Below are positions 1-64,000 of a stretch of DNA of 64,000 bases, in pieces; the stretch's first letter is position 1, and the number at the start of each line of letters is the position of its first letter. The DNA comes from Halobellus inordinatus (GTDB taxonomy: Archaea > Halobacteriota > Halobacteria > Halobacteriales > Haloferacaceae), in contig NZ_JANHAV010000003.1 in assembly GCF_024464655.1 (NCBI RefSeq), positions 62,001-126,000 on the forward strand. The letters are read 5' to 3'. A program made the position numbers and the translations under genes. The notes beneath the pieces are model-generated. The model did no database searches, was not told where the DNA came from, and saw only the letters and a program-made list of their open reading frames with translations.

Positions 1-1
1 C

Positions 2-2041
2 GCCGTCCTCGGAAACACCGAGGTCTTGAACCGCTTCGTCGACGACCTCCGGACGATCGCCGCCGACCGGGGGAAATCAGAGAAGATCCTCTGGTTCGAC
101 GGCCCGACCGCGACCGGGAAGTCCGAGCTCAAGCGCTGTCTCATCAACGGCCTGCGCGCGTACTCGAAGACCGACGCCGGCCGGCGCTACACCGTCGAGT
201 GGAACGTCGCCGCCGCCAGCGACACCCGCGGCCTCTCGTACGGCGGCGAGTCGACCGCGCCCGAACAGGAGTCCGACTGGTACGAGAGCCCGGTACAGTC
301 GCACCCGCTGTCTGTCTTCCCGTCGGCGGTTCGCAGCGACCTCCTGGCGGAACTGAACCGCCAGTCCGGCGATCACGTCCCCATCGCCGTCGACGAGGAA
401 CTCGACCCGTTCTGCCGGGAGGCCTACGAGTTCTTAGAGGAGAAGTACCGCCGCAACGGGCGCCGGGAGTTGTTCTCGGCGGTGACCGACCCCTCGCACC
501 TGCGCGTGAAGAACTACGTCGTCGACGTCGGGCGCGGGATCGGCGTCCTCCACTCCGAGGACGACGGCTCGCCCAAAGAGCGCCTCGTCGGGTCGTGGAT
601 GCCGGGGATGCTCCGCGAACTCGACTCGCGCGGGCGGAAGAACCCCCAGGCGTTCAGCTACGACGGCGTGCTCTCGCAGGGCAACGGCCTCCTCACGATC
701 GTCGAGGACGCCGCCCAGCACGCGGACCTGCTCCAGAAGCTCCTGAACGTCCCCGACGAGGGACACGTCAAGCTGGATAAGGGAATCGGGATGGACGTCG
801 ACACCCAACTCGTCATCATCTCGAACCCCGACCTCGACGCCGAACTCGACAAGTACGCCGACCGGAACGGTCGCGACCCGCTGAAGGCGCTCAAGCGCCG
901 GCTCGACAAACACGAGTTCCGCTACCTCACGAACGTCTCGTTGGAGGCGGAGTTGATCCGCCGGGAGCTAACCGACGAAACGGCCGTCTGGGACGTCGAA
1001 GACGAAGACGAACTCCGCGAGCGCGTCCGCGCGCCGCTCGTCGTCGACGTGCAGAACGCGCCGGGGTCGGTGCGGGCCAGAGAACTCGCGCCGCACGCTG
1101 TGGAGGCGGCCGCGATGTACAGCGTGCTCACCCGACTCGACAGCGAGGACGTCCCCGCCGGCTACGACCTCGTCGACAAGGCGCTGCTCTTCGACTTCGG
1201 CTACGTTCAGGAGGGCGACGACCGAACCCGCGTCGACGAGTTCGACTTCGACGGCGACGGCGAGGGGATCCACGGCGTCCCCGTCACGTTCACCCGGGAC
1301 GTCATCGCGGACCTGCTGCACGAGGAGACCGACCGCTGGCACACCGACCTCGCCGTCGAACACGTGGTCCTGCCCGAGGACGTACTCGACGCGATGGCTG
1401 CCGGCCTCCACGACGCCCCCGTCTTCTCCCGCTCGGAGCGCGCGGAGTACGAGGACCGCGTGACGCTGGCAAAGGAGTACGTTCTCGACAGACAGGAGTC
1501 CGACGTGCTCGCTGCGTTGCTCGCGGACCGCTCGGTCGAACGCGAGACGGTCGCGGAGTACGTCGAGCACGTCTACGCGTGGGACGGCGACGAGCAGGTC
1601 GAGACCGAGCGCGGACCGGTCGATCCCGATCCGCTGTTGATGAAGCTCTTCGAGACCGAACAGCTCGGTCGGTTCGACGACGACGCCTACCTCGGAAACC
1701 GCCCGACCGACTCCGTCGAGGAGTTCCGCCGCGAGAAGATCATCACCGCGCTGAACCGCTACGCGTGGGAGAACCGCGACGCCGGGTTCACCGTCGACGA
1801 CGTCGACCTCTCGGAGATTCCGGTGATCCGATCGGTGCTCGACACCTACGACTGGGACGACGTCAAACGGCTCTACGAGGACTTCGACCCCGCGCAGTGG
1901 GACGACCCGCCGGAGAACACGGAGACGGCGCGGCTGAAAGCACAGACGATCAGCGAACTGACGGCCCGCGGCTACACGCCGGCGTCGGCCGAACTGACGA
2001 GCCGCGCAGTGATGCGTGAGGTGCGCCACCGATGGGACTGA
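2..2041 (+). CDS. prkA: PrkA-family serine protein kinase (5' truncated by window edge)
   Basis: The reading frame is open to the left edge, so the start lies outside the window and position 2 is only the first complete codon. A P-loop GPTATGKS is encoded near 101-124, consistent with the AAA-like N-terminal domain of PrkA/YeaG kinases. The C-terminal part is long, acidic and ends in the region typical of the PrkA kinase domain. In bacteria this family forms a unit with YeaH and SpoVR, and exactly those genes follow here. The stop overlaps the next start by 10 nt, which implies translational coupling. Haloarchaea often carry two prkA genes in tandem, so a sibling may lie just upstream (inference). 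The substrate is unknown. Confidence 0.93.
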
Positions 2042-3381
2042 GAGAAGACCTCGAACGATTCCGCGAAGTGGGCGAAGAGCGCCGCGAAGACCTCGAATCG
2101 TTCATTCGATACGGGGATCTCAGCGGCTCGAACTCCGACGAGATCGAGATCCCGATCAAGGTCGTCGACTTACCGGAGTTCAAGTACGACCAACTCGACC
2201 GCGGCGGCGTCGGCCAGGGGCAGGGCGGCACCCCAGACGTCGGCCAGCCCGTCGGCCAGCCACAGCCGCAACCCGGCGACGGGGACGGCGACGGCGACGA
2301 GGACGGCGAACCCGGCGAGGAGGGCGGCGAGCACGGTTACTACGAGATGGACCCCGAGGAGTTCGCCGAGGAACTCGACGAGGAGCTCGGTCTCGATCTC
2401 GAACCCAAAGGGAAGGAAGTGATCGAGGAGATCGAGGGCGACTTCACCGACGTCACCCGCACCGGCCCCAACAGCACGCTCGACTTCGAGCGACTGTTCA
2501 AACAGGGACTCAAGCGGAAGCTCGCGACCGACTTCGACGAGGAGTTCGTCCGCGAGGCGATGCGAGTCGCGGGCGAGACGCCCGAATCGGTCTACCGCTG
2601 GTGCCGGGCGGAGAACATCCTCGTCTCGCTCCCGTGGATCGAGTCCGAGTGGGACAAGATTCCGGACGACGAGCGGGGCCGCTGGGACTCCTTCGGGGAG
2701 ATGACCGACAACGTCGAGCGCAGCACGGCCGTCCAGCGCATCCGACGGCGCGGGCTCCGCGAGATCCCGTTCCGCCGGGACGACGAGCGCTACCGTCACC
2801 CCGAGATCGAGGAGAAAAAGCAGAAGAACGTCGTCGTCGTCAACATCCGCGACGTCTCGGGTTCGATGCGCGAGACGAAGCGCGAACTCGTCGAGCGGAC
2901 GTTCACGCCGCTGGATTGGTATCTCCAGGGGAAGTACGACAACGCCGAGTTCGTCTACATCGCCCACGACGCCGACGCCTGGGAGGTCGACCGCGAGGAG
3001 TTCTTCGGCATCCGCTCGGGCGGCGGCACGCGCATCTCCAGCGCGTACGAACTGGCGAAGCAGGTCCTCGAAGAGCAGTACCCATGGGCGGAGTGGAACC
3101 GCTACGTCTTCGCCGCCGGCGACTCCGAGAACTCCTCGAACGACACGACCGAGCGGGTGATCCCGCTGATGCGGGACATCCCGGCGAACCGCCACGCGTA
3201 CGTGGAGACCCAGCCCGGCGGCACCGCGATCAACGCGACGCACGCCGAGGAGGTCGATCGCGCCTTCGCGGACGACGGCGACGTCGTCGTCGCGTCCGTC
3301 GGCTCGCCCGAGGACGTCACCGACGCGATCTACGAGATCCTCCAGCCGGCGTCGGCGAAGGCCAAGGCGGAGACCTCGTGA
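2032..3381 (+). CDS. YeaH/YhbH family protein (DUF444), vWA-like
   Basis: 449 aa. The N-terminal helical part is followed by a low-complexity Gly/Asp/Glu linker (about residues 57-100), then a DUF444 body. A MIDAS-like metal motif DVSGSM lies at residues 274-279, as in von Willebrand A folds. The gene starts inside the last codons of prkA and is followed 43 nt later by the spoVR gene, so the three are probably one operon. In enterobacteria YeaH works with the YeaG kinase in stress and nitrogen-starvation responses; the archaeal role is not established. Family assignment is firm, molecular function is not. Confidence 0.92.
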
Positions 3382-3424
3382 CGATGCGCGCCGACACCAC
3401 TCAACCAATCACACAACACACACT

Positions 3425-5440
3425 ATGACCACCAGATTGCGACGCTTCAGACGGGCGGCACGCGAGGAGGCCGAGCGGCTCGAAGAGCCGGTCCGGGAGG
3501 CCGCCGCGCTCGCCCGGAAACTCGGACTCGACCCCTACCCGGTGAACTACTGGGTGGTCGACTACGACGAGATGAATCAGCTCATCGCCTACGGCGGGTT
3601 CCAGCGGCGGTATCCGCACTGGCGCTGGGGGATGACCTACGACCGCCAGCAGAAACAAGACCAGTTCGGGATGGGCAAGGCCTTCGAGATCGTCAACAAC
3701 GACGACCCGAGCCACGCCTTCCTGCAGGAGTCGAACACGCTGGCCGACCAGAAGGCGGTCATCACTCACGTCGAGGCCCACGCGGACTTCTTCCGCAACA
3801 ACGAGTGGTTCAGCCGGTTCTCCGGCGACAACGACCTCGACGCCGCGGCGATGCTCGAACGGCACGCCGAGACCATCCAGCGGTACGTCGACGACTCCGA
3901 CATCGACCGCGAGGCGGTCGAGCGCTTCGTCGACGCCGTCACGTGCTTAGAGGATACGATCGACCAACACCGACCCCTGAGCGCCGACCCCGATACCGGC
4001 CGGACCCAGCCCGAGGACCTCCGGGAGCGACTCGACGGCATGGACCTCTCTGCGGCGGTCAGAGAGGCCGTCTTCGACGACGAGTGGCTCGACGGCCTCG
4101 CGGAGGCGGAAGCCGCCGCGGCCGACCTCGATCACCCGCGCTCGGACGTGCTCGGGTTCCTCCGCGAGCACGCGACGGTCTACGACGAGGAGGCGGGCGA
4201 AGCCGTCGAGATGGAGTCCTGGCAGAAGGACGTCCTCGACTTGCTCCGCCGGGAGGCGTACTACTTCGCCCCCCAGAAGATGACGAAGACGATGAACGAG
4301 GGGTGGGCCGCCTTCTGGGAGTCGCTGATGATGGGCGAGGAGCGCTTTGCCGGCGAAGACGAGTTCCTCACCTACGCCGATCACCAATCGCGGGTGTTGG
4401 GTTCGCCGGGGATGAACCCCTACAAGCTCGGGAAGGAGCTGTGGGAGTACGTCGAGAACACGACCAACCGGCGCGAGGTGGCGGACAAGCTGCTCCGCGT
4501 CGAGGGGATTACCTGGCGGAACTTCCACGACGCCGTCGACTTCGAGCGGGTGCAGTCGCTGCTCGAACCGCCGGCGGCGATCGACACGGTCCGAAGCGAC
4601 ACCCTCGACGACCTCGCTGCGCTGCCCGAGGACGACCCGCGCGTCGACTGGGAGGCGCTGGACCGGGCGCTGTCGGATCCGGACGCCGTCGACATCGACC
4701 GTTACCCGTGGAAGGTCCTCACCTACGAGGGGCTCGCCGAGCGGCACTTCTCGCTCCTGAAACCGCAGTACTGCGGCTTCCTGCGTCGCATCCGCCGCTC
4801 GGAACTCGAACAGCTCTCCAGATATATGTTCGACGACGAGAAGTACGCGAGCGTCGAGGAGGCTATCGACGACGTCGACAAGACGGCCGGCTGGAACCGG
4901 ATGCGAGAGGTCCGCCGGAGTCACAACGACGTGACGTTCGTCGACGCGTTCCTCTCGCCGGAGTTCGTCGAGGAGAACCACTACTTCACCTACGAGTACA
5001 CCCGCGCGACGGGGGACTTCCGCGTGGCGTCGACGGACCACGCCGACGTGAAAAAGAAGCTGCTCCTGCAGTTCACCAACTTCGGGAAGCCGACGATCGC
5101 CGTCTTCGACGACAACTTCGAGAACCGTGGCGAACTGCTGCTCGGGCACCGCTACAACGGCATTATGCTCGACATCGGCGAAGCACGCGACGTGCTCGAA
5201 CGCATCCACGAGCTGTGGGGGCGCCCGGTGAATCTGATGACGATCCGCAAGGAGTTCGACGAACACGAGGTCGAAGTCGCTCGGCGGCGGAACCGCGAGC
5301 CCGAACCGACCGAAGCCGGCGTTCGTATCCGCTACGACGGCGACTCGTTCGACGAGTTCGAACTCGAACCCGAGCTAGAAGAGCGGATTCAGGCGTCCGA
5401 CGTCGACTACGACACCAAGCCCGAGGAGTGGCTGTCGTAG
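3425..5440 (+). CDS. SpoVR family protein
   Basis: 671 aa, third gene of the prkA-yeaH-spoVR run. The N-terminal half carries the conserved SpoVR features, including VNYWVVDYDEMNQLIAYGGF (residues 39-58) and the His-rich stretch around ITHVEAHADFFRNNEWF, followed by the PQKMTKTMNEGWAAFWES block. The last about 100 residues are an acidic extension. It is longer than the roughly 500-residue bacterial SpoVR/YcgB proteins. Named after a Bacillus spore-cortex phenotype; archaea make no spores, so its job here must be different, and the strict linkage to PrkA and YeaH suggests one signalling module. A short T-run just after the stop (about 5451-5455) may end transcription. Confidence 0.93.
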   Translation: MTTRLRRFRRAAREEAERLEEPVREAAALARKLGLDPYPVNYWVVDYDEMNQLIAYGGFQRRYPHWRWGMTYDRQQKQDQFGMGKAFEIVNNDDPSHAFLQESNTLADQKAVITHVEAHADFFRNNEWFSRFSGDNDLDAAAMLERHAETIQRYVDDSDIDREAVERFVDAVTCLEDTIDQHRPLSADPDTGRTQPEDLRERLDGMDLSAAVREAVFDDEWLDGLAEAEAAAADLDHPRSDVLGFLREHATVYDEEAGEAVEMESWQKDVLDLLRREAYYFAPQKMTKTMNEGWAAFWESLMMGEERFAGEDEFLTYADHQSRVLGSPGMNPYKLGKELWEYVENTTNRREVADKLLRVEGITWRNFHDAVDFERVQSLLEPPAAIDTVRSDTLDDLAALPEDDPRVDWEALDRALSDPDAVDIDRYPWKVLTYEGLAERHFSLLKPQYCGFLRRIRRSELEQLSRYMFDDEKYASVEEAIDDVDKTAGWNRMREVRRSHNDVTFVDAFLSPEFVEENHYFTYEYTRATGDFRVASTDHADVKKKLLLQFTNFGKPTIAVFDDNFENRGELLLGHRYNGIMLDIGEARDVLERIHELWGRPVNLMTIRKEFDEHEVEVARRRNREPEPTEAGVRIRYDGDSFDEFELEPELEERIQASDVDYDTKPEEWLS

Positions 5441-5483
5441 TCGCCGCGCCGTTTTTCCTCGGGTTATCGGCGCTCGCCGCCCG

Positions 5484-5762
5484 TCAGCGCGCTGACCCGC
5501 CGGTCACGGGCGGGAACATCGCGAGTTCGTCGCCGTCGGCCACCGACGCCGAGAGGTCCGCCGGCGAGCCGTTCTGCATCAGATTCACGTCGTCCGCGAG
5601 GTCCTCGCCGTCGAGAATCCGGTCGCCGAGTCCCTCACAGTCAGCCAAGAGCGCGTCGAGTGCGTCGCCGATCGTCGACTCAGCCTCGACAGAGACGGCG
5701 TGTTCGCGTCCGCCCGCCACCTCGGCGAGGTCGGCGAACAGTCGCCAGTTGATCGTGTGCAT
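5484..5762 (-). CDS. samp1: SAMP1/MoaD-type ubiquitin-like small modifier with C-terminal tail
   Basis: 92 aa, beta-grasp MoaD/ThiS fold, closely resembling Haloferax SAMP1 (for example the WRLFADLAEVAG start and the ELAMFPPVTGG end). The ATG at 5760-5762 is chosen because a GGAGGT Shine-Dalgarno directly precedes it and homologues start there; the frame runs further upstream without support. SAMP1-type proteins are adenylated on a terminal diglycine and attached to lysines or used as sulfur carriers for molybdopterin. Here the diglycine is followed by Ser-Ala-Arg before the TGA, so the mature GG end would need trimming. The gene is 31 nt downstream of a TrkA-C gene on the same strand. Confidence 0.88.
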   Translation of the reverse strand: MHTINWRLFADLAEVAGGREHAVSVEAESTIGDALDALLADCEGLGDRILDGEDLADDVNLMQNGSPADLSASVADGDELAMFPPVTGGSAR

Positions 5763-5793
5763 ACCTCCACTCGCGCGCCGGGCGAGTTGAGCG

Positions 5794-7014
5794 TTACGCC
5801 GCTGCGAGCGTTGCCACGTCGCGCAGCCGTTCCGGGCGGGCGACCAGATAGAGCGCGTCGCCGGCGGCGAGCGTGCGGCTCCGCGCCGGAATCGGCTCGA
5901 TCGCCCCACGCGTGGGGCGCACGGCGGCGACAGTGGCGTCGACGTCGCCGACCGTCGCCCCGTCGAGGTCGCTCCCGGCGCCGACGGTGACGACGTCCAT
6001 CGTCTCGTCGGCCGCGCGTAGCAGCGAGGTGAACTCCCGCTCTGCGCCGGGGTCGCTGGGGAGCGTGAGCAGTCGATAGGACGCCGCGGGATCGAGGTTT
6101 TCGGCGTCCGCCTCGTCGACGACGACGGTGGCAACGTCGCCGGTCACCGCCCGGAGTTCGCCGCTCGCGACGCGCGCTGCGGTCCCGCTCGCGCTCTCCA
6201 CCGCGCCCTCACCTGCCTCGGTCCGCCGCCACAACTGGACGGCGTCGCCCGCCGACGCGCCCGCCCCGGGGTCCGCCCGGACAGCGACGGCGGCAAAGCC
6301 GGGGGCGAGTGTCGTTCCGAGTCCCGCGACGCGCCGGCCCAGCCCGAGCCGCGTGACGGTGCCGTCGTCGTCGAGTTCGAGGTCGACGTAGCCTACGCCG
6401 TAGTCCTCCTTGATGCGCGCGACGACCCGGTCGCGGAGGGCGTCACCGCGGAGATTGCGGGGGACGAGCAGCGTCTTCCCGGCGAGCGCGTCCTTCGTCG
6501 CCGCCGGGACCGGCTCGTAGCCCTCGATGTCGTCGACGTCGGATTCGACCTCCGGGAGTTCGACGGCGCGGACGCGCCCGACGTTGCTCACGAGCCGGCT
6601 GACTTCGGTGTCGAGTTCGCGGACGCCGACGACGGCGAACGCGCTCGTGGTGAGCCGATCGCCGACCGCGCGTCCGGCGGGCGAGACGACGATTGCCGCG
6701 CCGAGCGCCGCCGCGTTGACGAGGACGACCATCGGGTCGAACACCGCCGCCGGGTCGGATCCGACGGCCTGCTGGAAGAGGCCCACGGCGTTGAGATACA
6801 GCGCGACGCCGGACGCCCCCGTGAGCGTCGCCAGCCACGCCGGGATCTCCTCGCGCGTGTACCAGCGATAGACGACCGCGGCAGCGGCAGCGACTATCGC
6901 AGCGACTGCTGCGAGCCCGACCACCCGAGTGAGCGCGCCGATCAACGACGGGTCCGCCGGGATGCTGTCGCCGAGTTGGAGGGGTGCTGTGAGCGCGACG
7001 CCGACTGAGGACAT
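5794..7014 (-). CDS. TrkA-C (RCK-C) domain membrane protein, downstream copy
   Basis: 406 aa. Three probable membrane helices fill the first about 125 residues, then a cytosolic region with segments resembling RCK/TrkA-C ligand-binding domains, for example the C-terminal PTRGAIEPIPARSRTLAAGD stretch ending in a typical TrkA-C beta strand. The ATG at 7012-7014 overlaps the upstream stop (TAATG), so the two paralogous genes are translationally coupled; longer readings of the frame add only basic shadow sequence. Such proteins are associated with K+ uptake or efflux control in haloarchaea, but no pore motif is visible here. Function is inferred from domain and context. Confidence 0.82.
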   Translation of the reverse strand: MSSVGVALTAPLQLGDSIPADPSLIGALTRVVGLAAVAAIVAAAAAVVYRWYTREEIPAWLATLTGASGVALYLNAVGLFQQAVGSDPAAVFDPMVVLVNAAALGAAIVVSPAGRAVGDRLTTSAFAVVGVRELDTEVSRLVSNVGRVRAVELPEVESDVDDIEGYEPVPAATKDALAGKTLLVPRNLRGDALRDRVVARIKEDYGVGYVDLELDDDGTVTRLGLGRRVAGLGTTLAPGFAAVAVRADPGAGASAGDAVQLWRRTEAGEGAVESASGTAARVASGELRAVTGDVATVVVDEADAENLDPAASYRLLTLPSDPGAEREFTSLLRAADETMDVVTVGAGSDLDGATVGDVDATVAAVRPTRGAIEPIPARSRTLAAGDALYLVARPERLRDVATLAAA

Positions 7015-8258
7015 TACGACGCCACCTCCGCGAACCGATCGAGCTCCGACGTGTTCCCGACGACGACGAGGTCGTCGCCCGCGGTGATCGACCGCGTCCC
7101 GCGCGGGGCGATAGCCCACGACCCGCCGTGTCTGACCGCCAGCACCGCCACGCCGTAGGTGTCCCGGACCGACGCCTCACCGAGCGTCGTATCAGCCAGT
7201 TCGCTCCGATCGCTGACCGTGACCCGCCGGAATCGCTTGCCCGTCCGGCGCAGGAGTCCGACCAGTTCGAATTCCCGGCGGCTCCCCCGCGAACGGACGG
7301 CGAGGCGGACGTCGTCCGCTCCGAGCAGCGAGGTCGCCGTCTGCCGATCGGTCGCGAGCGTGACTCGGGCGCGACCGCCGACGGCCGTGGGTATCGACTG
7401 CGTCTCCGGTGGGAGGTCTGCGTCGCCGCCGTCGGTGGCCGCCTCGTCAGTCGTGTCGGTCTCGGTATCCCCGGACGGAGTCGGCGTCGTTCCCCCGTCG
7501 ACGACGCCGAGGAGTCGCGCGTCGAACTGCTCGCCGTCCGCCAGAACGGTCACCTCGTCGCCACGCGCCGCGCCCGTCGGGATCAGCGCGTCGACCGAGA
7601 CGGCCCGCTCCCCGGGATCGAGGTGCTTCGAGAGCCCGCTCGTCGGCGGCGCGGCCGCGACCGTCGCCCGGCCGCGCTCGTCGAGCGTCACAGCGACTTC
7701 GACGAGGTGGTACTCGGTCCGGAGCGCGGCTTCGACGCGCGATTCCAGTTCGACGAGCGGGAGGTCGGCCGGAAACGTCCACGTCTCCGCGCGGATCGAC
7801 TCGTGGAGCGCCTCGGGGAGCGGCGGATACCCCTCGACGTCGCCGACGTCCCCAACGACGCTGATGCGGACCTGCCCGCGCCCGCCGACGAGTTCGACGA
7901 CGTCGGTCGAGAGCGTCCGCTTCGTGAGTTCCCGAAGGTTGAGCCGCTTCGGGAGTGCCGCCCCCATCTTATCGCCCTGTGCGTGGGCGTACAGCGTCCC
8001 CATCAGCACGACGAGCAAGGCGATCGTGAGCCGCAACTGGTTCGTCGACCCGGTGAGCGAGGGGTCCGCGAGCGCGAGGAGACCGCCGTTGAGCCCCGCG
8101 ATCGCGACACCGAGGCCGACGACCCCCAGCCCCGGGATCGTAATTCCGGTAAAGTATTTGAACCCGAACCCGAGCAGCCACGCGATGAGCGCGGGAACGA
8201 GCCCGGTCAACACGCCGAGGTAGAGTCCGTAGAGGACCTCGACAGGGAGCGACGCCAT
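7014..8258 (-). CDS. TrkA-C (RCK-C) domain membrane protein, upstream copy
   Basis: 414 aa from the ATG at 8256-8258 (MASLPVEVLY...), preferred over a GTG nine nt upstream because a GAGAGGTG Shine-Dalgarno sits at the right distance from the ATG. Three hydrophobic helices (about residues 8-100) precede a cytosolic part with two TrkA-C-like segments separated by an acidic Thr/Asp-rich linker. The last segment (TLGEASVRDTYGVAVLAVRH, then a GD-containing strand) is a typical RCK-C. It is paralogous in plan to the following gene and divergent from the K+ channel at 8379, suggesting one K+-responsive cluster. Confidence 0.83.
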   Translation of the reverse strand: MASLPVEVLYGLYLGVLTGLVPALIAWLLGFGFKYFTGITIPGLGVVGLGVAIAGLNGGLLALADPSLTGSTNQLRLTIALLVVLMGTLYAHAQGDKMGAALPKRLNLRELTKRTLSTDVVELVGGRGQVRISVVGDVGDVEGYPPLPEALHESIRAETWTFPADLPLVELESRVEAALRTEYHLVEVAVTLDERGRATVAAAPPTSGLSKHLDPGERAVSVDALIPTGAARGDEVTVLADGEQFDARLLGVVDGGTTPTPSGDTETDTTDEAATDGGDADLPPETQSIPTAVGGRARVTLATDRQTATSLLGADDVRLAVRSRGSRREFELVGLLRRTGKRFRRVTVSDRSELADTTLGEASVRDTYGVAVLAVRHGGSWAIAPRGTRSITAGDDLVVVGNTSELDRFAEVAS

Positions 8259-8347
8259 CGACGGCACCTCTCGGCCCGACGATTTACAGTTGTCGCTGCA
8301 TCGCCTTCCGGAAGCCGTGAAGCGGTCGCGCGAGGAAAATGACGAGA

Positions 8348-8355
8348 CTATTAAC
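8348..8355 (+). promoter_or_regulatory. TATA-like box of the K+ channel gene
   Basis: CTATTAAC about 27 nt before the ATG at 8379, the spacing expected for a leaderless haloarchaeal transcript. Confidence 0.5.
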
Positions 8356-8378
8356 CCAGAGACGACGCAGAGAGAGAT

Positions 8379-9635
8379 ATGGCGCTCTCGCGGGACTGGA
8401 TCGGCGCACGCGCGTCAGTCGTACTGACGTTCTTCGTCGGTGTCCTCGCCGTCGTGACCGGCATCGCCAACATCGGCGTCGGCGGCACGGCGGACTTTCA
8501 GCTGTTCGGCGTTGTCGTCTCCGGCGTCGTCCGCCAGATCACCGCCTTCACGGGGACGCTGACCGGGTTCCTGCTCCTCGTGAGCGCGTTCGGGCTTCGG
8601 CGACGCCTCCGCGCGGCGTGGTATGCGACGCTCTTCCTGTTTCCGATCACGGCCGCTCAGGGCGTCCTGCAGTCCTCGGAGCTGTCGCTACCGCTCGTGG
8701 CCCTCTCGGTGCTGGCGCTGCTCGTCGTCGGAGTGAACGTCCGCGCGTTCGACCGCGAACTGTCGCTGTCGACGACGCAGATCGCGTCGCTGGCGGCGCT
8801 CGCCGGCGCACAGGGCTACGGGACCGTCGGGGCGTACGCCTTACAGGAGGAGTTCAACGGCGTGAGCACGCTCCTCGACGCGTTCTACTTCTCGCTCGTC
8901 ACCGGCAGCACCGTCGGTTACGGCGACATCACGCCGCGCTCGGCGGTCGGCGAACTGTTCGCGCTGTCGGTGCTGCTCGTGACGGTCTCGTCGTTCGCGG
9001 TCGTCCTCGGTGTCGTCTTCACCCCACTCATCGAAGCGCAGTTCTCGAAAGCACTCGGACGTATGACAGAAGAACAACTCGACGTACTGGAAAACCACGT
9101 CCTCGTTCTCGGTTTCGGGGACCTGACGGAACCGATTCTCGAAGAACTCTCCTCGAAGGCCGACGTGCTCGTCGTCGTCCCCGACGAGGAGCGCGCCCGG
9201 CGGCTCTCGGACCGCGGCTACACCGTCCTCACTGACGATCCGAGCGACGAGGAGGCCCAGCAACGCGGGAAGGTCGAGGTCGCACAGGCCGTCGTCGCGG
9301 CGACGAACAACGACGCCGAGGACGCGCTCGCGATTCTGACCGCGCGCCAGCTCAATCCCGAGGTGACGATTGTCGCGGCCGCGACGCAGCGCGAGAACGT
9401 GAACAAGCTGAAGCGCGCCGGTGCCGACACCGTCATTAGTCCGGCGACGCTGGGCGCGCACTTCCTCGCGGAGTCCGCGCTCGGCGGCCACGGGGCCGAA
9501 GCGCTCGAAGAACGCCTGCTGGGTGCCGAGGGCGACGAAGACCTGGAGGCTGCCGCCGCAGCCGTTAGTGAAGCCGCTGATGGAGACGACGAGAATGGCA
9601 GCGAACGCAGCGGCGACGCCGACTCCGATCACTGA
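8379..9635 (+). CDS. Potassium channel with cytosolic RCK (TrkA-N) domain
   Basis: 418 aa. About six membrane helices (roughly residues 14-34, 56-73, 80-97, 103-122, 134-155, 192-217) with a re-entrant pore loop carrying the K+ selectivity signature TVGYGD at residues 178-183. The helices lack an obvious S4 row of arginines, so voltage gating is not supported. A Rossmann-like RCK domain starts near residue 240 (HVLVLGFGDLTEPILEEL) and binds nucleotides or ions in this family. The tail after residue 380 is acidic and low in complexity. The gene diverges from the TrkA-C pair and faces the HPP/UspA gene, pointing to K+ homeostasis. Confidence 0.93.
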   Translation: MALSRDWIGARASVVLTFFVGVLAVVTGIANIGVGGTADFQLFGVVVSGVVRQITAFTGTLTGFLLLVSAFGLRRRLRAAWYATLFLFPITAAQGVLQSSELSLPLVALSVLALLVVGVNVRAFDRELSLSTTQIASLAALAGAQGYGTVGAYALQEEFNGVSTLLDAFYFSLVTGSTVGYGDITPRSAVGELFALSVLLVTVSSFAVVLGVVFTPLIEAQFSKALGRMTEEQLDVLENHVLVLGFGDLTEPILEELSSKADVLVVVPDEERARRLSDRGYTVLTDDPSDEEAQQRGKVEVAQAVVAATNNDAEDALAILTARQLNPEVTIVAAATQRENVNKLKRAGADTVISPATLGAHFLAESALGGHGAEALEERLLGAEGDEDLEAAAAAVSEAADGDDENGSERSGDADSDH

Positions 9636-9650
9636 TCACGACGCGTCGAA

Positions 9651-11174
9651 TCAGCGACCTCGGTCGAAGACGGCGACGTCGCAATCGAGGTGCTGGACGC
9701 GCTCGAACGTCGGCGGAGAGACGAACCGCGAGGCCGGCGATCGCTCGCCGCTAGAGCCGATGACGAGGAGGTCGTAGTTGTCGGCGTTGGCGGCGATGAA
9801 CTCGTCGACGGGCGAGCGAGCGACGCGCGTCTCGATGTTCCCCTCGACGGTCTCGACGAGGCGGTCGAGCCGGCGTTCCGCCGGGCGGCGCTCGACCTCG
9901 CCCCCGATGCAGGTGGTGACGCTCACGGTCCCGCGCTGTCCGGTGAGGCGGGTCGCGAAATCGACCATCCCGTGAGCGACGTCGCCCGGGCGGGCCACGA
10001 GGACGAGCACGCGGTTCCAGCGGCGACGATCGGAGACCGACCGGAACGCCACCGCGTCGAGGTCGCTGTCGAAGATACCGCTGACGTAGCCCGAGAGCGT
10101 GCCGCGATCCTCCTCGTAGGGCGTCACCACGAGGTCGCAGTTTGCGTTCCGCGCCGCCTCGACCGTCGCCGAGACCGGCTCGCCGGCGACGACGACGACC
10201 TCGCAGGGGACGCCGACGCGCGTTCGGATGACGTCGGCGCACCGTTCGAGTCGCTGGACGGACTCGTTCGCCACGGGTGCGTCGGTGTCGTCGCCGCGTC
10301 CTCCGGTCGTCTTCGCCGCTGTCGTTGCGGTCGCATCCTCTCCTCCGGCCATCGAGGCGGCCGATTCCGCGCTGGTGTCGGCGTCCGCAACCTCAGCATC
10401 CACAGCCTCAGCTTCCGTGGCCTCGGCTTCCGCCGTCGAGAGCACGTCGAAGAGGACGACCTTGCCGGCCTCGTGGGCGGCCGCGAGCCGGGCGCCGAAG
10501 AGCGCGGTCCGCTCGGCCGTCTCGCCCCGCATCGGAACGAGCACGTGGTCGTCGCCGTGGACAGTCTCGTAGAGGTACTGCGCGCGCTTCTCGTAGAACT
10601 CCTCGCGCCAGACGACGAACGCGGTCGCGACCACCGTCGCCGCGAGGAAGATGCTAGCGACGTATGTCACCGGTTCCACGTCGCCGGTCACGAGCGCGAG
10701 GAGCGCCGTCGAGAACGCCGAGGGGGCCTCGATGCGCGCCGCCCAGGTGACGAGACCGGTGAGAAAGATCGCGAGCGCCGCGCTCTCGGGGTGGACGATC
10801 CCCGTTTCGATGGGGCCGTACGCCCACGTCGTCGCCGTGTACGCCGCGAGGCCGCAGAGCGCGCCGACGGTGAGGCTCGCGACGAACCGAAGCGGGTCGG
10901 CGTACTGACCTTCGGGATCAGAAACGAGCGTGTAGGTCCCCGAAGCGAGCGGCGGGAACAGCAGGAACGAGAGCGTCTGGACCTGATTGGAGAGGTACGT
11001 GACGAATCCGATGACGACCGGGATGAAGAGGACGATCGAGAGGTGTAACAGATTGCCCGTGTTCTGGACCCAGCGGCGGAGTTCAGACGCCTCTCGGCGC
11101 TCGATCCGTCGGAGGCGGTTCCGCGCCGCGGCGAGCGCTTCGAGCGCCGCGTCGAGGAGACGCCGTCCGAACAT
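9651..11174 (-). CDS. HPP-family membrane protein fused to two UspA domains
   Basis: 507 aa. Residues about 45-190 contain five or so membrane helices of the HPP type, including LFPPLASGTYTLVSDP and EAPSAFSTALLALVTGD, followed by two universal-stress-protein domains (about 208-375 and 388-507). The first Usp domain is interrupted by an Ala/Glu/Asp-rich insert. The second ends with a G-x2-G-like ATP-binding loop (IGSSGERSPASRF). This fusion is known in haloarchaea; ligand and transported substrate are not established. It converges on the K+ channel gene with 15 nt between stops. Confidence 0.85.
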   Translation of the reverse strand: MFGRRLLDAALEALAAARNRLRRIERREASELRRWVQNTGNLLHLSIVLFIPVVIGFVTYLSNQVQTLSFLLFPPLASGTYTLVSDPEGQYADPLRFVASLTVGALCGLAAYTATTWAYGPIETGIVHPESAALAIFLTGLVTWAARIEAPSAFSTALLALVTGDVEPVTYVASIFLAATVVATAFVVWREEFYEKRAQYLYETVHGDDHVLVPMRGETAERTALFGARLAAAHEAGKVVLFDVLSTAEAEATEAEAVDAEVADADTSAESAASMAGGEDATATTAAKTTGGRGDDTDAPVANESVQRLERCADVIRTRVGVPCEVVVVAGEPVSATVEAARNANCDLVVTPYEEDRGTLSGYVSGIFDSDLDAVAFRSVSDRRRWNRVLVLVARPGDVAHGMVDFATRLTGQRGTVSVTTCIGGEVERRPAERRLDRLVETVEGNIETRVARSPVDEFIAANADNYDLLVIGSSGERSPASRFVSPPTFERVQHLDCDVAVFDRGR

Positions 11175-11177
11175 CGC

Positions 11178-11906
11178 CTACGCGAGATCGACGACGGCGT
11201 CCAGCGTGAGTGAGATGGCTCGCTCGACGTTGTTCTTCGCCTTCTCGGGGAGTTCGGCGTCGGAGTCGGCGCCCTTCTGTGTCCCCTCGACGAGGTTGCC
11301 GTCGACGGTGCAGATCGCGCCGGCGGCCATCCCCTTCCGGCGCGCGATCGAGAACACCGCGGCGGCTTCCATCTCGACGGCGAGGAGGTTCGCGTCCTCC
11401 CAGTCGTCGACGTAGGCGTCGGTCTCGTTGTAGAACGCGTCGTCGGAGACGATCGGCCCGACGTGTACGTCTTCGTCGTTCGCCTCGGCGGAGTCGACGA
11501 GCGCCGAGAGCACGTCGTAGTCGGGGACGGCCGGAATGACGGCGTCCTCGTAGCGCTTGGAGGTCCCCTCCTCTTTCGCCGCGCCGGTCGCGACGACCAT
11601 ATCCCCGATCTCGATCCCGGACTGGAGCGCGCCCGTCGTCCCGACGCGGATCACCGTCTCGACGCCGACGCGGGAGAGTTCCTCGACGGCGATCGCCGCC
11701 GAGGGGCAGCCGATCCCCGTCGAGCAGATCGTCAGCGGCACGCCCTCGTAGGTGGCGTTCACGACCTTGTACTCGCGGTTTTCGGCGACCGTCTCGGCGT
11801 CTTCGCACTGACTCGCGATCCGGTCGACGCGGCCGGGGTCTCCGGGAATGAGCGCGGTGTCGTGAACGTCGCCCGATTCGACGAGGAGGTGCGGCTGTTT
11901 CGCCAT
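11178..11906 (-). CDS. udp: Uridine phosphorylase (nucleoside phosphorylase, PNP/UDP family)
   Basis: 242 aa from the ATG at 11904-11906. It carries the family landmarks IPGDPGRVDRIA near the N-terminus (phosphate binding), the VGTTGAL segment and VEMEAAAVF (ribose/base site). It should split uridine with phosphate to uracil and ribose-1-phosphate. Length fits the family, and upstream in-frame sequence is not homologous. A sugar kinase of the PfkB family lies 0.8 kb upstream on the same strand, compatible with onward metabolism of ribose-1-phosphate in the haloarchaeal non-carboxylating pentose bisphosphate route (inference). The exact nucleoside preference is not visible. Confidence 0.88.
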   Translation of the reverse strand: MAKQPHLLVESGDVHDTALIPGDPGRVDRIASQCEDAETVAENREYKVVNATYEGVPLTICSTGIGCPSAAIAVEELSRVGVETVIRVGTTGALQSGIEIGDMVVATGAAKEEGTSKRYEDAVIPAVPDYDVLSALVDSAEANDEDVHVGPIVSDDAFYNETDAYVDDWEDANLLAVEMEAAAVFSIARRKGMAAGAICTVDGNLVEGTQKGADSDAELPEKAKNNVERAISLTLDAVVDLA

Positions 11907-12028
11907 ATCCGATTGCTCGCGGGAGACGGTGAAAAACGACGCGGTCACCAGCCGATCGCGTGGCGGCGGAACGCACCGACCGTCCGCGTCGTCGCGGGCG
12001 CTCGGCGGAACGCCATCGGCCCTCGCGC

Positions 12029-12607
12029 CTAGAGGAGCGTCGTCAACGCTGGCGTCGCGGCCGCGACAACGGCGGCGAAGACGAACGTCGACCGGAGCCA
12101 CTGGCCCCGGACTGCCGTCGAGCGCTCCTCGTAGATCCGGCGGCCGGCACGCGGAAGGACGACGTGCGCGAAAAAGCCATAGACGAACGCGGAGACGCCG
12201 ACCGTGGCGGCCAGATGCGGGAGCAGATCCACGCCGCCGATCCTGAGCAGTCCGGGAATGGTGATCGAAACCACCAGATACAGCAGCGCGTACAGCACGC
12301 CCGCGAGGGCGCCGGTGGCGTGGTGCACTGCGATCGCCTCCGAGAGCGAGACCTTCTCGGGCGCGACCCGACGGACGACGGCGGCGGCGACGTACGCGGG
12401 CGTGAATCCGTCTTCCTGTTTCGACATCGGGACGTCCATCACCACGGCGGCCAGGAGGCCACAGAGCGCGCAGGCGACGACGAAGTACGCTGCGCCGCCA
12501 TCGATGATCCCCCCCGTGTCGGTCACGAGTGAAACGGACCCGATACGCTCGGCTACGACCGGGATCGCGTTCCCGAGTGCGGCGGCAGCGACGGCCACGA
12601 ACGTCAC
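12029..12607 (-). CDS. Unrecognised polytopic membrane protein
   Basis: 192 aa with about five hydrophobic segments. The GTG at 12605-12607 is chosen because GGGAGGTG lies about nine nt before it. A His-His pair (VHHATG) and a second conserved-looking His (FFAHVVLP) lie next to membrane helices and might bind a cofactor. I do not recognise the family. It sits between uridine phosphorylase and a PfkB kinase in the same orientation, so a link to nucleoside or sugar transport is possible but unproven. Confidence 0.7.
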   Translation of the reverse strand: MTFVAVAAAALGNAIPVVAERIGSVSLVTDTGGIIDGGAAYFVVACALCGLLAAVVMDVPMSKQEDGFTPAYVAAAVVRRVAPEKVSLSEAIAVHHATGALAGVLYALLYLVVSITIPGLLRIGGVDLLPHLAATVGVSAFVYGFFAHVVLPRAGRRIYEERSTAVRGQWLRSTFVFAAVVAAATPALTTLL

Positions 12608-12697
12608 AATCGATCACACCTCCCGCGTCCGGTGGCAAAAACACCCCTGTTTCGGGTCACCGATGGCGCTCCGAATTCACACCGCAGAGATCCGGCG

Positions 12698-13561
12698 TCA
12701 CTCCCCGAGGAACGCCCGAACGTCGTCCCACGTCAGCGACGTCCGCGCGCCAGGGGCTTTCGACGCGAGCGCGCCGCAGGCGTTCGCGACCGCGAGCGCG
12801 CGCTGGTCGTCGGCGCCCTCGACACGCGCGGCGAGGAACCCCGCCGCGAAGGCGTCGCCCGCGCCGGTCGTGTCGACGACGTCGATCGGGTAGCCCGGAT
12901 GCGCCTCGCGCCGCTCGCCGTCCCGTATCTCGGCCCCCTCTGGGCCGTGCTTGAGGACGAGCGTCTGCTCGGTGAGATCGAACGCATCGAGCGCGAGCGC
13001 GGCCTCGCGGTCGTTCAAGAAGAGGTAATCGACCGACGTGATCGCCGGACCGTACCCCCGGTCGTCGATTCGGCGGCCGGGGTCGAAGCTGACCGGAACG
13101 CCGTGTTCGGCGGCGCGCTCGGCCAGACGGGTCGCCGTCTCGGGCCGCTGGCTCGTCATATGGAGGTGGTCCGCCCCGTCGAGCGCCGCGTCGGGGAGGT
13201 CGTCGGCCGAGAAGGCCTCGTTGGCGCCGGGACAGCCGAGCACCATCACTTCGCCCGAGGGCTCGACGACGATGTACTTCGTAGACGTCTCCAGTTCCTC
13301 GCTGGTGACGACGTGGGAGACGTCGACGCCGTTGTCCGCCAGTTCCGCCCGCGCCGTTCGCCCGTGTTCGTCGTCGCCGACGCTACCCAGGAGCGACGAG
13401 TCGACCTCGAGGTCCGCGAGGCCGTTGGCGACGTTCGCGGCGCTGCCACCGCCGCCGCAGCGTCGCGAGTCGACGGCCACCTCGCCGTCAGGGTCGGGCA
13501 GCGCGTCGACGCGGAGGGTCACATCCCAGTTCAGGTGCCCGGCGCAGATGACGCGTGACAT
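12698..13561 (-). CDS. PfkB-family carbohydrate/nucleoside kinase
   Basis: 287 aa ribokinase fold. The N-terminal GGGGSAANVANGLADL block and the C-terminal catalytic signature DTTGAGDAFAAGF are both intact; the GAGD Asp is the expected catalytic base. ATP-dependent phosphorylation of a sugar or nucleoside is expected. Its company with uridine phosphorylase makes ribose-1-phosphate kinase or a nucleoside kinase the best guesses, and sequence alone cannot separate them. The start is the ATG at 13559-13561, where homologues also begin. Confidence 0.87.
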   Translation of the reverse strand: MSRVICAGHLNWDVTLRVDALPDPDGEVAVDSRRCGGGGSAANVANGLADLEVDSSLLGSVGDDEHGRTARAELADNGVDVSHVVTSEELETSTKYIVVEPSGEVMVLGCPGANEAFSADDLPDAALDGADHLHMTSQRPETATRLAERAAEHGVPVSFDPGRRIDDRGYGPAITSVDYLFLNDREAALALDAFDLTEQTLVLKHGPEGAEIRDGERREAHPGYPIDVVDTTGAGDAFAAGFLAARVEGADDQRALAVANACGALASKAPGARTSLTWDDVRAFLGE

Positions 13562-13661
13562 TTCTCGGGGAGACGCCCCCGGTTCACAAAAGCGCTCGGG
13601 CGTGGCTCGCGGGCGCGCGTGACCAGGGTGTCAGACAGCGTCGTCCTGCGAGGTAGCGCAG

Positions 13662-14483
13662 TTACGCCGGCGCGCTGATGGTAAAGAGCAGGATGTTGTG
13701 CACCGCCGGCCCGAGGCCGACGGCACCGACGAAGCCGAGGAGCAACTGCGACTGCGTCGGGTCCTCTTCCATCAGGTCCGCGAAGAGCCACACGAGAAGC
13801 GAGACGATCGCGATCTTGACGAGGACGAACAGCCACCCCGCACCCAGCACCGGTTCGGTCGGCAGCCCGGCGGCGAACTCGATGATGATTCGCGAGAGCG
13901 GCGTCCGCTCGCCGAAGCCGAGCACGTCGATGCCGACGGCGGTCGAAACCCCATCGAGGACGTGCGCGAAGACCGCGAACGCACCGACCGAGCCCGTCGC
14001 CCGGACATCGGGAACGGCGCGGGTGAGCAGGAGCCAGGTCACGGCCGCGACGACGCCCGCGACGACGAGTCCAGCCAGCGGGACGACCGGCGAGAGCGTG
14101 CCCGCGGCCGCGCCGACCGCGAAAACGCCCGCGACGGACGCGAGCGCGAGGACGCCGCCGACCAGCGCGAGCGCACGGGCGACCGTCCCGCTGTCGAGGA
14201 GCGCGTCCGCCGCGACCCACGCCCCGACGCCGACGATCGCGACGGTGACGTAGACGGCGGGCGTTCCGGCGAGCGGGCGGACCGGAGACGGGAGCGAGTT
14301 CTCGACGTAGAGGACGTGCAGCGCCGAACCGAGCACCATCCACGGCACGAACGCCAGAATGCGCCCGGGCGTGACCGCGGGGCGGCGTCGGGAGACCGCG
14401 CCGACGACGGCGCCCGCGGCCACGACGAGGAGTACGAGATACGGCAGCGGCGGTAGGCTGAACCCCTCCGGAAGTATCGCCAT
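13662..14483 (-). CDS. DUF63 family membrane protein
   Basis: 273 aa, almost wholly hydrophobic with seven or eight membrane helices. Landmarks of the archaeal DUF63 family are visible: HVLYVENS near residue 62, AHVLDGVSTAVGID near residue 172, and the C-terminal LLLGFVGAVGLGPAVHNILLFT. The function is unknown for the family. The gene stands alone between the kinase and another membrane protein on the same strand. Confidence 0.88.
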   Translation of the reverse strand: MAILPEGFSLPPLPYLVLLVVAAGAVVGAVSRRRPAVTPGRILAFVPWMVLGSALHVLYVENSLPSPVRPLAGTPAVYVTVAIVGVGAWVAADALLDSGTVARALALVGGVLALASVAGVFAVGAAAGTLSPVVPLAGLVVAGVVAAVTWLLLTRAVPDVRATGSVGAFAVFAHVLDGVSTAVGIDVLGFGERTPLSRIIIEFAAGLPTEPVLGAGWLFVLVKIAIVSLLVWLFADLMEEDPTQSQLLLGFVGAVGLGPAVHNILLFTISAPA

Positions 14484-14575
14484 ACTCGCGAGTCCGGAGC
14501 CGGCGGCAAAACGCTACCGAAGCGAAGTGAATCCGACCGTCACGGAGTGCGTGTCCGAGACGGATAAGCCGTCCC

Positions 14576-15124
14576 TCAAACATCCCGGGTGAGCCCGTCG
14601 CGGAGGTCGCGACCGAAGTAATGGCCCGCGAGCGAGGCCAGGAGTCCGGCGCCGACCCCGACGCCGGCGATGGCGACGCCGTAATCCGCGAGGATCCGCA
14701 CGGCGACGGGCGCGAAGACGCTGGTGAGCGTCCCGAGAACGAACGCGAGTCCCGCCGCGATTGCCCCGGCGAGGCCGACTTCCAGATAGCGCCGCCGCGA
14801 GCCGACGGCCCCGACCGCGAAGGCGACGACGAACAGCCCGAGGAACTGACCGACCGACCCCACGAGCGGGATCGAGCCGCCGGCGGCGACGCCGACCACC
14901 GAGAGCGCGAGGACGACGAGGAACGAGCGGATCGAGAACGGCGAGCGAAGCGACCCGGGGGCCGACGGAAGTACGCGCCGGAGCCGTCCGCCACGCGCGC
15001 TCGCGTCGTCTGCTGATCTGCCGGCCGCGTCACGCGGACGCGCGTCATCACTCTCGGCACCGTCGTCGTCGAGCAGCGACGCGGGGTCGACCGTCCGTTC
15101 TTCCTGTTCCTCTGAGCGCTGCAC
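14576..15124 (-). CDS. Small membrane protein with acidic N-terminus, DUF456-like
   Basis: 182 aa. The first about 55 residues are charged and disordered-looking; the rest has four glycine-rich hydrophobic helices. The pattern resembles haloarchaeal DUF456-type proteins, but I cannot confirm a family. It diverges from gatD, whose start is 93 nt away. Confidence 0.6.
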   Translation of the reverse strand: MQRSEEQEERTVDPASLLDDDGAESDDARPRDAAGRSADDASARGGRLRRVLPSAPGSLRSPFSIRSFLVVLALSVVGVAAGGSIPLVGSVGQFLGLFVVAFAVGAVGSRRRYLEVGLAGAIAAGLAFVLGTLTSVFAPVAVRILADYGVAIAGVGVGAGLLASLAGHYFGRDLRDGLTRDV

Positions 15125-15216
15125 ACACGACCATCGTTGCGACGGGTCGTGACTCTTGTGCCACTCGCTCGCCGCGAACGAATGGATTCAAGTCCGCGCC
15201 CCGGGTATCCGGGGGT

Positions 15217-16470
15217 ATGAACCCGGGAGACCGCGTCCGCGTCGAACGCGCGGGCGTCACGAACGAGGGCGTCTTGATGCCCTCTTCGACGTCGGAGCAC
15301 CTCGTCGTCAAACTCGACGGCGGGTACAACGTCGGTATCACGCGCGAGGACGCCGACGTGGACGTCCTCGAATCCGACGTCTACGACGTCGAGTCCGCAC
15401 AGACGGAGTCCGGCCCCTCCGAGATCGACTTCGACGACGACCTGCCGACGATCTCGCTCATCTCGACGGGCGGGACGATCGCCTCGACGGTCGACTACCG
15501 CACCGGCGCCGTCACGGCGCAGTTCGACGCCGAAGACGTGCTTCGGGCCGTGCCGGATCTCGCCGGCCGCGCCAACTACCGCGGGCGGGTCGTCACGAAC
15601 ATCCTCTCGGAGAATATGACGCCGGGCGTCTGGCAGGAACTCGCCGAGGCCGTCGTCGAGGAGATCCGTGCCGGCGCGGACGGCGTCGTCGTGATGCACG
15701 GCACCGACACGATGCAGTTCTCCGCGTCCGCGCTGTCGTATATGCTCGATACGCCCGTCCCGATCGTCTTCACGGGCAGTCAGCGCTCGGCGGACCGTCC
15801 CTCCTCGGACAACGTGATGAACGCCGTCAGCGCCGTCGAGGCCGCCAAAGCAGACGCTGCGGAGGTACTCGTCTGTATGCACGCCTCCACGTCGGACGAC
15901 GTCTGTGCGCTCCACCGCGGCACGCGCGTCCGCAAGAACCACACCTCCCGGCGCGACGCCTTCGAGACCGTCGGCGCCGAACCGCTCGGCGAAGTTGACT
16001 ACGACGCCGAGGAAGTCACGTTCCGCCGCGAGTACGCCGAACGCGGCGAGACGGACCTGGAGACGCATCTTGACCTCGAAGAGAACGTCGACCTCCTGAA
16101 GTTCACCCCCGGGATGGACGTCGACCGCTACGCCGAGATGCTTCGGGACGCGGATCTCGACGGCCTCGTCGTCGAGGGCACCGGCCTCGGACACGTCCAC
16201 ACGGATCTCATCCCCGTGCTCGAATCGCTGGTCGACGACGGCGTCGTCGTCGCGATGACGAGTCAGTGTCTGGAAGGCCGCGTCTGCGACCGCGTGTACG
16301 ACACCGGCCGCGATCTGCTCGATGCGGGCGCCGTCGAAGCCGGCGACACCCTCCCGGGGACGGCCAAGGTGAAACTGATGTGGGCGCTTGCGAACGTCGA
16401 CGACCCGGCGGCGGCGATGCAGCGCCCGGTCGCCGGCGAACTCCAGGAGCGGTCGGTTCCCTGGACCTGA
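15217..16470 (+). CDS. gatD: Glutamyl-tRNA(Gln) amidotransferase subunit D
   Basis: 417 aa. After an N-terminal beta domain (residues 1-70) comes an asparaginase-like domain with both catalytic signatures: TGGT at 84-87 and HGTD at 161-164. GatD supplies ammonia from glutamine (or asparagine) to GatE, which converts Glu-tRNA(Gln) to Gln-tRNA(Gln); this GatDE route is archaeal. The ATG at 15217 gives the family length; longer readings add non-homologous basic sequence. gatE is not in the window. Confidence 0.96.
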   Translation: MNPGDRVRVERAGVTNEGVLMPSSTSEHLVVKLDGGYNVGITREDADVDVLESDVYDVESAQTESGPSEIDFDDDLPTISLISTGGTIASTVDYRTGAVTAQFDAEDVLRAVPDLAGRANYRGRVVTNILSENMTPGVWQELAEAVVEEIRAGADGVVVMHGTDTMQFSASALSYMLDTPVPIVFTGSQRSADRPSSDNVMNAVSAVEAAKADAAEVLVCMHASTSDDVCALHRGTRVRKNHTSRRDAFETVGAEPLGEVDYDAEEVTFRREYAERGETDLETHLDLEENVDLLKFTPGMDVDRYAEMLRDADLDGLVVEGTGLGHVHTDLIPVLESLVDDGVVVAMTSQCLEGRVCDRVYDTGRDLLDAGAVEAGDTLPGTAKVKLMWALANVDDPAAAMQRPVAGELQERSVPWT

Positions 16471-16521
16471 AACAGAGCGACAGACACACACCGACGCCGC
16501 CGATACGGTCAGGTAACGACG

Positions 16522-16806
16522 ATGAGCGATCACACGAGCGCGGCCCCTGCGGGGTCCGCCGACACTCGGGACGCACCCGAGTACGTCTGCGACGTCTGCG
16601 GCCGCGCGTTCTACACTGACGACTTGCTCGTACTGCACCGCGGCGTCCGCCACCCGAGCGTGCTCGACGAGGCCGACCGCGACGCCTACCGCGACGCCTA
16701 CGCGGCCGAAGAGCGCGCGATCCGCTCGTTCCGCATCCGCGCGCTCGGCATCCTGGTGTTGCTGTACTTCGGCTTTCTCTTCCTCTACGTGTTCTATGCG
16801 TCCTGA
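16522..16806 (+). CDS. Short C2H2 zinc-finger protein with C-terminal membrane helix
   Basis: 94 aa. A single C2H2 finger CDVC-x12-H-x4-H lies at about residues 24-45, followed by an Arg/Asp-rich linker and one membrane helix (about 72-92). Its end overlaps the start of the next gene by 11 nt, so the two are co-translated. It looks like a membrane-tethered zinc binding subunit, possibly a small adaptor for the polytopic partner. No known name. Confidence 0.8.
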   Translation: MSDHTSAAPAGSADTRDAPEYVCDVCGRAFYTDDLLVLHRGVRHPSVLDEADRDAYRDAYAAEERAIRSFRIRALGILVLLYFGFLFLYVFYAS

Positions 16807-18340
16807 AAACCCATCGCAGTCCGATCACGACGAGGACGCCGTGGACGACCTCGCAGAGACAGCACCCGGACGTCTCGGGAGCGCCATCGGCCCGCGCGGC
16901 GCCCGCATCGGCGCGTTCGCGCTCGCGCTGGTCGGCGTGCTGCTCCTCGCGCGCGGCGTCGCCGCGAGCAACGCGGCCGTCGGACTCTCTGAGGCCTCCA
17001 GCGAGGGGCTCTCGATCCCGCGCTGGCTCTACGTCGCTACCGGCGGCGCTGCGATCGGCGCGTCGGCGCTCCTGGCGGGCTTCGTGACCGACCGGGGCTT
17101 CGTGAATCGCGTCCACGAGTGGCGGCACGGGCTCGGAACACGCGACCGGCTCCGAGGCGTCGGGATGGCGGTCGGCAGCCTGCTCGGTGCGCTCCTGATT
17201 GCGCTGATCGTCTACCGTGGTATCACCGGTCCGCAGGTGTCGACCATCAACTTCGCGGTCGTCGTCGTCTTCGCGGGCGGTCGCGCCGGCCTGACGATGG
17301 CGGCGTATGCGATCGGGAATCCCTGGCCGGCGCTGAACCCGTTCCGCGCCGTCACCTCGCGGCTGCCGACCGGCGTCGTCGACTATCCCGAGCGGCTGGG
17401 TCGGTGGCCCGCTGTCGCCGGGATTCTCCTTCTCATCTGGGTTGAGACGACGACGGGCGTCACGAACACACCGAACCTGCTCGCGGCCGCCGTCGCCGGC
17501 TACGCCGTCGTCGCCCTCGCGGGCGCGGTGCTCGTCGGTAGCGACGCGTGGTTCCGGAACGCCGATCCGGTTTCGGCGTTCTTCCGGTTCTACGGCCGCG
17601 TCGCGCCGCTCGCGTGGGAGGACGGACGGCTTCGGCTGTCGCTGCCGGCGATGCGGCTCGTCGAGGGCTGGGCCGACGAGCCCCGCCGCGACGGTGGCGA
17701 CGGCCAGACAGTCGACGCCGACGACGCCCGCCTCGTCCGCGGCCTCGACGACGTCGCAATCGCCGTGGCGCTGGTCTGGGAACTCACGTTCAGCGGGTTC
17801 GTCACGACCGAGCAGGGCGCCTCTGTGATCCGGGGCGTCGTCGGCGTCGGGCTTCCGCCAATCCTCGTCTACGCGGTGCTGTTCATCGGCGGCTTCGTAG
17901 TCTTCTACGGCGCGTTCCTCGGCGCCGCCCGCATCGCGGTGCGCCGCATCCTGACCGCGCGCACGCCTCGCGAACTCGTCGTCGCCTTCGCGCCGTCGCT
18001 GCTGGTCATCGCGGCGGGCTATCACCTCGCACACTACTTCGCGTTCTTCCTCTCGCTCTTGCCGTCGCTGTCGGCCGTGCTCGCGGACCCGCTGTCGGCG
18101 CCGGCGAACCCCGTGGTGTTCACGCTCCCGGCGTGGGTGTCGGCGCTGAACATCGTCTTCGTGCTCGGCGGACACCTGGTCGCGATCTGGGTCGCGCACT
18201 CGACTGCGTATCAGCTCTTTCCCAGCCGGCTCCAGGCGATTCGGAGCCAGTACCCGTTCGTCTTCGTGATGATCGGCTACACCGCGGTGAGTCTGTGGCT
18301 CATCTCGCTGCCGTCGACGACGCCCGCGTACCTCGGGTGA
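16796..18340 (+). CDS. Large polytopic membrane protein, unknown function
   Basis: 514 aa with about ten to twelve membrane helices. Two His-bearing motifs, GYHLAHYFAFF (about residue 404) and GGHLVAIWVAHSTAYQ (about 460), are reminiscent of haem or metal ligands in membrane cytochromes, but no definite family can be assigned. It is translationally coupled to the zinc-finger gene. Start ATG at 16796 lies inside that gene and gives a charged cytosolic N-terminus. Confidence 0.75.
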   Translation: MRPENPSQSDHDEDAVDDLAETAPGRLGSAIGPRGARIGAFALALVGVLLLARGVAASNAAVGLSEASSEGLSIPRWLYVATGGAAIGASALLAGFVTDRGFVNRVHEWRHGLGTRDRLRGVGMAVGSLLGALLIALIVYRGITGPQVSTINFAVVVVFAGGRAGLTMAAYAIGNPWPALNPFRAVTSRLPTGVVDYPERLGRWPAVAGILLLIWVETTTGVTNTPNLLAAAVAGYAVVALAGAVLVGSDAWFRNADPVSAFFRFYGRVAPLAWEDGRLRLSLPAMRLVEGWADEPRRDGGDGQTVDADDARLVRGLDDVAIAVALVWELTFSGFVTTEQGASVIRGVVGVGLPPILVYAVLFIGGFVVFYGAFLGAARIAVRRILTARTPRELVVAFAPSLLVIAAGYHLAHYFAFFLSLLPSLSAVLADPLSAPANPVVFTLPAWVSALNIVFVLGGHLVAIWVAHSTAYQLFPSRLQAIRSQYPFVFVMIGYTAVSLWLISLPSTTPAYLG

Positions 18341-18421
18341 CCGGGCGGGTCTCCCGTCTCGCTTTCGACCGTCCGCGACGAGCGCAAAGCACTTGTCTCC
18401 GCGTCCACTGAGAGCGGTGGG

Positions 18422-19726
18422 ATGCTCCTCGCAGGAACTGTCGTCGCCGACCCGGAGACCGTCTACGACGAGGGCGCAGTCGTCGTCGCGGAGGACCGAA
18501 TCGCCGCCGTCGGACCGCGCGCCGACCTCGAAGACGCCTATCCCGACCACCCCGTTCGTGAGTTCGACCTGCTCGCACCGGGGCTCGTCGGCGGCCACGT
18601 CCACTCGGTCCAGAGTGTCGGCCGCGGCATCGCCGACGACACCGCCCTCCTGGATTGGCTCTTCGAGCACGTCCTCCCGATGGAGGCGTCGCTCGGGCGC
18701 GAGGAGATGCGAACGGCGGCCGAACTGGGCTATCTGGAACTGCTCGAAAGCGGGGCGACGACCGCGATCGATCACCTCTCGGTCAACCACGCCGAGGCGG
18801 CGTTCGAGGCCGCAATCGACCTCGGGATCCGGGGTCGACTGGGGAAGGTCCTGATGGACAAGCGCGCCCCCGAGGGGCTGGCCGAAGACACCGAGGCGGC
18901 GCTCGAATCGACGGAGCGGCTCGTCCAAGCCTATCACGGCGCGGCCGACGGCCGGATCCGGTACGCCGTCACGCCTCGTTTCGCCGTGAGTTGTACGGAA
19001 GCGTGCCTCCGGGGCGCGCGCGAGATCGCCGACCGCTACGACGGCGTTCGGATTCACACCCACGCCAGCGAGAACCGCGACGAGATCGAGACCGTCGAGG
19101 ACGACACGGGAATGCGGAACATCGAGTGGCTCGACGAAGTCGGCCTGACCGGCGAGGACGTCGTTCTCGCCCACTGCGTCCACACGAACGAACGGGAGCG
19201 CGAGATACTCGCAGAGACGGGGACGCACGTCACGTACTGCCCGTCGTCGAATATGAAACTCGCCTCCGGCATCGCGCCGATCCCGGACTATCTCGACCGC
19301 GGCATCGACGTCGCGCTCGGCAACGACGGGCCACCCTGTAACAACACGCTCGACCCGTTCACCGAGATGCGGCAGGCGAGCCTCCTCCAGAAGGTCGACA
19401 CGCTCGATCCGGAAGTCGCGCCCGCGCAGGTCGTCTTCGAGATGGCGACGCTCGGCGGCGCGCGCGCTGCGGGGTTCGAGCGGGTCGGAGCGCTGCGCGA
19501 GGGGTGGAACGCGGACGTGATCGCGATCGACACGGACGTGACGCGCGCGACGCCGCTGTACGATCCGCTCTCACATCTGGTCTTCTCCACGCACGGCGAC
19601 GACGTGACGTTCACGATGGTCGACGGCGAGGTCGTCTACGACGCCGACTTCGGCGGCCTCCAGACCGGCGACGCCGACGATATTCGCCGGCGCGCGCGGG
19701 ACGTCGCGGCCGAGTTGCGCGGGTGA
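18422..19726 (+). CDS. Amidohydrolase, ATZ/TRZ (SsnA/MTA-SAH deaminase-like) family
   Basis: 434 aa. Metal ligands of the amidohydrolase barrel are visible: HVH at residues 59-61, the RIHTHASEN His, LAHCVH, and the GNDGPPCNN Asp. The small beta-sandwich domain is formed by both termini. Members hydrolyse amino-purines, S-adenosylhomocysteine, 5'-deoxyadenosine or related compounds; the substrate cannot be chosen here. Single gene on the + strand, converging with the methylase. Confidence 0.87.
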   Translation: MLLAGTVVADPETVYDEGAVVVAEDRIAAVGPRADLEDAYPDHPVREFDLLAPGLVGGHVHSVQSVGRGIADDTALLDWLFEHVLPMEASLGREEMRTAAELGYLELLESGATTAIDHLSVNHAEAAFEAAIDLGIRGRLGKVLMDKRAPEGLAEDTEAALESTERLVQAYHGAADGRIRYAVTPRFAVSCTEACLRGAREIADRYDGVRIHTHASENRDEIETVEDDTGMRNIEWLDEVGLTGEDVVLAHCVHTNEREREILAETGTHVTYCPSSNMKLASGIAPIPDYLDRGIDVALGNDGPPCNNTLDPFTEMRQASLLQKVDTLDPEVAPAQVVFEMATLGGARAAGFERVGALREGWNADVIAIDTDVTRATPLYDPLSHLVFSTHGDDVTFTMVDGEVVYDADFGGLQTGDADDIRRRARDVAAELRG

Positions 19727-19750
19727 GGCGCGACGGGTTGCGCGCCGCGC

Positions 19751-20869
19751 TCAGATCTGCTCGTACCGTACCCGATAACCGTCGTCAGTCTCGTCCACCG
19801 CGTCGACCACGCGGAACTTGATTTCGCGCTCCTGACGCGTCCGCACGGGGAAGTCGTAGTGTTCCGCCTCGTACTCGAACACCGTGCCCTCGGCGCGCTG
19901 TGCCTCGACGAACGCCCGGTGGGCGGCGAGACGGTCTTCGACGACTCGGCGCGACCGATCGCGGACCAGGCCGACGCTGTCGTCGAGTTCCGAAAGGACG
20001 TCGGCGTCGAGTTCGTAGCCGATCGAATTGCGCCCCGCGACCATCGCCGCCAGCGTCGTCGTTCCCGTCCCGAGGAACGGGTCGAGGACGGTGTCGCCGT
20101 ACAGCGAGTACATACAGACGAGTCGGTACGGGATCTCGAAGGGGTACGCCGCGGTTCGGTCGCGCTCGCCCGCCGCCCGGTCTGCGTCGGAGGCGCGGGC
20201 CGCTTCCACGTCGCCGTCGCTGCCACCGAGTCCTGCTGACGCGACGTCTCTGTCCTCGTTTCGGGCCTGGCGCGCGCCGCGGACGTCGGTCCAGACGTCC
20301 GAGAACCACCGGTTGCGCTCCTCCCAGAAGTACGCCGACTCGTAGCGCCGCGTCTCGCCCGGTTCGAACGAGCGGCCCGAGGTGCCGTTTCGGAACAGGA
20401 GGACGTACTCGTGTTCGAGGGTAACGTAGGCGTTCGGCGGCACCATCCCGCTGCCCATAAACTTCGCCGCGCTGTTCGTCGGCTTCCGCCAGAGTACCTC
20501 CGGAAGCGGGTCGAACCCGAGCGAGTCGAAGGCCTCGATCACGCGGGCGTGATTCTGGTAGACGCGAAAGTGATCGCCGAGGCTTCGCGTCGCGTCGCCG
20601 ACGATGATCGCGGCGACGCCGCCCGGCGTGAGCACGCGCTGTAGCTCGCTCCAGACCTCATCGAGGAGCGCGTGCATCGCCTCGAACGCCCGTGCGCCGT
20701 CGGTGTCGTCGAGCGCCGCCGCCACGGCGTCGGACTGGGCGGCGAACTGCTCGTCCCACATCTCGATCATCGGATACGGCGGCGAGGTGACGACGAGGTC
20801 GACGGCGTCGTCGTCGACGGCCGCCATCTCGCTCGCGTCGCCGACGTGGATGCGGTGGGCAGAGTCCAC
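19751..20869 (-). CDS. Beta-class DNA methyltransferase (probably N4-cytosine), orphan
   Basis: 372 aa. Motif IV (TSPPY, residues 28-32) precedes motif I (DPFLGTGT, about 263-270), the order of beta-class N4C/N6A methylases. The GTG at 20867-20869 is preferred because a TATCTATA box lies about 25-30 nt upstream, which suits a leaderless start; another GTG at 20884 is possible. No restriction enzyme is adjacent. Its architecture and TSPPYPMIEMWDE motif resemble the widespread haloarchaeal orphan methylase reported to modify CTAG; specificity here is inference. Confidence 0.85.
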   Translation of the reverse strand: MDSAHRIHVGDASEMAAVDDDAVDLVVTSPPYPMIEMWDEQFAAQSDAVAAALDDTDGARAFEAMHALLDEVWSELQRVLTPGGVAAIIVGDATRSLGDHFRVYQNHARVIEAFDSLGFDPLPEVLWRKPTNSAAKFMGSGMVPPNAYVTLEHEYVLLFRNGTSGRSFEPGETRRYESAYFWEERNRWFSDVWTDVRGARQARNEDRDVASAGLGGSDGDVEAARASDADRAAGERDRTAAYPFEIPYRLVCMYSLYGDTVLDPFLGTGTTTLAAMVAGRNSIGYELDADVLSELDDSVGLVRDRSRRVVEDRLAAHRAFVEAQRAEGTVFEYEAEHYDFPVRTRQEREIKFRVVDAVDETDDGYRVRYEQI

Positions 20870-20893
20870 ACCGACAGGTGTCACCGAACGGAT

Positions 20894-20901
20894 ATAGATA
20901 C
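20894..20901 (-). promoter_or_regulatory. TATA-like box of the DNA methylase gene
   Basis: TATCTATA read on the minus strand, about 25-32 nt upstream of the chosen GTG start, giving a leaderless promoter geometry. Confidence 0.45.
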
Positions 20902-20961
20902 TGGGGTGGCTCACCCGAGGTTGAGCGGACTGCTGACCGGGCACCCGCCGTCGCGACAGCC

Positions 20962-22341
20962 TCACTCGAAAATCTTTCCCGGATTGAGGATCCCGTTCGG
21001 GTCTACGGTTTCTTTGATCGAGCGCATCGTCTCGATCGCGGTCGAGTCGTATTCCATCTGCAGATACGACCGCTTGCCGACGCCGATTCCGTGCTCGCCG
21101 GTGCAGGTGCCGCCGAGAGCGAGTGCCTCGTCGATGATGCGCCCGGACGCCTCGTGGGCGCGTTCGACCGCCTCGGGGTCGTCGCGGTCGCAGAGAACGG
21201 CGTAGTGGGTGTTGCCGTCGCCCGCGTGACCGAACGCTGGAATAGGGAAGTCGTACTCCGCGCGGATCTCGCCGATGAACTCGACGATCGCGGGGTACGA
21301 GCCGATCGGGACGGTGACGTCGCCAATGACTTCGAGGTCGAGGTCTGGGTCCCACTCTTTGAGCGCGTGGCCGATTTCTCGACGTGCACGCCACAGTTCG
21401 GCCATCTCCTCGTCGTTGCTGCTGTGCTCGACTCGCGTGGCGTCTCGGGCCCGGAACGCCGCCTCCAACGCGTCGGTCTCGGCGTCGACGGACCGGCCGT
21501 GCACCTCGAAAAAGACCATCGGCGTCGCTCGGAGTTCCGAGCCGGTGTAGGCGTTGGCGATTTCGGCCGTCAGCGGGTCGACGAGCTCGATCGTCGCGAC
21601 GTCGACGCCCGAGGTCACGACGTCGGTGATCGCCGCCGTGGCGTCTTCGAGCGTGGGAAAGACGGCTCGCCCACCGACCGTTTCCGGCGGCGTCGCCGCG
21701 AGGTCGAGCGTCGCGCGCGTGACCACGCCGAGGGTTCCCTCGCTCCCGACGAACAGATCGACGAGGTTGTACCCCGCAGAAGTCTTCCGCGCTTTGCTCC
21801 CAACCTCGGTCACGGAGCCGTCGGGGCGGACGACTTCGAGCTGTAACACCCAGTCGCCGACCTCGCCGTACTTGACGGTCCGAATGCCGCTGGCGTCGGT
21901 GGCGATCATCCCGCCGATCGTCGAAAACGCCGCCGACTGGGGAAACGCCGGAAAGAACAGACCCTCCTCGGCGACGAGATCGTTCAGGTCGTCGCCGACG
22001 ACGCCGGGTTCGACGTCGACCTGCATATCTCGCGGGCGCAGGTCTCTGACGGCGTCCATCCGCGTCATCGCGAGCGTGATGCCGCCCTGGGTGGGCACCG
22101 CGTTGCGCTGCATCCCCGATCCGGCGGCGTACGGGGTCACCGGAACGCCCTGCTCGTTGGCTGCGGCGAGGACAGCCGAAACGTCGGCCGTCGTCTCCGG
22201 CCAGACGACCGCGTCGGGCGCGCGCCCGGCGTCGGGTGGAGTTCCGAAGTCCGCCGCGAACTCGTCGCGCGCCGCTGGCTCGAAGGAGATCTGATCGGCC
22301 GCCAGCGACAGCTCAGAGAGGAATCCGCAGTCGTGTGTCAT
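20962..22341 (-). CDS. FAD-linked oxidase, GlcD/D-lactate dehydrogenase type
   Basis: 459 aa. N-terminal PCMH-type FAD domain with VPVTPYAAGSGMQRNAVPTQ and the FSTIGGMIATDASGIRTVKYG block, C-terminal substrate domain with FGHAGDGNTHYAV and the ending GTCTGEHGIGVGKR...NPGKIFE. These are hallmarks of GlcD, D-lactate and related 2-hydroxyacid dehydrogenases. No iron-sulfur partner is adjacent. The substrate is probably D-lactate or glycolate. Diverges from nothing; tRNA-Glu lies upstream. Confidence 0.9.
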   Translation of the reverse strand: MTHDCGFLSELSLAADQISFEPAARDEFAADFGTPPDAGRAPDAVVWPETTADVSAVLAAANEQGVPVTPYAAGSGMQRNAVPTQGGITLAMTRMDAVRDLRPRDMQVDVEPGVVGDDLNDLVAEEGLFFPAFPQSAAFSTIGGMIATDASGIRTVKYGEVGDWVLQLEVVRPDGSVTEVGSKARKTSAGYNLVDLFVGSEGTLGVVTRATLDLAATPPETVGGRAVFPTLEDATAAITDVVTSGVDVATIELVDPLTAEIANAYTGSELRATPMVFFEVHGRSVDAETDALEAAFRARDATRVEHSSNDEEMAELWRARREIGHALKEWDPDLDLEVIGDVTVPIGSYPAIVEFIGEIRAEYDFPIPAFGHAGDGNTHYAVLCDRDDPEAVERAHEASGRIIDEALALGGTCTGEHGIGVGKRSYLQMEYDSTAIETMRSIKETVDPNGILNPGKIFE

Positions 22342-22446
22342 AGGGGGGCATCACCCACCCGCAGTAAAGGTCTGTCGTCGACGTGCACCGACTGCGGACG
22401 CCGCTGACGGGTCCTGTCGCTCTGTAGTTCGCAGCAGTTCGAGAAG

Positions 22447-22521
<75 letters not shown>

Positions 22522-22689
22522 CTGCATTCCTACGTGGCAGACTGAATAGTTTAAACATTCCGTTACAGAGCCGGTACGGCACTGTTTCGCGTACCCTCGC
22601 TGCCGCCAGATCGCAGGGGCGGGTGGCGCGCTACCAGGTGCGGGCGGTCACGCCAGCCGGGGCGGATGTTCACGCCCGCCGCGGTGGCG

Positions 22690-24687
22690 TCACTTCCCCT
22701 CGAATTCGGGCTCTTCGTCGCTCATAAACGCCGCCATCCCGGTCATCATATCCTCGGTGTCGAAGACAAGGCCGAACGACTGCGCCTCGACGTCGAGGCC
22801 GGCGTCGACGTCGTCCCAGCCGCGGTGCATCGCCCGCTTGGTGTAGCGCTGGGCGATCGGCGGACCACGAGCGAGTCGCTTGGCCAACTCGAAGGCGCGC
22901 TCGTCGAACTCGTCGTTCGGCGTCACCTCGTTGACGAAGCCGTAGTCTGCCATCGTCTCTGCGTCGTAGCGGTCGGCGGTGAAGATGATCTCCTTCGCGC
23001 GACCCATCCCGACGATGCGCGGCAGGCGGACGGTGCCGCCCCAGCCGGGGAGGATGCCGAGGTCGTGTTCGGGCTGGCCGAACTCTGAGCGCTCGGAGGC
23101 GATGCGGAGGTCCGCGCCCATCGCGAGCTCCATCCCGCCGCCGAGACAGTGCCCGTCGATGCCGGCGACGACCGGGAGTTCGCACGATTCGAGCCGACCC
23201 GCCGTCTCCTGCCCGTGGCGCGAAAGTTCGGCCACGCGGTTGACGTCGCCGACGCCGCCGGCCATCGCCTGGATGTCCGCGCCGGCGGAGAACGCCCGGT
23301 CGCCCGTGCCGGTGAGGAGAACGGCCCGCACGTCGTCGTCCTCCTCGAAGCGGTCGATGGCGTCGCGGAGTTCCACGAGCAGGTCGTCGGTGACGGTGTT
23401 CATCCGGTGCGGTCGATCGAGCATCACGTGACCGACGCGCTCGTCGATCTCGACGGTGATATCCTCGTAGTCGTAGCCGCCGTCTTCGTCGTCCGACTCG
23501 GCTTTCCCCCCGCCGGCCGCTTCGTGGAAGCCCTCCCCGGACTCTGCGAGCTCCCGCAGGTACGGTTCGGCTTCGTAGCGTTCCTCACCCGTCTCCTCGT
23601 GGAGGTCGTCGAGCGTCGCGAGCAACTCGTCGAGACCGGCTTCGTCGACCATCTTCGCGGGGCCGTCGGACCAGCGCCCGCCGAGTTTGACCGCCGTGTC
23701 GATCGCCTCGGGGTCGGCGACGTCGTCGGCGACGAGGGCGGCTACCTCGTTCGCGATCATCGCCAGCAGGCGATCGGCGACATCGTCGCGGATCTGATCG
23801 GAGGGGACCTGCGCACCCGCGCCGTCCTCGTAGTCGTAGAAGCCCGCGCCGGTCTTCTTGCCGAGGTCCCCGGCGTCGACTTTCGATTCGAGCATCGGGC
23901 AGGGACGGTAGGCGTCGCCGAGTTGTTCGTGGAGGTATTCGAGGACGTGGTAGCCGACGTCGACCCCGACCTGATCAGAGAGTTCGAAGCTCCCCATCGG
24001 GAGGCCGAGACCGTACTTCGTCGTCGAGTCGACTTCTTCGATCGTCGCGTCACCGGATTCGACGATCCACGCCGCCTCGTTCATCAGCGGAACGAGCACG
24101 CGGTTGACGATGAATCCCGGGCTGTCTTTGCGGACGCGGACCGGCGTCTTGCCCATCTCGACAGCGAGATCCGAAATCAGATCGAGCGTCTCCTCGGCCG
24201 TCTCTGCCCCCGAGATGACTTCGACGAGTTCCATCCGAACGGGTGGGTTGAAAAAGTGCATCCCACAGAACTGCTCGGGGCGCTCGGTCACGTCCGCCAA
24301 CGCCGTGATCGAGAGACTGGAGGTGTTCGTCGCGAAGATCGTTCGATCCGGGGCCGCCGCCTCCAAGTCCTCGTAGACGTCACGCTTGATCGCCATCTTC
24401 TCGGGGACTGCCTCGACGACGACGTCGGCGTCGGCGGCCGCCTCCGCGAGGTCGACGTGTGTCGAGATCCGATCGAGCGTCGCGTCGGCGTCCGAGCGCT
24501 CGATCTGGCCCTGTTCGACGAGTTTGCCGAGCGACCACTCGATCTGGTCGTAGCCGTTCTGGACGAATTCCGCTTCGATATCGCGGAGGCGGACCTCGAA
24601 GCCCGCGAGGGCGGCCACCTCGGCGATTCCGTGGCCCATACTGCCCGCGCCGAGAACCGTGATAGTGTTGACGTCGTCGATCTCCAT
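22690..24687 (-). CDS. 3-hydroxyacyl-CoA dehydrogenase / enoyl-CoA hydratase fusion
   Basis: 665 aa from the ATG at 24685-24687; further upstream sequence has no family match. N-terminal NAD-binding motif GAGSMG at 13-18 and the HFFNPPVRMELVEVI signature mark 3-hydroxyacyl-CoA dehydrogenase. After an acidic linker (about 395-415) comes a crotonase domain with AFSAGADIQAM and the catalytic region GGGMELAMGADLRIA. The fusion catalyses two successive steps of fatty-acid beta-oxidation. This domain order (dehydrogenase first) is common in archaea and the reverse of bacterial FadB. Confidence 0.95.
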   Translation of the reverse strand: MEIDDVNTITVLGAGSMGHGIAEVAALAGFEVRLRDIEAEFVQNGYDQIEWSLGKLVEQGQIERSDADATLDRISTHVDLAEAAADADVVVEAVPEKMAIKRDVYEDLEAAAPDRTIFATNTSSLSITALADVTERPEQFCGMHFFNPPVRMELVEVISGAETAEETLDLISDLAVEMGKTPVRVRKDSPGFIVNRVLVPLMNEAAWIVESGDATIEEVDSTTKYGLGLPMGSFELSDQVGVDVGYHVLEYLHEQLGDAYRPCPMLESKVDAGDLGKKTGAGFYDYEDGAGAQVPSDQIRDDVADRLLAMIANEVAALVADDVADPEAIDTAVKLGGRWSDGPAKMVDEAGLDELLATLDDLHEETGEERYEAEPYLRELAESGEGFHEAAGGGKAESDDEDGGYDYEDITVEIDERVGHVMLDRPHRMNTVTDDLLVELRDAIDRFEEDDDVRAVLLTGTGDRAFSAGADIQAMAGGVGDVNRVAELSRHGQETAGRLESCELPVVAGIDGHCLGGGMELAMGADLRIASERSEFGQPEHDLGILPGWGGTVRLPRIVGMGRAKEIIFTADRYDAETMADYGFVNEVTPNDEFDERAFELAKRLARGPPIAQRYTKRAMHRGWDDVDAGLDVEAQSFGLVFDTEDMMTGMAAFMSDEEPEFEGK

Positions 24688-24774
24688 ACTCCGTTCGTGG
24701 GCGGCTCTGTGTTTCAACGTTTCCTTCACTCGGAAAACAAACTTGAGAAGCGTTTACTTTTCGCCGCGAGACCG

Positions 24775-25338
24775 TCAGTCGGTGGCACGCCAGAGATACC
24801 GACTCGCGTAACTCCGATAGGGCCGCCACCGCTCGGCGTGCTCGCGCATCCCCGCTCGATCCGCCTCGTCGTAGCCGTAGAGGTGCGCCATTCCCTTTCG
24901 GACGCCGAGATCCTCGACCGGGAACACGTCGGGGCGCCCGAGCACGAAGACCAGGTACATCTTCGCGGTCCAGACGCCGACCCCGCGGATATCGGTCAGC
25001 GCCTCGATGACCGCCTCGTCGCTTTTGTCTGAGAGCCCCGCCCGCGTCAGGTCCCGCTCCCGGAACGCTTCGGCGACGTTGCGGACGTACTCGACCTTCT
25101 GTCCGGAGAGGCCTGCGTCGCGGAGGGTGGATTCGTCCGCGGCGAGGATACCTGCAGGCGACACGTCGACGCGGTCGAACAGCCGCTCGCGGATCGCCGC
25201 CGCGGAGTCGACCGAGAGCTGTTGGTTCACGATCGCGACGAGTAGTCGTTCGAACTCGTCGTCGGCTGTCCCGATCGACAGGTCGCCGTGCGCTTCGACC
25301 AGCGGCCCCAGTTTCGGATCGTTCCGTACCGGTTCCAT
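24775..25338 (-). CDS. DNA-3-methyladenine glycosylase, AlkA-like HhH-GPD
   Basis: 187 aa. Contains the helix-hairpin-helix (LTDIRGVGVWTAKMYL) and downstream catalytic Asp in FPVEDLGVRKG, standard for AlkA-type glycosylases; no C-terminal Cys cluster, so not an Nth-type FeS enzyme. It removes alkylated purines in base excision repair. Divergent from the acetyltransferase at 25463. Confidence 0.92.
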   Translation of the reverse strand: MEPVRNDPKLGPLVEAHGDLSIGTADDEFERLLVAIVNQQLSVDSAAAIRERLFDRVDVSPAGILAADESTLRDAGLSGQKVEYVRNVAEAFRERDLTRAGLSDKSDEAVIEALTDIRGVGVWTAKMYLVFVLGRPDVFPVEDLGVRKGMAHLYGYDEADRAGMREHAERWRPYRSYASRYLWRATD

Positions 25339-25433
25339 CGGACGCCTGTGGGACCGCCGGAGAGAAAGGTGCGTCGCTCGGGGGAGCCTCGACGAAAGGC
25401 CCTCGTCGCGCCTCCAGTCGGCGAGACCGACGA

Positions 25434-25439
25434 TATATC
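25434..25439 (+). promoter_or_regulatory. TATA box of the GNAT gene
   Basis: TATATA about 27 nt before the ATG at 25463, fitting a leaderless transcript. Confidence 0.55.
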
Positions 25440-25462
25440 CGTCCGTCCGCCGAACGCCCGGT

Positions 25463-26101
25463 ATGGGCGATTCGGACGACGAGGCGGACGTAGATCCGGG
25501 GCCGGACGCGGAAGAGGGTGACCCGGCAGACGACGACGGCCACGCCCCCCCGATCCGGATCTGCCGCCCCGAGGTGGCCGACGTGGATGCGCTGGTCGAC
25601 CTGTGGCTCGCACTCGCGTCCGATCAGCGCGCCTACGACTCGCACATCCTGCCGGAGGCGAACCGGGACGTCGTCCGCGACACGCTCGCGCGACACGTCG
25701 TCACGGGCGGGATCCGAGCCGCCAAACGCGGCGACGACGTCGTCGGGTTCGTTACGTTCAGCCTCGAACACGGCTCCTACGAACAGGATGCGACGCGAGG
25801 CGTCGTCCGCAACGTCTACGTCCGACCCGAGTTCCGGAACCGAGGCGTCGGGAGCGATCTGATGGCCGCGGCCGAAACCGCGTTGCACGCCGCCGACGCG
25901 ACAGTCGTCGCGCTCGAAGCGATGGCAGCCAACGACCGAGCCCGCGCGTTCTACCGCGAGCGGGAGTACGTCCCCCACCGGATCCAGTTCGAGAAACCCC
26001 TCGACGGGGAGTCCGCAGCCGGGACCGCAGAGGGTGATGACTCCGAGGTGTCTCCCGAATCGGCGTCCATCGAAAACGACACACACTCAAAGGAGGACTG
26101 A
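25463..26101 (+). CDS. GNAT-family N-acetyltransferase
   Basis: 212 aa. An acidic N-terminal tail (residues 1-28) precedes a GNAT fold with the acetyl-CoA loop RNVYVRPEFRNRGVGSDL (R/Q-x-x-G-x-G) at about 115-133 and the C-terminal RARAFYREREY helix. A second acidic tail follows. Target unknown. The ATG is supported by an upstream TATATA at leaderless spacing. tRNA-Thr begins 14 nt after the stop. Confidence 0.87.
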   Translation: MGDSDDEADVDPGPDAEEGDPADDDGHAPPIRICRPEVADVDALVDLWLALASDQRAYDSHILPEANRDVVRDTLARHVVTGGIRAAKRGDDVVGFVTFSLEHGSYEQDATRGVVRNVYVRPEFRNRGVGSDLMAAAETALHAADATVVALEAMAANDRARAFYREREYVPHRIQFEKPLDGESAAGTAEGDDSEVSPESASIENDTHSKED

Positions 26102-26115
26102 GTAGGTCGACCTGC

Positions 26116-26189
26116 GCCAGGGGAGCATGGGCGGTTCATGCACTCGACTTGTAATCGAGACTTCGTGGGTTCAAATCCCACCCCTGGCT
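26116..26189 (+). tRNA. tRNA-Thr (UGU)
   Basis: 74 nt. Acceptor stem GCCAGGG/CCCUGGC with discriminator U at 26189, anticodon stem CUCGA/UCGAG, loop CUUGUAA with anticodon UGU, T-arm GUGGG-UUCAAAU-CCCAC. CCA is not encoded. Lies 14 nt behind the acetyltransferase gene and may be processed from a common transcript. Confidence 0.96.
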
Positions 26190-26332
26190 CTCTCTTTGGT
26201 TCCGATGTCGATCCGATCCACTCTGCGCGCTCTCCTGCTGTCGAGTCGCGTCTCCTCCGCTCACCGTCGAGCCACATCGCGGTCGGCTTCTCGCAGACCT
26301 CCAGCGCGCGTCTGTGCGGGAGAAAACCGATC

Positions 26333-26827
26333 GTGACGGGACGCTTGATCGTCGTGACGGGACTTCCGGGCGTCGGGAAAACGGCTGTCTCACGCGAGAT
26401 TGCGGACCGACTCGACGGACGACTCGTTCGCACGGACGTCGTTCGGACGGACTGCTTCGACGATCCTGAGTACACGGCTGCGGAACGCGAAACAGTCTAC
26501 GACGAAGTGTTCGCACGCGGGCGCGAAACGATTACTAACGGCGGCGCCGCCGTTCTCGACGGCACGTTCCGCAAGCGCGCGGACCGGGCGCGCGCGGTGG
26601 ATCTTGCGAACGCGGTCGGCGTCCCACTCGACGTCGTCGCTGTCGAGTGTGCGGACTCGGTCGTCGAGGCGCGGATCGCCACACGGGAGAACGACGCCAG
26701 CGACGCCGACGTCGAGATCTACCACCAGTTCAAGGAGCGCTACGAGCCGATCGAGATCCCACACGTGAGGATCGACAACTCCGGCGACCTGGCGTCGACG
26801 CGAGAACAGATCGCTGCGGTGTTGTGA
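26333..26827 (+). CDS. P-loop kinase-like ATPase (AAA/zeta-toxin-like small kinase)
   Basis: 164 aa from the GTG at 26333 (MTGRLIVVTG...), where the P-loop domain begins; upstream in-frame sequence crosses the tRNA and is not coding. Walker A GLPGVGKT at residues 10-17, a DGTFRKRADR segment near 78-87, and a Lid-like ARIATREND. The layout matches small nucleotide or RNA kinases of the COG0645 type. Substrate unknown. Confidence 0.8.
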   Translation: MTGRLIVVTGLPGVGKTAVSREIADRLDGRLVRTDVVRTDCFDDPEYTAAERETVYDEVFARGRETITNGGAAVLDGTFRKRADRARAVDLANAVGVPLDVVAVECADSVVEARIATRENDASDADVEIYHQFKERYEPIEIPHVRIDNSGDLASTREQIAAVL

Positions 26828-27083
26828 GGCGCACGGCAGTATCAGGCCTGGCACGGCAGCGAGCAGCACAGGGGGGCGAAGCGTCGTACAGCGGGACCGT
26901 GAGGAGGGAATGCGTCAGCGGGGATGCCCGGTCGGCGGGCCATCGATCCAATGGGAGGGGTGTGGAGGCGAGGTGGATCGTGGAGGGTGCGTCGGTGGGG
27001 ACCGAATCGCGGGCGGCCCAACCGGGGCACTTCCGACTACGGGGGACGGCTACCTAAAAGCGCCCTTGCCTCAAAGAGCCGTT
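26828..27083 (+). other. 256-nt intergenic region with G-rich top strand; no gene called
   Basis: No convincing coding frame. The + strand is markedly G-rich between about 26875 and 27020. A TTTTAG box (minus strand, about 27055-27060) and an AT-poor surround could drive a short minus-strand RNA. No tRNA, SRP or RNase P signature was seen. Confidence 0.3.
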
Positions 27084-27509
27084 TTACCTATTGCGCTGCC
27101 GTCGGTTTCCGGCCGGTAGAAGTATCAACGCGCCCGGTATCGAGAGGGTGATGAGTTGCAGCGGATTCTCTCTGATGTTGAAGTCCGGATCCAACGGCTG
27201 GCTCTGCACGTCGGTGATGTGCAGCGACGAGTAGTAGATGATCACGTGCGTCAGGATGTACCCAAGCGCGAACGGGACCACAAGTGAATACCGCACGCCC
27301 AACTGCGTCGCGAGCAGATCGAAGACGATGGCCGTCGCCGACGACACGGCGAGGAAATCACCGATCTGGAGGGTGACGCCGGTGAAAGCCGTGATCGTCG
27401 TATCGACCGTCGAGGCCGTCGTCGGCGTGTAGATGAAGGCGGTAAAGACGCTGGTTGCGACGAGCGCCATCCCAGCGACTAACCCGACAATCGGGTACAC
27501 GTACTCCAT
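27084..27509 (-). CDS. Small four-helix membrane protein, unknown
   Basis: 141 aa with four predicted membrane helices (about 5-27, 48-68, 72-92, 117-134). The short loops are poor in charge except for the basic C-terminus (GNRRQRNR). I recognise no family. It lies 103 nt downstream of a secreted repeat protein gene on the same strand. Confidence 0.65.
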   Translation of the reverse strand: MEYVYPIVGLVAGMALVATSVFTAFIYTPTTASTVDTTITAFTGVTLQIGDFLAVSSATAIVFDLLATQLGVRYSLVVPFALGYILTHVIIYYSSLHITDVQSQPLDPDFNIRENPLQLITLSIPGALILLPAGNRRQRNR

Positions 27510-27611
27510 CGTATGCGCGGTGCGACGGGACGACTATAACCCTACTCCCTCAGTATCAGAATTGAAGTCGGCAGAGAAGTCTCACTCGAAAGTCGGGACC
27601 GACGTATCCGA

Positions 27612-28946
27612 TCAGTCGGAGCGTCCGGGGGCGTCGCCGCTTTCACCGGGCGCATCACCGCTATTATCGGGTGCGCCGTCACGGTCTTCGGAACCGTCGC
27701 CGGACTGTCCCGGCGCGTTCTCACTGTTTCCGGGTGCGTCGGCAGTCGAGTTCCCGTCTCCGGACTCGGTACCGTCGTCACCGTTTCCCCGTTTGTCTCC
27801 CAGCGTATCGTTCCCGAAACCGTCGTTCACGCTGCTTTCGTCTCCCTGTCCGAGACGGTCCTGTCTCGCGTCTGTCTCTTGTGTGTCGTTGGTCGCGTCG
27901 TCAGTGACGTTTGCCGGACGGTCGTCGGGCGGCCCGGCGTCACCATTTCCCGGGTTGGCCGCCTCCTGAGCGTTTTCGGAGGCATTTGTCGTATTCTTCA
28001 GGTCAGATGCGTTTGCCGCGTCCCCCGGGAGATCGTCCGTCTCGTTATCTGTGTCCGCACCTCGCTCGTCTGCAGCGCCGTCACCCTGTCCGGGCACGTC
28101 GCCGTTGCCCAATCCGGGAGCGTCGCCGCTCTGTCCGGGTGCGTCGCCATCACTCAGGCCCGGAGCATCGCCGCTTTGTCCGGGCGTCTCGCCGCTCAGA
28201 CCGGGCACGTCCTCGGCGTCACCTAGTCCGCGGCCGGAGTTCTCACCGGCGATCTCACGGGCGGCGGCGGCGACTTCGGGGCCCGAGAGGTTGCGCGCCT
28301 CGGTCCGGAGTCGTTCGATGTTCGAGGTGTTGATGCCGTTTTCTTCGCGGACCTGTTTTGGCAGCGCCGACGCGGTCTCGTTACTCTGCTCGAGCTGGCG
28401 CTCGACGGCGTTGATTTCGGCCGTCAGTTGCGCGGCACGAGCGTTGTATCGGCCCTGGGAGACGTTCCCCGACGCTCGGGCCTGCTCTAACTCGGCGAGT
28501 CGCGTTCGGAGCGCTTCGAGCCGTTCCTGACTGGTGTTCAGTTCGGCAGCGACGACCGCCGCCTTCGAGTCGTTCGTCGCCGCGGCGGCGACGCGCTGTC
28601 CGAAGGCGCGCGAGGCGACCTCACCGTCGATCTCGGCACCCTGGACGGCGACGACGCCCGCCAGCTTCGCACCGGGGGCGACGCCCGACCCGTTCGACTC
28701 GGACGCGGTGTCGTCTGCCGTAGACGTGCTATCGCCGTCCGGAGTCGCAGTGTCGTTCGTATCCGTACCGTTCGCCGGGGTCGTCGCCGTCGTCTGCGCC
28801 TGGACGCCGCCGTCCTGCACCTGCGCCGCTCCCGTGGCTGTCGCGGCCGAGAGCGACGTGCCTCCCGACGCCGCCGCAGAGACGCCGATCGGAGCGCCCG
28901 CAGTCACGACCAGGAGTGCAACGAGGAGCGCGGATACTGACCTCAT
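27612..28946 (-). CDS. Secreted low-complexity protein with degenerate GDAPGxSG repeats
   Basis: 444 aa. A Sec-type signal peptide (MRSVSALLVALLVVTAGAPI, then VSAAA) is followed by a Thr/Asp linker, a central coiled-coil-like helical region (about residues 128-225, rich in Glu, Arg and Gln), and a long C-terminal tail made of variations on GDAPGLSDGDAPGQSG. The tail is highly acidic and likely disordered, as expected for a haloarchaeal cell-surface or envelope protein. No anchor, PGF motif or lipobox was seen. Function unknown. Confidence 0.75.
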   Translation of the reverse strand: MRSVSALLVALLVVTAGAPIGVSAAASGGTSLSAATATGAAQVQDGGVQAQTTATTPANGTDTNDTATPDGDSTSTADDTASESNGSGVAPGAKLAGVVAVQGAEIDGEVASRAFGQRVAAAATNDSKAAVVAAELNTSQERLEALRTRLAELEQARASGNVSQGRYNARAAQLTAEINAVERQLEQSNETASALPKQVREENGINTSNIERLRTEARNLSGPEVAAAAREIAGENSGRGLGDAEDVPGLSGETPGQSGDAPGLSDGDAPGQSGDAPGLGNGDVPGQGDGAADERGADTDNETDDLPGDAANASDLKNTTNASENAQEAANPGNGDAGPPDDRPANVTDDATNDTQETDARQDRLGQGDESSVNDGFGNDTLGDKRGNGDDGTESGDGNSTADAPGNSENAPGQSGDGSEDRDGAPDNSGDAPGESGDAPGRSD

Positions 28947-29111
28947 CGGTTTCCGATACTGTCCTCTCGGGCATATACCTCCGACATACTTGCGCCCATT
29001 TTGATCCGTTTAATCCGGATTTTTCACAAGACGGCGCGAGCGTCGCTCAGGAACGATTTTAACGGCTCGTTATCCCGCAGAACGTGTAAGTCAGGTATGA
29101 TTTCCCGCCAG

Positions 29112-30563
<1,452 letters not shown>

Positions 30564-30575
30564 TTATTGCGTGAT

Positions 30576-30588
30576 ATTACTAGGTAAT
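30576..30588. promoter_or_regulatory. Palindrome ATTAC-TAG-GTAAT in the thiC promoter
   Basis: Perfect 5-bp inverted repeat with a 3-bp spacer, centred about 22 nt upstream of the thiC ATG. It covers the place where a leaderless promoter's TATA box should be, so a bound repressor would block initiation. It may be a site for a ThiN-domain regulator (ThiR type), which is an inference. Confidence 0.45.
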
Positions 30589-30703
30589 AGGGCTTCCGAA
30601 TACGTGCCTCGCTTGGCAGTAGCTGAAGCCGGGTCTCGGGACAACCGTCAAAGTAGTTCACCGCAGGAAAGCAGACTCCAAGCCGCTCAACCGCGTTACT
30701 GTG

Positions 30704-32113
30704 CTACTCGGAATCTGGACCTAGGTCCTCGCCGGGGAGCACGAGGACGTTCTCACGGCCCAGTCGGAAGCCGTCGAGTTCGTCCTCATCGCGCATCTTG
30801 CGGACGACCTGACTCGTCTTCGCGTCGGTCCAATCCAGCGTCTGGGCGACTTCCTGCTGCTTGACGCGCCCGCCCTCGTGTTCGATGAACGCGAGGACGC
30901 GCTCTTCGTTGCTCAGCAGTTCGTCTTCCCACGGCATCGCGTCCGCTGCCGTGTCCTCTTCCGCTGTGTCCGCCGGTGCGTCCGTTTCGTCGACGCGCTC
31001 GTCAGCAGTCGACTCGCTGTCGACCGGGGCGTCGGCGTCGTCCGCACTCCCCCCGCTCGCATTGGGGTTCGTCGTCTCCGTGTCCGATGCTGCCGCGGCC
31101 GCGGTGTCGCCCGTAGACGCCTGTTCGGTGCTCTCGTCGTCGACAGTCTCGGCCTCGGTAGTCGTGCCAGCACCGGCCGCAGCCGCGGTCTGCGTGGCGC
31201 TTGTAGCAGTTCCCTGGCCCGTGTCACTCGCCTCGGCCGCACTGCTTTCGGGGGTCGCTGTGGCCGCTGCGTTCGCTGGCTCGCGTTCAGCGCCCCCGAC
31301 GCCTCCGTGCCGGTCAGGGACCGATCGGCGTCGGTAGACGATCCATCCGCCCGCGCCGAGCGCGAGCGCGACGAACGCGACCGCCCCGAACAGCAGGGAA
31401 TTGCCGCCGTCGGACCCCTCATCTGCGGGTGTCGTCGTCGTTCCACTGTCCGCCCCGGTTGCTTGGTCGGTAACGACGAGTGTGGGCTCGTTCGGCCCGA
31501 AGTCGAGCGGGCCACTCCAGACGGCGATCCGGGAGTCCGGTCGCGTGTCGTCGGGCTGGGGTTGGACCGTCTCGATGGTGTAGCCCTCTGGCCAGGTGAA
31601 CTGCAGCGACGTCTCGCTGTCGAGGAAAAGCCCCGCGAGCGCGTCGCCGGCGCGGAGCGTGCCGTCCTCGGTGACGGCGAAGTTCGTCCAGACGAACGAG
31701 TAAGTGACGACGCCGTAGTCCTGAGGCAACTGCTGTCTCGTCGCCGAGACCGAGACGTTTCGCACGCTCATCTCCCGGCCGGTCGCGTCCTCGGCGGTCG
31801 CGGCCGTCGACGCCATTCGCTGGCCGAACTCCGCGGCGTACTGGGACTCGTTCGCGCGAATGTCCTCCTGCAGCGAGCGGAACGCCTCGGTCGTGTTCTC
31901 GTCGTCCAGCCGGACCCGATACTCGACCGTCCACGCGGCTGAGCCGTTCGCACGGAGGTCGATGCGCATCGAGACGTCGTCCGGCGCCAGCTCCGACCCG
32001 GCGATCTGGTTGACTGATTGAGCGGACGCGCTCGGGGCTGTCGCGCCAGCACCGACGACGAGCGCGACGGCGACGATGAGAGCACAGCCGAGACGCGCTG
32101 CGCGGATGGTCAT
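30704..32113 (-). CDS. Membrane-anchored protein with C-terminal winged helix
   Basis: 469 aa from the ATG at 32111-32113. N-terminal signal sequence (cut near ASAQS), an extracytoplasmic beta-rich domain to about residue 215, one membrane helix ([22 protein letters not shown]), a long Ala/Thr/Asp-rich linker and a C-terminal winged helix ([20 protein letters not shown] and following). The plan is that of haloarchaeal membrane-bound regulators with DUF7345/DUF7343-type domains that sense outside signals. Target genes are unknown. Confidence 0.83.
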
Positions 32114-32204
32114 CTCGTAGGCACGTCGTACCGGGTGACACAAACCACTTCCGAGTGCGGAATTCGGGTCTCCCTACCGGTCTATGCGTATCCTATACGC
32201 CGCC

Positions 32205-32687
32205 TTACACATCGAACACGACATACGCGACCCAGCCATTCTCGGTCTGCTCGACGCGCATTTCCGAGTACGTGACGGCCTTCACCTCGCGGGCGTCGAT
32301 GTCCGCGAGCGGGACGCCGCGGTAGGTAGCGGTTAGTTCCCACGCCGACTCGGCATCACCCGTGTCAGCGTCGGCATCGAGACGGTCGATCTGTACCCGA
32401 TTGTCGACCGGGAGGACACTCCGAACGTCGCGTTCGTAGATGAGTTCGTCGAGGTAGTCGAACAGAAGGGCCTCGCGGTTCTCCGCGCTGACCGATACCT
32501 CGAACGTCCGGCCGCTGTCTTCGGTTCGATCGGCGCCTTCGGTCGCCTCGTCCGTACGGGCGGGCGGAATATCGTCGCAACTCGCCGCGGCGAGGCCGTC
32601 GGCGACAGCCCCGAAGAGCGCCGACAGGTCCGACGCCGTGGCTTCGACCGCGACGTCGGCGGTGTGTTCGCGAAGCTCGAAGCTCAT
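32205..32687 (-). CDS. Archease
   Basis: 160 aa. Begins MSFELREHTADVAVEA, the archease signature, and contains the family's acidic metal-binding residues and the LFDYLDELIY motif. Archease activates the RtcB RNA ligase, which joins tRNA halves after intron removal. It carries an acidic insert around residues 40-60. rtcB is not in the window. Repeats lie 29 nt upstream of the start. Confidence 0.94.
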   Translation of the reverse strand: MSFELREHTADVAVEATASDLSALFGAVADGLAAASCDDIPPARTDEATEGADRTEDSGRTFEVSVSAENREALLFDYLDELIYERDVRSVLPVDNRVQIDRLDADADTGDAESAWELTATYRGVPLADIDAREVKAVTYSEMRVEQTENGWVAYVVFDV

Positions 32688-32715
32688 ACATAGAGTACGC
32701 GGCCGCCCGTGGCCT

Positions 32716-32827
32716 GTGTCTTCCGGTCGGTCAGCCAGTGTCTTCCGGTCGCCTGTGGACTGTGTCTCCCGGTCGGCCAGGCAGTGTCTCCCGGTCGGAC
32801 AAACGGTATCTCCCGGTCAGCCAGAGG
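32716..32827. repeat. Five degenerate 22-24 bp tandem repeats upstream of archease
   Basis: Copies begin at 32716, 32738, 32762, 32784 and 32806. Each starts with GTGTCT(T/C)CCGGTC (last copy GTATCTCCCGGTC) followed by a variable 9-11 nt such as GGTCAGCCA. Unit lengths are 22, 24, 22, 22 and 22 bp. There are no spacers, so this is not CRISPR. Confidence 0.85.
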
Positions 32828-32853
32828 CCTGTACCAGCGTCGCTGTCGGGGTG

Positions 32854-33768
32854 CTACCTGTCCTCGCCCTCGTCGTCAGTTCGGGGGCGGGCGTTGTGAC
32901 CATCTCGGAACCGAGCCAGGTCGGCCGGCGTTTCGGCGTGCTTCGGATCGAGTCGTTCGTGTTCGTCGTGGCGGGCATTCGAAGCGTCGCCGTTTGTTTC
33001 CGTCCCGTTCTCCGTCGTCTCGTCACCGAGGTCCGCATCGGTCAGCGAGGCCAACGCCTCACGCGAGAGCCCGTCGTCGTCGGGGCTCGTCATCGCGACG
33101 CCGCTCGTGACGATCGCCCCATCCTCGACAGTCATCTCAGCGTCCATCACGCGGCTCTCGGGCAGGTGTACCAGGTGGCCACCCATCACCGGATTCGGTG
33201 CGAGCGGCAGAAACAGGGTGAGCATCTCCTCGTGGTCGGCCGCCGTTCGTAACACCTCGGGCGTCTCGGTCGTCACGAACCCGAGCGTGTACGCCTCCTC
33301 GTGCGGGAACTCGACGAGTTTCACCTCGCGGAAGTTCTCCGCGTCGGATTCGAGCATCACGTCGCTCATCCGCCGGAAACTCTCGTACACCGACCCGACG
33401 CCCGGGATCTGTGCCATCACGTAGTCGAAGTACTCGACGGCGCGCTGCCCGTACCGAGAGCTGTTCACGACGAGCCCGATGCCGAGAACGGCCCCGAAGA
33501 CGGCGACCGGGACGGTCGCTTCCAGGAGCGTCTGGGGGCTGATGCCCAGCGCAGCCGGGACGAGCGAGACGATCGGGAGCGCCGCGATGGCGTCCGAGAA
33601 GAGACTGACGTAGCCATAGACCGTGTTTAGCAGGAACAGAAATACCGCGATCGTGATGACCAGCGGGACGACGACGGCGAGCCCGGAGATGAACGCCTCG
33701 CGGACGACGTCGTACATCGAGTTCCGGACGCGACGCATCGACGGGACGCCCGAGCGTCCATCAGACAT
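32854..33768 (-). CDS. DUF502 family membrane protein
   Basis: 304 aa. Two membrane helices (about 28-50 and 85-103) followed by the DUF502 body with YFDYVMAQIPGVGSVYESFRRM, FPHEEAYTLGFVTTE and NPVMGGHLVHLPESRV. The last about 70 residues are a charged disordered tail. Family function is unknown; it is widely conserved in haloarchaea. Confidence 0.9.
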   Translation of the reverse strand: MSDGRSGVPSMRRVRNSMYDVVREAFISGLAVVVPLVITIAVFLFLLNTVYGYVSLFSDAIAALPIVSLVPAALGISPQTLLEATVPVAVFGAVLGIGLVVNSSRYGQRAVEYFDYVMAQIPGVGSVYESFRRMSDVMLESDAENFREVKLVEFPHEEAYTLGFVTTETPEVLRTAADHEEMLTLFLPLAPNPVMGGHLVHLPESRVMDAEMTVEDGAIVTSGVAMTSPDDDGLSREALASLTDADLGDETTENGTETNGDASNARHDEHERLDPKHAETPADLARFRDGHNARPRTDDEGEDR

Positions 33769-33873
33769 ACTGTCGGCGTGTACGGCGGACCACCTGAAAG
33801 CTGTCCCGGCTCTCGTTGTGTCGACCTGTTCGGCCGGTCGAGCCGCCGCTAGCTGACCCGACCGGCGAGGAAC

Positions 33874-33879
33874 TTTATG
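33874..33879 (+). promoter_or_regulatory. TATA-like box before the 33904 gene
   Basis: TTTATG about 25-30 nt ahead of the ATG at 33904; consistent with a leaderless start there. Confidence 0.45.
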
Positions 33880-33903
33880 CGCGTCGCGTGCGCACTACCC
33901 AGT

Positions 33904-34590
33904 ATGCCGATGAAGGGCGGCGCGACGAACGAGTACCGCGAAATCGACCGGTGGGATCGGGGCGTCGGCTGGATCGCCTATCCCGAGGAGACGATGGAAC
34001 GCGCGAGCCACGCACTCGTCGGCGAGGACGGTGGCGTGTGGGTCGTCGATCCCGTCGATGCCCCCGATCTGGACGAGCTCCTGGCCGAGTTCGGCGACGT
34101 ATCCGGCGTCGTGGTCGGCCTCGACAGACACAAGCGCGACGCGGCAGCGCTCGCGACCCGCCACGACGCCCCCGTCTACGTCCCGCAGTGGATGTCCGGC
34201 GTCGTCGAGGAGATCGACGCGCCGATCGAGCGCTTCGATCGGGAACTCAGCGATTCGGGCTTCGAGGCGTTCCCGATCCTCGACACCAGCGTCCCGCCGT
34301 GGCAGGAGGTCGGGCTCTATCACCGCGCGGACAAGACGCTCGTCGTGCCGGAAGCGGTCGGGACAGCCTCGTACTTCTGCGCTCCGGGCGAACGACTCGG
34401 CGTGCATCCGATGCTTCGGCCCGCGCCGCCGCGTCGCGCGCTCCGCGGCTTCGACGTCGACCGCGTCCTCGTCGGTCACGGCGAAGGCGTGCTGACCGAC
34501 GCCGCGCGGGCGCTTCGGGACGCGCTCGATAACGCCCGGCGCAATCTGCCGGGCGCGTACGGACGTGCGATTCGAGAGTTGCTGTCTTGA
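33904..34590 (+). CDS. Metallo-beta-lactamase-fold-like protein lacking the HxHxDH motif
   Basis: 228 aa. The pattern (SHALVGEDGGVWVVDPVDAPDL, then GLDRHKRDAAAL, VYVP, and a final VDRVLVGHGEGVL) follows the strand order of MBL-fold proteins, but the HxHxDH zinc motif is reduced to DRHKRD, so hydrolase activity is doubtful. The start at 33904 is supported by a TATA-like box at leaderless distance. Conserved hypothetical in haloarchaea, function unknown. Confidence 0.75.
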   Translation: MPMKGGATNEYREIDRWDRGVGWIAYPEETMERASHALVGEDGGVWVVDPVDAPDLDELLAEFGDVSGVVVGLDRHKRDAAALATRHDAPVYVPQWMSGVVEEIDAPIERFDRELSDSGFEAFPILDTSVPPWQEVGLYHRADKTLVVPEAVGTASYFCAPGERLGVHPMLRPAPPRRALRGFDVDRVLVGHGEGVLTDAARALRDALDNARRNLPGAYGRAIRELLS

Positions 34591-34680
34591 TCGTCAGTCC
34601 GTTCGCGATAACAGCCTCAGACCTCCTATCTGTCGCAGCCGCCACAGACGTTTAAGTTGGCGTACTGCCAGTCATTAGAT

Positions 34681-34932
34681 ATGGCCGCAGAGATCACCGA
34701 CCGAGTCCAAGAGCTCGCCGAAGCCCGGGGAGTCGCCGAATCCGAGATTCTCGAACAGGCTCTCGAGCGCGGCGTTGAATACCTGTGGACAGACCTCGTT
34801 TTGACCCGCTATGTAGACGGTGAGATTGATCGGGCGCGAGCGGTCAAACTCGTCGGTCGTGACCACGTCAAGCGGGCCGAAAGAGAGGTGAAAGCGGTTG
34901 AGGACGACGTTACGTGGGGCCTCGACGCGTGA
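34681..34932 (+). CDS. Small antitoxin-like protein paired with a PIN-domain gene
   Basis: 83 aa, helical, with a C-terminal acidic end. It overlaps the start of the next gene by 4 nt (GTGA), the usual order and spacing of antitoxin then toxin. The sequence resembles small helical antitoxins that accompany DUF3368-type PIN proteins. It is probably the binding partner that neutralises the PIN nuclease. Confidence 0.8.
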   Translation: MAAEITDRVQELAEARGVAESEILEQALERGVEYLWTDLVLTRYVDGEIDRARAVKLVGRDHVKRAEREVKAVEDDVTWGLDA

Positions 34933-35405
34933 TCGTCGCAGTCGCCGATACTGGCCCACTTATCCACCTGGAGGAGGCGGACGCTCTCGATTTGCTCTCG
35001 ACTGTCGACGAATTGCTCATTCCTCAGACGGTATACGATGAACTAGAAGTGGGAGATGACTCACCTACGCTATCGAGTATCGCGCACGAGATTGTACGGG
35101 CGAGGCAGAGTCTCACTCAGGCAGATCATAGTCTTGATCCCGGTGAAACAGCCGCTCTCAACGTCGCAATCGAACGTGATGTCGTACTCTTGACTGACGA
35201 TCTCGAAGCCCGCAACGTCGCCGAAGACGAGAACGTCGAAGTCCACGGTTCGATCGGTGTGATTGCGTTGGGTTGCGCTCGCGGGAGATCTTCCAAACAG
35301 GAGGCAGCGGATCTGATGCGCGCTTTACAACGGGAAACGAGCCTATTCGTCACGGATGCAGTCGTCGAAAGAGGGATCTCACTTCTTCAGACCGAGGATC
35401 ACTAA
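34929..35405 (+). CDS. PIN-domain (DUF3368-like) ribonuclease toxin
   Basis: 158 aa from the GTG at 34929. PIN-fold acidic residues are visible: DTGPLIHL near the N-terminus, the LDPGETAALNVA Glu, and VLLTDDLEAR Asp pair. Such proteins cleave RNA, frequently tRNA or rRNA. It is translationally coupled to the small upstream antitoxin-like gene. The catalytic set appears intact, so it is probably active. Confidence 0.85.
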   Translation: MIVAVADTGPLIHLEEADALDLLSTVDELLIPQTVYDELEVGDDSPTLSSIAHEIVRARQSLTQADHSLDPGETAALNVAIERDVVLLTDDLEARNVAEDENVEVHGSIGVIALGCARGRSSKQEAADLMRALQRETSLFVTDAVVERGISLLQTEDH

Positions 35406-35460
35406 ACTTCCTCCAAAATTCTCCGACGCCGTTTTCATCCACGCTCCCGTTTGAGCACTC

Positions 35461-35877
35461 GTGGTCTACATCACTCGCGGGCTTCTCGACGCGCTCCTCG
35501 AAATGGCAGAGGCAGAGGAACCGGCCTCGGTGAGCGTCGTGCTCGCGTCGACGCCGGCCGGCGACTTCGAGACGGATCTCGGGCTCGACGACGAGACGCC
35601 GGTGTTGACGCACTTTTACTTCCCAGAAGCGAGCGGGTCTGTCGCCGCCGTCTTCGGGGTCGACCTCGGTACTCCCGCGGGCCGCGGCCGCGCGCGGTTC
35701 GTCTCGCATCCGCAGGGACCGCTGGAGGCGACCCGCGAGGACACCTTCGCCGCCGCACTCGTCGTCGCAGTGCCGCCTTGGGACCAGGCGTCGTGTGCGG
35801 CGTTCGATCGCAACGACCGCGAACTCGATCTCGACGTGCTCGACGTCGAACCGCCGCGAGAGACGCTCGCGGAATAG
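35461..35877 (+). CDS. Conserved hypothetical; possible degenerate JAMM/MPN fold
   Basis: 138 aa. I read it as resembling a JAMM/MPN domain: VYITRGLLDALLEMA helps form the N-terminal helix and RFVSHPQGPLEATREDTFAAA aligns with the H-S-H-P...S-x2-D zinc motif, but the first His is Val and the catalytic Glu is not seen. It would therefore be non-catalytic. The assignment is tentative; otherwise it is a haloarchaeal conserved protein of unknown function. Confidence 0.6.
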   Translation: MVYITRGLLDALLEMAEAEEPASVSVVLASTPAGDFETDLGLDDETPVLTHFYFPEASGSVAAVFGVDLGTPAGRGRARFVSHPQGPLEATREDTFAAALVVAVPPWDQASCAAFDRNDRELDLDVLDVEPPRETLAE

Positions 35878-35888
35878 AGGCTAAAGAA

Positions 35889-36161
35889 TCAGTAGAGGAC
35901 ATCGTCGAGATCCGCTTCGGACGTCGTTGTCCCAGACGAGATCATCGCCTTATGGAAGGCATCCCGGTCGGATTCGGAGACCGGAACGCGCTCTTTGCGG
36001 AAAGAATCAACGAGGTCGTCTTTCGATCTGATCGCGTCCTCAATGACTCGGGCAAGGATCTCCTGCTGTGTGACCCGATTTCCCGCCTTCAGTCGGATTT
36101 CGGCCTGTAACCGCTCAAGCCGGGACTTGGTCTCGTCGTCCACCTTTACTGACGTGGCCAT
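35889..36161 (-). CDS. VapB-like ribbon-helix-helix antitoxin without partner
   Basis: 90 aa beginning MATSVKVDDETKSRLERLQA, an RHH N-terminus typical of haloarchaeal VapB proteins, with a C-terminal toxin-binding tail. VapB is normally followed by vapC on the same strand. Here the downstream neighbour is on the opposite strand only 11 nt away, so no vapC is present. It may be a solitary regulator or the remnant of a lost pair. Confidence 0.8.
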   Translation of the reverse strand: MATSVKVDDETKSRLERLQAEIRLKAGNRVTQQEILARVIEDAIRSKDDLVDSFRKERVPVSESDRDAFHKAMISSGTTTSEADLDDVLY

Positions 36162-36196
36162 ACAGTTCAGTAGAAGGCTCTACTGGGTAAACGTTG

Positions 36197-36409
36197 TCAC
36201 CGATCAAGATAGCCCAGGTCCGCGAGCTGTTCTGCGATGTCCTCGAACTGCGCTTCGGTGAGTTCGCCCTCGCGCTGGTACTGAATGACGATACTTCGGA
36301 GGAGAAAGCGCACGAGGTCGCTCGTGCTCGAAAAGCTGGTCCCCTCGATGGTTTCGTCGACGCGCTCGGCCAGGTCCTTCGGGATCGAAACGGTGGTGTA
36401 CTCGGTCAT
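36197..36409 (-). CDS. CopG/RHH-type DNA-binding protein
   Basis: 70 aa. MTEYTTVSIPKDLAERVDET forms the RHH beta strand and first helix, followed by FSSTSDLVRFLLR, the second helix. Likely a small DNA-binding regulator. No toxin gene accompanies it. Confidence 0.8.
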   Translation of the reverse strand: MTEYTTVSIPKDLAERVDETIEGTSFSSTSDLVRFLLRSIVIQYQREGELTEAQFEDIAEQLADLGYLDR

Positions 36410-36543
36410 CGTCCTGAGAAAGACGAGGCGTCGGCCGAACTAAACAGTGTGGAGTTCCTGTGCGTGCGCTGCGGCGGTCCGTCGACCGAGGGCTCGACCG
36501 AGAGCCGGGGGTTTTTCCACCCCTGCAGCCGTACCTGCCCGCA

Positions 36544-36867
36544 ATGGCTGTCAGACCACCGCAGCAGGGCGACGACGAGCCCGATTCCCTGGAGTTCGGC
36601 ATCGCGGCGCTCACTCCATATCTCTCGGAGTCCGATCTCACCTTTCCTGCCACAGCAGACGAGGTCGTGCGCGCGCTGAACGATCCCGCGATTCCGTACG
36701 ACGCCAACGGGAACACCGTCGCACTCTCGGAGGCGCTGGCCTCCGTCGGCACGAGCCAGTTCGACAGCAAGCGCGAGCTCCTCGACGCGCTGCATCCCGT
36801 CCTGGAGGAGTACCGCGCGTCGGGTGGCGGCATCTTCTCGCAGTTGCGGGCGCTGCTTCCGTTCTAA
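36544..36867 (+). CDS. Small haloarchaeal conserved protein, DUF5789-like
   Basis: 107 aa from the ATG at 36544, which gives the typical short start (MAVRPPQQGDDEPDSLEFG). The core (FPATADEVVRALNDPAIPYD, then TVALSEALASVGTSQFDSKRE) resembles the DUF5789 family of small haloarchaeal proteins with a LAGLI-like helix arrangement; I am not certain of the family. Unknown function. A GC-rich palindromic element follows the stop. Confidence 0.7.
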   Translation: MAVRPPQQGDDEPDSLEFGIAALTPYLSESDLTFPATADEVVRALNDPAIPYDANGNTVALSEALASVGTSQFDSKRELLDALHPVLEEYRASGGGIFSQLRALLPF

Positions 36868-36962
36868 CACCCACCTTTTTCCACGGTGGGTTTCCTCGCG
36901 GCGCTCCGCGCCGCTGCGGGTACCCACCGCGCAAAAACCTGGAGGGGAAAATCCGCTCGGCT
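36868..36962. repeat. Palindromic intergenic element after the 36544 gene
   Basis: Starts with a hairpin ACCCACC / GGTGGGT whose loop holds a T-run, then GCGGCG-CTC-CGCGCCGC, then a second ACCCACC half. Such hairpin blocks with inverted TCGCGG motifs recur after haloarchaeal genes. It may terminate transcription; no coding evidence. Confidence 0.5.
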
Positions 36963-37062
36963 CGCGCCGCTCGCCTCGCGGTACAATACGTCGAGCGCCC
37001 GCTGCAATGCGGCGGCAACCGCACCGCGTCGCTTCGCTGGCTGCGATGCGTCCGTGATCCTC

Positions 37063-37983
37063 CTATTCGGTGCCAGTCTCTTCTTCGATCTTCCGCAGCG
37101 TGTCGCGGTGGAGCGTCAGAATCAGGTCTGCAAGCACGCCGAACATCAACAGTTGGACGCCGACGATGATACCGAAGGCGGCGACGACCGCGAGCACCTC
37201 GTGGGAGATGTTCCGCGTGATCCACTCGACCGCGACGTAGACGGCGACGAGGAAGCCGGTGAGGCTAGAGATGACGCCGAGGCTGCCGAAGTAAAACAGC
37301 GGATTGTTGGTCTTCGCGCGGCGGTAGAGTTCAAGGAAGATGATCCCGCCGTCGCGGACGGGCCGGAGGTTCGTATCCGACCCGGAGGGCCGCGGGAGGT
37401 ACGTGATCGGAACGACCGTCGTCGGGATCTTCCGTTTGGCGCACTCGACGGCCATCTCGGTCTCGATGCCGAACCCGTCGGAGGTGAGCGTCATCTTCAG
37501 GAACGAGTCGCGCGTGAACGCGCGGTAGCCCGAGAGGATGTCCTGGAAGTCCTCGCCGTGGACGGTCGCGAAGCCGCGGTTGATGATCCGGTTGCCGATC
37601 TGGTTGAAGCGCGTCATCGCGCCCTCGCGCATATCCGCGAAGCGGTCGCCGATGACGTGCTCGGCGTCACCCTCGAGGAGTGGCCGGAGCATCGCGTCGG
37701 CGTCTTCGACACGATAGGTCGCGTCGCCGTCGAGCATCAGCACGTACTCGCGGTCGACGTACTCCTCGACGCCCTCGCGAACGGCCTGTCCTTTACCTGA
37801 GCCCGACTGGTAGACGACGCGCGCGCCGTGCGCCTCGGCGATCTCGTCGGTGTCGTCGCCGGAGCCGCCGTCGACGACGAGCACGTCGTCGAAGCCCGCG
37901 TCTCGGAAGTCCTCAACTACCTGGCCGATCGTCTCGGCCTCGTTGTAGGTGGGCACGAGGACGCAGACGTCGTCGTAATCCAT
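37063..37983 (-). CDS. aglJ: AglJ-like dolichol-phosphate glycosyltransferase (GT2)
   Basis: 306 aa from the ATG at 37981-37983. A GT2 catalytic domain (VLVPTYNEAETIGQVVEDF, metal motif MLDGDATY) is followed by two C-terminal membrane helices. The layout and sequence match Haloferax AglJ, which puts the first sugar of the S-layer N-glycan onto dolichol phosphate. Its position at the edge of a glycan gene cluster supports that role. Acceptor and sugar remain inferred. Confidence 0.85.
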   Translation of the reverse strand: MDYDDVCVLVPTYNEAETIGQVVEDFRDAGFDDVLVVDGGSGDDTDEIAEAHGARVVYQSGSGKGQAVREGVEEYVDREYVLMLDGDATYRVEDADAMLRPLLEGDAEHVIGDRFADMREGAMTRFNQIGNRIINRGFATVHGEDFQDILSGYRAFTRDSFLKMTLTSDGFGIETEMAVECAKRKIPTTVVPITYLPRPSGSDTNLRPVRDGGIIFLELYRRAKTNNPLFYFGSLGVISSLTGFLVAVYVAVEWITRNISHEVLAVVAAFGIIVGVQLLMFGVLADLILTLHRDTLRKIEEETGTE

Positions 37984-38060
37984 CGTGCGGAGTGGGTCGT
38001 GCAGGGGTGAAAGTGATTCCGGAACAGTAGTGACGATCGCCGGTGGTCGACCAAGACATA

Positions 38061-38083
38061 ACACACCACGTTTTCACGTGAAC
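38061..38083 (+). repeat. Origin recognition box, ORB-a
   Basis: ACACACCAC, nine bases, then TGAAC. One of five copies of the 23-bp pattern ACACACCAC-N9-TGAA(G/C/A) around the orc gene. Confidence 0.85.
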
Positions 38084-38126
38084 AGTCGCGTGAAGAACCG
38101 CAGATCTTGGGAACGTGGTCGGTCAG

Positions 38127-38149
38127 ACACACCACGCTTTCGAGTGAAG
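38127..38149 (+). repeat. Origin recognition box, ORB-b
   Basis: ACACACCAC, nine bases, then TGAAG; same orientation as ORB-a. A G-rich string (38159-38167) follows it, as described for some haloarchaeal ORBs. Confidence 0.85.
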
Positions 38150-38177
38150 CCGCGAACAGGAGGGGGGACAGTAATTG

Positions 38178-38200
38178 CTTCAGTTGTAACGGTGGTGTGT
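38178..38200 (-). repeat. Origin recognition box, ORB-c (inverted)
   Basis: On the minus strand: ACACACCAC, nine bases, then TGAAG. It overlaps the 3' end of the orc coding sequence and faces ORB-a and ORB-b. Confidence 0.85.
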
Positions 38201-39427
38201 ATCCGTGATTCCGTTCATCTCCGCAATGTCACGAATCGTCTCGATTTCTCTGTTGAGTCGAAGAACGTCAGACATCGCCTTGATCGCGCTTGTGAAGGGG
38301 ACGTTTAGCTCGTAGCTGTAGTAGTTGCCGCGGGATCCACTTCGATTCTCGTGAGCAGTGAGAATCCCGAGCATCCGAAGGTCAGAGAGGTGGTTATGCA
38401 CTGAACGTTGCGTGAGTGTGTCTGTACCCGAGGATTCACACAGCGATCGGTACTCCTCGTAGAGCTCGCGCGTTCGACACGGCGTCGCCTCTTTCGCTGC
38501 CTTCGAGATCACGGCGAGCAGCGCGAGGCGTCCGTGGGTCGTCAGTTCGCGCATCCCCTCCTCGACACGCTCTTGTTCGAGACGGGCTCTCGCATCTTCA
38601 ACGTGCGTCGACGCGATGTGGTCGGCGTCGTCGTTCTCAGCGATTTCACCGGCGAGGCGCAGGAGGTCGAGCGCCTGTCGAGCGCTGCCGCTGTCGCGTG
38701 CTGCGAGCGCGGCACAGAATTCCACGACTCCCTCGCCGACCGCTCCGTCGGTAATTGCGGTTTCGGCTCGCGACGTGAGAATGTTCTCCAGTTCTGGAGC
38801 ATCGTACGGCGGGAACTGGAGTTCACGTTCACATAGGGTGTCCTGGACTCTCGGGTCGAGCTTTTCGCGAAATTTGAAGTCGTTACTGATGCCAATGACC
38901 CCGACTTTCGTCTCATCGAGCTTCCCGTTGGCACGGGCCCGCGGGAGTTCGTACAAGAGTTCGTCGCGTCCGCCGATGGAGTCGACCTCGTCGAGGACGA
39001 TGAGAACCGTGCCGCCGAGTGCCTCGAGTTCCTGATAGAGCTTCTTGAACACGGTTTGTTGGGGATAGCCGGTCGAGCTGATCTCGCCGCCCGTGGGACG
39101 GAGTTCGTTCACGAGTTCGACGGCGACCTGGTAGGACGAATTCAACGTTTTGCAGTTCAGCGAGATGACCGAGAGGTCGACATCGTCGTATGCGGCGACG
39201 TCTTCCTCAAGACGATCTAAGAGAAACTCGGTGACAGCAGTCTTTCCGACGCCGGTGTTTCCGTACAGAAAGATGTTATTCGGCTCCCACCCGTCGATCA
39301 CCGGCTGTAGGGCGTCCATATACTCTTGAATCTCGTCGTCGCGCTCTTCGATCTGCTCCGGTTGGTAAGATTCCCCGAGAGCATCTTTGTTCCGGAAGAT
39401 GTTCTGCTTCCGCTCGAAGTGGCGCAT
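38180..39427 (-). CDS. Orc1/Cdc6 replication initiator
   Basis: 415 aa AAA+ protein. Walker A GNTGVGKT at 56-63, Walker B VLIVLDEVDS at about 141-150, and a C-terminal winged-helix (about 325-390) for DNA binding. Start ATG at 39425-39427, preceded by an AT-rich TATAATA stretch. ORBs lie on both sides of the gene (ORB-a, b and c downstream; ORB-d and e upstream). This protein most likely binds its own locus as a replication initiator. Several paralogues exist in haloarchaea; which one this is cannot be told here. Confidence 0.95.
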   Translation of the reverse strand: MRHFERKQNIFRNKDALGESYQPEQIEERDDEIQEYMDALQPVIDGWEPNNIFLYGNTGVGKTAVTEFLLDRLEEDVAAYDDVDLSVISLNCKTLNSSYQVAVELVNELRPTGGEISSTGYPQQTVFKKLYQELEALGGTVLIVLDEVDSIGGRDELLYELPRARANGKLDETKVGVIGISNDFKFREKLDPRVQDTLCERELQFPPYDAPELENILTSRAETAITDGAVGEGVVEFCAALAARDSGSARQALDLLRLAGEIAENDDADHIASTHVEDARARLEQERVEEGMRELTTHGRLALLAVISKAAKEATPCRTRELYEEYRSLCESSGTDTLTQRSVHNHLSDLRMLGILTAHENRSGSRGNYYSYELNVPFTSAIKAMSDVLRLNREIETIRDIAEMNGITDTHHRYN

Positions 39428-39492
39428 ATCAGTGTTCTCTCTCGTACAGTATATAATACCACCCTTTCATTTGTTTCAGGTGGACCGCACAG

Positions 39493-39515
39493 ACACACCA
39501 CTATTGCAAGTGAAG
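39493..39515 (+). repeat. Origin recognition box, ORB-d
   Basis: ACACACCAC, nine bases, then TGAAG, upstream of the orc start. Confidence 0.85.
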
Positions 39516-39729
39516 CGCGATGTGTCGAGGCTGTATACGCAAACAGTCCACAGTTTCGACTAAAGCGCTGACATATTCGCCCAACTCTGTGCAGGCCTAG
39601 CACACGGATATGGGCACAGGTGTCGCTCACTGTGGACGCGAGTAACGCACGAGGACCAACAGCCGACTCGATTGATCCACTCCAGCAGCCAACCCTCGAT
39701 TGTCGTCCCCCACCCCCATCTGCTGGCAG

Positions 39730-39752
39730 TTTCACTTGAATCAGTGGTGTGT
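39730..39752 (-). repeat. Origin recognition box, ORB-e (inverted)
   Basis: On the minus strand: ACACACCAC, nine bases, then TGAAA. Faces ORB-d across about 215 bp. Confidence 0.85.
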
Positions 39753-39920
39753 CTGCGTTCGTCGCGGTTGTTGCGACTTGGAGTGGGTTCCTCCAGATCC
39801 AGAACAGACGAAACGAGGGGTGTGTCTCGCTTCGTATCACAGACAAACCGGCTGCGAAGGGGACGATGCAGCGATAGTAAAACCACAGTACCTATGCAAC
39901 GCTGTATCATCCGAGGCAGT

Positions 39921-41120
39921 ATGTACGGAGTCGTGCTCGCGGCCGGGCAGGGAACGCGGATGCGACCGCTGACCGACTTTCGACCGAAGCCGCTGCTTCC
40001 CGCCGGTGGTCGGCCGCTGCTCGAACACGTCTTCGACGCGTGTCTCGACGTCGTCGACGAGTTCGTCGTCGTGATCGGCTACCGCAGTGCGGACGTGATC
40101 GACCAGCTCGGCAACGAGTACCGCGGCGTGCCGATCACGTACGTCGAGCAGGGCGAGCCTGCCGGGACGGCACACGCGATCGGGCAGGCTGAGTCCGTCG
40201 TCGACGAGCGATTCGTCGTCCTCAACGGCGACGTCCTCGTCGATCCCGCATTGCCGACGGCGCTCGCCGACGCCGGTGGGCACGCGATCGCGACGACGCC
40301 CGTCTCGGATCCCACCTCCTACGGCGTCGTCTCTGTCGACACCGATAGCTCGCTCGAAGCCATCGTCGAGAAGCCCGCGGACCCGCCGACGAACCTCGCG
40401 AACGTCGGCTGCTACGCGTTCGAACCGGAGGTGTTCGAGTACATCGAACGAACGGCAAGGAGCGAGCGCGGCGAGTTCGAGATCACCGAGACGCTCGAAC
40501 TACTGCTCGATGACGGCCACGAGATCTCGGTCGTCGAGTACGACGGCCAGTGGCTCGACGTCGGCCGCCCCTGGGAGTTGCTGTCGGCGAACGAACGCGT
40601 GCTCGCGGATATCGGTCGCGACGTCCAGGGAGACGTCGCAGACGGAGCGAAACTGGAGGGCGATGTCGTCGTCGAGGAGGGTGCGACCGTTCGAGAGGGG
40701 GTCGTGATCGAAGGACCGGTCATCGTGAAATCGGGTGCTGAGATCGGGCCGAACGCCTACGTCCGCGGGGCGACGGCGATCGGACCGGACGTGCACGTCG
40801 GCCACGGCGTCGAGGTGAAAAACTCCATTCTGATGTCGGATGCGGCGGTGCCGCACCTGTCGTACGTCGGCGATTCCCTGCTCGGCCGCGACGTGAACCT
40901 GGGCGCGGGGACGAAAGTCGCCAATTTGCGCCACGACGACGCGTCGGTGCAGATGACGGTGAAAGGCGAGCGCGTCGATACGGGGCGGCGGAAACTGGGC
41001 GTGGTGCTGGGCGACGAAGTGAAGACGGGGATCAACGTGAGCCTCAACGCCGGGGTGAAAGTCGGAAGCGGCGTCGGGATCGAACCCGGAAAGACTGTTC
41101 TGCGCGACGTCGAGAACTAG
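39921..41120 (+). CDS. GlmU-like sugar-1-phosphate nucleotidyltransferase with LbH domain
   Basis: 399 aa from the ATG at 39921. N-terminal nucleotidyltransferase signature LAAGQGTRMRPLT (residues 6-18) and PKPLLPAGG, and a C-terminal left-handed beta-helix with hexapeptide repeats (about 235-390). Bifunctional archaeal GlmU-type enzymes acetylate glucosamine-1-P and make UDP-GlcNAc; the acetyltransferase part could also be structural. It faces the glycan cluster and sits between the origin and a decayed island. Confidence 0.88.
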   Translation: MYGVVLAAGQGTRMRPLTDFRPKPLLPAGGRPLLEHVFDACLDVVDEFVVVIGYRSADVIDQLGNEYRGVPITYVEQGEPAGTAHAIGQAESVVDERFVVLNGDVLVDPALPTALADAGGHAIATTPVSDPTSYGVVSVDTDSSLEAIVEKPADPPTNLANVGCYAFEPEVFEYIERTARSERGEFEITETLELLLDDGHEISVVEYDGQWLDVGRPWELLSANERVLADIGRDVQGDVADGAKLEGDVVVEEGATVREGVVIEGPVIVKSGAEIGPNAYVRGATAIGPDVHVGHGVEVKNSILMSDAAVPHLSYVGDSLLGRDVNLGAGTKVANLRHDDASVQMTVKGERVDTGRRKLGVVLGDEVKTGINVSLNAGVKVGSGVGIEPGKTVLRDVEN

Positions 41121-41356
41121 CACGGCCGTGTTTCCTCTGCGCCGTCGAAGCCGACTCGAATGGGGAAACAGGCTCCGAGATCGTTGGAAGCCAACTAGAT
41201 CGATCTGCCCGGTCAGTTTCGGATGTTCACAGGTCCCCGGGACCCGTTCGTTCACCGATACCGTCGAAATTGTCGGTGAAACTCGATACCCGAGGGTCTC
41301 CGCCCTTTAGGATCGTGGGCGAGTAATCGCTCGGCGGATAATCCTGGGAACAGTTA
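41121..41356. other. Non-coding 236-nt gap after the nucleotidyltransferase
   Basis: No gene is seen. A short hairpin CGCCC...GGGCG near 41300-41322, with a loop reading TTTAGG, resembles the right end of IS200/IS605-type elements but is too degenerate to call. Confidence 0.35.
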
Positions 41357-41388
41357 TTATGCACGCGATAATATTATCGTGTGCATAA
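41357..41388. promoter_or_regulatory. 32-bp palindrome spanning the start of the ATPase gene
   Basis: Sixteen-nt arms, TTATGCAC... to ...GTGCATAA, match in 15 of 16 positions. It runs into the A of the ATG of the following gene. The same 32 bases recur unchanged at 44309-44340 before a broken copy of the gene. Size and symmetry suggest a dimeric regulator site or autoregulatory operator. Confidence 0.8.
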
Positions 41389-42767
41389 TGATCGACCGAG
41401 ATGCGGAACTGGACTGGTTGCGCTCACATCTTGCTCGGGACGACCGTCAGTTGCTCGTTCTGTATGGTCGCCGTCGAGTCGGGAAGACAACGCTGGTGAC
41501 GACAGCACTGGATGCGATCGACACGAAATCAGTGTATTACCTCTGTGACCAGCGTGGAACCGCTCGCAATGCGGAACAGTTTGCTGCCCAATGTGCCGAT
41601 CAGTTCGACGACGTCACCCCTGCCGTCGACGGCTTTGTCGATGCGTTCCGATATCTCTCGAACCGCGTCGACGACGCCTGTATCGTCGCGCTTGATGAGT
41701 TCTCGTATCTCGTTGCGGAAGACGAATCGATCCCATCAGTGTTTCAGACGATTGTTGACGACGTCCTCGATGGCACGGAGATTTCGCTTGTCCTCCTCGG
41801 ATCGTCGATCTCGATGATGGAAGAAGGGGTGTTGAGCTACGAGAGTCCACTCTACGGCCGTCGAACCGGACAGTGGGAACTCACTCCGCTCTCGTTCGCT
41901 GATGCGCGGGCGTTTTTCGGCGACTACGATATCGAGACGCAGATCGAGGCCTACAGCGTCCTCGGTGGGGTTCCCGCATACCTCGAACAGTTCGATCCCG
42001 ACGCCTCGCTGCTGTCGAACATCGAATCGCACGTGCTCTCGAAAGGAGAATTTCTCTACGAGGAACCGGAGTTTCTGCTACGACAGGAACTCCGGGAGCC
42101 GGCGACGTATATGGCGATCCTCGAAGCGATCGCAGGCGGTTCGACCCGGGTGACGGAAATCGCCACCGAGATCGGCAAAGACGCCAGTAGCATCTCTCGG
42201 TATCTCAAGAATCTCTCGAAACTTGCGCTCGTGATTCGAGAGACCCCGGTCACCGACCCCGACGGCCGCGGTGTCTATCGGATTGCCGATGACTTTCTCC
42301 GCTTTTGGTTCCGATTCGTTGCGCCGAATCGCGGCGTCCTCGAACAGGGACGGACGGCCCCAGTCCGTCGGTCGATCGAGGAGGCATTACCAACACACAC
42401 GAGTCAGACCTTCGAGAACATCTGTCAGCAGGCCGTCGCGACGAGTGCGTTCCCGGTTGCGTGCGATCGTGTCGGCCGCTGGTGGTACGATGGTGCGGAA
42501 ATCGATGTCGTCGGACTGAACTCACAGACGGACACACTGCTGCTGGGCGAGTGTAAATGGACGAACGATCCCGTGGGTACGGGGCTTCTGACGGATCTCG
42601 AAGCCCTAACACCGGAGGTTCGATGGCATACTGGAGATCGGACGGTCGAGTACGCACTGTTTTCGCGATCTGGATTCACAGACGAGATCAAGGCACAGAC
42701 CGCGGACCGATCGGATGTGCATCTGTTCTCCGTGCGGGATCTCGAAGCCATCTTCGACGCCCCATAG
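41388..42767 (+). CDS. Archaeal ATPase of the AAA/DUF234 type
   Basis: 459 aa from the ATG at 41388. Walker A GRRRVGKT at 27-34, Walker B IVALDEFSYL (about 93-102), a winged-helix region (about 245-290) and a C-terminal PD-(D/E)xK-like nuclease module, seen as AEIDVVGLN...LLLGECKW. This is the common archaeal ATPase-DUF234 plan, often linked to mobile or accessory DNA, with unknown function. The start is taken after the palindrome; a GTG nine nt upstream is possible. A damaged copy of its 5' end lies 3 kb away. Confidence 0.85.
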   Translation: MIDRDAELDWLRSHLARDDRQLLVLYGRRRVGKTTLVTTALDAIDTKSVYYLCDQRGTARNAEQFAAQCADQFDDVTPAVDGFVDAFRYLSNRVDDACIVALDEFSYLVAEDESIPSVFQTIVDDVLDGTEISLVLLGSSISMMEEGVLSYESPLYGRRTGQWELTPLSFADARAFFGDYDIETQIEAYSVLGGVPAYLEQFDPDASLLSNIESHVLSKGEFLYEEPEFLLRQELREPATYMAILEAIAGGSTRVTEIATEIGKDASSISRYLKNLSKLALVIRETPVTDPDGRGVYRIADDFLRFWFRFVAPNRGVLEQGRTAPVRRSIEEALPTHTSQTFENICQQAVATSAFPVACDRVGRWWYDGAEIDVVGLNSQTDTLLLGECKWTNDPVGTGLLTDLEALTPEVRWHTGDRTVEYALFSRSGFTDEIKAQTADRSDVHLFSVRDLEAIFDAP

Positions 42768-42851
42768 TGCCTGCACTCTTCCCTCAAGCGAACCTCATTG
42801 CCGAATCTGATTCTCGTCGACGCAGCAACTTATAGAGATTCGAGGAAAATA

Positions 42852-43155
42852 CTGGTGGCTTCAGCCACCAGATGAATCCGACGATTTAAGTCACAAACCA
42901 CGTACTACGGACTGTGCGTGGAGAACTGGCAGTTGACTCGGTGTTTGCCACGGTTCGTAGCCGAAATCAAAAGGTAAGCCGCCCACGCCGACAGTCGTTA
43001 AACAATCAGGTAGCTCGAAGCCCTCTACAGGGTACGAGTAACGGCTTCGTGGCAAAGCCACTGGCTGACTGTCCAGCAAACCTTAGACTCCCAACCTTCA
43101 GGATTGACCTGCCCGGCCAACACCGGGTGGGAGGCCCCCGTCTTTAGCGCGGGAG
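42852..43155 (+). mobile_element. Gutted IS200/IS605-type element (non-autonomous) with RNA-like stems
   Basis: The left side starts with a perfect hairpin CTGGTGGC-TTCA-GCCACCAG (42852-42871), the typical IS200/IS605 left end. The right side ends with GCGCGGGAGGATGTCAC, the ending seen at the 3' end of haloarchaeal IS1341-type tnpB genes. In between I see several stems (CGAAGCC/GGCTTCG, CCCT/AGGG, TGGC/GCCA, CCCGG/CCGGG) and no transposase or TnpB reading frame. The boundaries are approximate. Confidence 0.6.
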
Positions 43156-43238
43156 GATGTCACGCGGCTGTTGACCTCCGCGTGAAGAGGAATCGTACGA
43201 GTATTGGGAAATGCGACGACTGGTATTGTTCTCCTGAC

Positions 43239-43257
43239 CAATAGAATTATTCTATTG
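43239..43257. promoter_or_regulatory. Perfect palindrome CAATAGAAT-T-ATTCTATTG
   Basis: Nine-bp arms and one central base, about 55 nt upstream of the damaged toxin frame. Likely the operator through which the toxin-antitoxin pair controls itself (inference). Confidence 0.6.
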
Positions 43258-43266
43258 TCCTGTAAA

Positions 43267-43279
43267 CCAATAGTATTGG
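43267..43279. promoter_or_regulatory. Second palindrome CCAATA-G-TATTGG
   Basis: Perfect 6-bp arms, 10 bp after the first palindrome, and it shares the CCAATA half-site. Adds to the case for a paired operator. Confidence 0.55.
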
Positions 43280-43312
43280 ATAGCTTCACTGACCGACGAC
43301 GATCTCAATGGT

Positions 43313-43674
43313 GTGAGCGAGGGGCAGAAGTACCCCGACGGGACCGTCGTCCGCGTGTTTTGTATGCGGACAGGCCGTGACGCGTACCCGTCTGGGTGGG
43401 CTTACAAGCTTCACTACGGCGCGACGGAGCCAGACCCGACCCGCACGCTTGATGATGGGACGATTCGTCGGTATCTCGAAAATCGGAGATTTTCGACGAC
43501 TCATCGAAACGGCGACGCCGTTTTCGAGACGACAACTCGCACGAGGACACGAAAGGGCACGAACTACACGTTGCACCGGACCCCGGCCCAGACAGCATTA
43601 TGTTCCCGGGAATGGTCGAACTCTGGGAACGGTTCTGGAGCGAGATCCCCAAATCCGAGTTCGAGGTCAAGTGA
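43313..43674 (+). pseudogene. Toxin gene of the TumE/DUF6516 type, broken by an insertion
   Basis: The first frame (from GTG at 43313) gives DGTVVRVFCMRTGRDAYPSG and YKLHYGATEPDPTRTLDDGT, then RRY, which match TumE-like proteins. The family then continues with Tyr-Asp-Asn-x-His. Here that continuation (DNSHEDTKGHELHVAPDP and ending with IPKSEFEVK) is found only in another frame from 43531. A 56-nt hairpin-rich insertion (43475-43530), not a multiple of three, separates the two parts, so no complete toxin can be made. The start codon is uncertain. Confidence 0.75.
43475..43530. repeat. 56-nt double-hairpin insertion inside the toxin gene
   Basis: Consists of two hairpins, TCGAAAATC-GGA-GATTTTCGA and CGAAACGGC-GAC-GCCGTTTTCG, joined by CGACTCAT, with outer ends TCTCGAAAA / TTTTCGAGA. 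Its borders are ambiguous by a few bases because GAC is repeated at the right edge. Confidence 0.7.
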
Positions 43675-43697
43675 GGCCACCACACACAGTGATACCT

Positions 43698-44147
43698 ATG
43701 AACGATACCACGCCGCCGTTGCACCCGATGGAGCGCGAACAGCTTCGAGCTGAATCAACCCTCGTCGTGACCGTGAAGTCCTCCAGTAAGTTCCACGTCG
43801 ACGTCACTGACGGGGTCGAGGCGCTCGAACGAGGCGATGCCGCGGATTCCACGCCGACGCTCTCGTTTACCAGCTACGACGATCTGATGGAAACGCTGAC
43901 GCCGCGCGTCCTCGATCTTATCGAAGCAATCCGCCGGGAAGAACCGACCAGCATCAACGAAACTGCACGTGTCGTTGACCGGGACGTGAAGAACGTCCAC
44001 CAGGAGCTCAGCCGGCTCGCCCAGCTGGGCATCATCTTCTTCGAGGAAGACGGCCAGCGTAAGCGCCCGGTCGTCTGGTTTGACGAACTCGTTATCAACC
44101 TCTCATTCGATCCAGAGGCTGGCGACACGGCCACTGCTGCGCCCTGA
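43698..44147 (+). CDS. HTH antitoxin partner of the TumE-like toxin
   Basis: 149 aa. Residues about 75-125 form a winged helix (EEPTSINETARVVDRDVKNV and following HQELSRLAQLGIIFF), as in the HTH antitoxins next to TumE-like toxins. The frame is intact even though the toxin upstream is broken. It begins at the ATG at 43698, 24 nt after the toxin stop. It probably binds the palindromes upstream. Confidence 0.85.
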   Translation: MNDTTPPLHPMEREQLRAESTLVVTVKSSSKFHVDVTDGVEALERGDAADSTPTLSFTSYDDLMETLTPRVLDLIEAIRREEPTSINETARVVDRDVKNVHQELSRLAQLGIIFFEEDGQRKRPVVWFDELVINLSFDPEAGDTATAAP

Positions 44148-44308
44148 CATCCCCACACGAGTGAACCGATGAGGTTTCGCCTCGCTACTCCTATAATCAG
44201 CGGGTTTCTGGTAGCCACAATCCTAATATTCGAAGCTCTCACCGTGATGATGTTTATCGTAGGGGAGAGGTCTATGAAGTCGACAGACGAAGTTTTCGCG
44301 AACAGCTG

Positions 44309-44340
44309 TTATGCACGCGATAATATTATCGTGTGCATAA
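44309..44340. promoter_or_regulatory. Second copy of the 32-bp palindrome
   Basis: Identical, base for base, to the palindrome at 41357-41388, including its single asymmetric position, in front of a dead copy of the ATPase gene start. Confidence 0.8.
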
Positions 44341-44477
44341 TGACTGAATAGAATGCGGAACTGGAGCGGTTGCACGCACATCTTGCCCGGGACAATCGTT
44401 AGTTGCTCGTTCTATTTGGTCGCCGTCGAGTTGGAAAAGCAACGCTGGTGACGATACGCTCAAAGATCGAGACACGT
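44340..44477 (+). pseudogene. Truncated, stop-ridden copy of the ATPase gene start
   Basis: Aligns with the first 138 nt of the ATPase at 41388. I count 21 mismatches in the first 114 nt, one indel later, and in-frame TAG codons at positions 4 and 21. Walker A reads GRRRVGKA instead of GKT. The rest of the gene is gone. Confidence 0.85.
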
Positions 44478-44510
44478 AGGCGCCGAGAGAGTAGAGGAAA
44501 GTCACAACGG

Positions 44511-44735
44511 ACATTCGTCTTTAGCTAAGATTGTCGGTAATAATTCGCTCTCTAAAGATGACTAACAGTATTGGCGGGCTGATTCAGTCCGTCGAGATGC
44601 CATACTGTATGAAATCAAACGATGAGGAGCGCTGGAAATGAGGGATTACGGTTCTTTGAGGTGCTGTTCGGACGGGACTCGGGCGTAAATCACAGCGATT
44701 CGGTATTACTATGAGTATTAACTAAAGACGGATGT
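44511..44735. mobile_element. 225-bp MITE with 18-bp inverted ends and 8-bp target duplication
   Basis: Left end ACATTCGTCTTTAGCTAA (44511-44528) and right end, read on the other strand, ACATCCGTCTTTAGTTAA (44718-44735) differ at two positions, and GTAATA recurs at the same depth (27-32) in both. CACAACGG flanks it exactly on both sides (44503-44510 and 44736-44743). No transposase fits inside. It lies at the 3' end of the flippase gene. Confidence 0.85.
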
Positions 44736-46156
44736 CACAACGGACTATTTTCGATCACCGTCGCTCGGAACTGCGCAGAGAGGCCGAACAGCGAGAGGAA
44801 GTACACCGTCGCGCCGACGGCCACGAGGAGAACCACCGTCGCGAAGTTGTGATTGAGACTCGTCGCCGTTTCCAGAATCGTCTCGGACCCGACGACGACG
44901 GCCGCCATCGCTACGGCGGCGACGAACTGCCGAGCGATTTCCCCGTACGGGATCGTGAAGTGGACTTCCGAGCGTAAGGCGGAGACTGCGAGGACGACGC
45001 CGAGCGCTGCGGACGCGGTTGTCGCCACCGCCGCGCCGACGACGCCCAGCGCGGATATCAACGCGACGTTCAGGACGACGTTCGCCGCGATGAACGCCGC
45101 GTTGATCCGGAATGCAACCCGCGGACGATCGATGCCGTTCAACGCGTTCAGGAGTTGCTTCTGATACCCGTAGAGCAGCGTCGCAAGAATCAGGATCCAG
45201 AGGACGGCCGCGCCCTGAACGAACTCCGGACCGTAAATACGGAGCAGCCGTTCGCCGAGCAAGAACCCGCCGAAGAGACCCGGGATCAGGATGAGGCCAC
45301 CGTACGTCAGCGAATCCTCGACGAGCCCAGCGACGGATTCTCTGTTGCCCTCCGCGTCGGCCCGGCTGAGTTCCGGGAAGAGCGTCGAGCTCACCGCTGA
45401 GTCGAACAGCGTGAGAAACTTCGCGATGCTCCAGGCCGCCGAGTAGACGCCGACGAGCGACGACTGGACGAACACACCCAAGAGCAGCACGTCGACGTCG
45501 TTGAACGACCGCGACTGGAGGCCGCCGATCCACGAGAACTTCGCGTACTCGTAGAGTGACTCGAAATGCTCGCGAGTCGGACGAGCGACACCGACCGAAA
45601 GCAGCGCGAGGCCGACGACGGCGACGAGGAAGTTCGCGATGGCGTAGCCCGCGATCATCCCGACCAGTTCGAGCCCGACGAAGACCAGCGCGATCTGGAT
45701 GATGCTGCGGACAGCGATCCCGACGGGGGTGAGCAACCCCGTGATGTGGACTTTCCGCTCGCCCTGCAGTGCCGAGTTCGTGAGCGATTGAAACAGTCCC
45801 AACAGCAGGAGCGCGACGACCAGCGGTGCGACCGGCTCGCCGACGTACGCGTTCACGGCCTCATCGAAGAGGAGCACGAGCGCACCGAGCGCGAGGCCGA
45901 GCGCCGCGACGACGAGTGCACCGGCAGTCGCGTACGCGGGCGTGTCTGTCCCCTCGCTCATTCGCTTGGTAATCGCCCCGGAGATGCCGAGGTTCCCGGC
46001 CAGCGAGAGCCACGCCACGACCGCGAGCACGAGGGCGTACTGCCCCAGTACGGCGGCTCCGAGGGTTCGGGCGAAATAGAGGGTCGCAACGAATCCCAGT
46101 GCCGAGCCGAGGAGCTTCGAGGCGAAGACGACGAAGGAGGTCTGGCCGATTCTCAT
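44735..46156 (-). CDS. Wzx/AglR-type polysaccharide flippase
   Basis: 473 aa with about twelve to fourteen membrane helices of the MATE/PST type (YGYQKQLLNALNGIDRPRVA is a typical loop). ATG at 46154-46156; upstream in-frame sequence is not homologous. It should move lipid-linked glycans across the membrane for N-glycosylation or capsule assembly. The stop codon borders the MITE, whose last base supplies part of TGA; the empty site would also read TGA, so the protein end is unchanged. Confidence 0.88.
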   Translation of the reverse strand: MRIGQTSFVVFASKLLGSALGFVATLYFARTLGAAVLGQYALVLAVVAWLSLAGNLGISGAITKRMSEGTDTPAYATAGALVVAALGLALGALVLLFDEAVNAYVGEPVAPLVVALLLLGLFQSLTNSALQGERKVHITGLLTPVGIAVRSIIQIALVFVGLELVGMIAGYAIANFLVAVVGLALLSVGVARPTREHFESLYEYAKFSWIGGLQSRSFNDVDVLLLGVFVQSSLVGVYSAAWSIAKFLTLFDSAVSSTLFPELSRADAEGNRESVAGLVEDSLTYGGLILIPGLFGGFLLGERLLRIYGPEFVQGAAVLWILILATLLYGYQKQLLNALNGIDRPRVAFRINAAFIAANVVLNVALISALGVVGAAVATTASAALGVVLAVSALRSEVHFTIPYGEIARQFVAAVAMAAVVVGSETILETATSLNHNFATVVLLVAVGATVYFLSLFGLSAQFRATVIENSPL

Positions 46157-46319
46157 CGTTGGGGACGGAACCGCGCGTGGCGTCGCTTGCGGTTCACAGC
46201 AGACATACGACGTCCGAGACGGATAAGCCGTCCCAAATGAGACGCCGGCGCGTTCCGTAATCGACGCCAAATACATCGATACACAATCCTTACGGTAGTT
46301 CGTTGGCATCGATCGGTCG

Positions 46320-47231
46320 ATGGATGTCTCCGTCGTCGTCTGCGCGTACGATCCGGACCAGTACGATGACCTCCGAGACGCGATCGAGAGCGTGCTGGCG
46401 CAGACGTACGACGACGTCGAAGTCGTCGTCGTGATAGATGGGAGCGACGAACTCTACGAACGGGTGCAGCGCGAGTATGGCGACGTCGACGGGGTCGTTC
46501 TCCACTGTAACGACTCGAATATGGGGCTCTCTCGGAGCCGGAACGCCGGGATCGAACGGAGCAGCGGTGACGTCGTGGCGTTCCTCGACGACGACGCCAT
46601 TGCCAGAGACGACTGGCTCGCAGAACTGGTCGACACGTACGAACGTCGGGACGCGATTGCGGCCGGTGGCCGGATGGCCCCGCGATGGGTCGCCGGCGAA
46701 CCCGAGTGGCTCCCGCCGGAGTTCTACTGGCTCGTCGGCGTCACTCACCGGGGCTTCCCGGAAGACGAACGCGAAGTCAGGAACACGTTCGGCTCGAACA
46801 TTTCGTTCAAACGCGACGTGTTCGAGGAAGTCGGCGACTTCGACCCCAACCTGGGCCGCCACGGCGACAGGCAGATTCAGGGCGAGGAGACGGAGTTGTC
46901 GGCGCGAATGTACGAGGCATTCGGGGAACGCGTCTGGTACAATCCCGATGCCGTCGTCGAGCACAAGGTGTTCGAGTATCGGACCGACCCGCGGTGGCTT
47001 CTCGAGCGGGCGTTCTGGCAGGGCTACTCGAAGCGCGTCCTCGAGGAACTCATCGACGACGCCGGCGGCGAGGAGGGGGCGTTCCTCTCGTATCTGCTGT
47101 TCGAGGGCTTGCCCGGCTACGCTATCGAGACAGTTCGGGATCGGTCGGTTGCGAGTGCGAAGAAGGGGCTATTTGCGACCGTTCTCACCGCGGCAGTCGG
47201 ACTCGGGTTCCTCTACGCGCTCGTTACGTAG
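46320..47231 (+). CDS. GT2 glycosyltransferase (AglE/AglG-like)
   Basis: 303 aa. GT-A fold with VVVCAYDPDQYDDLRDAIES and the metal triad FLDDDAI (near residue 89), and one C-terminal hydrophobic helix. It resembles AglG and AglE-type enzymes that extend dolichol-linked glycans. Divergent from the flippase and first of a + strand run into glmS. Confidence 0.83.
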   Translation: MDVSVVVCAYDPDQYDDLRDAIESVLAQTYDDVEVVVVIDGSDELYERVQREYGDVDGVVLHCNDSNMGLSRSRNAGIERSSGDVVAFLDDDAIARDDWLAELVDTYERRDAIAAGGRMAPRWVAGEPEWLPPEFYWLVGVTHRGFPEDEREVRNTFGSNISFKRDVFEEVGDFDPNLGRHGDRQIQGEETELSARMYEAFGERVWYNPDAVVEHKVFEYRTDPRWLLERAFWQGYSKRVLEELIDDAGGEEGAFLSYLLFEGLPGYAIETVRDRSVASAKKGLFATVLTAAVGLGFLYALVT

Positions 47232-47285
47232 GTGTGGGAGCAACTCTCTCGAAGAAGGTATGTCCGTGCCCCGAAAACTGCGGGT

Positions 47286-48242
47286 ATGCTCGATTCTCGA
47301 CGGATCGCGGTCACGGGGGCCGGCGGCTACATCGGCTCGCGAGTGGTCCGCGAATTTCTGGATGCGGGCGCTGACGTAGTTGCGATCGACGATCTATCCG
47401 GACAGCAGATCTCGACATTCCCGGACGCACAGTTCGTCGAACTCGACGTTCGCGACAAGGAGCGACTGGAGACAGCGCTGTCGGATGTCGACGCGGTCTG
47501 TCACCTCGCGGCGATCAGCGGGATTCCAGATTGTGAAAGCGACCCCGACCGTGCGTTCTCGGTCAACGTGCGAGGAACCGAGAACCTCGCGTGGTTCTGT
47601 CACAAACACGGGGTTCCGCTGGCTTTTGCCTCCAGTATGGCTGTGATCGGCGAACCGGTCGAGTTCCCGATCGGAGCCGAACACCCGCGGGATCCGGTGA
47701 GTCTCTACGGCCTGACGAAGAAGATGAACGAGGACGACATCCACGATCTCGCCCGCGGTGCGTTCCCCGCACACCTGTTCCTCACTGCGAACCTCTACGG
47801 GACGCACGAGTTCGGAAGAGAGGAGGTGACCAAGGAGACAGTAATCAACATCTTCGTCCGACACGCATTGGATGACGAGCCGCTGACGATCCACCGACCT
47901 GGAACGCAGACGTTCGATTTCATCCACGTGAAGGACGTCGCCCGCGCGTACCGGCACTCCGTTTCGGCCCTGTTGGACGGAGATAACGGCGCTACAGACA
48001 TCCCGCTCGCGAGCGGTGAACAGTTGAGCGTCATCGACGTCGCGGAACTGATCCAGCGCGTCTGTCAGGAGGAACGAGGTTACGAGCCGGAGATCGAGTA
48101 CGTCGAGGACCCGCGAGAGAGCCAGCCCACCGGGCCGGACTTCACCGTCGATACCGCAACTGCACGGGAGCGACTCGGATTCGAGACCCAATATACAGTC
48201 GAAGAGGCGGTCCGGCGAGCGCTCCGGCAGAACGAGTCGTAA
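47286..48242 (+). CDS. NAD-dependent sugar epimerase/dehydratase (SDR), group 1
   Basis: 318 aa from the ATG at 47286. Rossmann motif TGAGGYIGS near the N-terminus, an SSMAVIGE active-site segment and LYGLTKK carrying the Y-x3-K pair. An extended SDR acting on a nucleotide sugar. Donor sugar not identified. Follows the GT2 gene by 54 nt. Confidence 0.85.
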   Translation: MLDSRRIAVTGAGGYIGSRVVREFLDAGADVVAIDDLSGQQISTFPDAQFVELDVRDKERLETALSDVDAVCHLAAISGIPDCESDPDRAFSVNVRGTENLAWFCHKHGVPLAFASSMAVIGEPVEFPIGAEHPRDPVSLYGLTKKMNEDDIHDLARGAFPAHLFLTANLYGTHEFGREEVTKETVINIFVRHALDDEPLTIHRPGTQTFDFIHVKDVARAYRHSVSALLDGDNGATDIPLASGEQLSVIDVAELIQRVCQEERGYEPEIEYVEDPRESQPTGPDFTVDTATARERLGFETQYTVEEAVRRALRQNES

Positions 48243-48293
48243 ACGAACGTTCGACACAAAATATTGAACACAGTCCATCCCGAGACAGAGAGT

Positions 48294-49451
48294 ATGAAGG
48301 CAGTTGTCCTCGCCGCCGGCGAGGGGACGCGACTCAGGCCGCTCACGCGGACGCGGCCGAAGCCGATGATTCCCATTGGCAATCAGCCCCTTCTCGAACA
48401 CGTCCTCGAAGCCGCACGCGAGGCGGGTATCGAGGAGTTCGTGTTCGTCGTGGGCTACAAGCGCGAACGGATTCAGAGCTACTTCGGTGACGGCGACGAC
48501 TGGGACGTCGATATCGAGTACGCCGTCCAGAAGACGCAACTCGGAACCGGTCACGCGCTATTGCAAGCCGAATCACAGGTCGAAGGCGAGTTCATCGCGC
48601 TCAACGGCGACCGGATCGTCGAACCGAGTGCGATTTCGGCGGTTATGGACGAGCGACGCAGCACGGGAAAGTCCATCATCGCTGTGACACGGCACAAGCA
48701 CCCCGAAAACTACGGCGTCGTCGAGCTCGAAGGCCGGACGGTTCGCTCTATCGAGGAGAAACCGCCAGCGTACACCGTACAGACCGATTACATCAACGCC
48801 GGCGTGTACGGACTCGACGACTCGATCTTCGAGGATTTGCGGTCTGCGGAGGCCGAAGGCGAGCTGGGGATCACGACCGCGCTCCGCGAACGCCGTGACG
48901 GGCTGCGTGCTGTCCCGTTCGACGGCCTCTGGCTCGACGTCTCTCACCTCTGGGACGTGCTCTCGGTCAACGGTCGCGTGCTCGACCGGCTCGAACCATC
49001 TGAACCATCGACGGCCGCTATCCACGAACGAGCGACGGTCGTCGACCAGACGTCGCTCGGATCCGACGTTCGCATCCGACCGGGGGCGACAGTGTTACCC
49101 GGCACGTCACTCGGCGACAACGTGGTGATCGGATCGAACGCCGTCGTCGCGAACGCGGTCGTGCTTCCGGATGCGCGGATCGGTGACGGCGCGGTCGTTC
49201 GTGACTGTATCGTCGGTGAGAACGCCTCGATCGGTCCGAATGCGACGGTCGAAGGTGGCGAGACGAACGTCGTCGTCGACAGCGACGTGTACGAACAAGT
49301 ACGACTCGGCGGTGTCGTCGGCGACAACGGCTCGCTGGGCGGTGGCGTCACGCTTTCGCCGGGAACCGTGCTCGGCAATCAGACGACTGTCGAATCGGGG
49401 TGTCACGTGAGCGGGCGGATCGAACACGACGCGGTCGTGCGGAGGGGATAA
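48294..49451 (+). CDS. GlmU-like sugar-nucleotide transferase with beta-helix
   Basis: 385 aa from the ATG at 48294. LAAGEGTRLRPLT and PKPMIPIGNQP, LNGDRIVEP, then a hexapeptide beta-helix (about residues 240-380). Probably UDP-GlcNAc or UDP-glucose pyrophosphorylase activity. It ends one base before the glmS ATG (TAAGATG), so the two belong together in amino-sugar synthesis. Confidence 0.87.
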   Translation: MKAVVLAAGEGTRLRPLTRTRPKPMIPIGNQPLLEHVLEAAREAGIEEFVFVVGYKRERIQSYFGDGDDWDVDIEYAVQKTQLGTGHALLQAESQVEGEFIALNGDRIVEPSAISAVMDERRSTGKSIIAVTRHKHPENYGVVELEGRTVRSIEEKPPAYTVQTDYINAGVYGLDDSIFEDLRSAEAEGELGITTALRERRDGLRAVPFDGLWLDVSHLWDVLSVNGRVLDRLEPSEPSTAAIHERATVVDQTSLGSDVRIRPGATVLPGTSLGDNVVIGSNAVVANAVVLPDARIGDGAVVRDCIVGENASIGPNATVEGGETNVVVDSDVYEQVRLGGVVGDNGSLGGGVTLSPGTVLGNQTTVESGCHVSGRIEHDAVVRRG

Positions 49452-49452
49452 G

Positions 49453-51270
49453 ATGTGTGGAATCATCGGATACGTCGGTCGGGAAGACGCATTGCCGATC
49501 CTGAGAGACGGGCTCTCGAACCTCGAATATCGCGGCTACGATTCGGCGGGGGTTGCCCTCGGTGGAGGATCCCTAGACGTCTACAAGAAAGAGGGCGAGC
49601 TCTCGGCGCTCACTGAAATTCTGCCGGACAGTTCGACGGCGACGATGGGAATCGGCCACACGCGGTGGTCGACGCACGGCGAGCCCACGGACGTGAACGC
49701 TCATCCGCACACGAACGAATCGGGCGACGTCGCGGTCGTCCACAACGGGATCATCGAGAACTACGATACGCTGCGGGAAGAGCTCGAAGCACGCGGTCAC
49801 GAGTTCACGAGCGATACCGACACAGAGGTCGTCCCGCACCTCGTCGAAGAGGAACTCGATCCCGAGCGTGACCTCGTCGACGTGGTTTCGAGCGTCGTCG
49901 ATCGGCTCAAAGGGAACTACGCGCTCGGCGTCGTCGTCGCGGGCCGCGATGGCATCGTCGCGACGCGACGCGGAAACCCGCTCGTGCTTGGATTCGCCGA
50001 CCACGGCACGTTCCTCGCGAGCGACGTCCCCGCGTTCGTCGAACACACCCGGCGCGTGAGCTATCCGGAAGAAGGTGACGTGATTCATATCACCGAAGAG
50101 GGCGCGACGGTGTACGTCGACGGCGAGGAAGTCTCACGGGCGGTGCAGGAGGTCGACTGGGACGCCGAAGCGGCTGAGAAGGGCGGTTACGAGCACTATA
50201 TGCTCAAGGAAATCCACGAGCAGCCGACGGCGCTTCGCCAAGCGATTTCCGGTCGGGTCGACGAGATGAAAGGGGAAGTCGACCTGGAGATCGACCTGCC
50301 GAAAGAGTACCTGAACTCGCTGGAGGAAGTGCAGTTCATCGCCTGCGGGACGTCGTATCACGCGGGACTCTATGCGGCGAAGCTGTTCGAGGAGCACGCC
50401 GACGTTCGCACCTCCGTGGAGGTCGCCTCGGAGTACGAATTCGACGGCGGACGCGACCCGTGGCGGACCCTCGTCGTGGCCGTCACGCAGAGCGGCGAGA
50501 CGGCCGACACACTGTCGGCACTTAAGCGGGCCAAGCGCGCCGGTGCACGGACGCTCGCAGTGACGAACACGCTCGGGAGCACGGTGACCCGACTGGTGGA
50601 CGATACGGTGTTCATTCGCGCCGGCCCGGAAATTGGCGTTGCCGCGACGAAGACGTTCTGTTCACAGGTGGCGACGCTAACGCTAGTGGCGGTACACGTG
50701 AGTCGGCAGCGCGGGACGATTTCGACGGCGGACGCCCAGGAGTTGCTGTCCGACGTCCGTGGCTTGCCAGGGGCCGTACAACAGGTGTTGGATAACGAGG
50801 AGCAGGTGCGTCTGGCAGCAGAAGAGTTCGCCGACGGCGACGCGTTCTTCTTCATCGGGCGACGGTTAGGGGCTCCGGTTGCGTTAGAGGGAGCGCTGAA
50901 GCTGAAGGAGATTTCGTACGATCACGCCGAGGGGTTCCCTGCGGGGGAACTAAAGCACGGGCCGCTGGCGCTCGTGACATCTGAGACGCCTGTGCTGGCC
51001 GTGTTGACTGAGGGGGCCAACGCTGACGAGACGCTGAATAACGTGAAAGAGGTGGAATCTCGGGGGGCACCCGTGATCGGGTGTGCCTCTGACACGGTAG
51101 AGGATGCTGAGAAATTCGCCGATGAGGTGTTTTGGGTGCCCGAACTGGGCGAGCTAGAGCCACTCGTGGCGAACGTCTACTTCCAACTGTTCAGTTACCA
51201 CGTGGCGAATCTGAAGGGTCGGGCTATCGACAAGCCACGAAACCTAGCGAAGAGCGTGACGGTAGAGTAG
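49453..51270 (+). CDS. glmS: Glutamine-fructose-6-phosphate aminotransferase
   Basis: 605 aa. Cys2 after the initiator Met (MCGIIGYVGRED) is the glutaminase nucleophile; two SIS domains follow with ACGTSYHAGLYAAKLFEE and TQSGETADTLSALKRAK. Makes glucosamine-6-phosphate, the entry step to UDP-GlcNAc. The ending KPRNLAKSVTVE is conserved. It follows a GlmU-like gene, so the local pathway for UDP-GlcNAc is largely encoded here. Confidence 0.96.
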   Translation: MCGIIGYVGREDALPILRDGLSNLEYRGYDSAGVALGGGSLDVYKKEGELSALTEILPDSSTATMGIGHTRWSTHGEPTDVNAHPHTNESGDVAVVHNGIIENYDTLREELEARGHEFTSDTDTEVVPHLVEEELDPERDLVDVVSSVVDRLKGNYALGVVVAGRDGIVATRRGNPLVLGFADHGTFLASDVPAFVEHTRRVSYPEEGDVIHITEEGATVYVDGEEVSRAVQEVDWDAEAAEKGGYEHYMLKEIHEQPTALRQAISGRVDEMKGEVDLEIDLPKEYLNSLEEVQFIACGTSYHAGLYAAKLFEEHADVRTSVEVASEYEFDGGRDPWRTLVVAVTQSGETADTLSALKRAKRAGARTLAVTNTLGSTVTRLVDDTVFIRAGPEIGVAATKTFCSQVATLTLVAVHVSRQRGTISTADAQELLSDVRGLPGAVQQVLDNEEQVRLAAEEFADGDAFFFIGRRLGAPVALEGALKLKEISYDHAEGFPAGELKHGPLALVTSETPVLAVLTEGANADETLNNVKEVESRGAPVIGCASDTVEDAEKFADEVFWVPELGELEPLVANVYFQLFSYHVANLKGRAIDKPRNLAKSVTVE

Positions 51271-51331
51271 TGGCTGCTACAGTAACGTAGTCTCGTCACT
51301 TCTATATTTCACCCTTGGAAGGTTTCAGTAT

Positions 51332-52471
51332 ATGTCCGACAGGGGAGTTTGTGTCGTCACGCATCCGCTGAGTGCAGCAGGAGAGAATGCGACGCGGACG
51401 TTGCTGGATATTCTGGCTTCCATTGGTCCCGTCAGTTTAGTCACTGCAGATCTCCCTGAGGAGTCGTCGATCCGTGACACGCGGGACGTGATCGAACTCA
51501 CCTCGAAGGGGGCCGGCGATCACATCCTCGTTGCAGCACTCCGATTCGTACTGAATCAGATTCGGATGTGTCTGGTGCTTCGGCGGCGACGCGAGCCCGT
51601 CGTGCTGTTTTTTGGAGCTACCTCCTATCTCCTGCCGATTCTGTTCGCGCGTGCGGTTGGGAAGACAGTGCTCGTTGAACCTCGTGGCGACGTTCCCCTA
51701 ACGCTCCGCCTCAACTGGGAGCAACGACTACCGTCGGCCGTCGCGCGGGGACTGGCAGGATCTGTGGGGCTCCTCGAATCCGCGGGATTTGCCGCGGCTC
51801 ACCGTGTCGTGACGTACACCCCAAATATGGCCCGGGAGCTCGGAGTGGATCCGGACTCTGACCGTGTGTATCCACACGGTGCACGGTACGTCGACACAGA
51901 ACGCTTCTCGGTAACGACTCCATTCGGCGATCGCGATGACGTCGTTGGCTTTGTGGGCCGTCTCGACGAAGAGAAAGGGATCCGCGAACTGGCTGAGGTT
52001 GCAAAGCGACTTCCAGAAGGCGTCACGTTCCGCTTCGTCGGAGACGGACCACTGTACGAGTGGCTCGCGTCCGAACTATCAGAGGAGATCGAGGTCGGAG
52101 CTGTCGAACTCGCCGGGTGGGTCGATCACGAAGACGTTCCTGTCGAGTTGAATCGGATGAAGCTGCTCGTGATGCCTTCGCATCCAACAGAAGGCTTGCC
52201 GACGACGATACTGGAATCGCTCGCGTGTGGAACACCAGTCTATGCAACGCCAGTCTCGGGAGTCCCCGACGTCGTGAAAGAGGACGAAACTGGATTTCTG
52301 ATGCGCGACCGAGAGGCAGAGGCAATTCTCCACGATATCGAGGACATCATCTCGACGGATACTGCACTTGCGAGCGTAAGCGATCGTGGCCGGGCGTTGA
52401 TCGAAGACGAGTACAGCTTCAGCGCAGCACAGGCTCGGTATCGAGAGTTACTATCAGAGGTGGAACACTGA
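51332..52471 (+). CDS. GT4-family glycosyltransferase
   Basis: 379 aa, GT-B fold. FVGRLDEEKGIRELAEVAKR opens the C-terminal Rossmann domain and PSHPTEGLPTTILESLACGT is the EX7E sugar-nucleotide motif. Donor and acceptor are unknown. Converges with the SDR gene at 52480. Confidence 0.86.
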   Translation: MSDRGVCVVTHPLSAAGENATRTLLDILASIGPVSLVTADLPEESSIRDTRDVIELTSKGAGDHILVAALRFVLNQIRMCLVLRRRREPVVLFFGATSYLLPILFARAVGKTVLVEPRGDVPLTLRLNWEQRLPSAVARGLAGSVGLLESAGFAAAHRVVTYTPNMARELGVDPDSDRVYPHGARYVDTERFSVTTPFGDRDDVVGFVGRLDEEKGIRELAEVAKRLPEGVTFRFVGDGPLYEWLASELSEEIEVGAVELAGWVDHEDVPVELNRMKLLVMPSHPTEGLPTTILESLACGTPVYATPVSGVPDVVKEDETGFLMRDREAEAILHDIEDIISTDTALASVSDRGRALIEDEYSFSAAQARYRELLSEVEH

Positions 52472-52479
52472 CTGGCTGT

Positions 52480-53463
52480 CTATGAACTTCGCACGAGCGG
52501 CTCGTACCACTCGCGGTTCGCTTTGTACCAGTCGATGAAATTGGCGACGCCCTCCCGAATATCCGTGCTCGGTTCGTAATCGATGAGTTCGCCGGCCTTC
52601 GAAACATCCGCATGCGTGTGACGAGCATCGGCGTCTTTCGCGTCTTCGTGGACGATATCAACGTCGGCGCCGGTCTCTTCGACGACGTACTCGGCGAGTT
52701 CGCGGATCGAAATGTTGTCGCTTGAACCGATGTTCATCGCCTCACCGTCTGCAGCATCGGTTTCTAACAACTCCAGGTTCGCCTCGACAATATCGTCGAT
52801 GTAGGTGAAGTCCCGGGTTTGCTGGCCATCGCCGTAGATGATCGGTGGCTCATCGTTCAAACAGCGTGAGACGAAGTTCGAGATTGCCATATTCGGACGC
52901 ATTCGGGGTCCATAAACCGTGAAGTAGCGGAGATTAACCGTTGCAACATCCCGCAGGTCGTTGTAGACGTTGCAGTAGTGTTCGGCTGCGAGCTTTGTGA
53001 CCGCATAGGGGCTTTTTGGGTGGTTCGGGTGCTCCTCGTCGTACGGAAGATACTCTGGGACACCGTACACGGAGGATGACGAAGCGTTCACAACGCGTTC
53101 GACGCCGTGGTCTGCAGCCGCTTCGAGGACAGTTACGATTCCGTCGATGTTGTTCTCGTTGTAAGCTTTTGGCTGTTCGACGCTAGTGCGGACACCAGCC
53201 TTCGACGCTTCGTGAAAAATGACGTCGACATCGTGTCCCGCGATGATTTCCTCAACGAGTTCGTCGTCAGTCGTCGAGCCTTCGACAAACTCGAAACGTT
53301 CGTCGCCCACCCGACGACAGACATCGAGATTGTGTTCTTTGATCCCGAGGTCGTAGTATGGATCGAATTTGTCGAGAACGACGACCTGATGTCCCTCTCG
53401 GAGGAGTCCTTCCGCGAGATTCGAACCGATGAACCCCGCACCGCCCGTGACGAGAACTTGCAT
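52480..53463 (-). CDS. NAD-dependent sugar epimerase (GalE/Gla-like SDR)
   Basis: 327 aa. VTGGAGFIGSNL near the N-terminus, NASSSSVYG and SPYAVTKLAAEHY with the S/Y-x3-K catalytic set, and LRYFTVYGPRMRP. Close in plan to UDP-glucose or UDP-GlcNAc 4-epimerases of surface-glycan loci. Followed by a nucleotidyltransferase gene in the same direction. Confidence 0.88.
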   Translation of the reverse strand: MQVLVTGGAGFIGSNLAEGLLREGHQVVVLDKFDPYYDLGIKEHNLDVCRRVGDERFEFVEGSTTDDELVEEIIAGHDVDVIFHEASKAGVRTSVEQPKAYNENNIDGIVTVLEAAADHGVERVVNASSSSVYGVPEYLPYDEEHPNHPKSPYAVTKLAAEHYCNVYNDLRDVATVNLRYFTVYGPRMRPNMAISNFVSRCLNDEPPIIYGDGQQTRDFTYIDDIVEANLELLETDAADGEAMNIGSSDNISIRELAEYVVEETGADVDIVHEDAKDADARHTHADVSKAGELIDYEPSTDIREGVANFIDWYKANREWYEPLVRSS

Positions 53464-53477
53464 ACGGCCAGGTTCGA

Positions 53478-54239
53478 TTAGGGTTCGTTTGTCGCTTCCG
53501 GTTCCGGTTCCGAGGCCGTCTGTAGTTGAGCCTCCGGTAAGCGATCTTCAGCCCGATCGCGGTCTTCTGGGAATCCAACGTCGATACGCCAGCCATCTAA
53601 ACGAATTGCGTCGATGGTTCGTCCGGACTGGATCAAGAGATCGATTGCATCCGGGAGTTCGTACTCGCCGCGATCAGAGGGCTGGACGAGATGGCACGCG
53701 TGGAAGATGGCTGGAGTGAACGTGTAGAAGCCGGTCATTACGAGGTTTGACGGTGGATCGTCGGGTTTCTCTACCACGCGCTGGATCTCACCATACTCGT
53801 TGGTGTCGCAGACGCCGTACCGTGAAGCGTCTTCCATCGGGACTTCTTCGACGAGGAAGGCCGCGTCGGCACGATCTTCCTGCTGCCGGTTGACGACATC
53901 ACCGAGGTTGCCTCGGAAGACGTTGTCTCCGAGCATCAACACGAAATCGTCGTCGATGTGTGGCTCGGCTTGGAGAAGAGCGTGTGCGAGGCCCAGTTGT
54001 TCCCGTTGGTGCGCGTAGGTGATTGGACGACCTCTGTACTCATCACCGTAGCGCTCCATTATCTTCTCTTTCTTGTAGCCGACGACGACGACAAATTCGT
54101 CGATACCAATGTCGAGTAAGTTGTCAAAGACGTCCTCAATGAGTGGTTTGCCGTCTACCTCGACCAACACTTTCGGCTTGTCTTCTGTCAAGGGGCGAAG
54201 ACGAGTCCCTTCTCCAGCGGCTAGGACGACAGCTTTCAT
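53478..54239 (-). CDS. AglF-like sugar-1-phosphate nucleotidyltransferase
   Basis: 253 aa. LAAGEGTRLRPLTEDKPKVL, MLGDNVFRGN and VEKPDDPPSNLVMTGFYTF are classical for glucose-1-phosphate uridylyl/thymidylyltransferases such as Haloferax AglF. No beta-helix. A Pro/Glu-rich tail ends the protein. The donor sugar is not determined. Confidence 0.88.
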   Translation of the reverse strand: MKAVVLAAGEGTRLRPLTEDKPKVLVEVDGKPLIEDVFDNLLDIGIDEFVVVVGYKKEKIMERYGDEYRGRPITYAHQREQLGLAHALLQAEPHIDDDFVLMLGDNVFRGNLGDVVNRQQEDRADAAFLVEEVPMEDASRYGVCDTNEYGEIQRVVEKPDDPPSNLVMTGFYTFTPAIFHACHLVQPSDRGEYELPDAIDLLIQSGRTIDAIRLDGWRIDVGFPEDRDRAEDRLPEAQLQTASEPEPEATNEP

Positions 54240-54283
54240 ACCTGTATTGGAAGGTGTCCGATTAAAATACCTTCTGCCGCTCG

Positions 54284-55408
54284 CTATGCTGTGAGTTCGT
54301 CGATAGCGGACGAAAGCTCGTCGACGACACGGCGCTGGTCCGCCTCGTCCATCGAGTGAGAAATCGGCAGCGTAAGGAGATTGTTTTGCAGCTCAACAGA
54401 GATTTCGACGGTTTCGGCGCCCTTGGCGTCCTCGAACGCTTCGGTGTCAGACAGTGCGTACGTTCCGATCTGGGTCTCGATGCCGCTCTCGCCCAAGGTA
54501 TCGATGAGGTCGTCTCGGAGGTTGTCGTCGCCAGCCTCGATATAGACGCAATAGCTCTGGTAGTTATGCGTGCCGCCTTCGACAACTGCCGGTGCGGTAA
54601 CACCCTCTACCTCAGCGAGGAGATCATCATACAGTGCTGCAATCTCACGCCGCCGTCCGACGATATCAGCTCGCTTCTCCATCTGGGCGACGCCGACAGC
54701 TGCGAGGATGTCGCTGAAGCGGAAATTCGTCGCATCCTTGCGGAAGAATCCGAAACCATCGCCGCTCGGATCGGTCCCGAAGTTCTTGATGCTGCGCATC
54801 GCGCGCTCGGCCTCGTCGTCGTCCGTCGTAATCATCCCACCTTCACCAGTCGTTAGAACCTTCCGCGGGTGGAAACTGAACACGCTTACGTCGAACTGTG
54901 ACCCGACAGCGTGCCCCTCGAATTCGGCACCAGCACCACACGCAGCGTCCTCAATGATAGGGACGTCGTATTCGTCGGCAATCGCTTGCAGCGGTTTGTG
55001 ATCGAGGGGTTGACCGCCCCACGAGACTGGCATAATAGCAGCAGTGTCGTCGCTCATAGCGTCGCGCACCGCGTCGGTGTCGATGTTGTACGTCTCGCGA
55101 TCGACGTCGACTAGTACCGCTTCAGCGCCGACGTGTTCGACGGCGTTCCCGGTCGCCGGGTGCGTAAAGTCGGGGATAACTACTTGGTCACCGTCACCGA
55201 TGTCGTAAGCTTCGAGCGCGAGTTCGAGCCCAGTCGTACACGATGTGACAGTAATTGCGTGTGTCGCATCACACAGCTCCGTAAACTTCTCTTCGAACTC
55301 TTCTGCGAACGGTCCCTGAGTCATATATCCAGATTCGAGAACCTCGCGAACGTTCTCAAGTTCCTGGTCGCCGACGACGGGTTCGATCAGTGGTATCCGA
55401 TCAGACAT
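54284..55408 (-). CDS. DegT/DnrJ/EryC1/StrS aminotransferase, first copy
   Basis: 374 aa PLP enzyme. The internal-aldimine Lys is in FHPRKVLTTGEGG (near residue 180). It transfers an amino group to a keto-sugar nucleotide. The ATG at 55406-55408 has a TATA box 26-31 nt upstream, indicating a leaderless transcript. Sits at the left of a divergent promoter with the dehydrogenase gene. Confidence 0.9.
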   Translation of the reverse strand: MSDRIPLIEPVVGDQELENVREVLESGYMTQGPFAEEFEEKFTELCDATHAITVTSCTTGLELALEAYDIGDGDQVVIPDFTHPATGNAVEHVGAEAVLVDVDRETYNIDTDAVRDAMSDDTAAIMPVSWGGQPLDHKPLQAIADEYDVPIIEDAACGAGAEFEGHAVGSQFDVSVFSFHPRKVLTTGEGGMITTDDDEAERAMRSIKNFGTDPSGDGFGFFRKDATNFRFSDILAAVGVAQMEKRADIVGRRREIAALYDDLLAEVEGVTAPAVVEGGTHNYQSYCVYIEAGDDNLRDDLIDTLGESGIETQIGTYALSDTEAFEDAKGAETVEISVELQNNLLTLPISHSMDEADQRRVVDELSSAIDELTA

Positions 55409-55433
55409 CTATCCAAGCCTTCGTTTTGCGGTG

Positions 55434-55439
55434 TATAAA
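55434..55439 (-). promoter_or_regulatory. TATA box of the DegT aminotransferase
   Basis: TTTATA on the minus strand, 26-31 nt upstream of the ATG at 55408. The intergenic space to the divergent dehydrogenase gene is 87 nt. Confidence 0.6.
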
Positions 55440-55495
55440 TCATCCCGTCTAGTGCCGAACGCGTTAAGTCGAGGGACTGGAAATTCTCCCCAAAG

Positions 55496-56851
55496 ATGGA
55501 CGTCTACAGCGCTGACGCGGGAATAGACTTTGATATTGGTCGGACGACTGTTGCGGTCTTCGGCCTCGGGAAAATGGGACTTCCGCTCGCTGCTGTCGTC
55601 GCCGACGCTGGTGCGGACGTGATCGGCGTCGATATCGACGAGACCGTGGTTGATGCTGTTAATGCTGGGGAGTGTCCGGTCAAGAACGAACCACAACTTC
55701 CAGAGTTGGTCGATCGCTATGCGGGGAACCGATTGGAGGCAACGACAGACGGAGCGGCTGCTGCCGAGGCCGCAGATATCACGGTTATGCTCGTTCCAAC
55801 CATCGTTGACGACGATAATCAGCCGATCCTTGACCCCGTTCTCGCTGCCGCAGAAGATATTTCGGCTGGTCTTTCCTCCGGTGACCTAGTTGTTCTCGAG
55901 AGTACGGTCCCGCCAGGGACGACCGAAGATGTCGTCGTCGAAACCGTCGAAACAGGCAATCTCACCGCCGGCGAGGACTTTGGCGTCGCCTATTGTCCAG
56001 AGCGGACCTATGCAGGCCGTGTCGTCGAAGACTTGACCGAATCCTATCCGAAGATTGTCGGCGGCCTTGATAGGGCAAGTACGACAGCAGCAGCGCGGTT
56101 CTACGAGGCATTCAACGAGCCAGGCGTCATCGAACTTGGCAGCCCACGTGCTGCGGAGGCTATAAAGGTCTTCGAGGGGGTCTACCGAGACACCAACATC
56201 GCGCTCGCGAACGAACTCGGTAAGGTCTGCGAGCAGTGGGGAATCGACAGCGAAGAGGTATTCGAGGCTGCGAACACACAGCCCTTCTGTGACATCCACG
56301 TCCCGGGAATCGGCGTTGGCGGCCACTGTATCCCAGTTTATCCACACTTCGTTATCGAGCGTGCAGACGACACACCGCTACAGGAGACCTCACGCGCTGT
56401 CAACGATGGAATGCCTACCCACGCCGTGTCGGTTCTTGAATCGTTACTTGCGGGACAGGAACGGCCGCTGGGCAACGCGAACATCCTCGTGCTGGGCATC
56501 ACTTATCGTGCGGGTGTTCACGAAACCAGATATGCCCCGGCGCTTGATGTGATCAATCATCTCCGAGAACAGGGCGCGGAGACGTTCGCGCACGATCCGC
56601 TCTTGGATACCGAGGAGATTCGCGAATCCGGCGCAACTCCTGTTTCGGACCCCCTCGCTGTGGATGACCTCGACGGTGTCGTACTCGCAACCGCTCACGA
56701 CGAGTACGAGCAGATCGACCTCGACGACCTGGCCGACAAGATGCGCTCGGAGATCCTCGTAGACGGGCGCCGATTCTTCGATCGGGACGCTGTGGATTCG
56801 TTTACGTACGCACGCATCGGCGACGGGACGAGCGCGACGAAATACGAGTAA
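55496..56851 (+). CDS. Nucleotide-sugar dehydrogenase (WbpA/UDP-GlcNAc 6-dehydrogenase type)
   Basis: 451 aa. NAD-binding GLGKMGLPLAAVVADAG and the catalytic Cys in GVGGHCIPVYP. The GHCIP form is shared by the UDP-HexNAc 6-dehydrogenase branch (WbpA, WecC). It should oxidise UDP-GlcNAc or UDP-ManNAc to the uronic acid. Together with the genes at 59865, 60440 and 61522 it completes a Wbp-like pathway. Confidence 0.88.
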   Translation: MDVYSADAGIDFDIGRTTVAVFGLGKMGLPLAAVVADAGADVIGVDIDETVVDAVNAGECPVKNEPQLPELVDRYAGNRLEATTDGAAAAEAADITVMLVPTIVDDDNQPILDPVLAAAEDISAGLSSGDLVVLESTVPPGTTEDVVVETVETGNLTAGEDFGVAYCPERTYAGRVVEDLTESYPKIVGGLDRASTTAAARFYEAFNEPGVIELGSPRAAEAIKVFEGVYRDTNIALANELGKVCEQWGIDSEEVFEAANTQPFCDIHVPGIGVGGHCIPVYPHFVIERADDTPLQETSRAVNDGMPTHAVSVLESLLAGQERPLGNANILVLGITYRAGVHETRYAPALDVINHLREQGAETFAHDPLLDTEEIRESGATPVSDPLAVDDLDGVVLATAHDEYEQIDLDDLADKMRSEILVDGRRFFDRDAVDSFTYARIGDGTSATKYE

Positions 56852-56890
56852 CCACCGCCGGAGACGACCAACGTATCAGTCTGCCCCGAC

Positions 56891-58834
56891 TCAGGTATAG
56901 TATTCTTCCAGGGACTGCGGCCCGGCCGCATCTCCCACAATGTACATCTGATACCAGATCTCTAGCCCTACGATCTTCCAGAGCAGTTTATAATGGGGTG
57001 TGAGATCTTTTCGTGGAGATCCGTTGAGTAGGCGGTCGAGATACGACTGCTGCACGAAGCCTTCGCGAACGACGTGTGGATCGTTCAGGATATTCCGTGC
57101 ATGCGGAAGCATCTCATCCCGAACGAACGGGTAGGTCGGCATCGTGAACCCCTGCTTATCCTTCTCGAATACGACTGCCGGCAGGACGTCCCGCATAGCT
57201 TTCCGGAGGACGGCTTTTCCCGCATTGACATTACTTCCGGTTTCACCGAACTTCTCTGACAGCGGGAGAGAGAACGCCAAGTCGATGAGATCGTTGTCGA
57301 GGAACGGAACTCGACTCTCCAGCGAGTGCGCCATACTCGTCCGATCCTCAACCAAGAGGAAATCATCGGGGAGTTTTACCGTAAAGTCCCACTGGAGGGC
57401 AGACTCCCGCAGATCAAGGTCGGAATCACTGGTGTGTCGGTCCTCAATGACTTCTGAGGGAGGAACTCGATCCTGCAGCCGCTCGCCAAATGCGCGCTCT
57501 TCGTAGAGTTCCTGGCTGGCGATGACGTCGGTGCTGTTCAAGAGAACGTAGAGTTGCGCCGGGTCGTCGAGAGAGCGCATCAGTTCGATGTCTTCAAGCT
57601 GAGAGTCCTGCTTAAACTGATCGCCACCGACCTGCATATCGAAGAGCGTTTCAGAGATCTCTGCGAGTCCCTGCCGAGTGTCGGCGAGTGCTGGAGATCG
57701 AAGTGCCTCCAGTTGGCCGAGACGAGAATAGCGGTACACGTACCCACCGAACAGTTCATCTGCGCCGAGTCCACCGAGCGCGACAGTCACGTGATCGCTC
57801 ATCTCCTGCGCGACGTAGTAGGGGTAGAGGTTCCGCTTGGGCTCGTCAGCGTGCCAGATCATCGCCGGGAAGTCCTGCATATACTCCTGCTCAATCACAA
57901 TCTCGTGGTGGTTCGTCCCAAAGTGGTCGGCAACTGCCCGGGCATCGTCCCGTTCGTCCCAACGGCTGTCAGAAAATCCCATACAGAACGTGTGTACCGG
58001 CTCGTCCGTGTGTTCGTCAGCCATTGCGACGACGCTGCTCGTATCGAGACCGCCCGAGAGATAGAAGCCAACAGGCACTTCGCTGACGAGTTGTCGGCGC
58101 ACTGCCCGACCCAACGCGTTGCGAACTGCTTTCACGGGGTCCACCGGCGGATCGGTGGGCGTCATCGACAAGTCCCAGTATTCCTCTGTCGTCGCTGTAT
58201 AGCCTTCTTCCTGCAAACGGACGTCGACAACGGTGCCCGGTTGGACAGTCTCGATTCCGTCGAACAGAGATGTGTGGGGGGGCGAGTATCTGAGTTGGAG
58301 GAAGTATCCGAGTGCATCAGCGTCGACTGCTGGCGACACTCGGCCGCTCCGTAGAATCGATTTGGGCTCGCTAGCGAACAGGAATTCCTCGTCCTGTGGG
58401 GCCACGTAGAGCGGTTTGATACCGGCGCGGTCCCGAGCCAAGAGGAGTCGAGAGCGTGATGCGTCGTACAACGCGACCGCGAACATCCCATTCAGCCGTT
58501 CGAAGATGCTTTTCCCGTATTCTTCGTAGCCGTGGACGAGAACCTCGGTGTCGCTCTGAGTCGTGAACTCGTGGCCGCGGTTTTCTAGTTCTCTGCGGAG
58601 CGCCTGGAAGTTGTAGATCTCCCCGTTATACACAACGACGATATCGCCCTCCTCGTTGTATATCGGCTGGTCACCGCCGTCAACATCGATAATGCTGAGG
58701 CGTTGATTCGCCAGCATTACACCATCGTCGAAGTGCGTGCCTGTCGAGTTAGGCCCGCGATGACGCTGACAGGCCGACATATCGTCGAGGACTTCTTGGT
58801 CTTCGAGCCCGATGGCTCCACAGATACCGCACAT
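56891..58834 (-). CDS. asnB: Asparagine synthase, glutamine-hydrolysing (AsnB type)
   Basis: 647 aa. N-terminal Cys2 glutaminase (MCGICGAIGL), RLSIIDVDGGDQPI, and an ATP-pyrophosphatase loop YLSGGLDTSSVVA. In glycan loci such enzymes commonly amidate hexuronic acids, which fits the uronic-acid genes beside it (inference); free asparagine synthesis is the alternative. Its ATG overlaps the stop of the next gene upstream (TGATG). Confidence 0.9.
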   Translation of the reverse strand: MCGICGAIGLEDQEVLDDMSACQRHRGPNSTGTHFDDGVMLANQRLSIIDVDGGDQPIYNEEGDIVVVYNGEIYNFQALRRELENRGHEFTTQSDTEVLVHGYEEYGKSIFERLNGMFAVALYDASRSRLLLARDRAGIKPLYVAPQDEEFLFASEPKSILRSGRVSPAVDADALGYFLQLRYSPPHTSLFDGIETVQPGTVVDVRLQEEGYTATTEEYWDLSMTPTDPPVDPVKAVRNALGRAVRRQLVSEVPVGFYLSGGLDTSSVVAMADEHTDEPVHTFCMGFSDSRWDERDDARAVADHFGTNHHEIVIEQEYMQDFPAMIWHADEPKRNLYPYYVAQEMSDHVTVALGGLGADELFGGYVYRYSRLGQLEALRSPALADTRQGLAEISETLFDMQVGGDQFKQDSQLEDIELMRSLDDPAQLYVLLNSTDVIASQELYEERAFGERLQDRVPPSEVIEDRHTSDSDLDLRESALQWDFTVKLPDDFLLVEDRTSMAHSLESRVPFLDNDLIDLAFSLPLSEKFGETGSNVNAGKAVLRKAMRDVLPAVVFEKDKQGFTMPTYPFVRDEMLPHARNILNDPHVVREGFVQQSYLDRLLNGSPRKDLTPHYKLLWKIVGLEIWYQMYIVGDAAGPQSLEEYYT

Positions 58835-59742
58835 CAGTCTTCGAGCGTCGCCTCAAGCCAGTTGTACGTCTTTTCGAGACCAGTCTCGAAATCGGTGTCC
58901 GGAACGCGCCCAAACAGCTGTTCACACTTACTCGTATCAGCGTAGAAGTTGTCGATCTCGTCGGGGCGCTCTGGTTTGCGGTCGATTTCTGGATCCACGT
59001 CGACGACGTCTGCCATTAGGTTAATGGCGTCGAGGATCGACGTTTCCACCCCACGGCCCATATTGACGACTTCGTTCTTTACGTCTCCTTCCAACCCTTC
59101 AACGATGAACTCCGTGATGTCCCTCACGTAGATGAAATCGCGCGTCTGGGAGCCGTCACCAGTGACGAACACACCCTTGTCCTGCGCAATTCGCGAGAGG
59201 ACAACCGGAACTAGTGCACCAGATTCCGGTGGCTGGTATGGCCCGTAGACGTTGAAGAACCGAAAGACGAGATAATCGAGGTCGTAGAGTTGGTTGTACA
59301 CCTCGAGATACTCCTCAATAGCGTGCTTGGCGACCCCGTAGGGGGACTGCGGGGACGCAGGATGGCTTTCGGGGACCGGCACTTCCTCTACTTCCCCGAC
59401 GAGCGACGATGCAGAGGAGAAGAAAACCTTGTCTACGTCGTGTTCCCGGGCTGCATCGAGTATGTTGAGGGTTCCGACGACGTTTATTTCAGCGTTGAGC
59501 TTGGGATTTTCGGTACTCGCGGGTAAGGGGTGGGCAGCGAGATGTGCAATGGTGTCGACCTTCGAGACGACCGAATCGACGGCCGCCTCGTCGGTGATAT
59601 CTACCTCGACGAATTCGACGTTGCTAGCGTCGTATTCCATTGGTTCGATGTCGCACGCGTATACGGTATGCTCAGTCTCAGTAAGTTCGTCGACGAGGTT
59701 CCGTCCAACGAATCCAGCAGCACCGAAAATGGCTACGTCCAT
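58834..59742 (-). CDS. NAD-dependent sugar epimerase/dehydratase (SDR), group 2
   Basis: 302 aa. FGAAGFVGRNLVDELTE, FFSSASSLVGEV and SPYGVAKHAIEEY (Y-x3-K), FRFFNVYGP. Overlaps the AsnB start by one base pair, so the two are translationally coupled. Substrate unknown. A TATA-like AAGTC region precedes it but was not resolved. Confidence 0.87.
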   Translation of the reverse strand: MDVAIFGAAGFVGRNLVDELTETEHTVYACDIEPMEYDASNVEFVEVDITDEAAVDSVVSKVDTIAHLAAHPLPASTENPKLNAEINVVGTLNILDAAREHDVDKVFFSSASSLVGEVEEVPVPESHPASPQSPYGVAKHAIEEYLEVYNQLYDLDYLVFRFFNVYGPYQPPESGALVPVVLSRIAQDKGVFVTGDGSQTRDFIYVRDITEFIVEGLEGDVKNEVVNMGRGVETSILDAINLMADVVDVDPEIDRKPERPDEIDNFYADTSKCEQLFGRVPDTDFETGLEKTYNWLEATLED

Positions 59743-59864
59743 ACCTGTGAACCGATTCTCGGCTTACATAAGTCTACCACTTTCGAGACTTTCGGAGGTG
59801 GCAAATCCCTATCAACTATCTGGTACCAACGGACCTATGTGGGTGTACTAACAACGGAAGTTCG

Positions 59865-60443
59865 ATGAACACGGACGCCGACGAGTCACCCGAAATCGCT
59901 CCGACAGCGACGGTCGGTGTGGAATATGGGCCTGACTCGTCACCTCCTTCTATCGGTGACGGCAGCATTGTCCGGGCAGGTACCATCATCTACGACGACG
60001 TATCGGCAGGCCCCGGATTCCAGACCGGCCACCACGCGCTCGTCCGCGAACACACAGCCCTTGGCGAAGACGTCCTTGTCGGAACACAGGCCGTCATCGA
60101 CGGGAATACTGTCGTTGGCAATGGTGTTAGTATGCAAACTGGGGTGTACGTCCCGAGCGAAACCGACATCGGTGACCGAGTGTTTCTCGGCCCCAACGCG
60201 ACTCTGCTGAACGATATGTATCCGGTCCGGTCGGATTATCAGCTAACAGGCCCGACACTGAAAGATGACGTCTCGATCGGCGCGAATGCGACAGTCTTGC
60301 CTAATGTGACGGTCGGAGAAGGCGCATTCGTCGCGGCGGGCACAGTAGTGACAGAAGACGTACCTCCTGAAACACTGGCTATCGGTACACCGGCGGTCCA
60401 CCGGGAGCTGCCGACAGAGTTACATGGAGGGAACAATCTGTGA
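59865..60443 (+). CDS. Hexapeptide N-acetyltransferase (WbpD-like)
   Basis: 192 aa left-handed beta-helix. The segment GPNATLLNDMYPVRSDYQLTG (residues about 108-128) and SIGANATVLPNVTVGEGAFV matches WbpD/WlbB enzymes that acetylate the 3-amino group of UDP-GlcNAc3NA. Its end overlaps the next gene by 4 nt. Confidence 0.85.
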   Translation: MNTDADESPEIAPTATVGVEYGPDSSPPSIGDGSIVRAGTIIYDDVSAGPGFQTGHHALVREHTALGEDVLVGTQAVIDGNTVVGNGVSMQTGVYVPSETDIGDRVFLGPNATLLNDMYPVRSDYQLTGPTLKDDVSIGANATVLPNVTVGEGAFVAAGTVVTEDVPPETLAIGTPAVHRELPTELHGGNNL

Positions 60444-61525
60444 GCGTTCCCATCGCGAATCCCGTCGTATCCGAAGCAGCGAAAGAGGCCGTCTGTGACG
60501 TTCTCGACTCGGGGATGATCGCTGACGGAGAGGTCGTCAGGGAGTTCGAATCGGAGTTCGCCGAGTACGTCGGCGTCGAGCACGCAATTGCGACCTCGTC
60601 CGGTACGACTGCGTTACACGCGATGTTCGAGGCGGCAGGTATCGGAGATGGAGACGTCGTTCTCACGAGCCCGTTCTCGTTTGTGGCGAGTGCGAACGCT
60701 GTCGTCCACGCCGGGGCAGAGCCTGTCTTCGCTGACATCGATCCAGAAACGTATAACCTCGATCCGGACGCCGCTCGTGCGATCCTCGAGACCGTCGACG
60801 TCGATGCGATTATGCCGGTCCACCTCTACGGACTGCCCGCCGAGATGAACGCTTTCCAGACACTCGCTGACGAGTTTGATTGTCATCTCTTCGAAGACGC
60901 TGCACAGGCTCACGGAGCTACCTATGAGGGAGAGCAGGTCGGTTCTATCGGCGACGCCGCGGCGTTCTCATTCTATCCGACGAAAAATATGACGACGGGA
61001 GAAGGAGGTATGATCACAACAGACAACGACGAGATTGCCGCACGCGCGCGGCAAGTTATAAACCACGGTCGGACAGACACGTACGAACACGAGTTCCCTG
61101 GCTATAACTTCCGAATGACGAATATTCAAGCAGCGATCGGGAAAGATCAACTTGACCGGTTGCCAGAATGGATCGACATTCGTCGCGAAAACGCTGCATA
61201 CCTCTCTGATCGACTGACGGACAAGGATGTGATCCCTCCGACAGTTCCCGACAACCGGACACACTCGTTCCATCAGTACACCATCCGCGTCCCTGATCGG
61301 GATGCGGTGAGCTGCACGCTCGACGAGTATGGCGTCGGATACGGCGTCTACTACCCGCATCCAATCCCGGATCAACCAGCTTACGAGCGAGATTGTGATG
61401 CTCCCGCGGCGCGGAAAGCCAGCGAGAGCGTGCTCTCAATTCCGGTCCATCCTCAGGTTTCGGACACTGGCCTCGACACTGTCGCTGACGCTGTCGAGGC
61501 CGGACTAACGGAGGTAACGCGATGA
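60440..61525 (+). CDS. DegT-family aminotransferase (WbpE-like)
   Basis: 361 aa starting at GTG 60440; GGAGGG lies just upstream and the start overlaps the previous stop. PLP Lys in FYPTKNMTTGEGGMI. WbpE aminates the 3-keto sugar made by WbpB. The stop overlaps the following ATG (ATGA), so three genes are in one tight operon. Confidence 0.9.
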   Translation: MSVPIANPVVSEAAKEAVCDVLDSGMIADGEVVREFESEFAEYVGVEHAIATSSGTTALHAMFEAAGIGDGDVVLTSPFSFVASANAVVHAGAEPVFADIDPETYNLDPDAARAILETVDVDAIMPVHLYGLPAEMNAFQTLADEFDCHLFEDAAQAHGATYEGEQVGSIGDAAAFSFYPTKNMTTGEGGMITTDNDEIAARARQVINHGRTDTYEHEFPGYNFRMTNIQAAIGKDQLDRLPEWIDIRRENAAYLSDRLTDKDVIPPTVPDNRTHSFHQYTIRVPDRDAVSCTLDEYGVGYGVYYPHPIPDQPAYERDCDAPAARKASESVLSIPVHPQVSDTGLDTVADAVEAGLTEVTR

Positions 61526-62502
61526 GTTCATTCGATGATGATCCAGTCCCTGTCGCCGTCATCGGTGCCGGGAATATGGGTGCGAACCACATCCGAGTGT
61601 ACGACGAACTCCCTGGTGCGAATCTCGTAGAGGTAGTTGAGCCTAACACCGAGACTGCTGCGACGATTCGGGAGGAGTATGACGTTCGTGTTCACGACAG
61701 CGTGAGTGACATCGAGCAAGCACGAGCGGCGACGATTGCCGTTCCGAACGACTTGCACCTTCCTGTGGCGCGACAGTGCATAACGGATCTCGAACTCGAT
61801 GTCCTCATCGAGAAACCACTTGCCAACACTGTTGCGGACGCTCGCGAGATCGTTGATCTTGCGACCGATTATGATGCGATCTTGCAGGTCGGCCACATCG
61901 AGCGCTACAACCCAGCGGTCGAAACGCTCGCTGAGGTTCTCCAGCAGCAAGATTTGATCGCGCTTGAGGCCCACCGGCTTGGCCCGTTCAATGAGCACCT
62001 CGCCGACGAAAACGTCGTGCTCGATCTTATGATCCACGACATCGACATCGTCACTACCCTCTCTGGAGATACTGTTTCGGCGTTGAACGCCATTGGGACC
62101 ACCGACAGGTCGGACCACTGTGACCATGCAATCGCCCAATTTAGCTTCGAGAACGGGCCAGTCGCAACAGTCACTGCGTCACAGGTGACGAGTGGTAAGA
62201 TCCGGACGCTAAGTGCGACGACACGTGACGCTTACATCACGCTCGATTATCAGGAGCAGTCGATTACTCTCCAACGGCGGGGCCAGGAGACGACTACGAC
62301 CGTCTTTGATCAAGCCGGATATCGAACCGAAACCATCACTGAATCACCATACGTTCGAACCCGTGAGCCACTCAAACAGGAACTCGAACACTTCCTCTCC
62401 TGCGTGCGCGAGCGACGCACCCCCCGAACCGATGGCGAATCCGGACTTGAGGCTGTCCGACTGGCAAGCGAAATCACCGACGCGATCAAAAACGGAGTAT
62501 AG
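61522..62502 (+). CDS. Gfo/Idh/MocA oxidoreductase (WbpB-like)
   Basis: 326 aa. N-terminal GAGNMGANHIRVYDEL, EKPLANTVADAREIVDLA (the EKP motif) and HIERYNPAVETL, which are typical of the WbpB 3-dehydrogenase group. Oxidises C3 of UDP-GlcNAcA using NAD. Last of the Wbp-like operon; converges with a WbqC gene. Confidence 0.88.
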   Translation: MSSFDDDPVPVAVIGAGNMGANHIRVYDELPGANLVEVVEPNTETAATIREEYDVRVHDSVSDIEQARAATIAVPNDLHLPVARQCITDLELDVLIEKPLANTVADAREIVDLATDYDAILQVGHIERYNPAVETLAEVLQQQDLIALEAHRLGPFNEHLADENVVLDLMIHDIDIVTTLSGDTVSALNAIGTTDRSDHCDHAIAQFSFENGPVATVTASQVTSGKIRTLSATTRDAYITLDYQEQSITLQRRGQETTTTVFDQAGYRTETITESPYVRTREPLKQELEHFLSCVRERRTPRTDGESGLEAVRLASEITDAIKNGV

Positions 62503-62518
62503 GCCCGTCAGCACCTAC

Positions 62519-63205
62519 TTACAGCGAATCGAGGAGCGCTATCGCCTCTTTCGGTCCAACATTCATCACGGCATCGACGAACGACATATACGGCTCGAAG
62601 CCATCGAACCGCTGTCGGTACGTCGGGTGCTCGAAGTCCTGGTACTCAACCGCGACGCCGATTTCTTTGAAGCTCTCGTGTTGCATATAGCCGTCAGCAC
62701 CCATTCCTGAGAGGTACACGTCTGCGTCAACCTGGTCACAGAGTTCGGCCAGCCTTTCCGCCCCGGTACTCTCAGTGTCCAGTTCAGAGGAGTGGACAAA
62801 CGAGTACTCGATCCCAACGCGGTCGCAAATACCTTTGAGCAGGTGGACGTTCAGCGCGTCAAGGGAAGCCCACTCACGGTCGTACGTCTCCTCCAGGAAT
62901 GATGCTAGTGATTCAAACTCGTTCGCGTTCGCGTAATTCTGCTGGAAGCTCTTCCAGTGTTCTTCACGCCAGTCGCCGTTCCCCGCAATCTCGACCTCGT
63001 TTATCGGCACACTGGTGTCTCCGACCGGAACGCTCAGCCAGCTCCAGCCGTCCGGAGTCTTGATTTTGTTGCGGTTAATCCAGCTCCCAGAGCTGTACTC
63101 CACGTCGTCAAGCACCACGAACACGTCGCTCTCGTGGATTTTGTGGAAGTAGCCGATCCACGGGAGGTAGTTCGGCTGATGAGCTGCGACAATCTTCCGT
63201 GTCAT
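62519..63205 (-). CDS. WbqC family protein
   Basis: 228 aa. Begins TRKIVAAHQPNYLPWIGYFH and contains NRNKIKTPDGWSWLSVPV and YLSGMGADGYM, the WbqC hallmarks. These proteins accompany glycan loci; the activity is unclear. Its ATG overlaps the stop of the phosphodiesterase (TGATG), so they form an operon. Confidence 0.9.
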   Translation of the reverse strand: MTRKIVAAHQPNYLPWIGYFHKIHESDVFVVLDDVEYSSGSWINRNKIKTPDGWSWLSVPVGDTSVPINEVEIAGNGDWREEHWKSFQQNYANANEFESLASFLEETYDREWASLDALNVHLLKGICDRVGIEYSFVHSSELDTESTGAERLAELCDQVDADVYLSGMGADGYMQHESFKEIGVAVEYQDFEHPTYRQRFDGFEPYMSFVDAVMNVGPKEAIALLDSL

Positions 63206-64000
63206 CAGAGGTATCCGAGGTCTTCGAGGCGGTCTTTCACGCTGTCAGCGTCCCGCTCGCTGTCGTTGGCTCTGGCTTGTTCGACTGCACGCTCGTAGGT
63301 CACGTCCTCGCTGAGCTCGTCGGAGAACAGTTCGTGGGCGACTCGGCCGTCCATATCTTCAGGAACCGGAAGTCCAAGGTAGTGCAGGATCGTCGGCGTG
63401 ATATCCGCAAGTCCGAGATCGAGTTCGCTTGCGGTGTCGTCGACGCCTGGGCCCGCGATCCCGACAATGCCTGGGCCGTCTTCGATTCCCGTCACGAATG
63501 GCATACCCTCCCAGTCGTTCGTGGAGATGATGTTGTCTTTCTCCAGTTCGAACGCGTAGCCGAACGGGTAGTAGCCCTCGGAGAGCGATAGCAGTACGTC
63601 GGGTGCCTTGTCGACGTATGGTCCCTCGAAGAGTTCTTTGCGCGTGTGGACCGCCTCAACGATGTTCTCGTCGGTATCGGGGTCGCGAATCTCCGCGAGG
63701 TCGGCAGTCAGTCGTTTGATGACGTTTTCACGCTCCTCGGATGGGACCGAGCCCTCGGGCTCTCGACCTTCCTCGTTGACGTAAATGGCACCGCGCTTCC
63801 CCATCGCGTACGCTTCTGTCTGCTCCCAGTCGACTTTCCCGAAGATGTACTCGACGCGATCATCGAGCATCTCTTCGATGTCCTCATCGACGGCCTCGCG
63901 CTCTCCCTCTCGGAACGTTAGATATCCCTCCTCGCTCAACCACTTATTGACGTGTAGAATCCTCTCGAGGGAGCGCATACCGTGGTCCGAAACGACGGAT
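63205..64000 (-). CDS. Alkaline-phosphatase-superfamily phosphodiesterase/sulfatase (N-terminus beyond window)
   Basis: The visible 264 residues are the C-terminal part. The segment SVVSDHGM at the right edge (read from 63979-63999) is the metal-binding S-D-H-G motif of nucleotide-pyrophosphatase and phosphoglycerol-transferase type enzymes, and the LADITPTILHYLGLPVPEDMDG ending is standard. Many of these add or remove phosphate-linked groups on surface glycans. Start is outside the window; an internal ATG at 63978 is not the true start. Confidence 0.85.
   Translation of the reverse strand, partial: SVVSDHGMRSLERILHVNKWLSEEGYLTFREGEREAVDEDIEEMLDDRVEYIFGKVDWEQTEAYAMGKRGAIYVNEEGREPEGSVPSEERENVIKRLTADLAEIRDPDTDENIVEAVHTRKELFEGPYVDKAPDVLLSLSEGYYPFGYAFELEKDNIISTNDWEGMPFVTGIEDGPGIVGIAGPGVDDTASELDLGLADITPTILHYLGLPVPEDMDGRVAHELFSDELSEDVTYERAVEQARANDSERDADSVKDRLEDLGYL

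Follow-up and report, generated by a model that had tools for sequence, protein, structure and literature searches.

In eukaryotes, pro-SUMO, pro-Nedd8 and the ubiquitin precursors are ubiquitin-like proteins (Ubls) made with residues after the diglycine (GG), which are removed by cysteine proteases (SENP, UCH and others), not by JAMM proteases. The closest precedents for the gene described here, a SAMP1 gene of Halobellus inordinatus that continues past its GG, are archaeal, namely HvJAMM1 acting on SAMP1-MoaE and CsJAMM acting on the CsSAMP precursors. In Haloferax volcanii, the SAMP1-MoaE fusion was shown to be cleaved in vivo by HvJAMM1, precisely behind its GG (PMC4443979). The modifier and the desampylase are orthologous to those of Halobellus, but the published fusion was engineered, whereas the Halobellus tail is short and natural. 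In Hfx. volcanii itself the native SAMP1 has GG as its last residues, and tails were absent from all 15 genomes of group g28, which is taken to be Haloferax (genus names are inferred for all genus numbers other than g1). The natural SAMP precursors of Caldiarchaeum subterraneum carry post-GG residues and are cleaved there by a dedicated JAMM protease, CsJAMM (PMC6043591). However, that lineage is a distant one and its JAMM gene sits, by locus number, next to one of the SAMP genes (Csub_C0702/C0703), whereas in Halobellus the SAMP1 and desampylase genes are not linked and sister species differ in their tails. Deinococcus DRJAMM likewise cleaves a linear Ubl extension, the MoaD-MoaE fusion, activating the molybdopterin pathway (PMC8832034), but that extension is a functional enzyme (MoaE) and not a tripeptide. 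JAMM-matured Ubl precursors are already known, and it is apparently the tail pattern in haloarchaeal SAMP1 that has gone unreported so far. The open-access literature searched contained no mention of haloarchaeal SAMP1 proteins with natural tails after GG, and priority is uncertain.

The gene lies in a window of 64,000 nucleotides, the whole stretch of DNA that was analysed. The features considered were the following.

5484..5762, minus strand: SAMP1 gene, 92 codons beginning with the ATG at 5762-5760 and followed by a TGA stop at 5486-5484
5496..5516, minus strand: FPPVTGG codons, the activation/cleavage motif (GG at 5496-5501)
5487..5495, minus strand: tail codons TCA GCG CGC (Ser-Ala-Arg), directly after the diglycine
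5797..7119, minus strand: gene just upstream of SAMP1, with a TrkA-C-like domain that scores below the Pfam cut-off; given for context
3425..5440, plus strand: SpoVR-like gene, convergent to SAMP1, at the end of a prkA - DUF444 - spoVR run; given for context
5483..5496, no strand: perfect 14-bp palindrome GTCAGCGCGCTGAC over the stop and the codons of the tail; nothing indicates a function

Translated on the minus strand from 5762 to 5484, the gene read MHTINWRLFADLAEVAGG...DGDELAMFPPVTGGSAR with no internal stops (also written MHTINWRLFADLAEVAGG...DELAMFPPVTGGSAR), giving a product of 92 residues with the C-terminal end FPPVTGG-SAR-stop. The plus strand of 5484-5762 contained no open frame when translated. 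The initial annotation had read the same C-terminal end, and its coordinates and open frame were correct; the strand, which it left unstated, is minus. The SAMP1-like identity that it proposed was also confirmed. In profile searches the product scored 96.4 bits against the SAMP1 equivalog NCBIfam NF041918 (cut-off 60) and also matched Pfam ThiS, and it aligned with the Haloferax volcanii SAMP1 structures 2l83, 4hro and 3po0 up to the GG (E about 1e-21). As encoded, the protein does not end in its diglycine, since three residues follow it. Since this is true of 55 of the 144 family homologues, the residues after GG can be regarded, from sequence, as a feature of the encoded SAMP1 precursor. The palindrome over the tail was present as a single copy in the window, with up to two mismatches allowed. 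An RNA hairpin at the tail was considered and rejected, the folded strand being no stabler than shuffles (z -0.41). Overlap with a downstream gene does not impose the tail on the window SAMP1, whose next gene is convergent, although it does so in the SAMP3-like paralogue described below.

The whole comparison included about 300 relatives, in a Halobellus set, a Haloferacaceae family sample and a Halobacteria class sample. The named relatives of the window genome are Halobellus species, and among the 12 close Halobellus relatives (window included) nine had a tailed SAMP1. Their tails were nearly all different (SAR, SERCDPVA, SRP, SRATV, SLPIV, SGIGRGDA, SLSSVDP, R and R), and the three tail-less genomes had a TAG stop immediately after GG. 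The SAMP1 of the closest sister was 80% identical to that of the window and bore the tail SERCDPVA. The codons after GG align between the two (TCA GCG CGC TGA in the window and TCG GAG CGC TGC in the sister), and even the stop now in use has therefore moved recently. Tail-less species were scattered among tailed ones in the locus tree, and tails have therefore been gained or lost several times. Two genomes, G053 and G033, were placed at the base of this tree, perhaps because their upstream flank differs.

Within the family sample, 55 of 144 Haloferacaceae SAMP1 genes were tailed, with 20/30 in genus g13, 11/12 in g24 and 0/15 in g28. The SAMP1 end motif was detected in 246 genomes of the class sample, using a pattern that would miss tails beginning with Trp; the stop directly followed GG in 185 of them and 61 were tailed, 41 of these belonging to Haloferacaceae. 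A conserved pro-peptide was ruled out, as tails differ even between sister species. The initial annotation had likened the tail to SUMO and Nedd8 precursors, implying such a pro-peptide, and was wrong in that respect; the alignment it had proposed revealed no conservation of the tail sequence, even between sisters. It had also taken a tail confined to one assembly as grounds for doubt. Tails recur across the family, but the exact SAR tail was seen in one assembly and had no second occurrence among the relatives compared. Only in genus g13 did a four-residue tail pattern (xxGR) recur, beside an equally conserved downstream DNA stretch, given which the pattern is possibly one at the DNA level. 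At the g13 loci (e.g. L104, L110, L119) the DNA after the SAMP1 stop (TAGATCGGTCGTTTCAAACG) was nearly identical in many species, and this 3′ flank is perhaps a terminator or promoter element.

The search that gathered the 144 family genes did not demand FPPV[ST]GG, and the motif was kept in all 144, including all 55 tailed genes, in which both Gly codons of GG varied synonymously. The tails had a median length of 4 residues and 98% of them had 8 or fewer. When the stops of tail-less genes were disregarded, the resulting extensions had a median of 35 codons and only 8% fell at 8 or fewer, so that the observed tails were shorter than expected from stop loss (p = 3e-5 after collapse to genus medians). 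The intact GG and the short tails together indicate that the diglycine is under selection while the tail sequence is not, and that tail length is limited. This is the pattern that would be predicted for a tail that is removed. Small residues were weakly favoured directly behind GG (14/22 versus 38%, p = 0.025 after genus collapse), a preference that is inflated by Ser codons of which some lie a single step away from a stop.

UbaA, the partner E1, was identified in the window genome at C11:25632-26336 (NF047750, 532 bits against 450) and MoaE at C22:81777. A search for a JAMM-type protease, which had been suggested as a check, recovered a 137-residue desampylase of the HvJAMM1 type (C21:146121-146516; NF041370, 166 bits against 130) with an intact JAMM motif HxHP(x6)SxxD, HTHPTGPARPSAVD. 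Prok-JAB proteins were present in all 17 genomes assigned to the genus. A rhodanese-domain gene adjoins the desampylase gene on the same strand (L268, C21:145500-147200), which suggests a link of the desampylase to sulfur transfer. A second JAMM protein, with an HSHP..PSDAD motif, is encoded at C11:482558 beside a cytidylyltransferase-like gene (L269, C11:481900-483600), an association recorded by Makarova and Koonin (PMC2948915). The genome also encodes, on the same contig as the window SAMP1, a further ThiS-family protein (L004, C17:49984-50217), whose end is ...HPAVQGG with the stop directly after GG.

A second SAMP1-family protein of the same genome (L002, C16:348022-348294) ends in FPPVAGG-AFGGPS and is tailed too, a feature that the initial annotation had overlooked. 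Neither SAMP1-family protein of the window genome is thus encoded with an exposed GG. The best PDB match of the second protein was 2m19, which we take to be SAMP3/HVO_2177. This SAMP3-like paralogue was tailed in all 13 Halobellus copies read, and its stop overlaps or adjoins the start of the following gene. The tails of the two proteins co-occurred (p = 0.002), both being present in 23 of the 69 genomes examined, the window genome among them. At least 10 genomes from other genera carried the paralogue fused in frame to a downstream protein that itself ends in GG (L213, L217, L221, L223, L225, L227, L229, L235, L252 and L257). Judged by their reading frames, these forms would be natural linear SAMP fusions. 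The position of the fusion partner suggests that it belongs to arCOG06308, the halobacterial family of TBP-fold GG proteins in Makarova and Koonin (PMC2948915).

The desampylase was detected in all 61 tailed genomes of the class sample, and tails in none of the 35 motif-bearing genomes without it (Fisher p = 3e-5; collapsed by lineage, 19/59 versus 0/16, p = 0.008); kinship was handled in these statistics only by collapsing to genera. The counts with and without desampylase in the family sample were 54 and 1 for tailed genomes and 74 and 15 for tail-less ones. The sole exception, G120, had a tailed SAMP1 and no desampylase match, in a genome that is 79% complete. Of the four species in genus g9, three lacked both the tail and the desampylase and the fourth possessed both. 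Genomes without desampylase were nearly always also without the SAMP3-like paralogue, and co-occurrence therefore cannot separate the two causes.

We suggest that the SAMP1 of the window is probably a pro-protein matured by the desampylase. The gene product would be a SAMP1 precursor (pro-SAMP1), and the JAMM/MPN+ desampylase, the HvJAMM1 orthologue at C21:146121, would cut it after Gly89 and release Ser-Ala-Arg; that it should remove SAR in H. inordinatus is what we infer by homology. The exposed diglycine would then be adenylated by UbaA, and the activated SAMP1 would enter MoaE-dependent molybdopterin synthesis and protein conjugation. The likely origin of the tail is the loss of a stop codon that directly followed GG. 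Such a loss would be tolerated because the desampylase, required anyway to undo conjugates, may also cleave linear extensions. With this tolerance, tail sequences would drift and tails would come and go, yet remain short. The initial annotation had left two outcomes open, trimming by a protease or loss of conjugation. The first is supported by the invariant GG, the short tails, the presence of a desampylase and the confinement of tails to desampylase genomes, while the second is disfavoured.

Short, motif-less tails would also fit a general carboxypeptidase nibbling to a protected GG, and the second JAMM protein with its HSHP..PSDAD motif could be another candidate. Maturation by either of these is nevertheless unlikely. 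The lack of tails in all 35 genomes without desampylase is unexpected if a general peptidase sufficed, and the whole downstream domain fused to the SAMP3-like paralogue would be beyond the reach of a carboxypeptidase. We find it less plausible still that the tail is retained and that SAMP1 no longer conjugates or carries sulfur, its function having been lost or taken over by another Ubl. Adenylation would be blocked by an extension at the C-terminus, and the ThiS-family protein L004 does end directly in GG. However, GG was invariant in 55/55 tailed genes and their tails were kept short, and the window genome keeps UbaA and MoaE although both of its paralogues are tailed.

The tail might instead track the SAMP3-like paralogue and not the desampylase, if a second carrier relaxed selection on the end of SAMP1. 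Among 22 genomes without the paralogue only one had a tailed SAMP1, but the paralogue itself was often tailed or fused (44/70), GG stayed invariant, and the effect was not significant given desampylase (p = 0.14), making this explanation very improbable. The chance of a sequencing or assembly error, or of a wrong frame, appears negligible. The SAR sequence does come from one assembly only, but 54 other relatives in all, the sister species among them, are tailed in independent assemblies. A frameshift error is unlikely because the closest sister also reads past GG, into a different tail, and because tails recur throughout the family.

Maturation by the desampylase may extend well beyond the window genome. 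We put at roughly even the chances that, in about one in four haloarchaea whose SAMP1 is recognisable, SAMP1 and often also the SAMP3-like paralogue have this enzyme as their obligate maturase, so that one protease gates both the supply and the removal of the modifier. In the best-studied haloarchaeal SAMP system GG is already exposed, and work on the desampylase there has therefore dealt mainly with its removal of SAMPs from targets and fusions. Should tails require it, the desampylase would in many species also act ahead of the E1, and its knockout in a tailed species would mix two defects. Ubl screens that demand a terminal GG miss tailed proteins. Desampylase cleavage could be measured on the natural substrates that tailed species provide. 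Were the desampylase indeed an obligate maturase, the C-terminal end of a Ubl with an essential motif would be evolving freely in sequence under a limit on its length.

Follow-up and report, generated by a model that had tools for sequence, protein, structure and literature searches.

Halobellus inordinatus carries, between the genes aglJ and glmU, a module that is a well-supported candidate for an accessory orc1/cdc6-linked haloarchaeal replication origin. The window analysed here is a 64,000-nucleotide stretch (bases 62001-126000 of the 367-kb contig C17) of a genome of 3.41 Mb in 23 contigs. The module probably combines an initiation core upstream of its orc gene with an initiator-titrating array downstream, belongs to a mobile family (OrcA), and most likely took the place of an origin of another family (OrcB) in situ. 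Origin modules of this mobile kind are known; what the sequence suggests to be new is the aglJ-glmU site, the apparent swap and a fossil ORB of the other family (ORB-B). No description of the locus or of Halobellus origins was found in the open-access literature.

The orc1/cdc6 gene and its ORBs

The module contains the following features, with positions given in the window:

38061-38082, plus strand: ORB-a, downstream array; exact match, PWM 29 bits
38127-38148, plus strand: ORB-b, downstream array; exact match, PWM 32 bits
38160-38167, plus strand: G-run GAGGGGGG between ORB-b and ORB-c, read from the sequence
38179-38200, minus strand: ORB-c, downstream array (its first ORB), overlaps the stop codon of orc; exact match
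38180-39427, minus strand: orc1/cdc6 initiator gene (OrcA family), 415 aa; TIGR02928, 466 bits
39459-39484, plus strand: ORB-g, half of an ORB directly next to the TATA element of orc; block TTCACTTGAAACAGATG..GGGTGGTTTTATATA conserved across the 24 aligned upstream regions
39493-39514, plus strand: ORB-d, inner ORB of the putative upstream core (-87), convergent with ORB-e; exact match, PWM 36 bits, position conserved
39543-39564, plus strand: ORB-f, a degenerate sixth ORB; PWM 20 bits, within a conserved block of about 32 bp, GTCAGCGCTTTAGTCGAAACTGTGGACTGTT (orc sense)
39707-39717, minus strand: G-rich run GGGGGTGGGGG just inside ORB-e, read from the sequence
39731-39752, minus strand: ORB-e, outer ORB of the putative upstream core; exact match, PWM 34 bits, position conserved

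The orc gene, one of several Orc paralogs in the Halobellus genome, encodes an intact Orc1/Cdc6 protein well over 300 aa long with AAA+ and winged-helix domains. Its match to TIGR02928 far exceeds the cut-off of 181 bits, both Cdc6_lid and Cdc6_C (winged helix) are present, and relatives in the PDB include 2qby_A (E 2e-72) and 2v1u.

Five sites around the gene match the pattern ACACACCAC-N9-TGAA with 0 mismatches, as an earlier note on this DNA had claimed, and their strands agree with the orientations given there for three ORBs at the 3' side and two at the 5' side; the unit, however, counts 22 bp (9+9+4) and not 23. From base composition, 0.0009 exact matches would be expected by chance per window and 0.05 per genome. 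There are 0 exact matches elsewhere in the 3.41 Mb and one match with a single mismatch, and a genome-wide scan with a reversed control pattern gave 0 matches. A position matrix was built from the ORBs lying at most 1.2 kb from orc at 33 loci, namely the window and 32 homologous orc loci (consensus ACACACCACTGTTGCAAGTGAA). Only six sites in the window score above 5 bits with this matrix: the five exact ORBs at 29-36 and ORB-f at 20, the next best score in the 64 kb being 4. ORB-f, the promoter half-site at 39459-39484 and the other-family ORB at 39801-39826 had all gone without mention in the earlier note.

The overlap of ORB-c with the coding end of orc, also proposed before, is borne out: the frame runs six codons into ORB-c (THHRYN) and stops at its TGA. 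In homologs, the first downstream ORB abuts or follows the orc stop codon, with direct abutment in many of them, and a stop-codon comparison with 32 homologs shows that the ancestral stop codon is gone in the window.

The upstream region

The intergenic region next to orc contains an inverted ORB pair, the convergent ORB-d and ORB-e, with the degenerate ORB-f between them. The typical layout in homologs, in the orc sense, is an outer ORB at about -290 (+), a degenerate one at about -138 (-) and a strong one at about -88 (-). ORB-f has the same position in nearly all homologs, and ORB-e lies at about -325 versus -290 in most of them. In an alignment of 24 upstream regions, the blocks at the ORB sites are strongly conserved and the spacer is not. 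These blocks are kept even though the upstream region of the window is 54-60% identical to those of other homologs, which argues that they are under constraint. Orc would bind ORBs on both flanks of its own gene, with ORB-e, ORB-f and ORB-d serving as the initiation core. Judged from its place at the promoter, where the orc TATA element occupies 39450-39458, ORB-g is probably an autoregulation site through which Orc would control its own transcription.

Runs of G adjoin both ORB-e and ORB-b, as the earlier note had seen and as expected for the G-string of haloarchaeal origins. Both begin about 11-13 nt past the TGAA end of their ORB, and in about half of the homologs a run of G lies 10-17 nt inward of the outer ORB. 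Lying on the TGAA side, these runs may represent an internal G-rich element rather than a canonical G-string, and the run at ORB-e is reminiscent of the G-rich repeat inside H. hispanica oriC1, which has been described as an enhancer.

Like the module, oriC1-cdc6A has a G-rich element enclosed by inverted ORBs on the upstream side of orc, but it uses its own ORB, canonical TTCC..GAAACGAAGGGGTGGGGG, unlike that of the window. Assignment of the module to oriC1-cdc6A was rejected: its ORB differs from the canonical TTCC..GAAAC..AGGGG, and an oriC1-type locus is found elsewhere, on contig C16 at about 37-40 kb, where an orc other than that of the module lies between canonical oriC1-type ORBs (TTCCAGTTGAAACGAAGGGGTGGGGG). 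Another orc of this genome (locus L004, G000 C20:10198-14307) is accompanied on one side by numerous ORB-like sites, TTCACCGGAAACACGGTGTGTG, and is another candidate ORB-rich origin.

The downstream array

ORBs occur 3' of orc in nearly all homologs, usually with one inverted relative to the rest. The window has three directly downstream of the gene, in the manner of an oriC2D-type array, which is fewer than in most homologs. The earlier note had allowed for either two origin cores or one core plus a regulatory cluster; the layout inherited across the 33 loci favours the latter, a single upstream core with a downstream cluster. Strong ORBs on both flanks of orc, including an inverted pair, would also be expected if each flank held an independent core, and some haloarchaeal origins do sit downstream of their orc, although the core lies upstream in most of those characterised (PMC3528665). 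Two cores are nevertheless very unlikely: the inverted downstream pair is merely 30 bp apart, the downstream ORBs being packed so closely that little space is left between them for a melting region; their number and spacing vary widely among homologs, whereas the upstream layout is largely fixed; and oriC2D, a downstream array that has been dissected experimentally, lacks ARS activity (PMC3936714).

In H. hispanica, oriC2D is not deletable alone, lowers plasmid copy number and represses its origin, which was read as initiator titration (PMC3936714). By analogy, ORB-a, ORB-b and ORB-c probably titrate the initiator, sequestering Orc and thereby limiting firing. The module shares with oriC2-cdc6E/oriC2D a core upstream of orc, a separate ORB cluster directly downstream, and the status of an accessory chromosomal origin beside oriC1. 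This likeness is one of layout, and oriC2D counts 11 ORBs over 722 bp versus three in about 140 bp in the window. Two-sided ORBs (PMC3528665) and downstream negative control (PMC3936714) have both been documented in haloarchaea; the comparison made here shows the two-sided layout to be conserved across an origin family.

The OrcA family and the status of the origin

Orc proteins at least about 80% identical that share the same ORB are placed in one family (80% threshold, PMC3528665). The Orc of the window is 79-87% identical to most OrcA members, the lowest value being 74%. OrcA is found across haloarchaeal families on both plasmids and chromosomes. The Orc of H. marismortui pNG500 (RR_RS00925) is 85% identical to that of the window and has ORB-A on both sides, but this origin is plasmid-borne and has six downstream ORBs (23-37 bits) versus three. 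On a 41-kb Haloplanus plasmid, an OrcA protein is the only Orc homolog and the only annotated initiator, which supports a replicator function for the family.

Within Halobellus the family is patchy, its ORB cluster being present in one of the 16 congeners tested, Halobellus clavatus (G007). The Orc and upstream region of the latter are nearly identical to those of the Natrinema pellirubrum plasmid pNATPE01, which points to recent transfer. The OrcA module travels as one unit between plasmids and chromosomes of haloarchaea. The Orc protein tree leaves the position of the window's protein unresolved, and no relative of it was found in viral contigs. A contig labelled as a Mollicutes MAG (PUOX01000009.1, L034) carries a haloarchaeal Orc (79% identical) together with its ORBs and is thus probably mislabelled or contaminated.

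The earlier view of the locus as a likely replication origin stands for an orc-adjacent origin, given the anatomy conserved in 33 loci and the plasmid with this Orc as its sole annotated initiator. The concern that orc might lie on a silent element is not supported: contig C17 has eight tRNA genes and genes usual for a chromosome, aglJ among them, and is therefore taken as chromosomal. GC skew, computed both across the window and along all of contig C17 (367 kb), has a cumulative minimum near the locus. There are comparable minima at other places, and the curve rises where a low-GC island of about 45 kb lies, so that the skew is uninformative on the origin.

The Orc and its sites could also have been kept while firing was lost in this chromosome, and haloarchaea often have dormant or inactive origins (PMC3528665). 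The GC skew has no convincing origin signature, and the low AT content of the spacer between ORB-e and ORB-d fits such dormancy. The spacer is 42% AT, the level of the orc gene, with 60% in its best 30-bp stretch; homologs range from 39 to 63%, so that the window lies below many but not all of them. The reduced number of downstream ORBs and the lost ancestral stop codon point the same way. However, the Orc domains are complete, ORB-d (36 bits) and ORB-e (34 bits) fit the family consensus, and the conserved upstream blocks are retained. A decayed origin is thus somewhat unlikely, though it deserves serious weight beside the favoured reading of an accessory origin with its core upstream.

Apparent origin exchange at the aglJ-glmU junction

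The module and its chromosomal surroundings are delimited as follows:

37063-37983, minus strand: aglJ (S-layer N-glycosyltransferase), left neighbour; TIGR04182, 462 bits, cut-off 325
38025-39875, no strand: apparently exchanged segment; blastn breakpoints 38024 and 39876 against G015
39801-39826, plus strand: putative fossil ORB-B; 26/26 identical to the G015 ORB (blastn)
39921-41120, plus strand: glmU-type archaeal sugar-1-phosphate nucleotidylyltransferase/acetyltransferase gene, right neighbour; TIGR03992, 534 bits, cut-off 292

In four congeners, namely G008, G010, G012 and G003, aglJ and glmU are separated by 116-203 bp. In the sister species G015, the closest congener tested, the same junction holds an orc of a different family, 45% identical to that of the window and flanked by five copies of another ORB, ORB-B (AACAGACGAAAYGAGGGGTG). 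Among the aglJ loci examined, orc lies beside aglJ in these two genomes only. DNA flanking the segment is 88-90% identical to G015, and within it the 26-bp ORB-B is the sole DNA similarity, the two orc genes being related as proteins only. The left breakpoint is also where homology to the empty-site congeners G008 and G010 ends.

ORB-B of the window is the only match in its genome at up to three mismatches and lies at the same site, in the same orientation and on the same glmU side as in G015. None of the Orc proteins in the window's genome exceeds 45% identity to that of G015. The retention of an ORB-B copy in a genome without a close relative of its Orc suggests in situ origin replacement at aglJ-glmU. 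We infer that the common ancestor had an OrcB origin. In the lineage of the window, an OrcA module would have taken its place, with a single ORB-B surviving on the side of glmU.

In its own family, ORB-B is mostly clustered to either side of a gap about the size of an orc gene, and an OrcB-type gene lies between the clusters in G015, G009 and G023. A reading of ORB-B as a dispersed repeat, prompted by a few flanking bases common to some lone copies in G046, was not preferred because of this arrangement. An ORB-B-type site also flanks a more distant orc (31%) in G017. At locus L180 (G009 C1:1962000-1977000, about 4560-9230), a broken orc made of OrcB-type fragments is flanked by two ORB-B, which shows that OrcB-type origins decay. 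At locus L177 (G045 C82, 5453-5790), three ORB-B sites, arranged in inverted orientation to one another, lie in 11 kb that contain no orc like either query family; they could be orphans or an origin whose initiator acts in trans. Searches of plasmid and phage DNA with the stretch around the window's ORB-B returned nothing relevant.

Since a few other genomes have solitary copies of ORB-B but no close OrcB, the fossil may have come another way, either as part of an acquired composite module with two ORB types or as an independently acquired copy. Two unrelated ORB types near one orc are documented for Hla_3512 and HQ2959A (PMC3528665). There, however, both types form candidate origins, whereas in the window the second type is a single copy that the sister species explains. 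ORB-B is missing at the other OrcA loci of Halobellus clavatus (G007), G022, G029 and G036, and G017 carries the two families on different contigs. With G015 having ORB-B at the very same site, such an acquisition appears improbable. Independent insertion of different origins at aglJ-glmU, as at a hot spot, is likewise doubtful. Other cargo does occur there, namely a phosphomutase-like gene in G014 (by sequence reading) and a helix-turn-helix gene with a second gene in G006 and G002, and variable regions of Haloarcula chromosomes carry alternative origins (PMC4441112); but among the aglJ loci examined, orc is confined at this junction to two sister species, and the window carries the ORB of the other's family.

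Replacement in situ therefore remains the preferred reading. It recalls oriC3-cdc6D and cdc6i of Haloarcula, origins added, deleted or disrupted between close species in chromosomal variable regions (PMC4441112). Those losses are linked to transposases or the regions are broad, whereas the window offers base-level breakpoints, one intergenic gap and a fossil ORB. Origin turnover in the cited papers was deduced mainly from presence or absence and transposase scars; the locus provides a base-level example of an apparent origin swap at a fixed chromosomal site. More tentatively, modules of unrelated specificity might be exchangeable in place, perhaps via recombination at or near ORBs, such that the site stays an origin with a new initiator and a new recognition code, and lone foreign ORBs mark the events. 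Should the swap at this locus be confirmed, orphan ORBs could help to trace how origins have turned over in archaeal chromosomes.

The low-GC island (53-61% versus about 66%) starts at the orc module, covers window positions 38000-64000 and continues to about 145 kb of C17. It holds sugar and glycosylation genes, including a flippase-like gene (44735-46309) and an AglG-type gene (46320-47231). The glmU and flippase genes are adjacent in G010 and G015; in the window they are separated by an extra insertion (41120-44735) with a DUF234 ATPase gene (41379-42767) and an HVO_A0114-type regulator gene (43377-44147).
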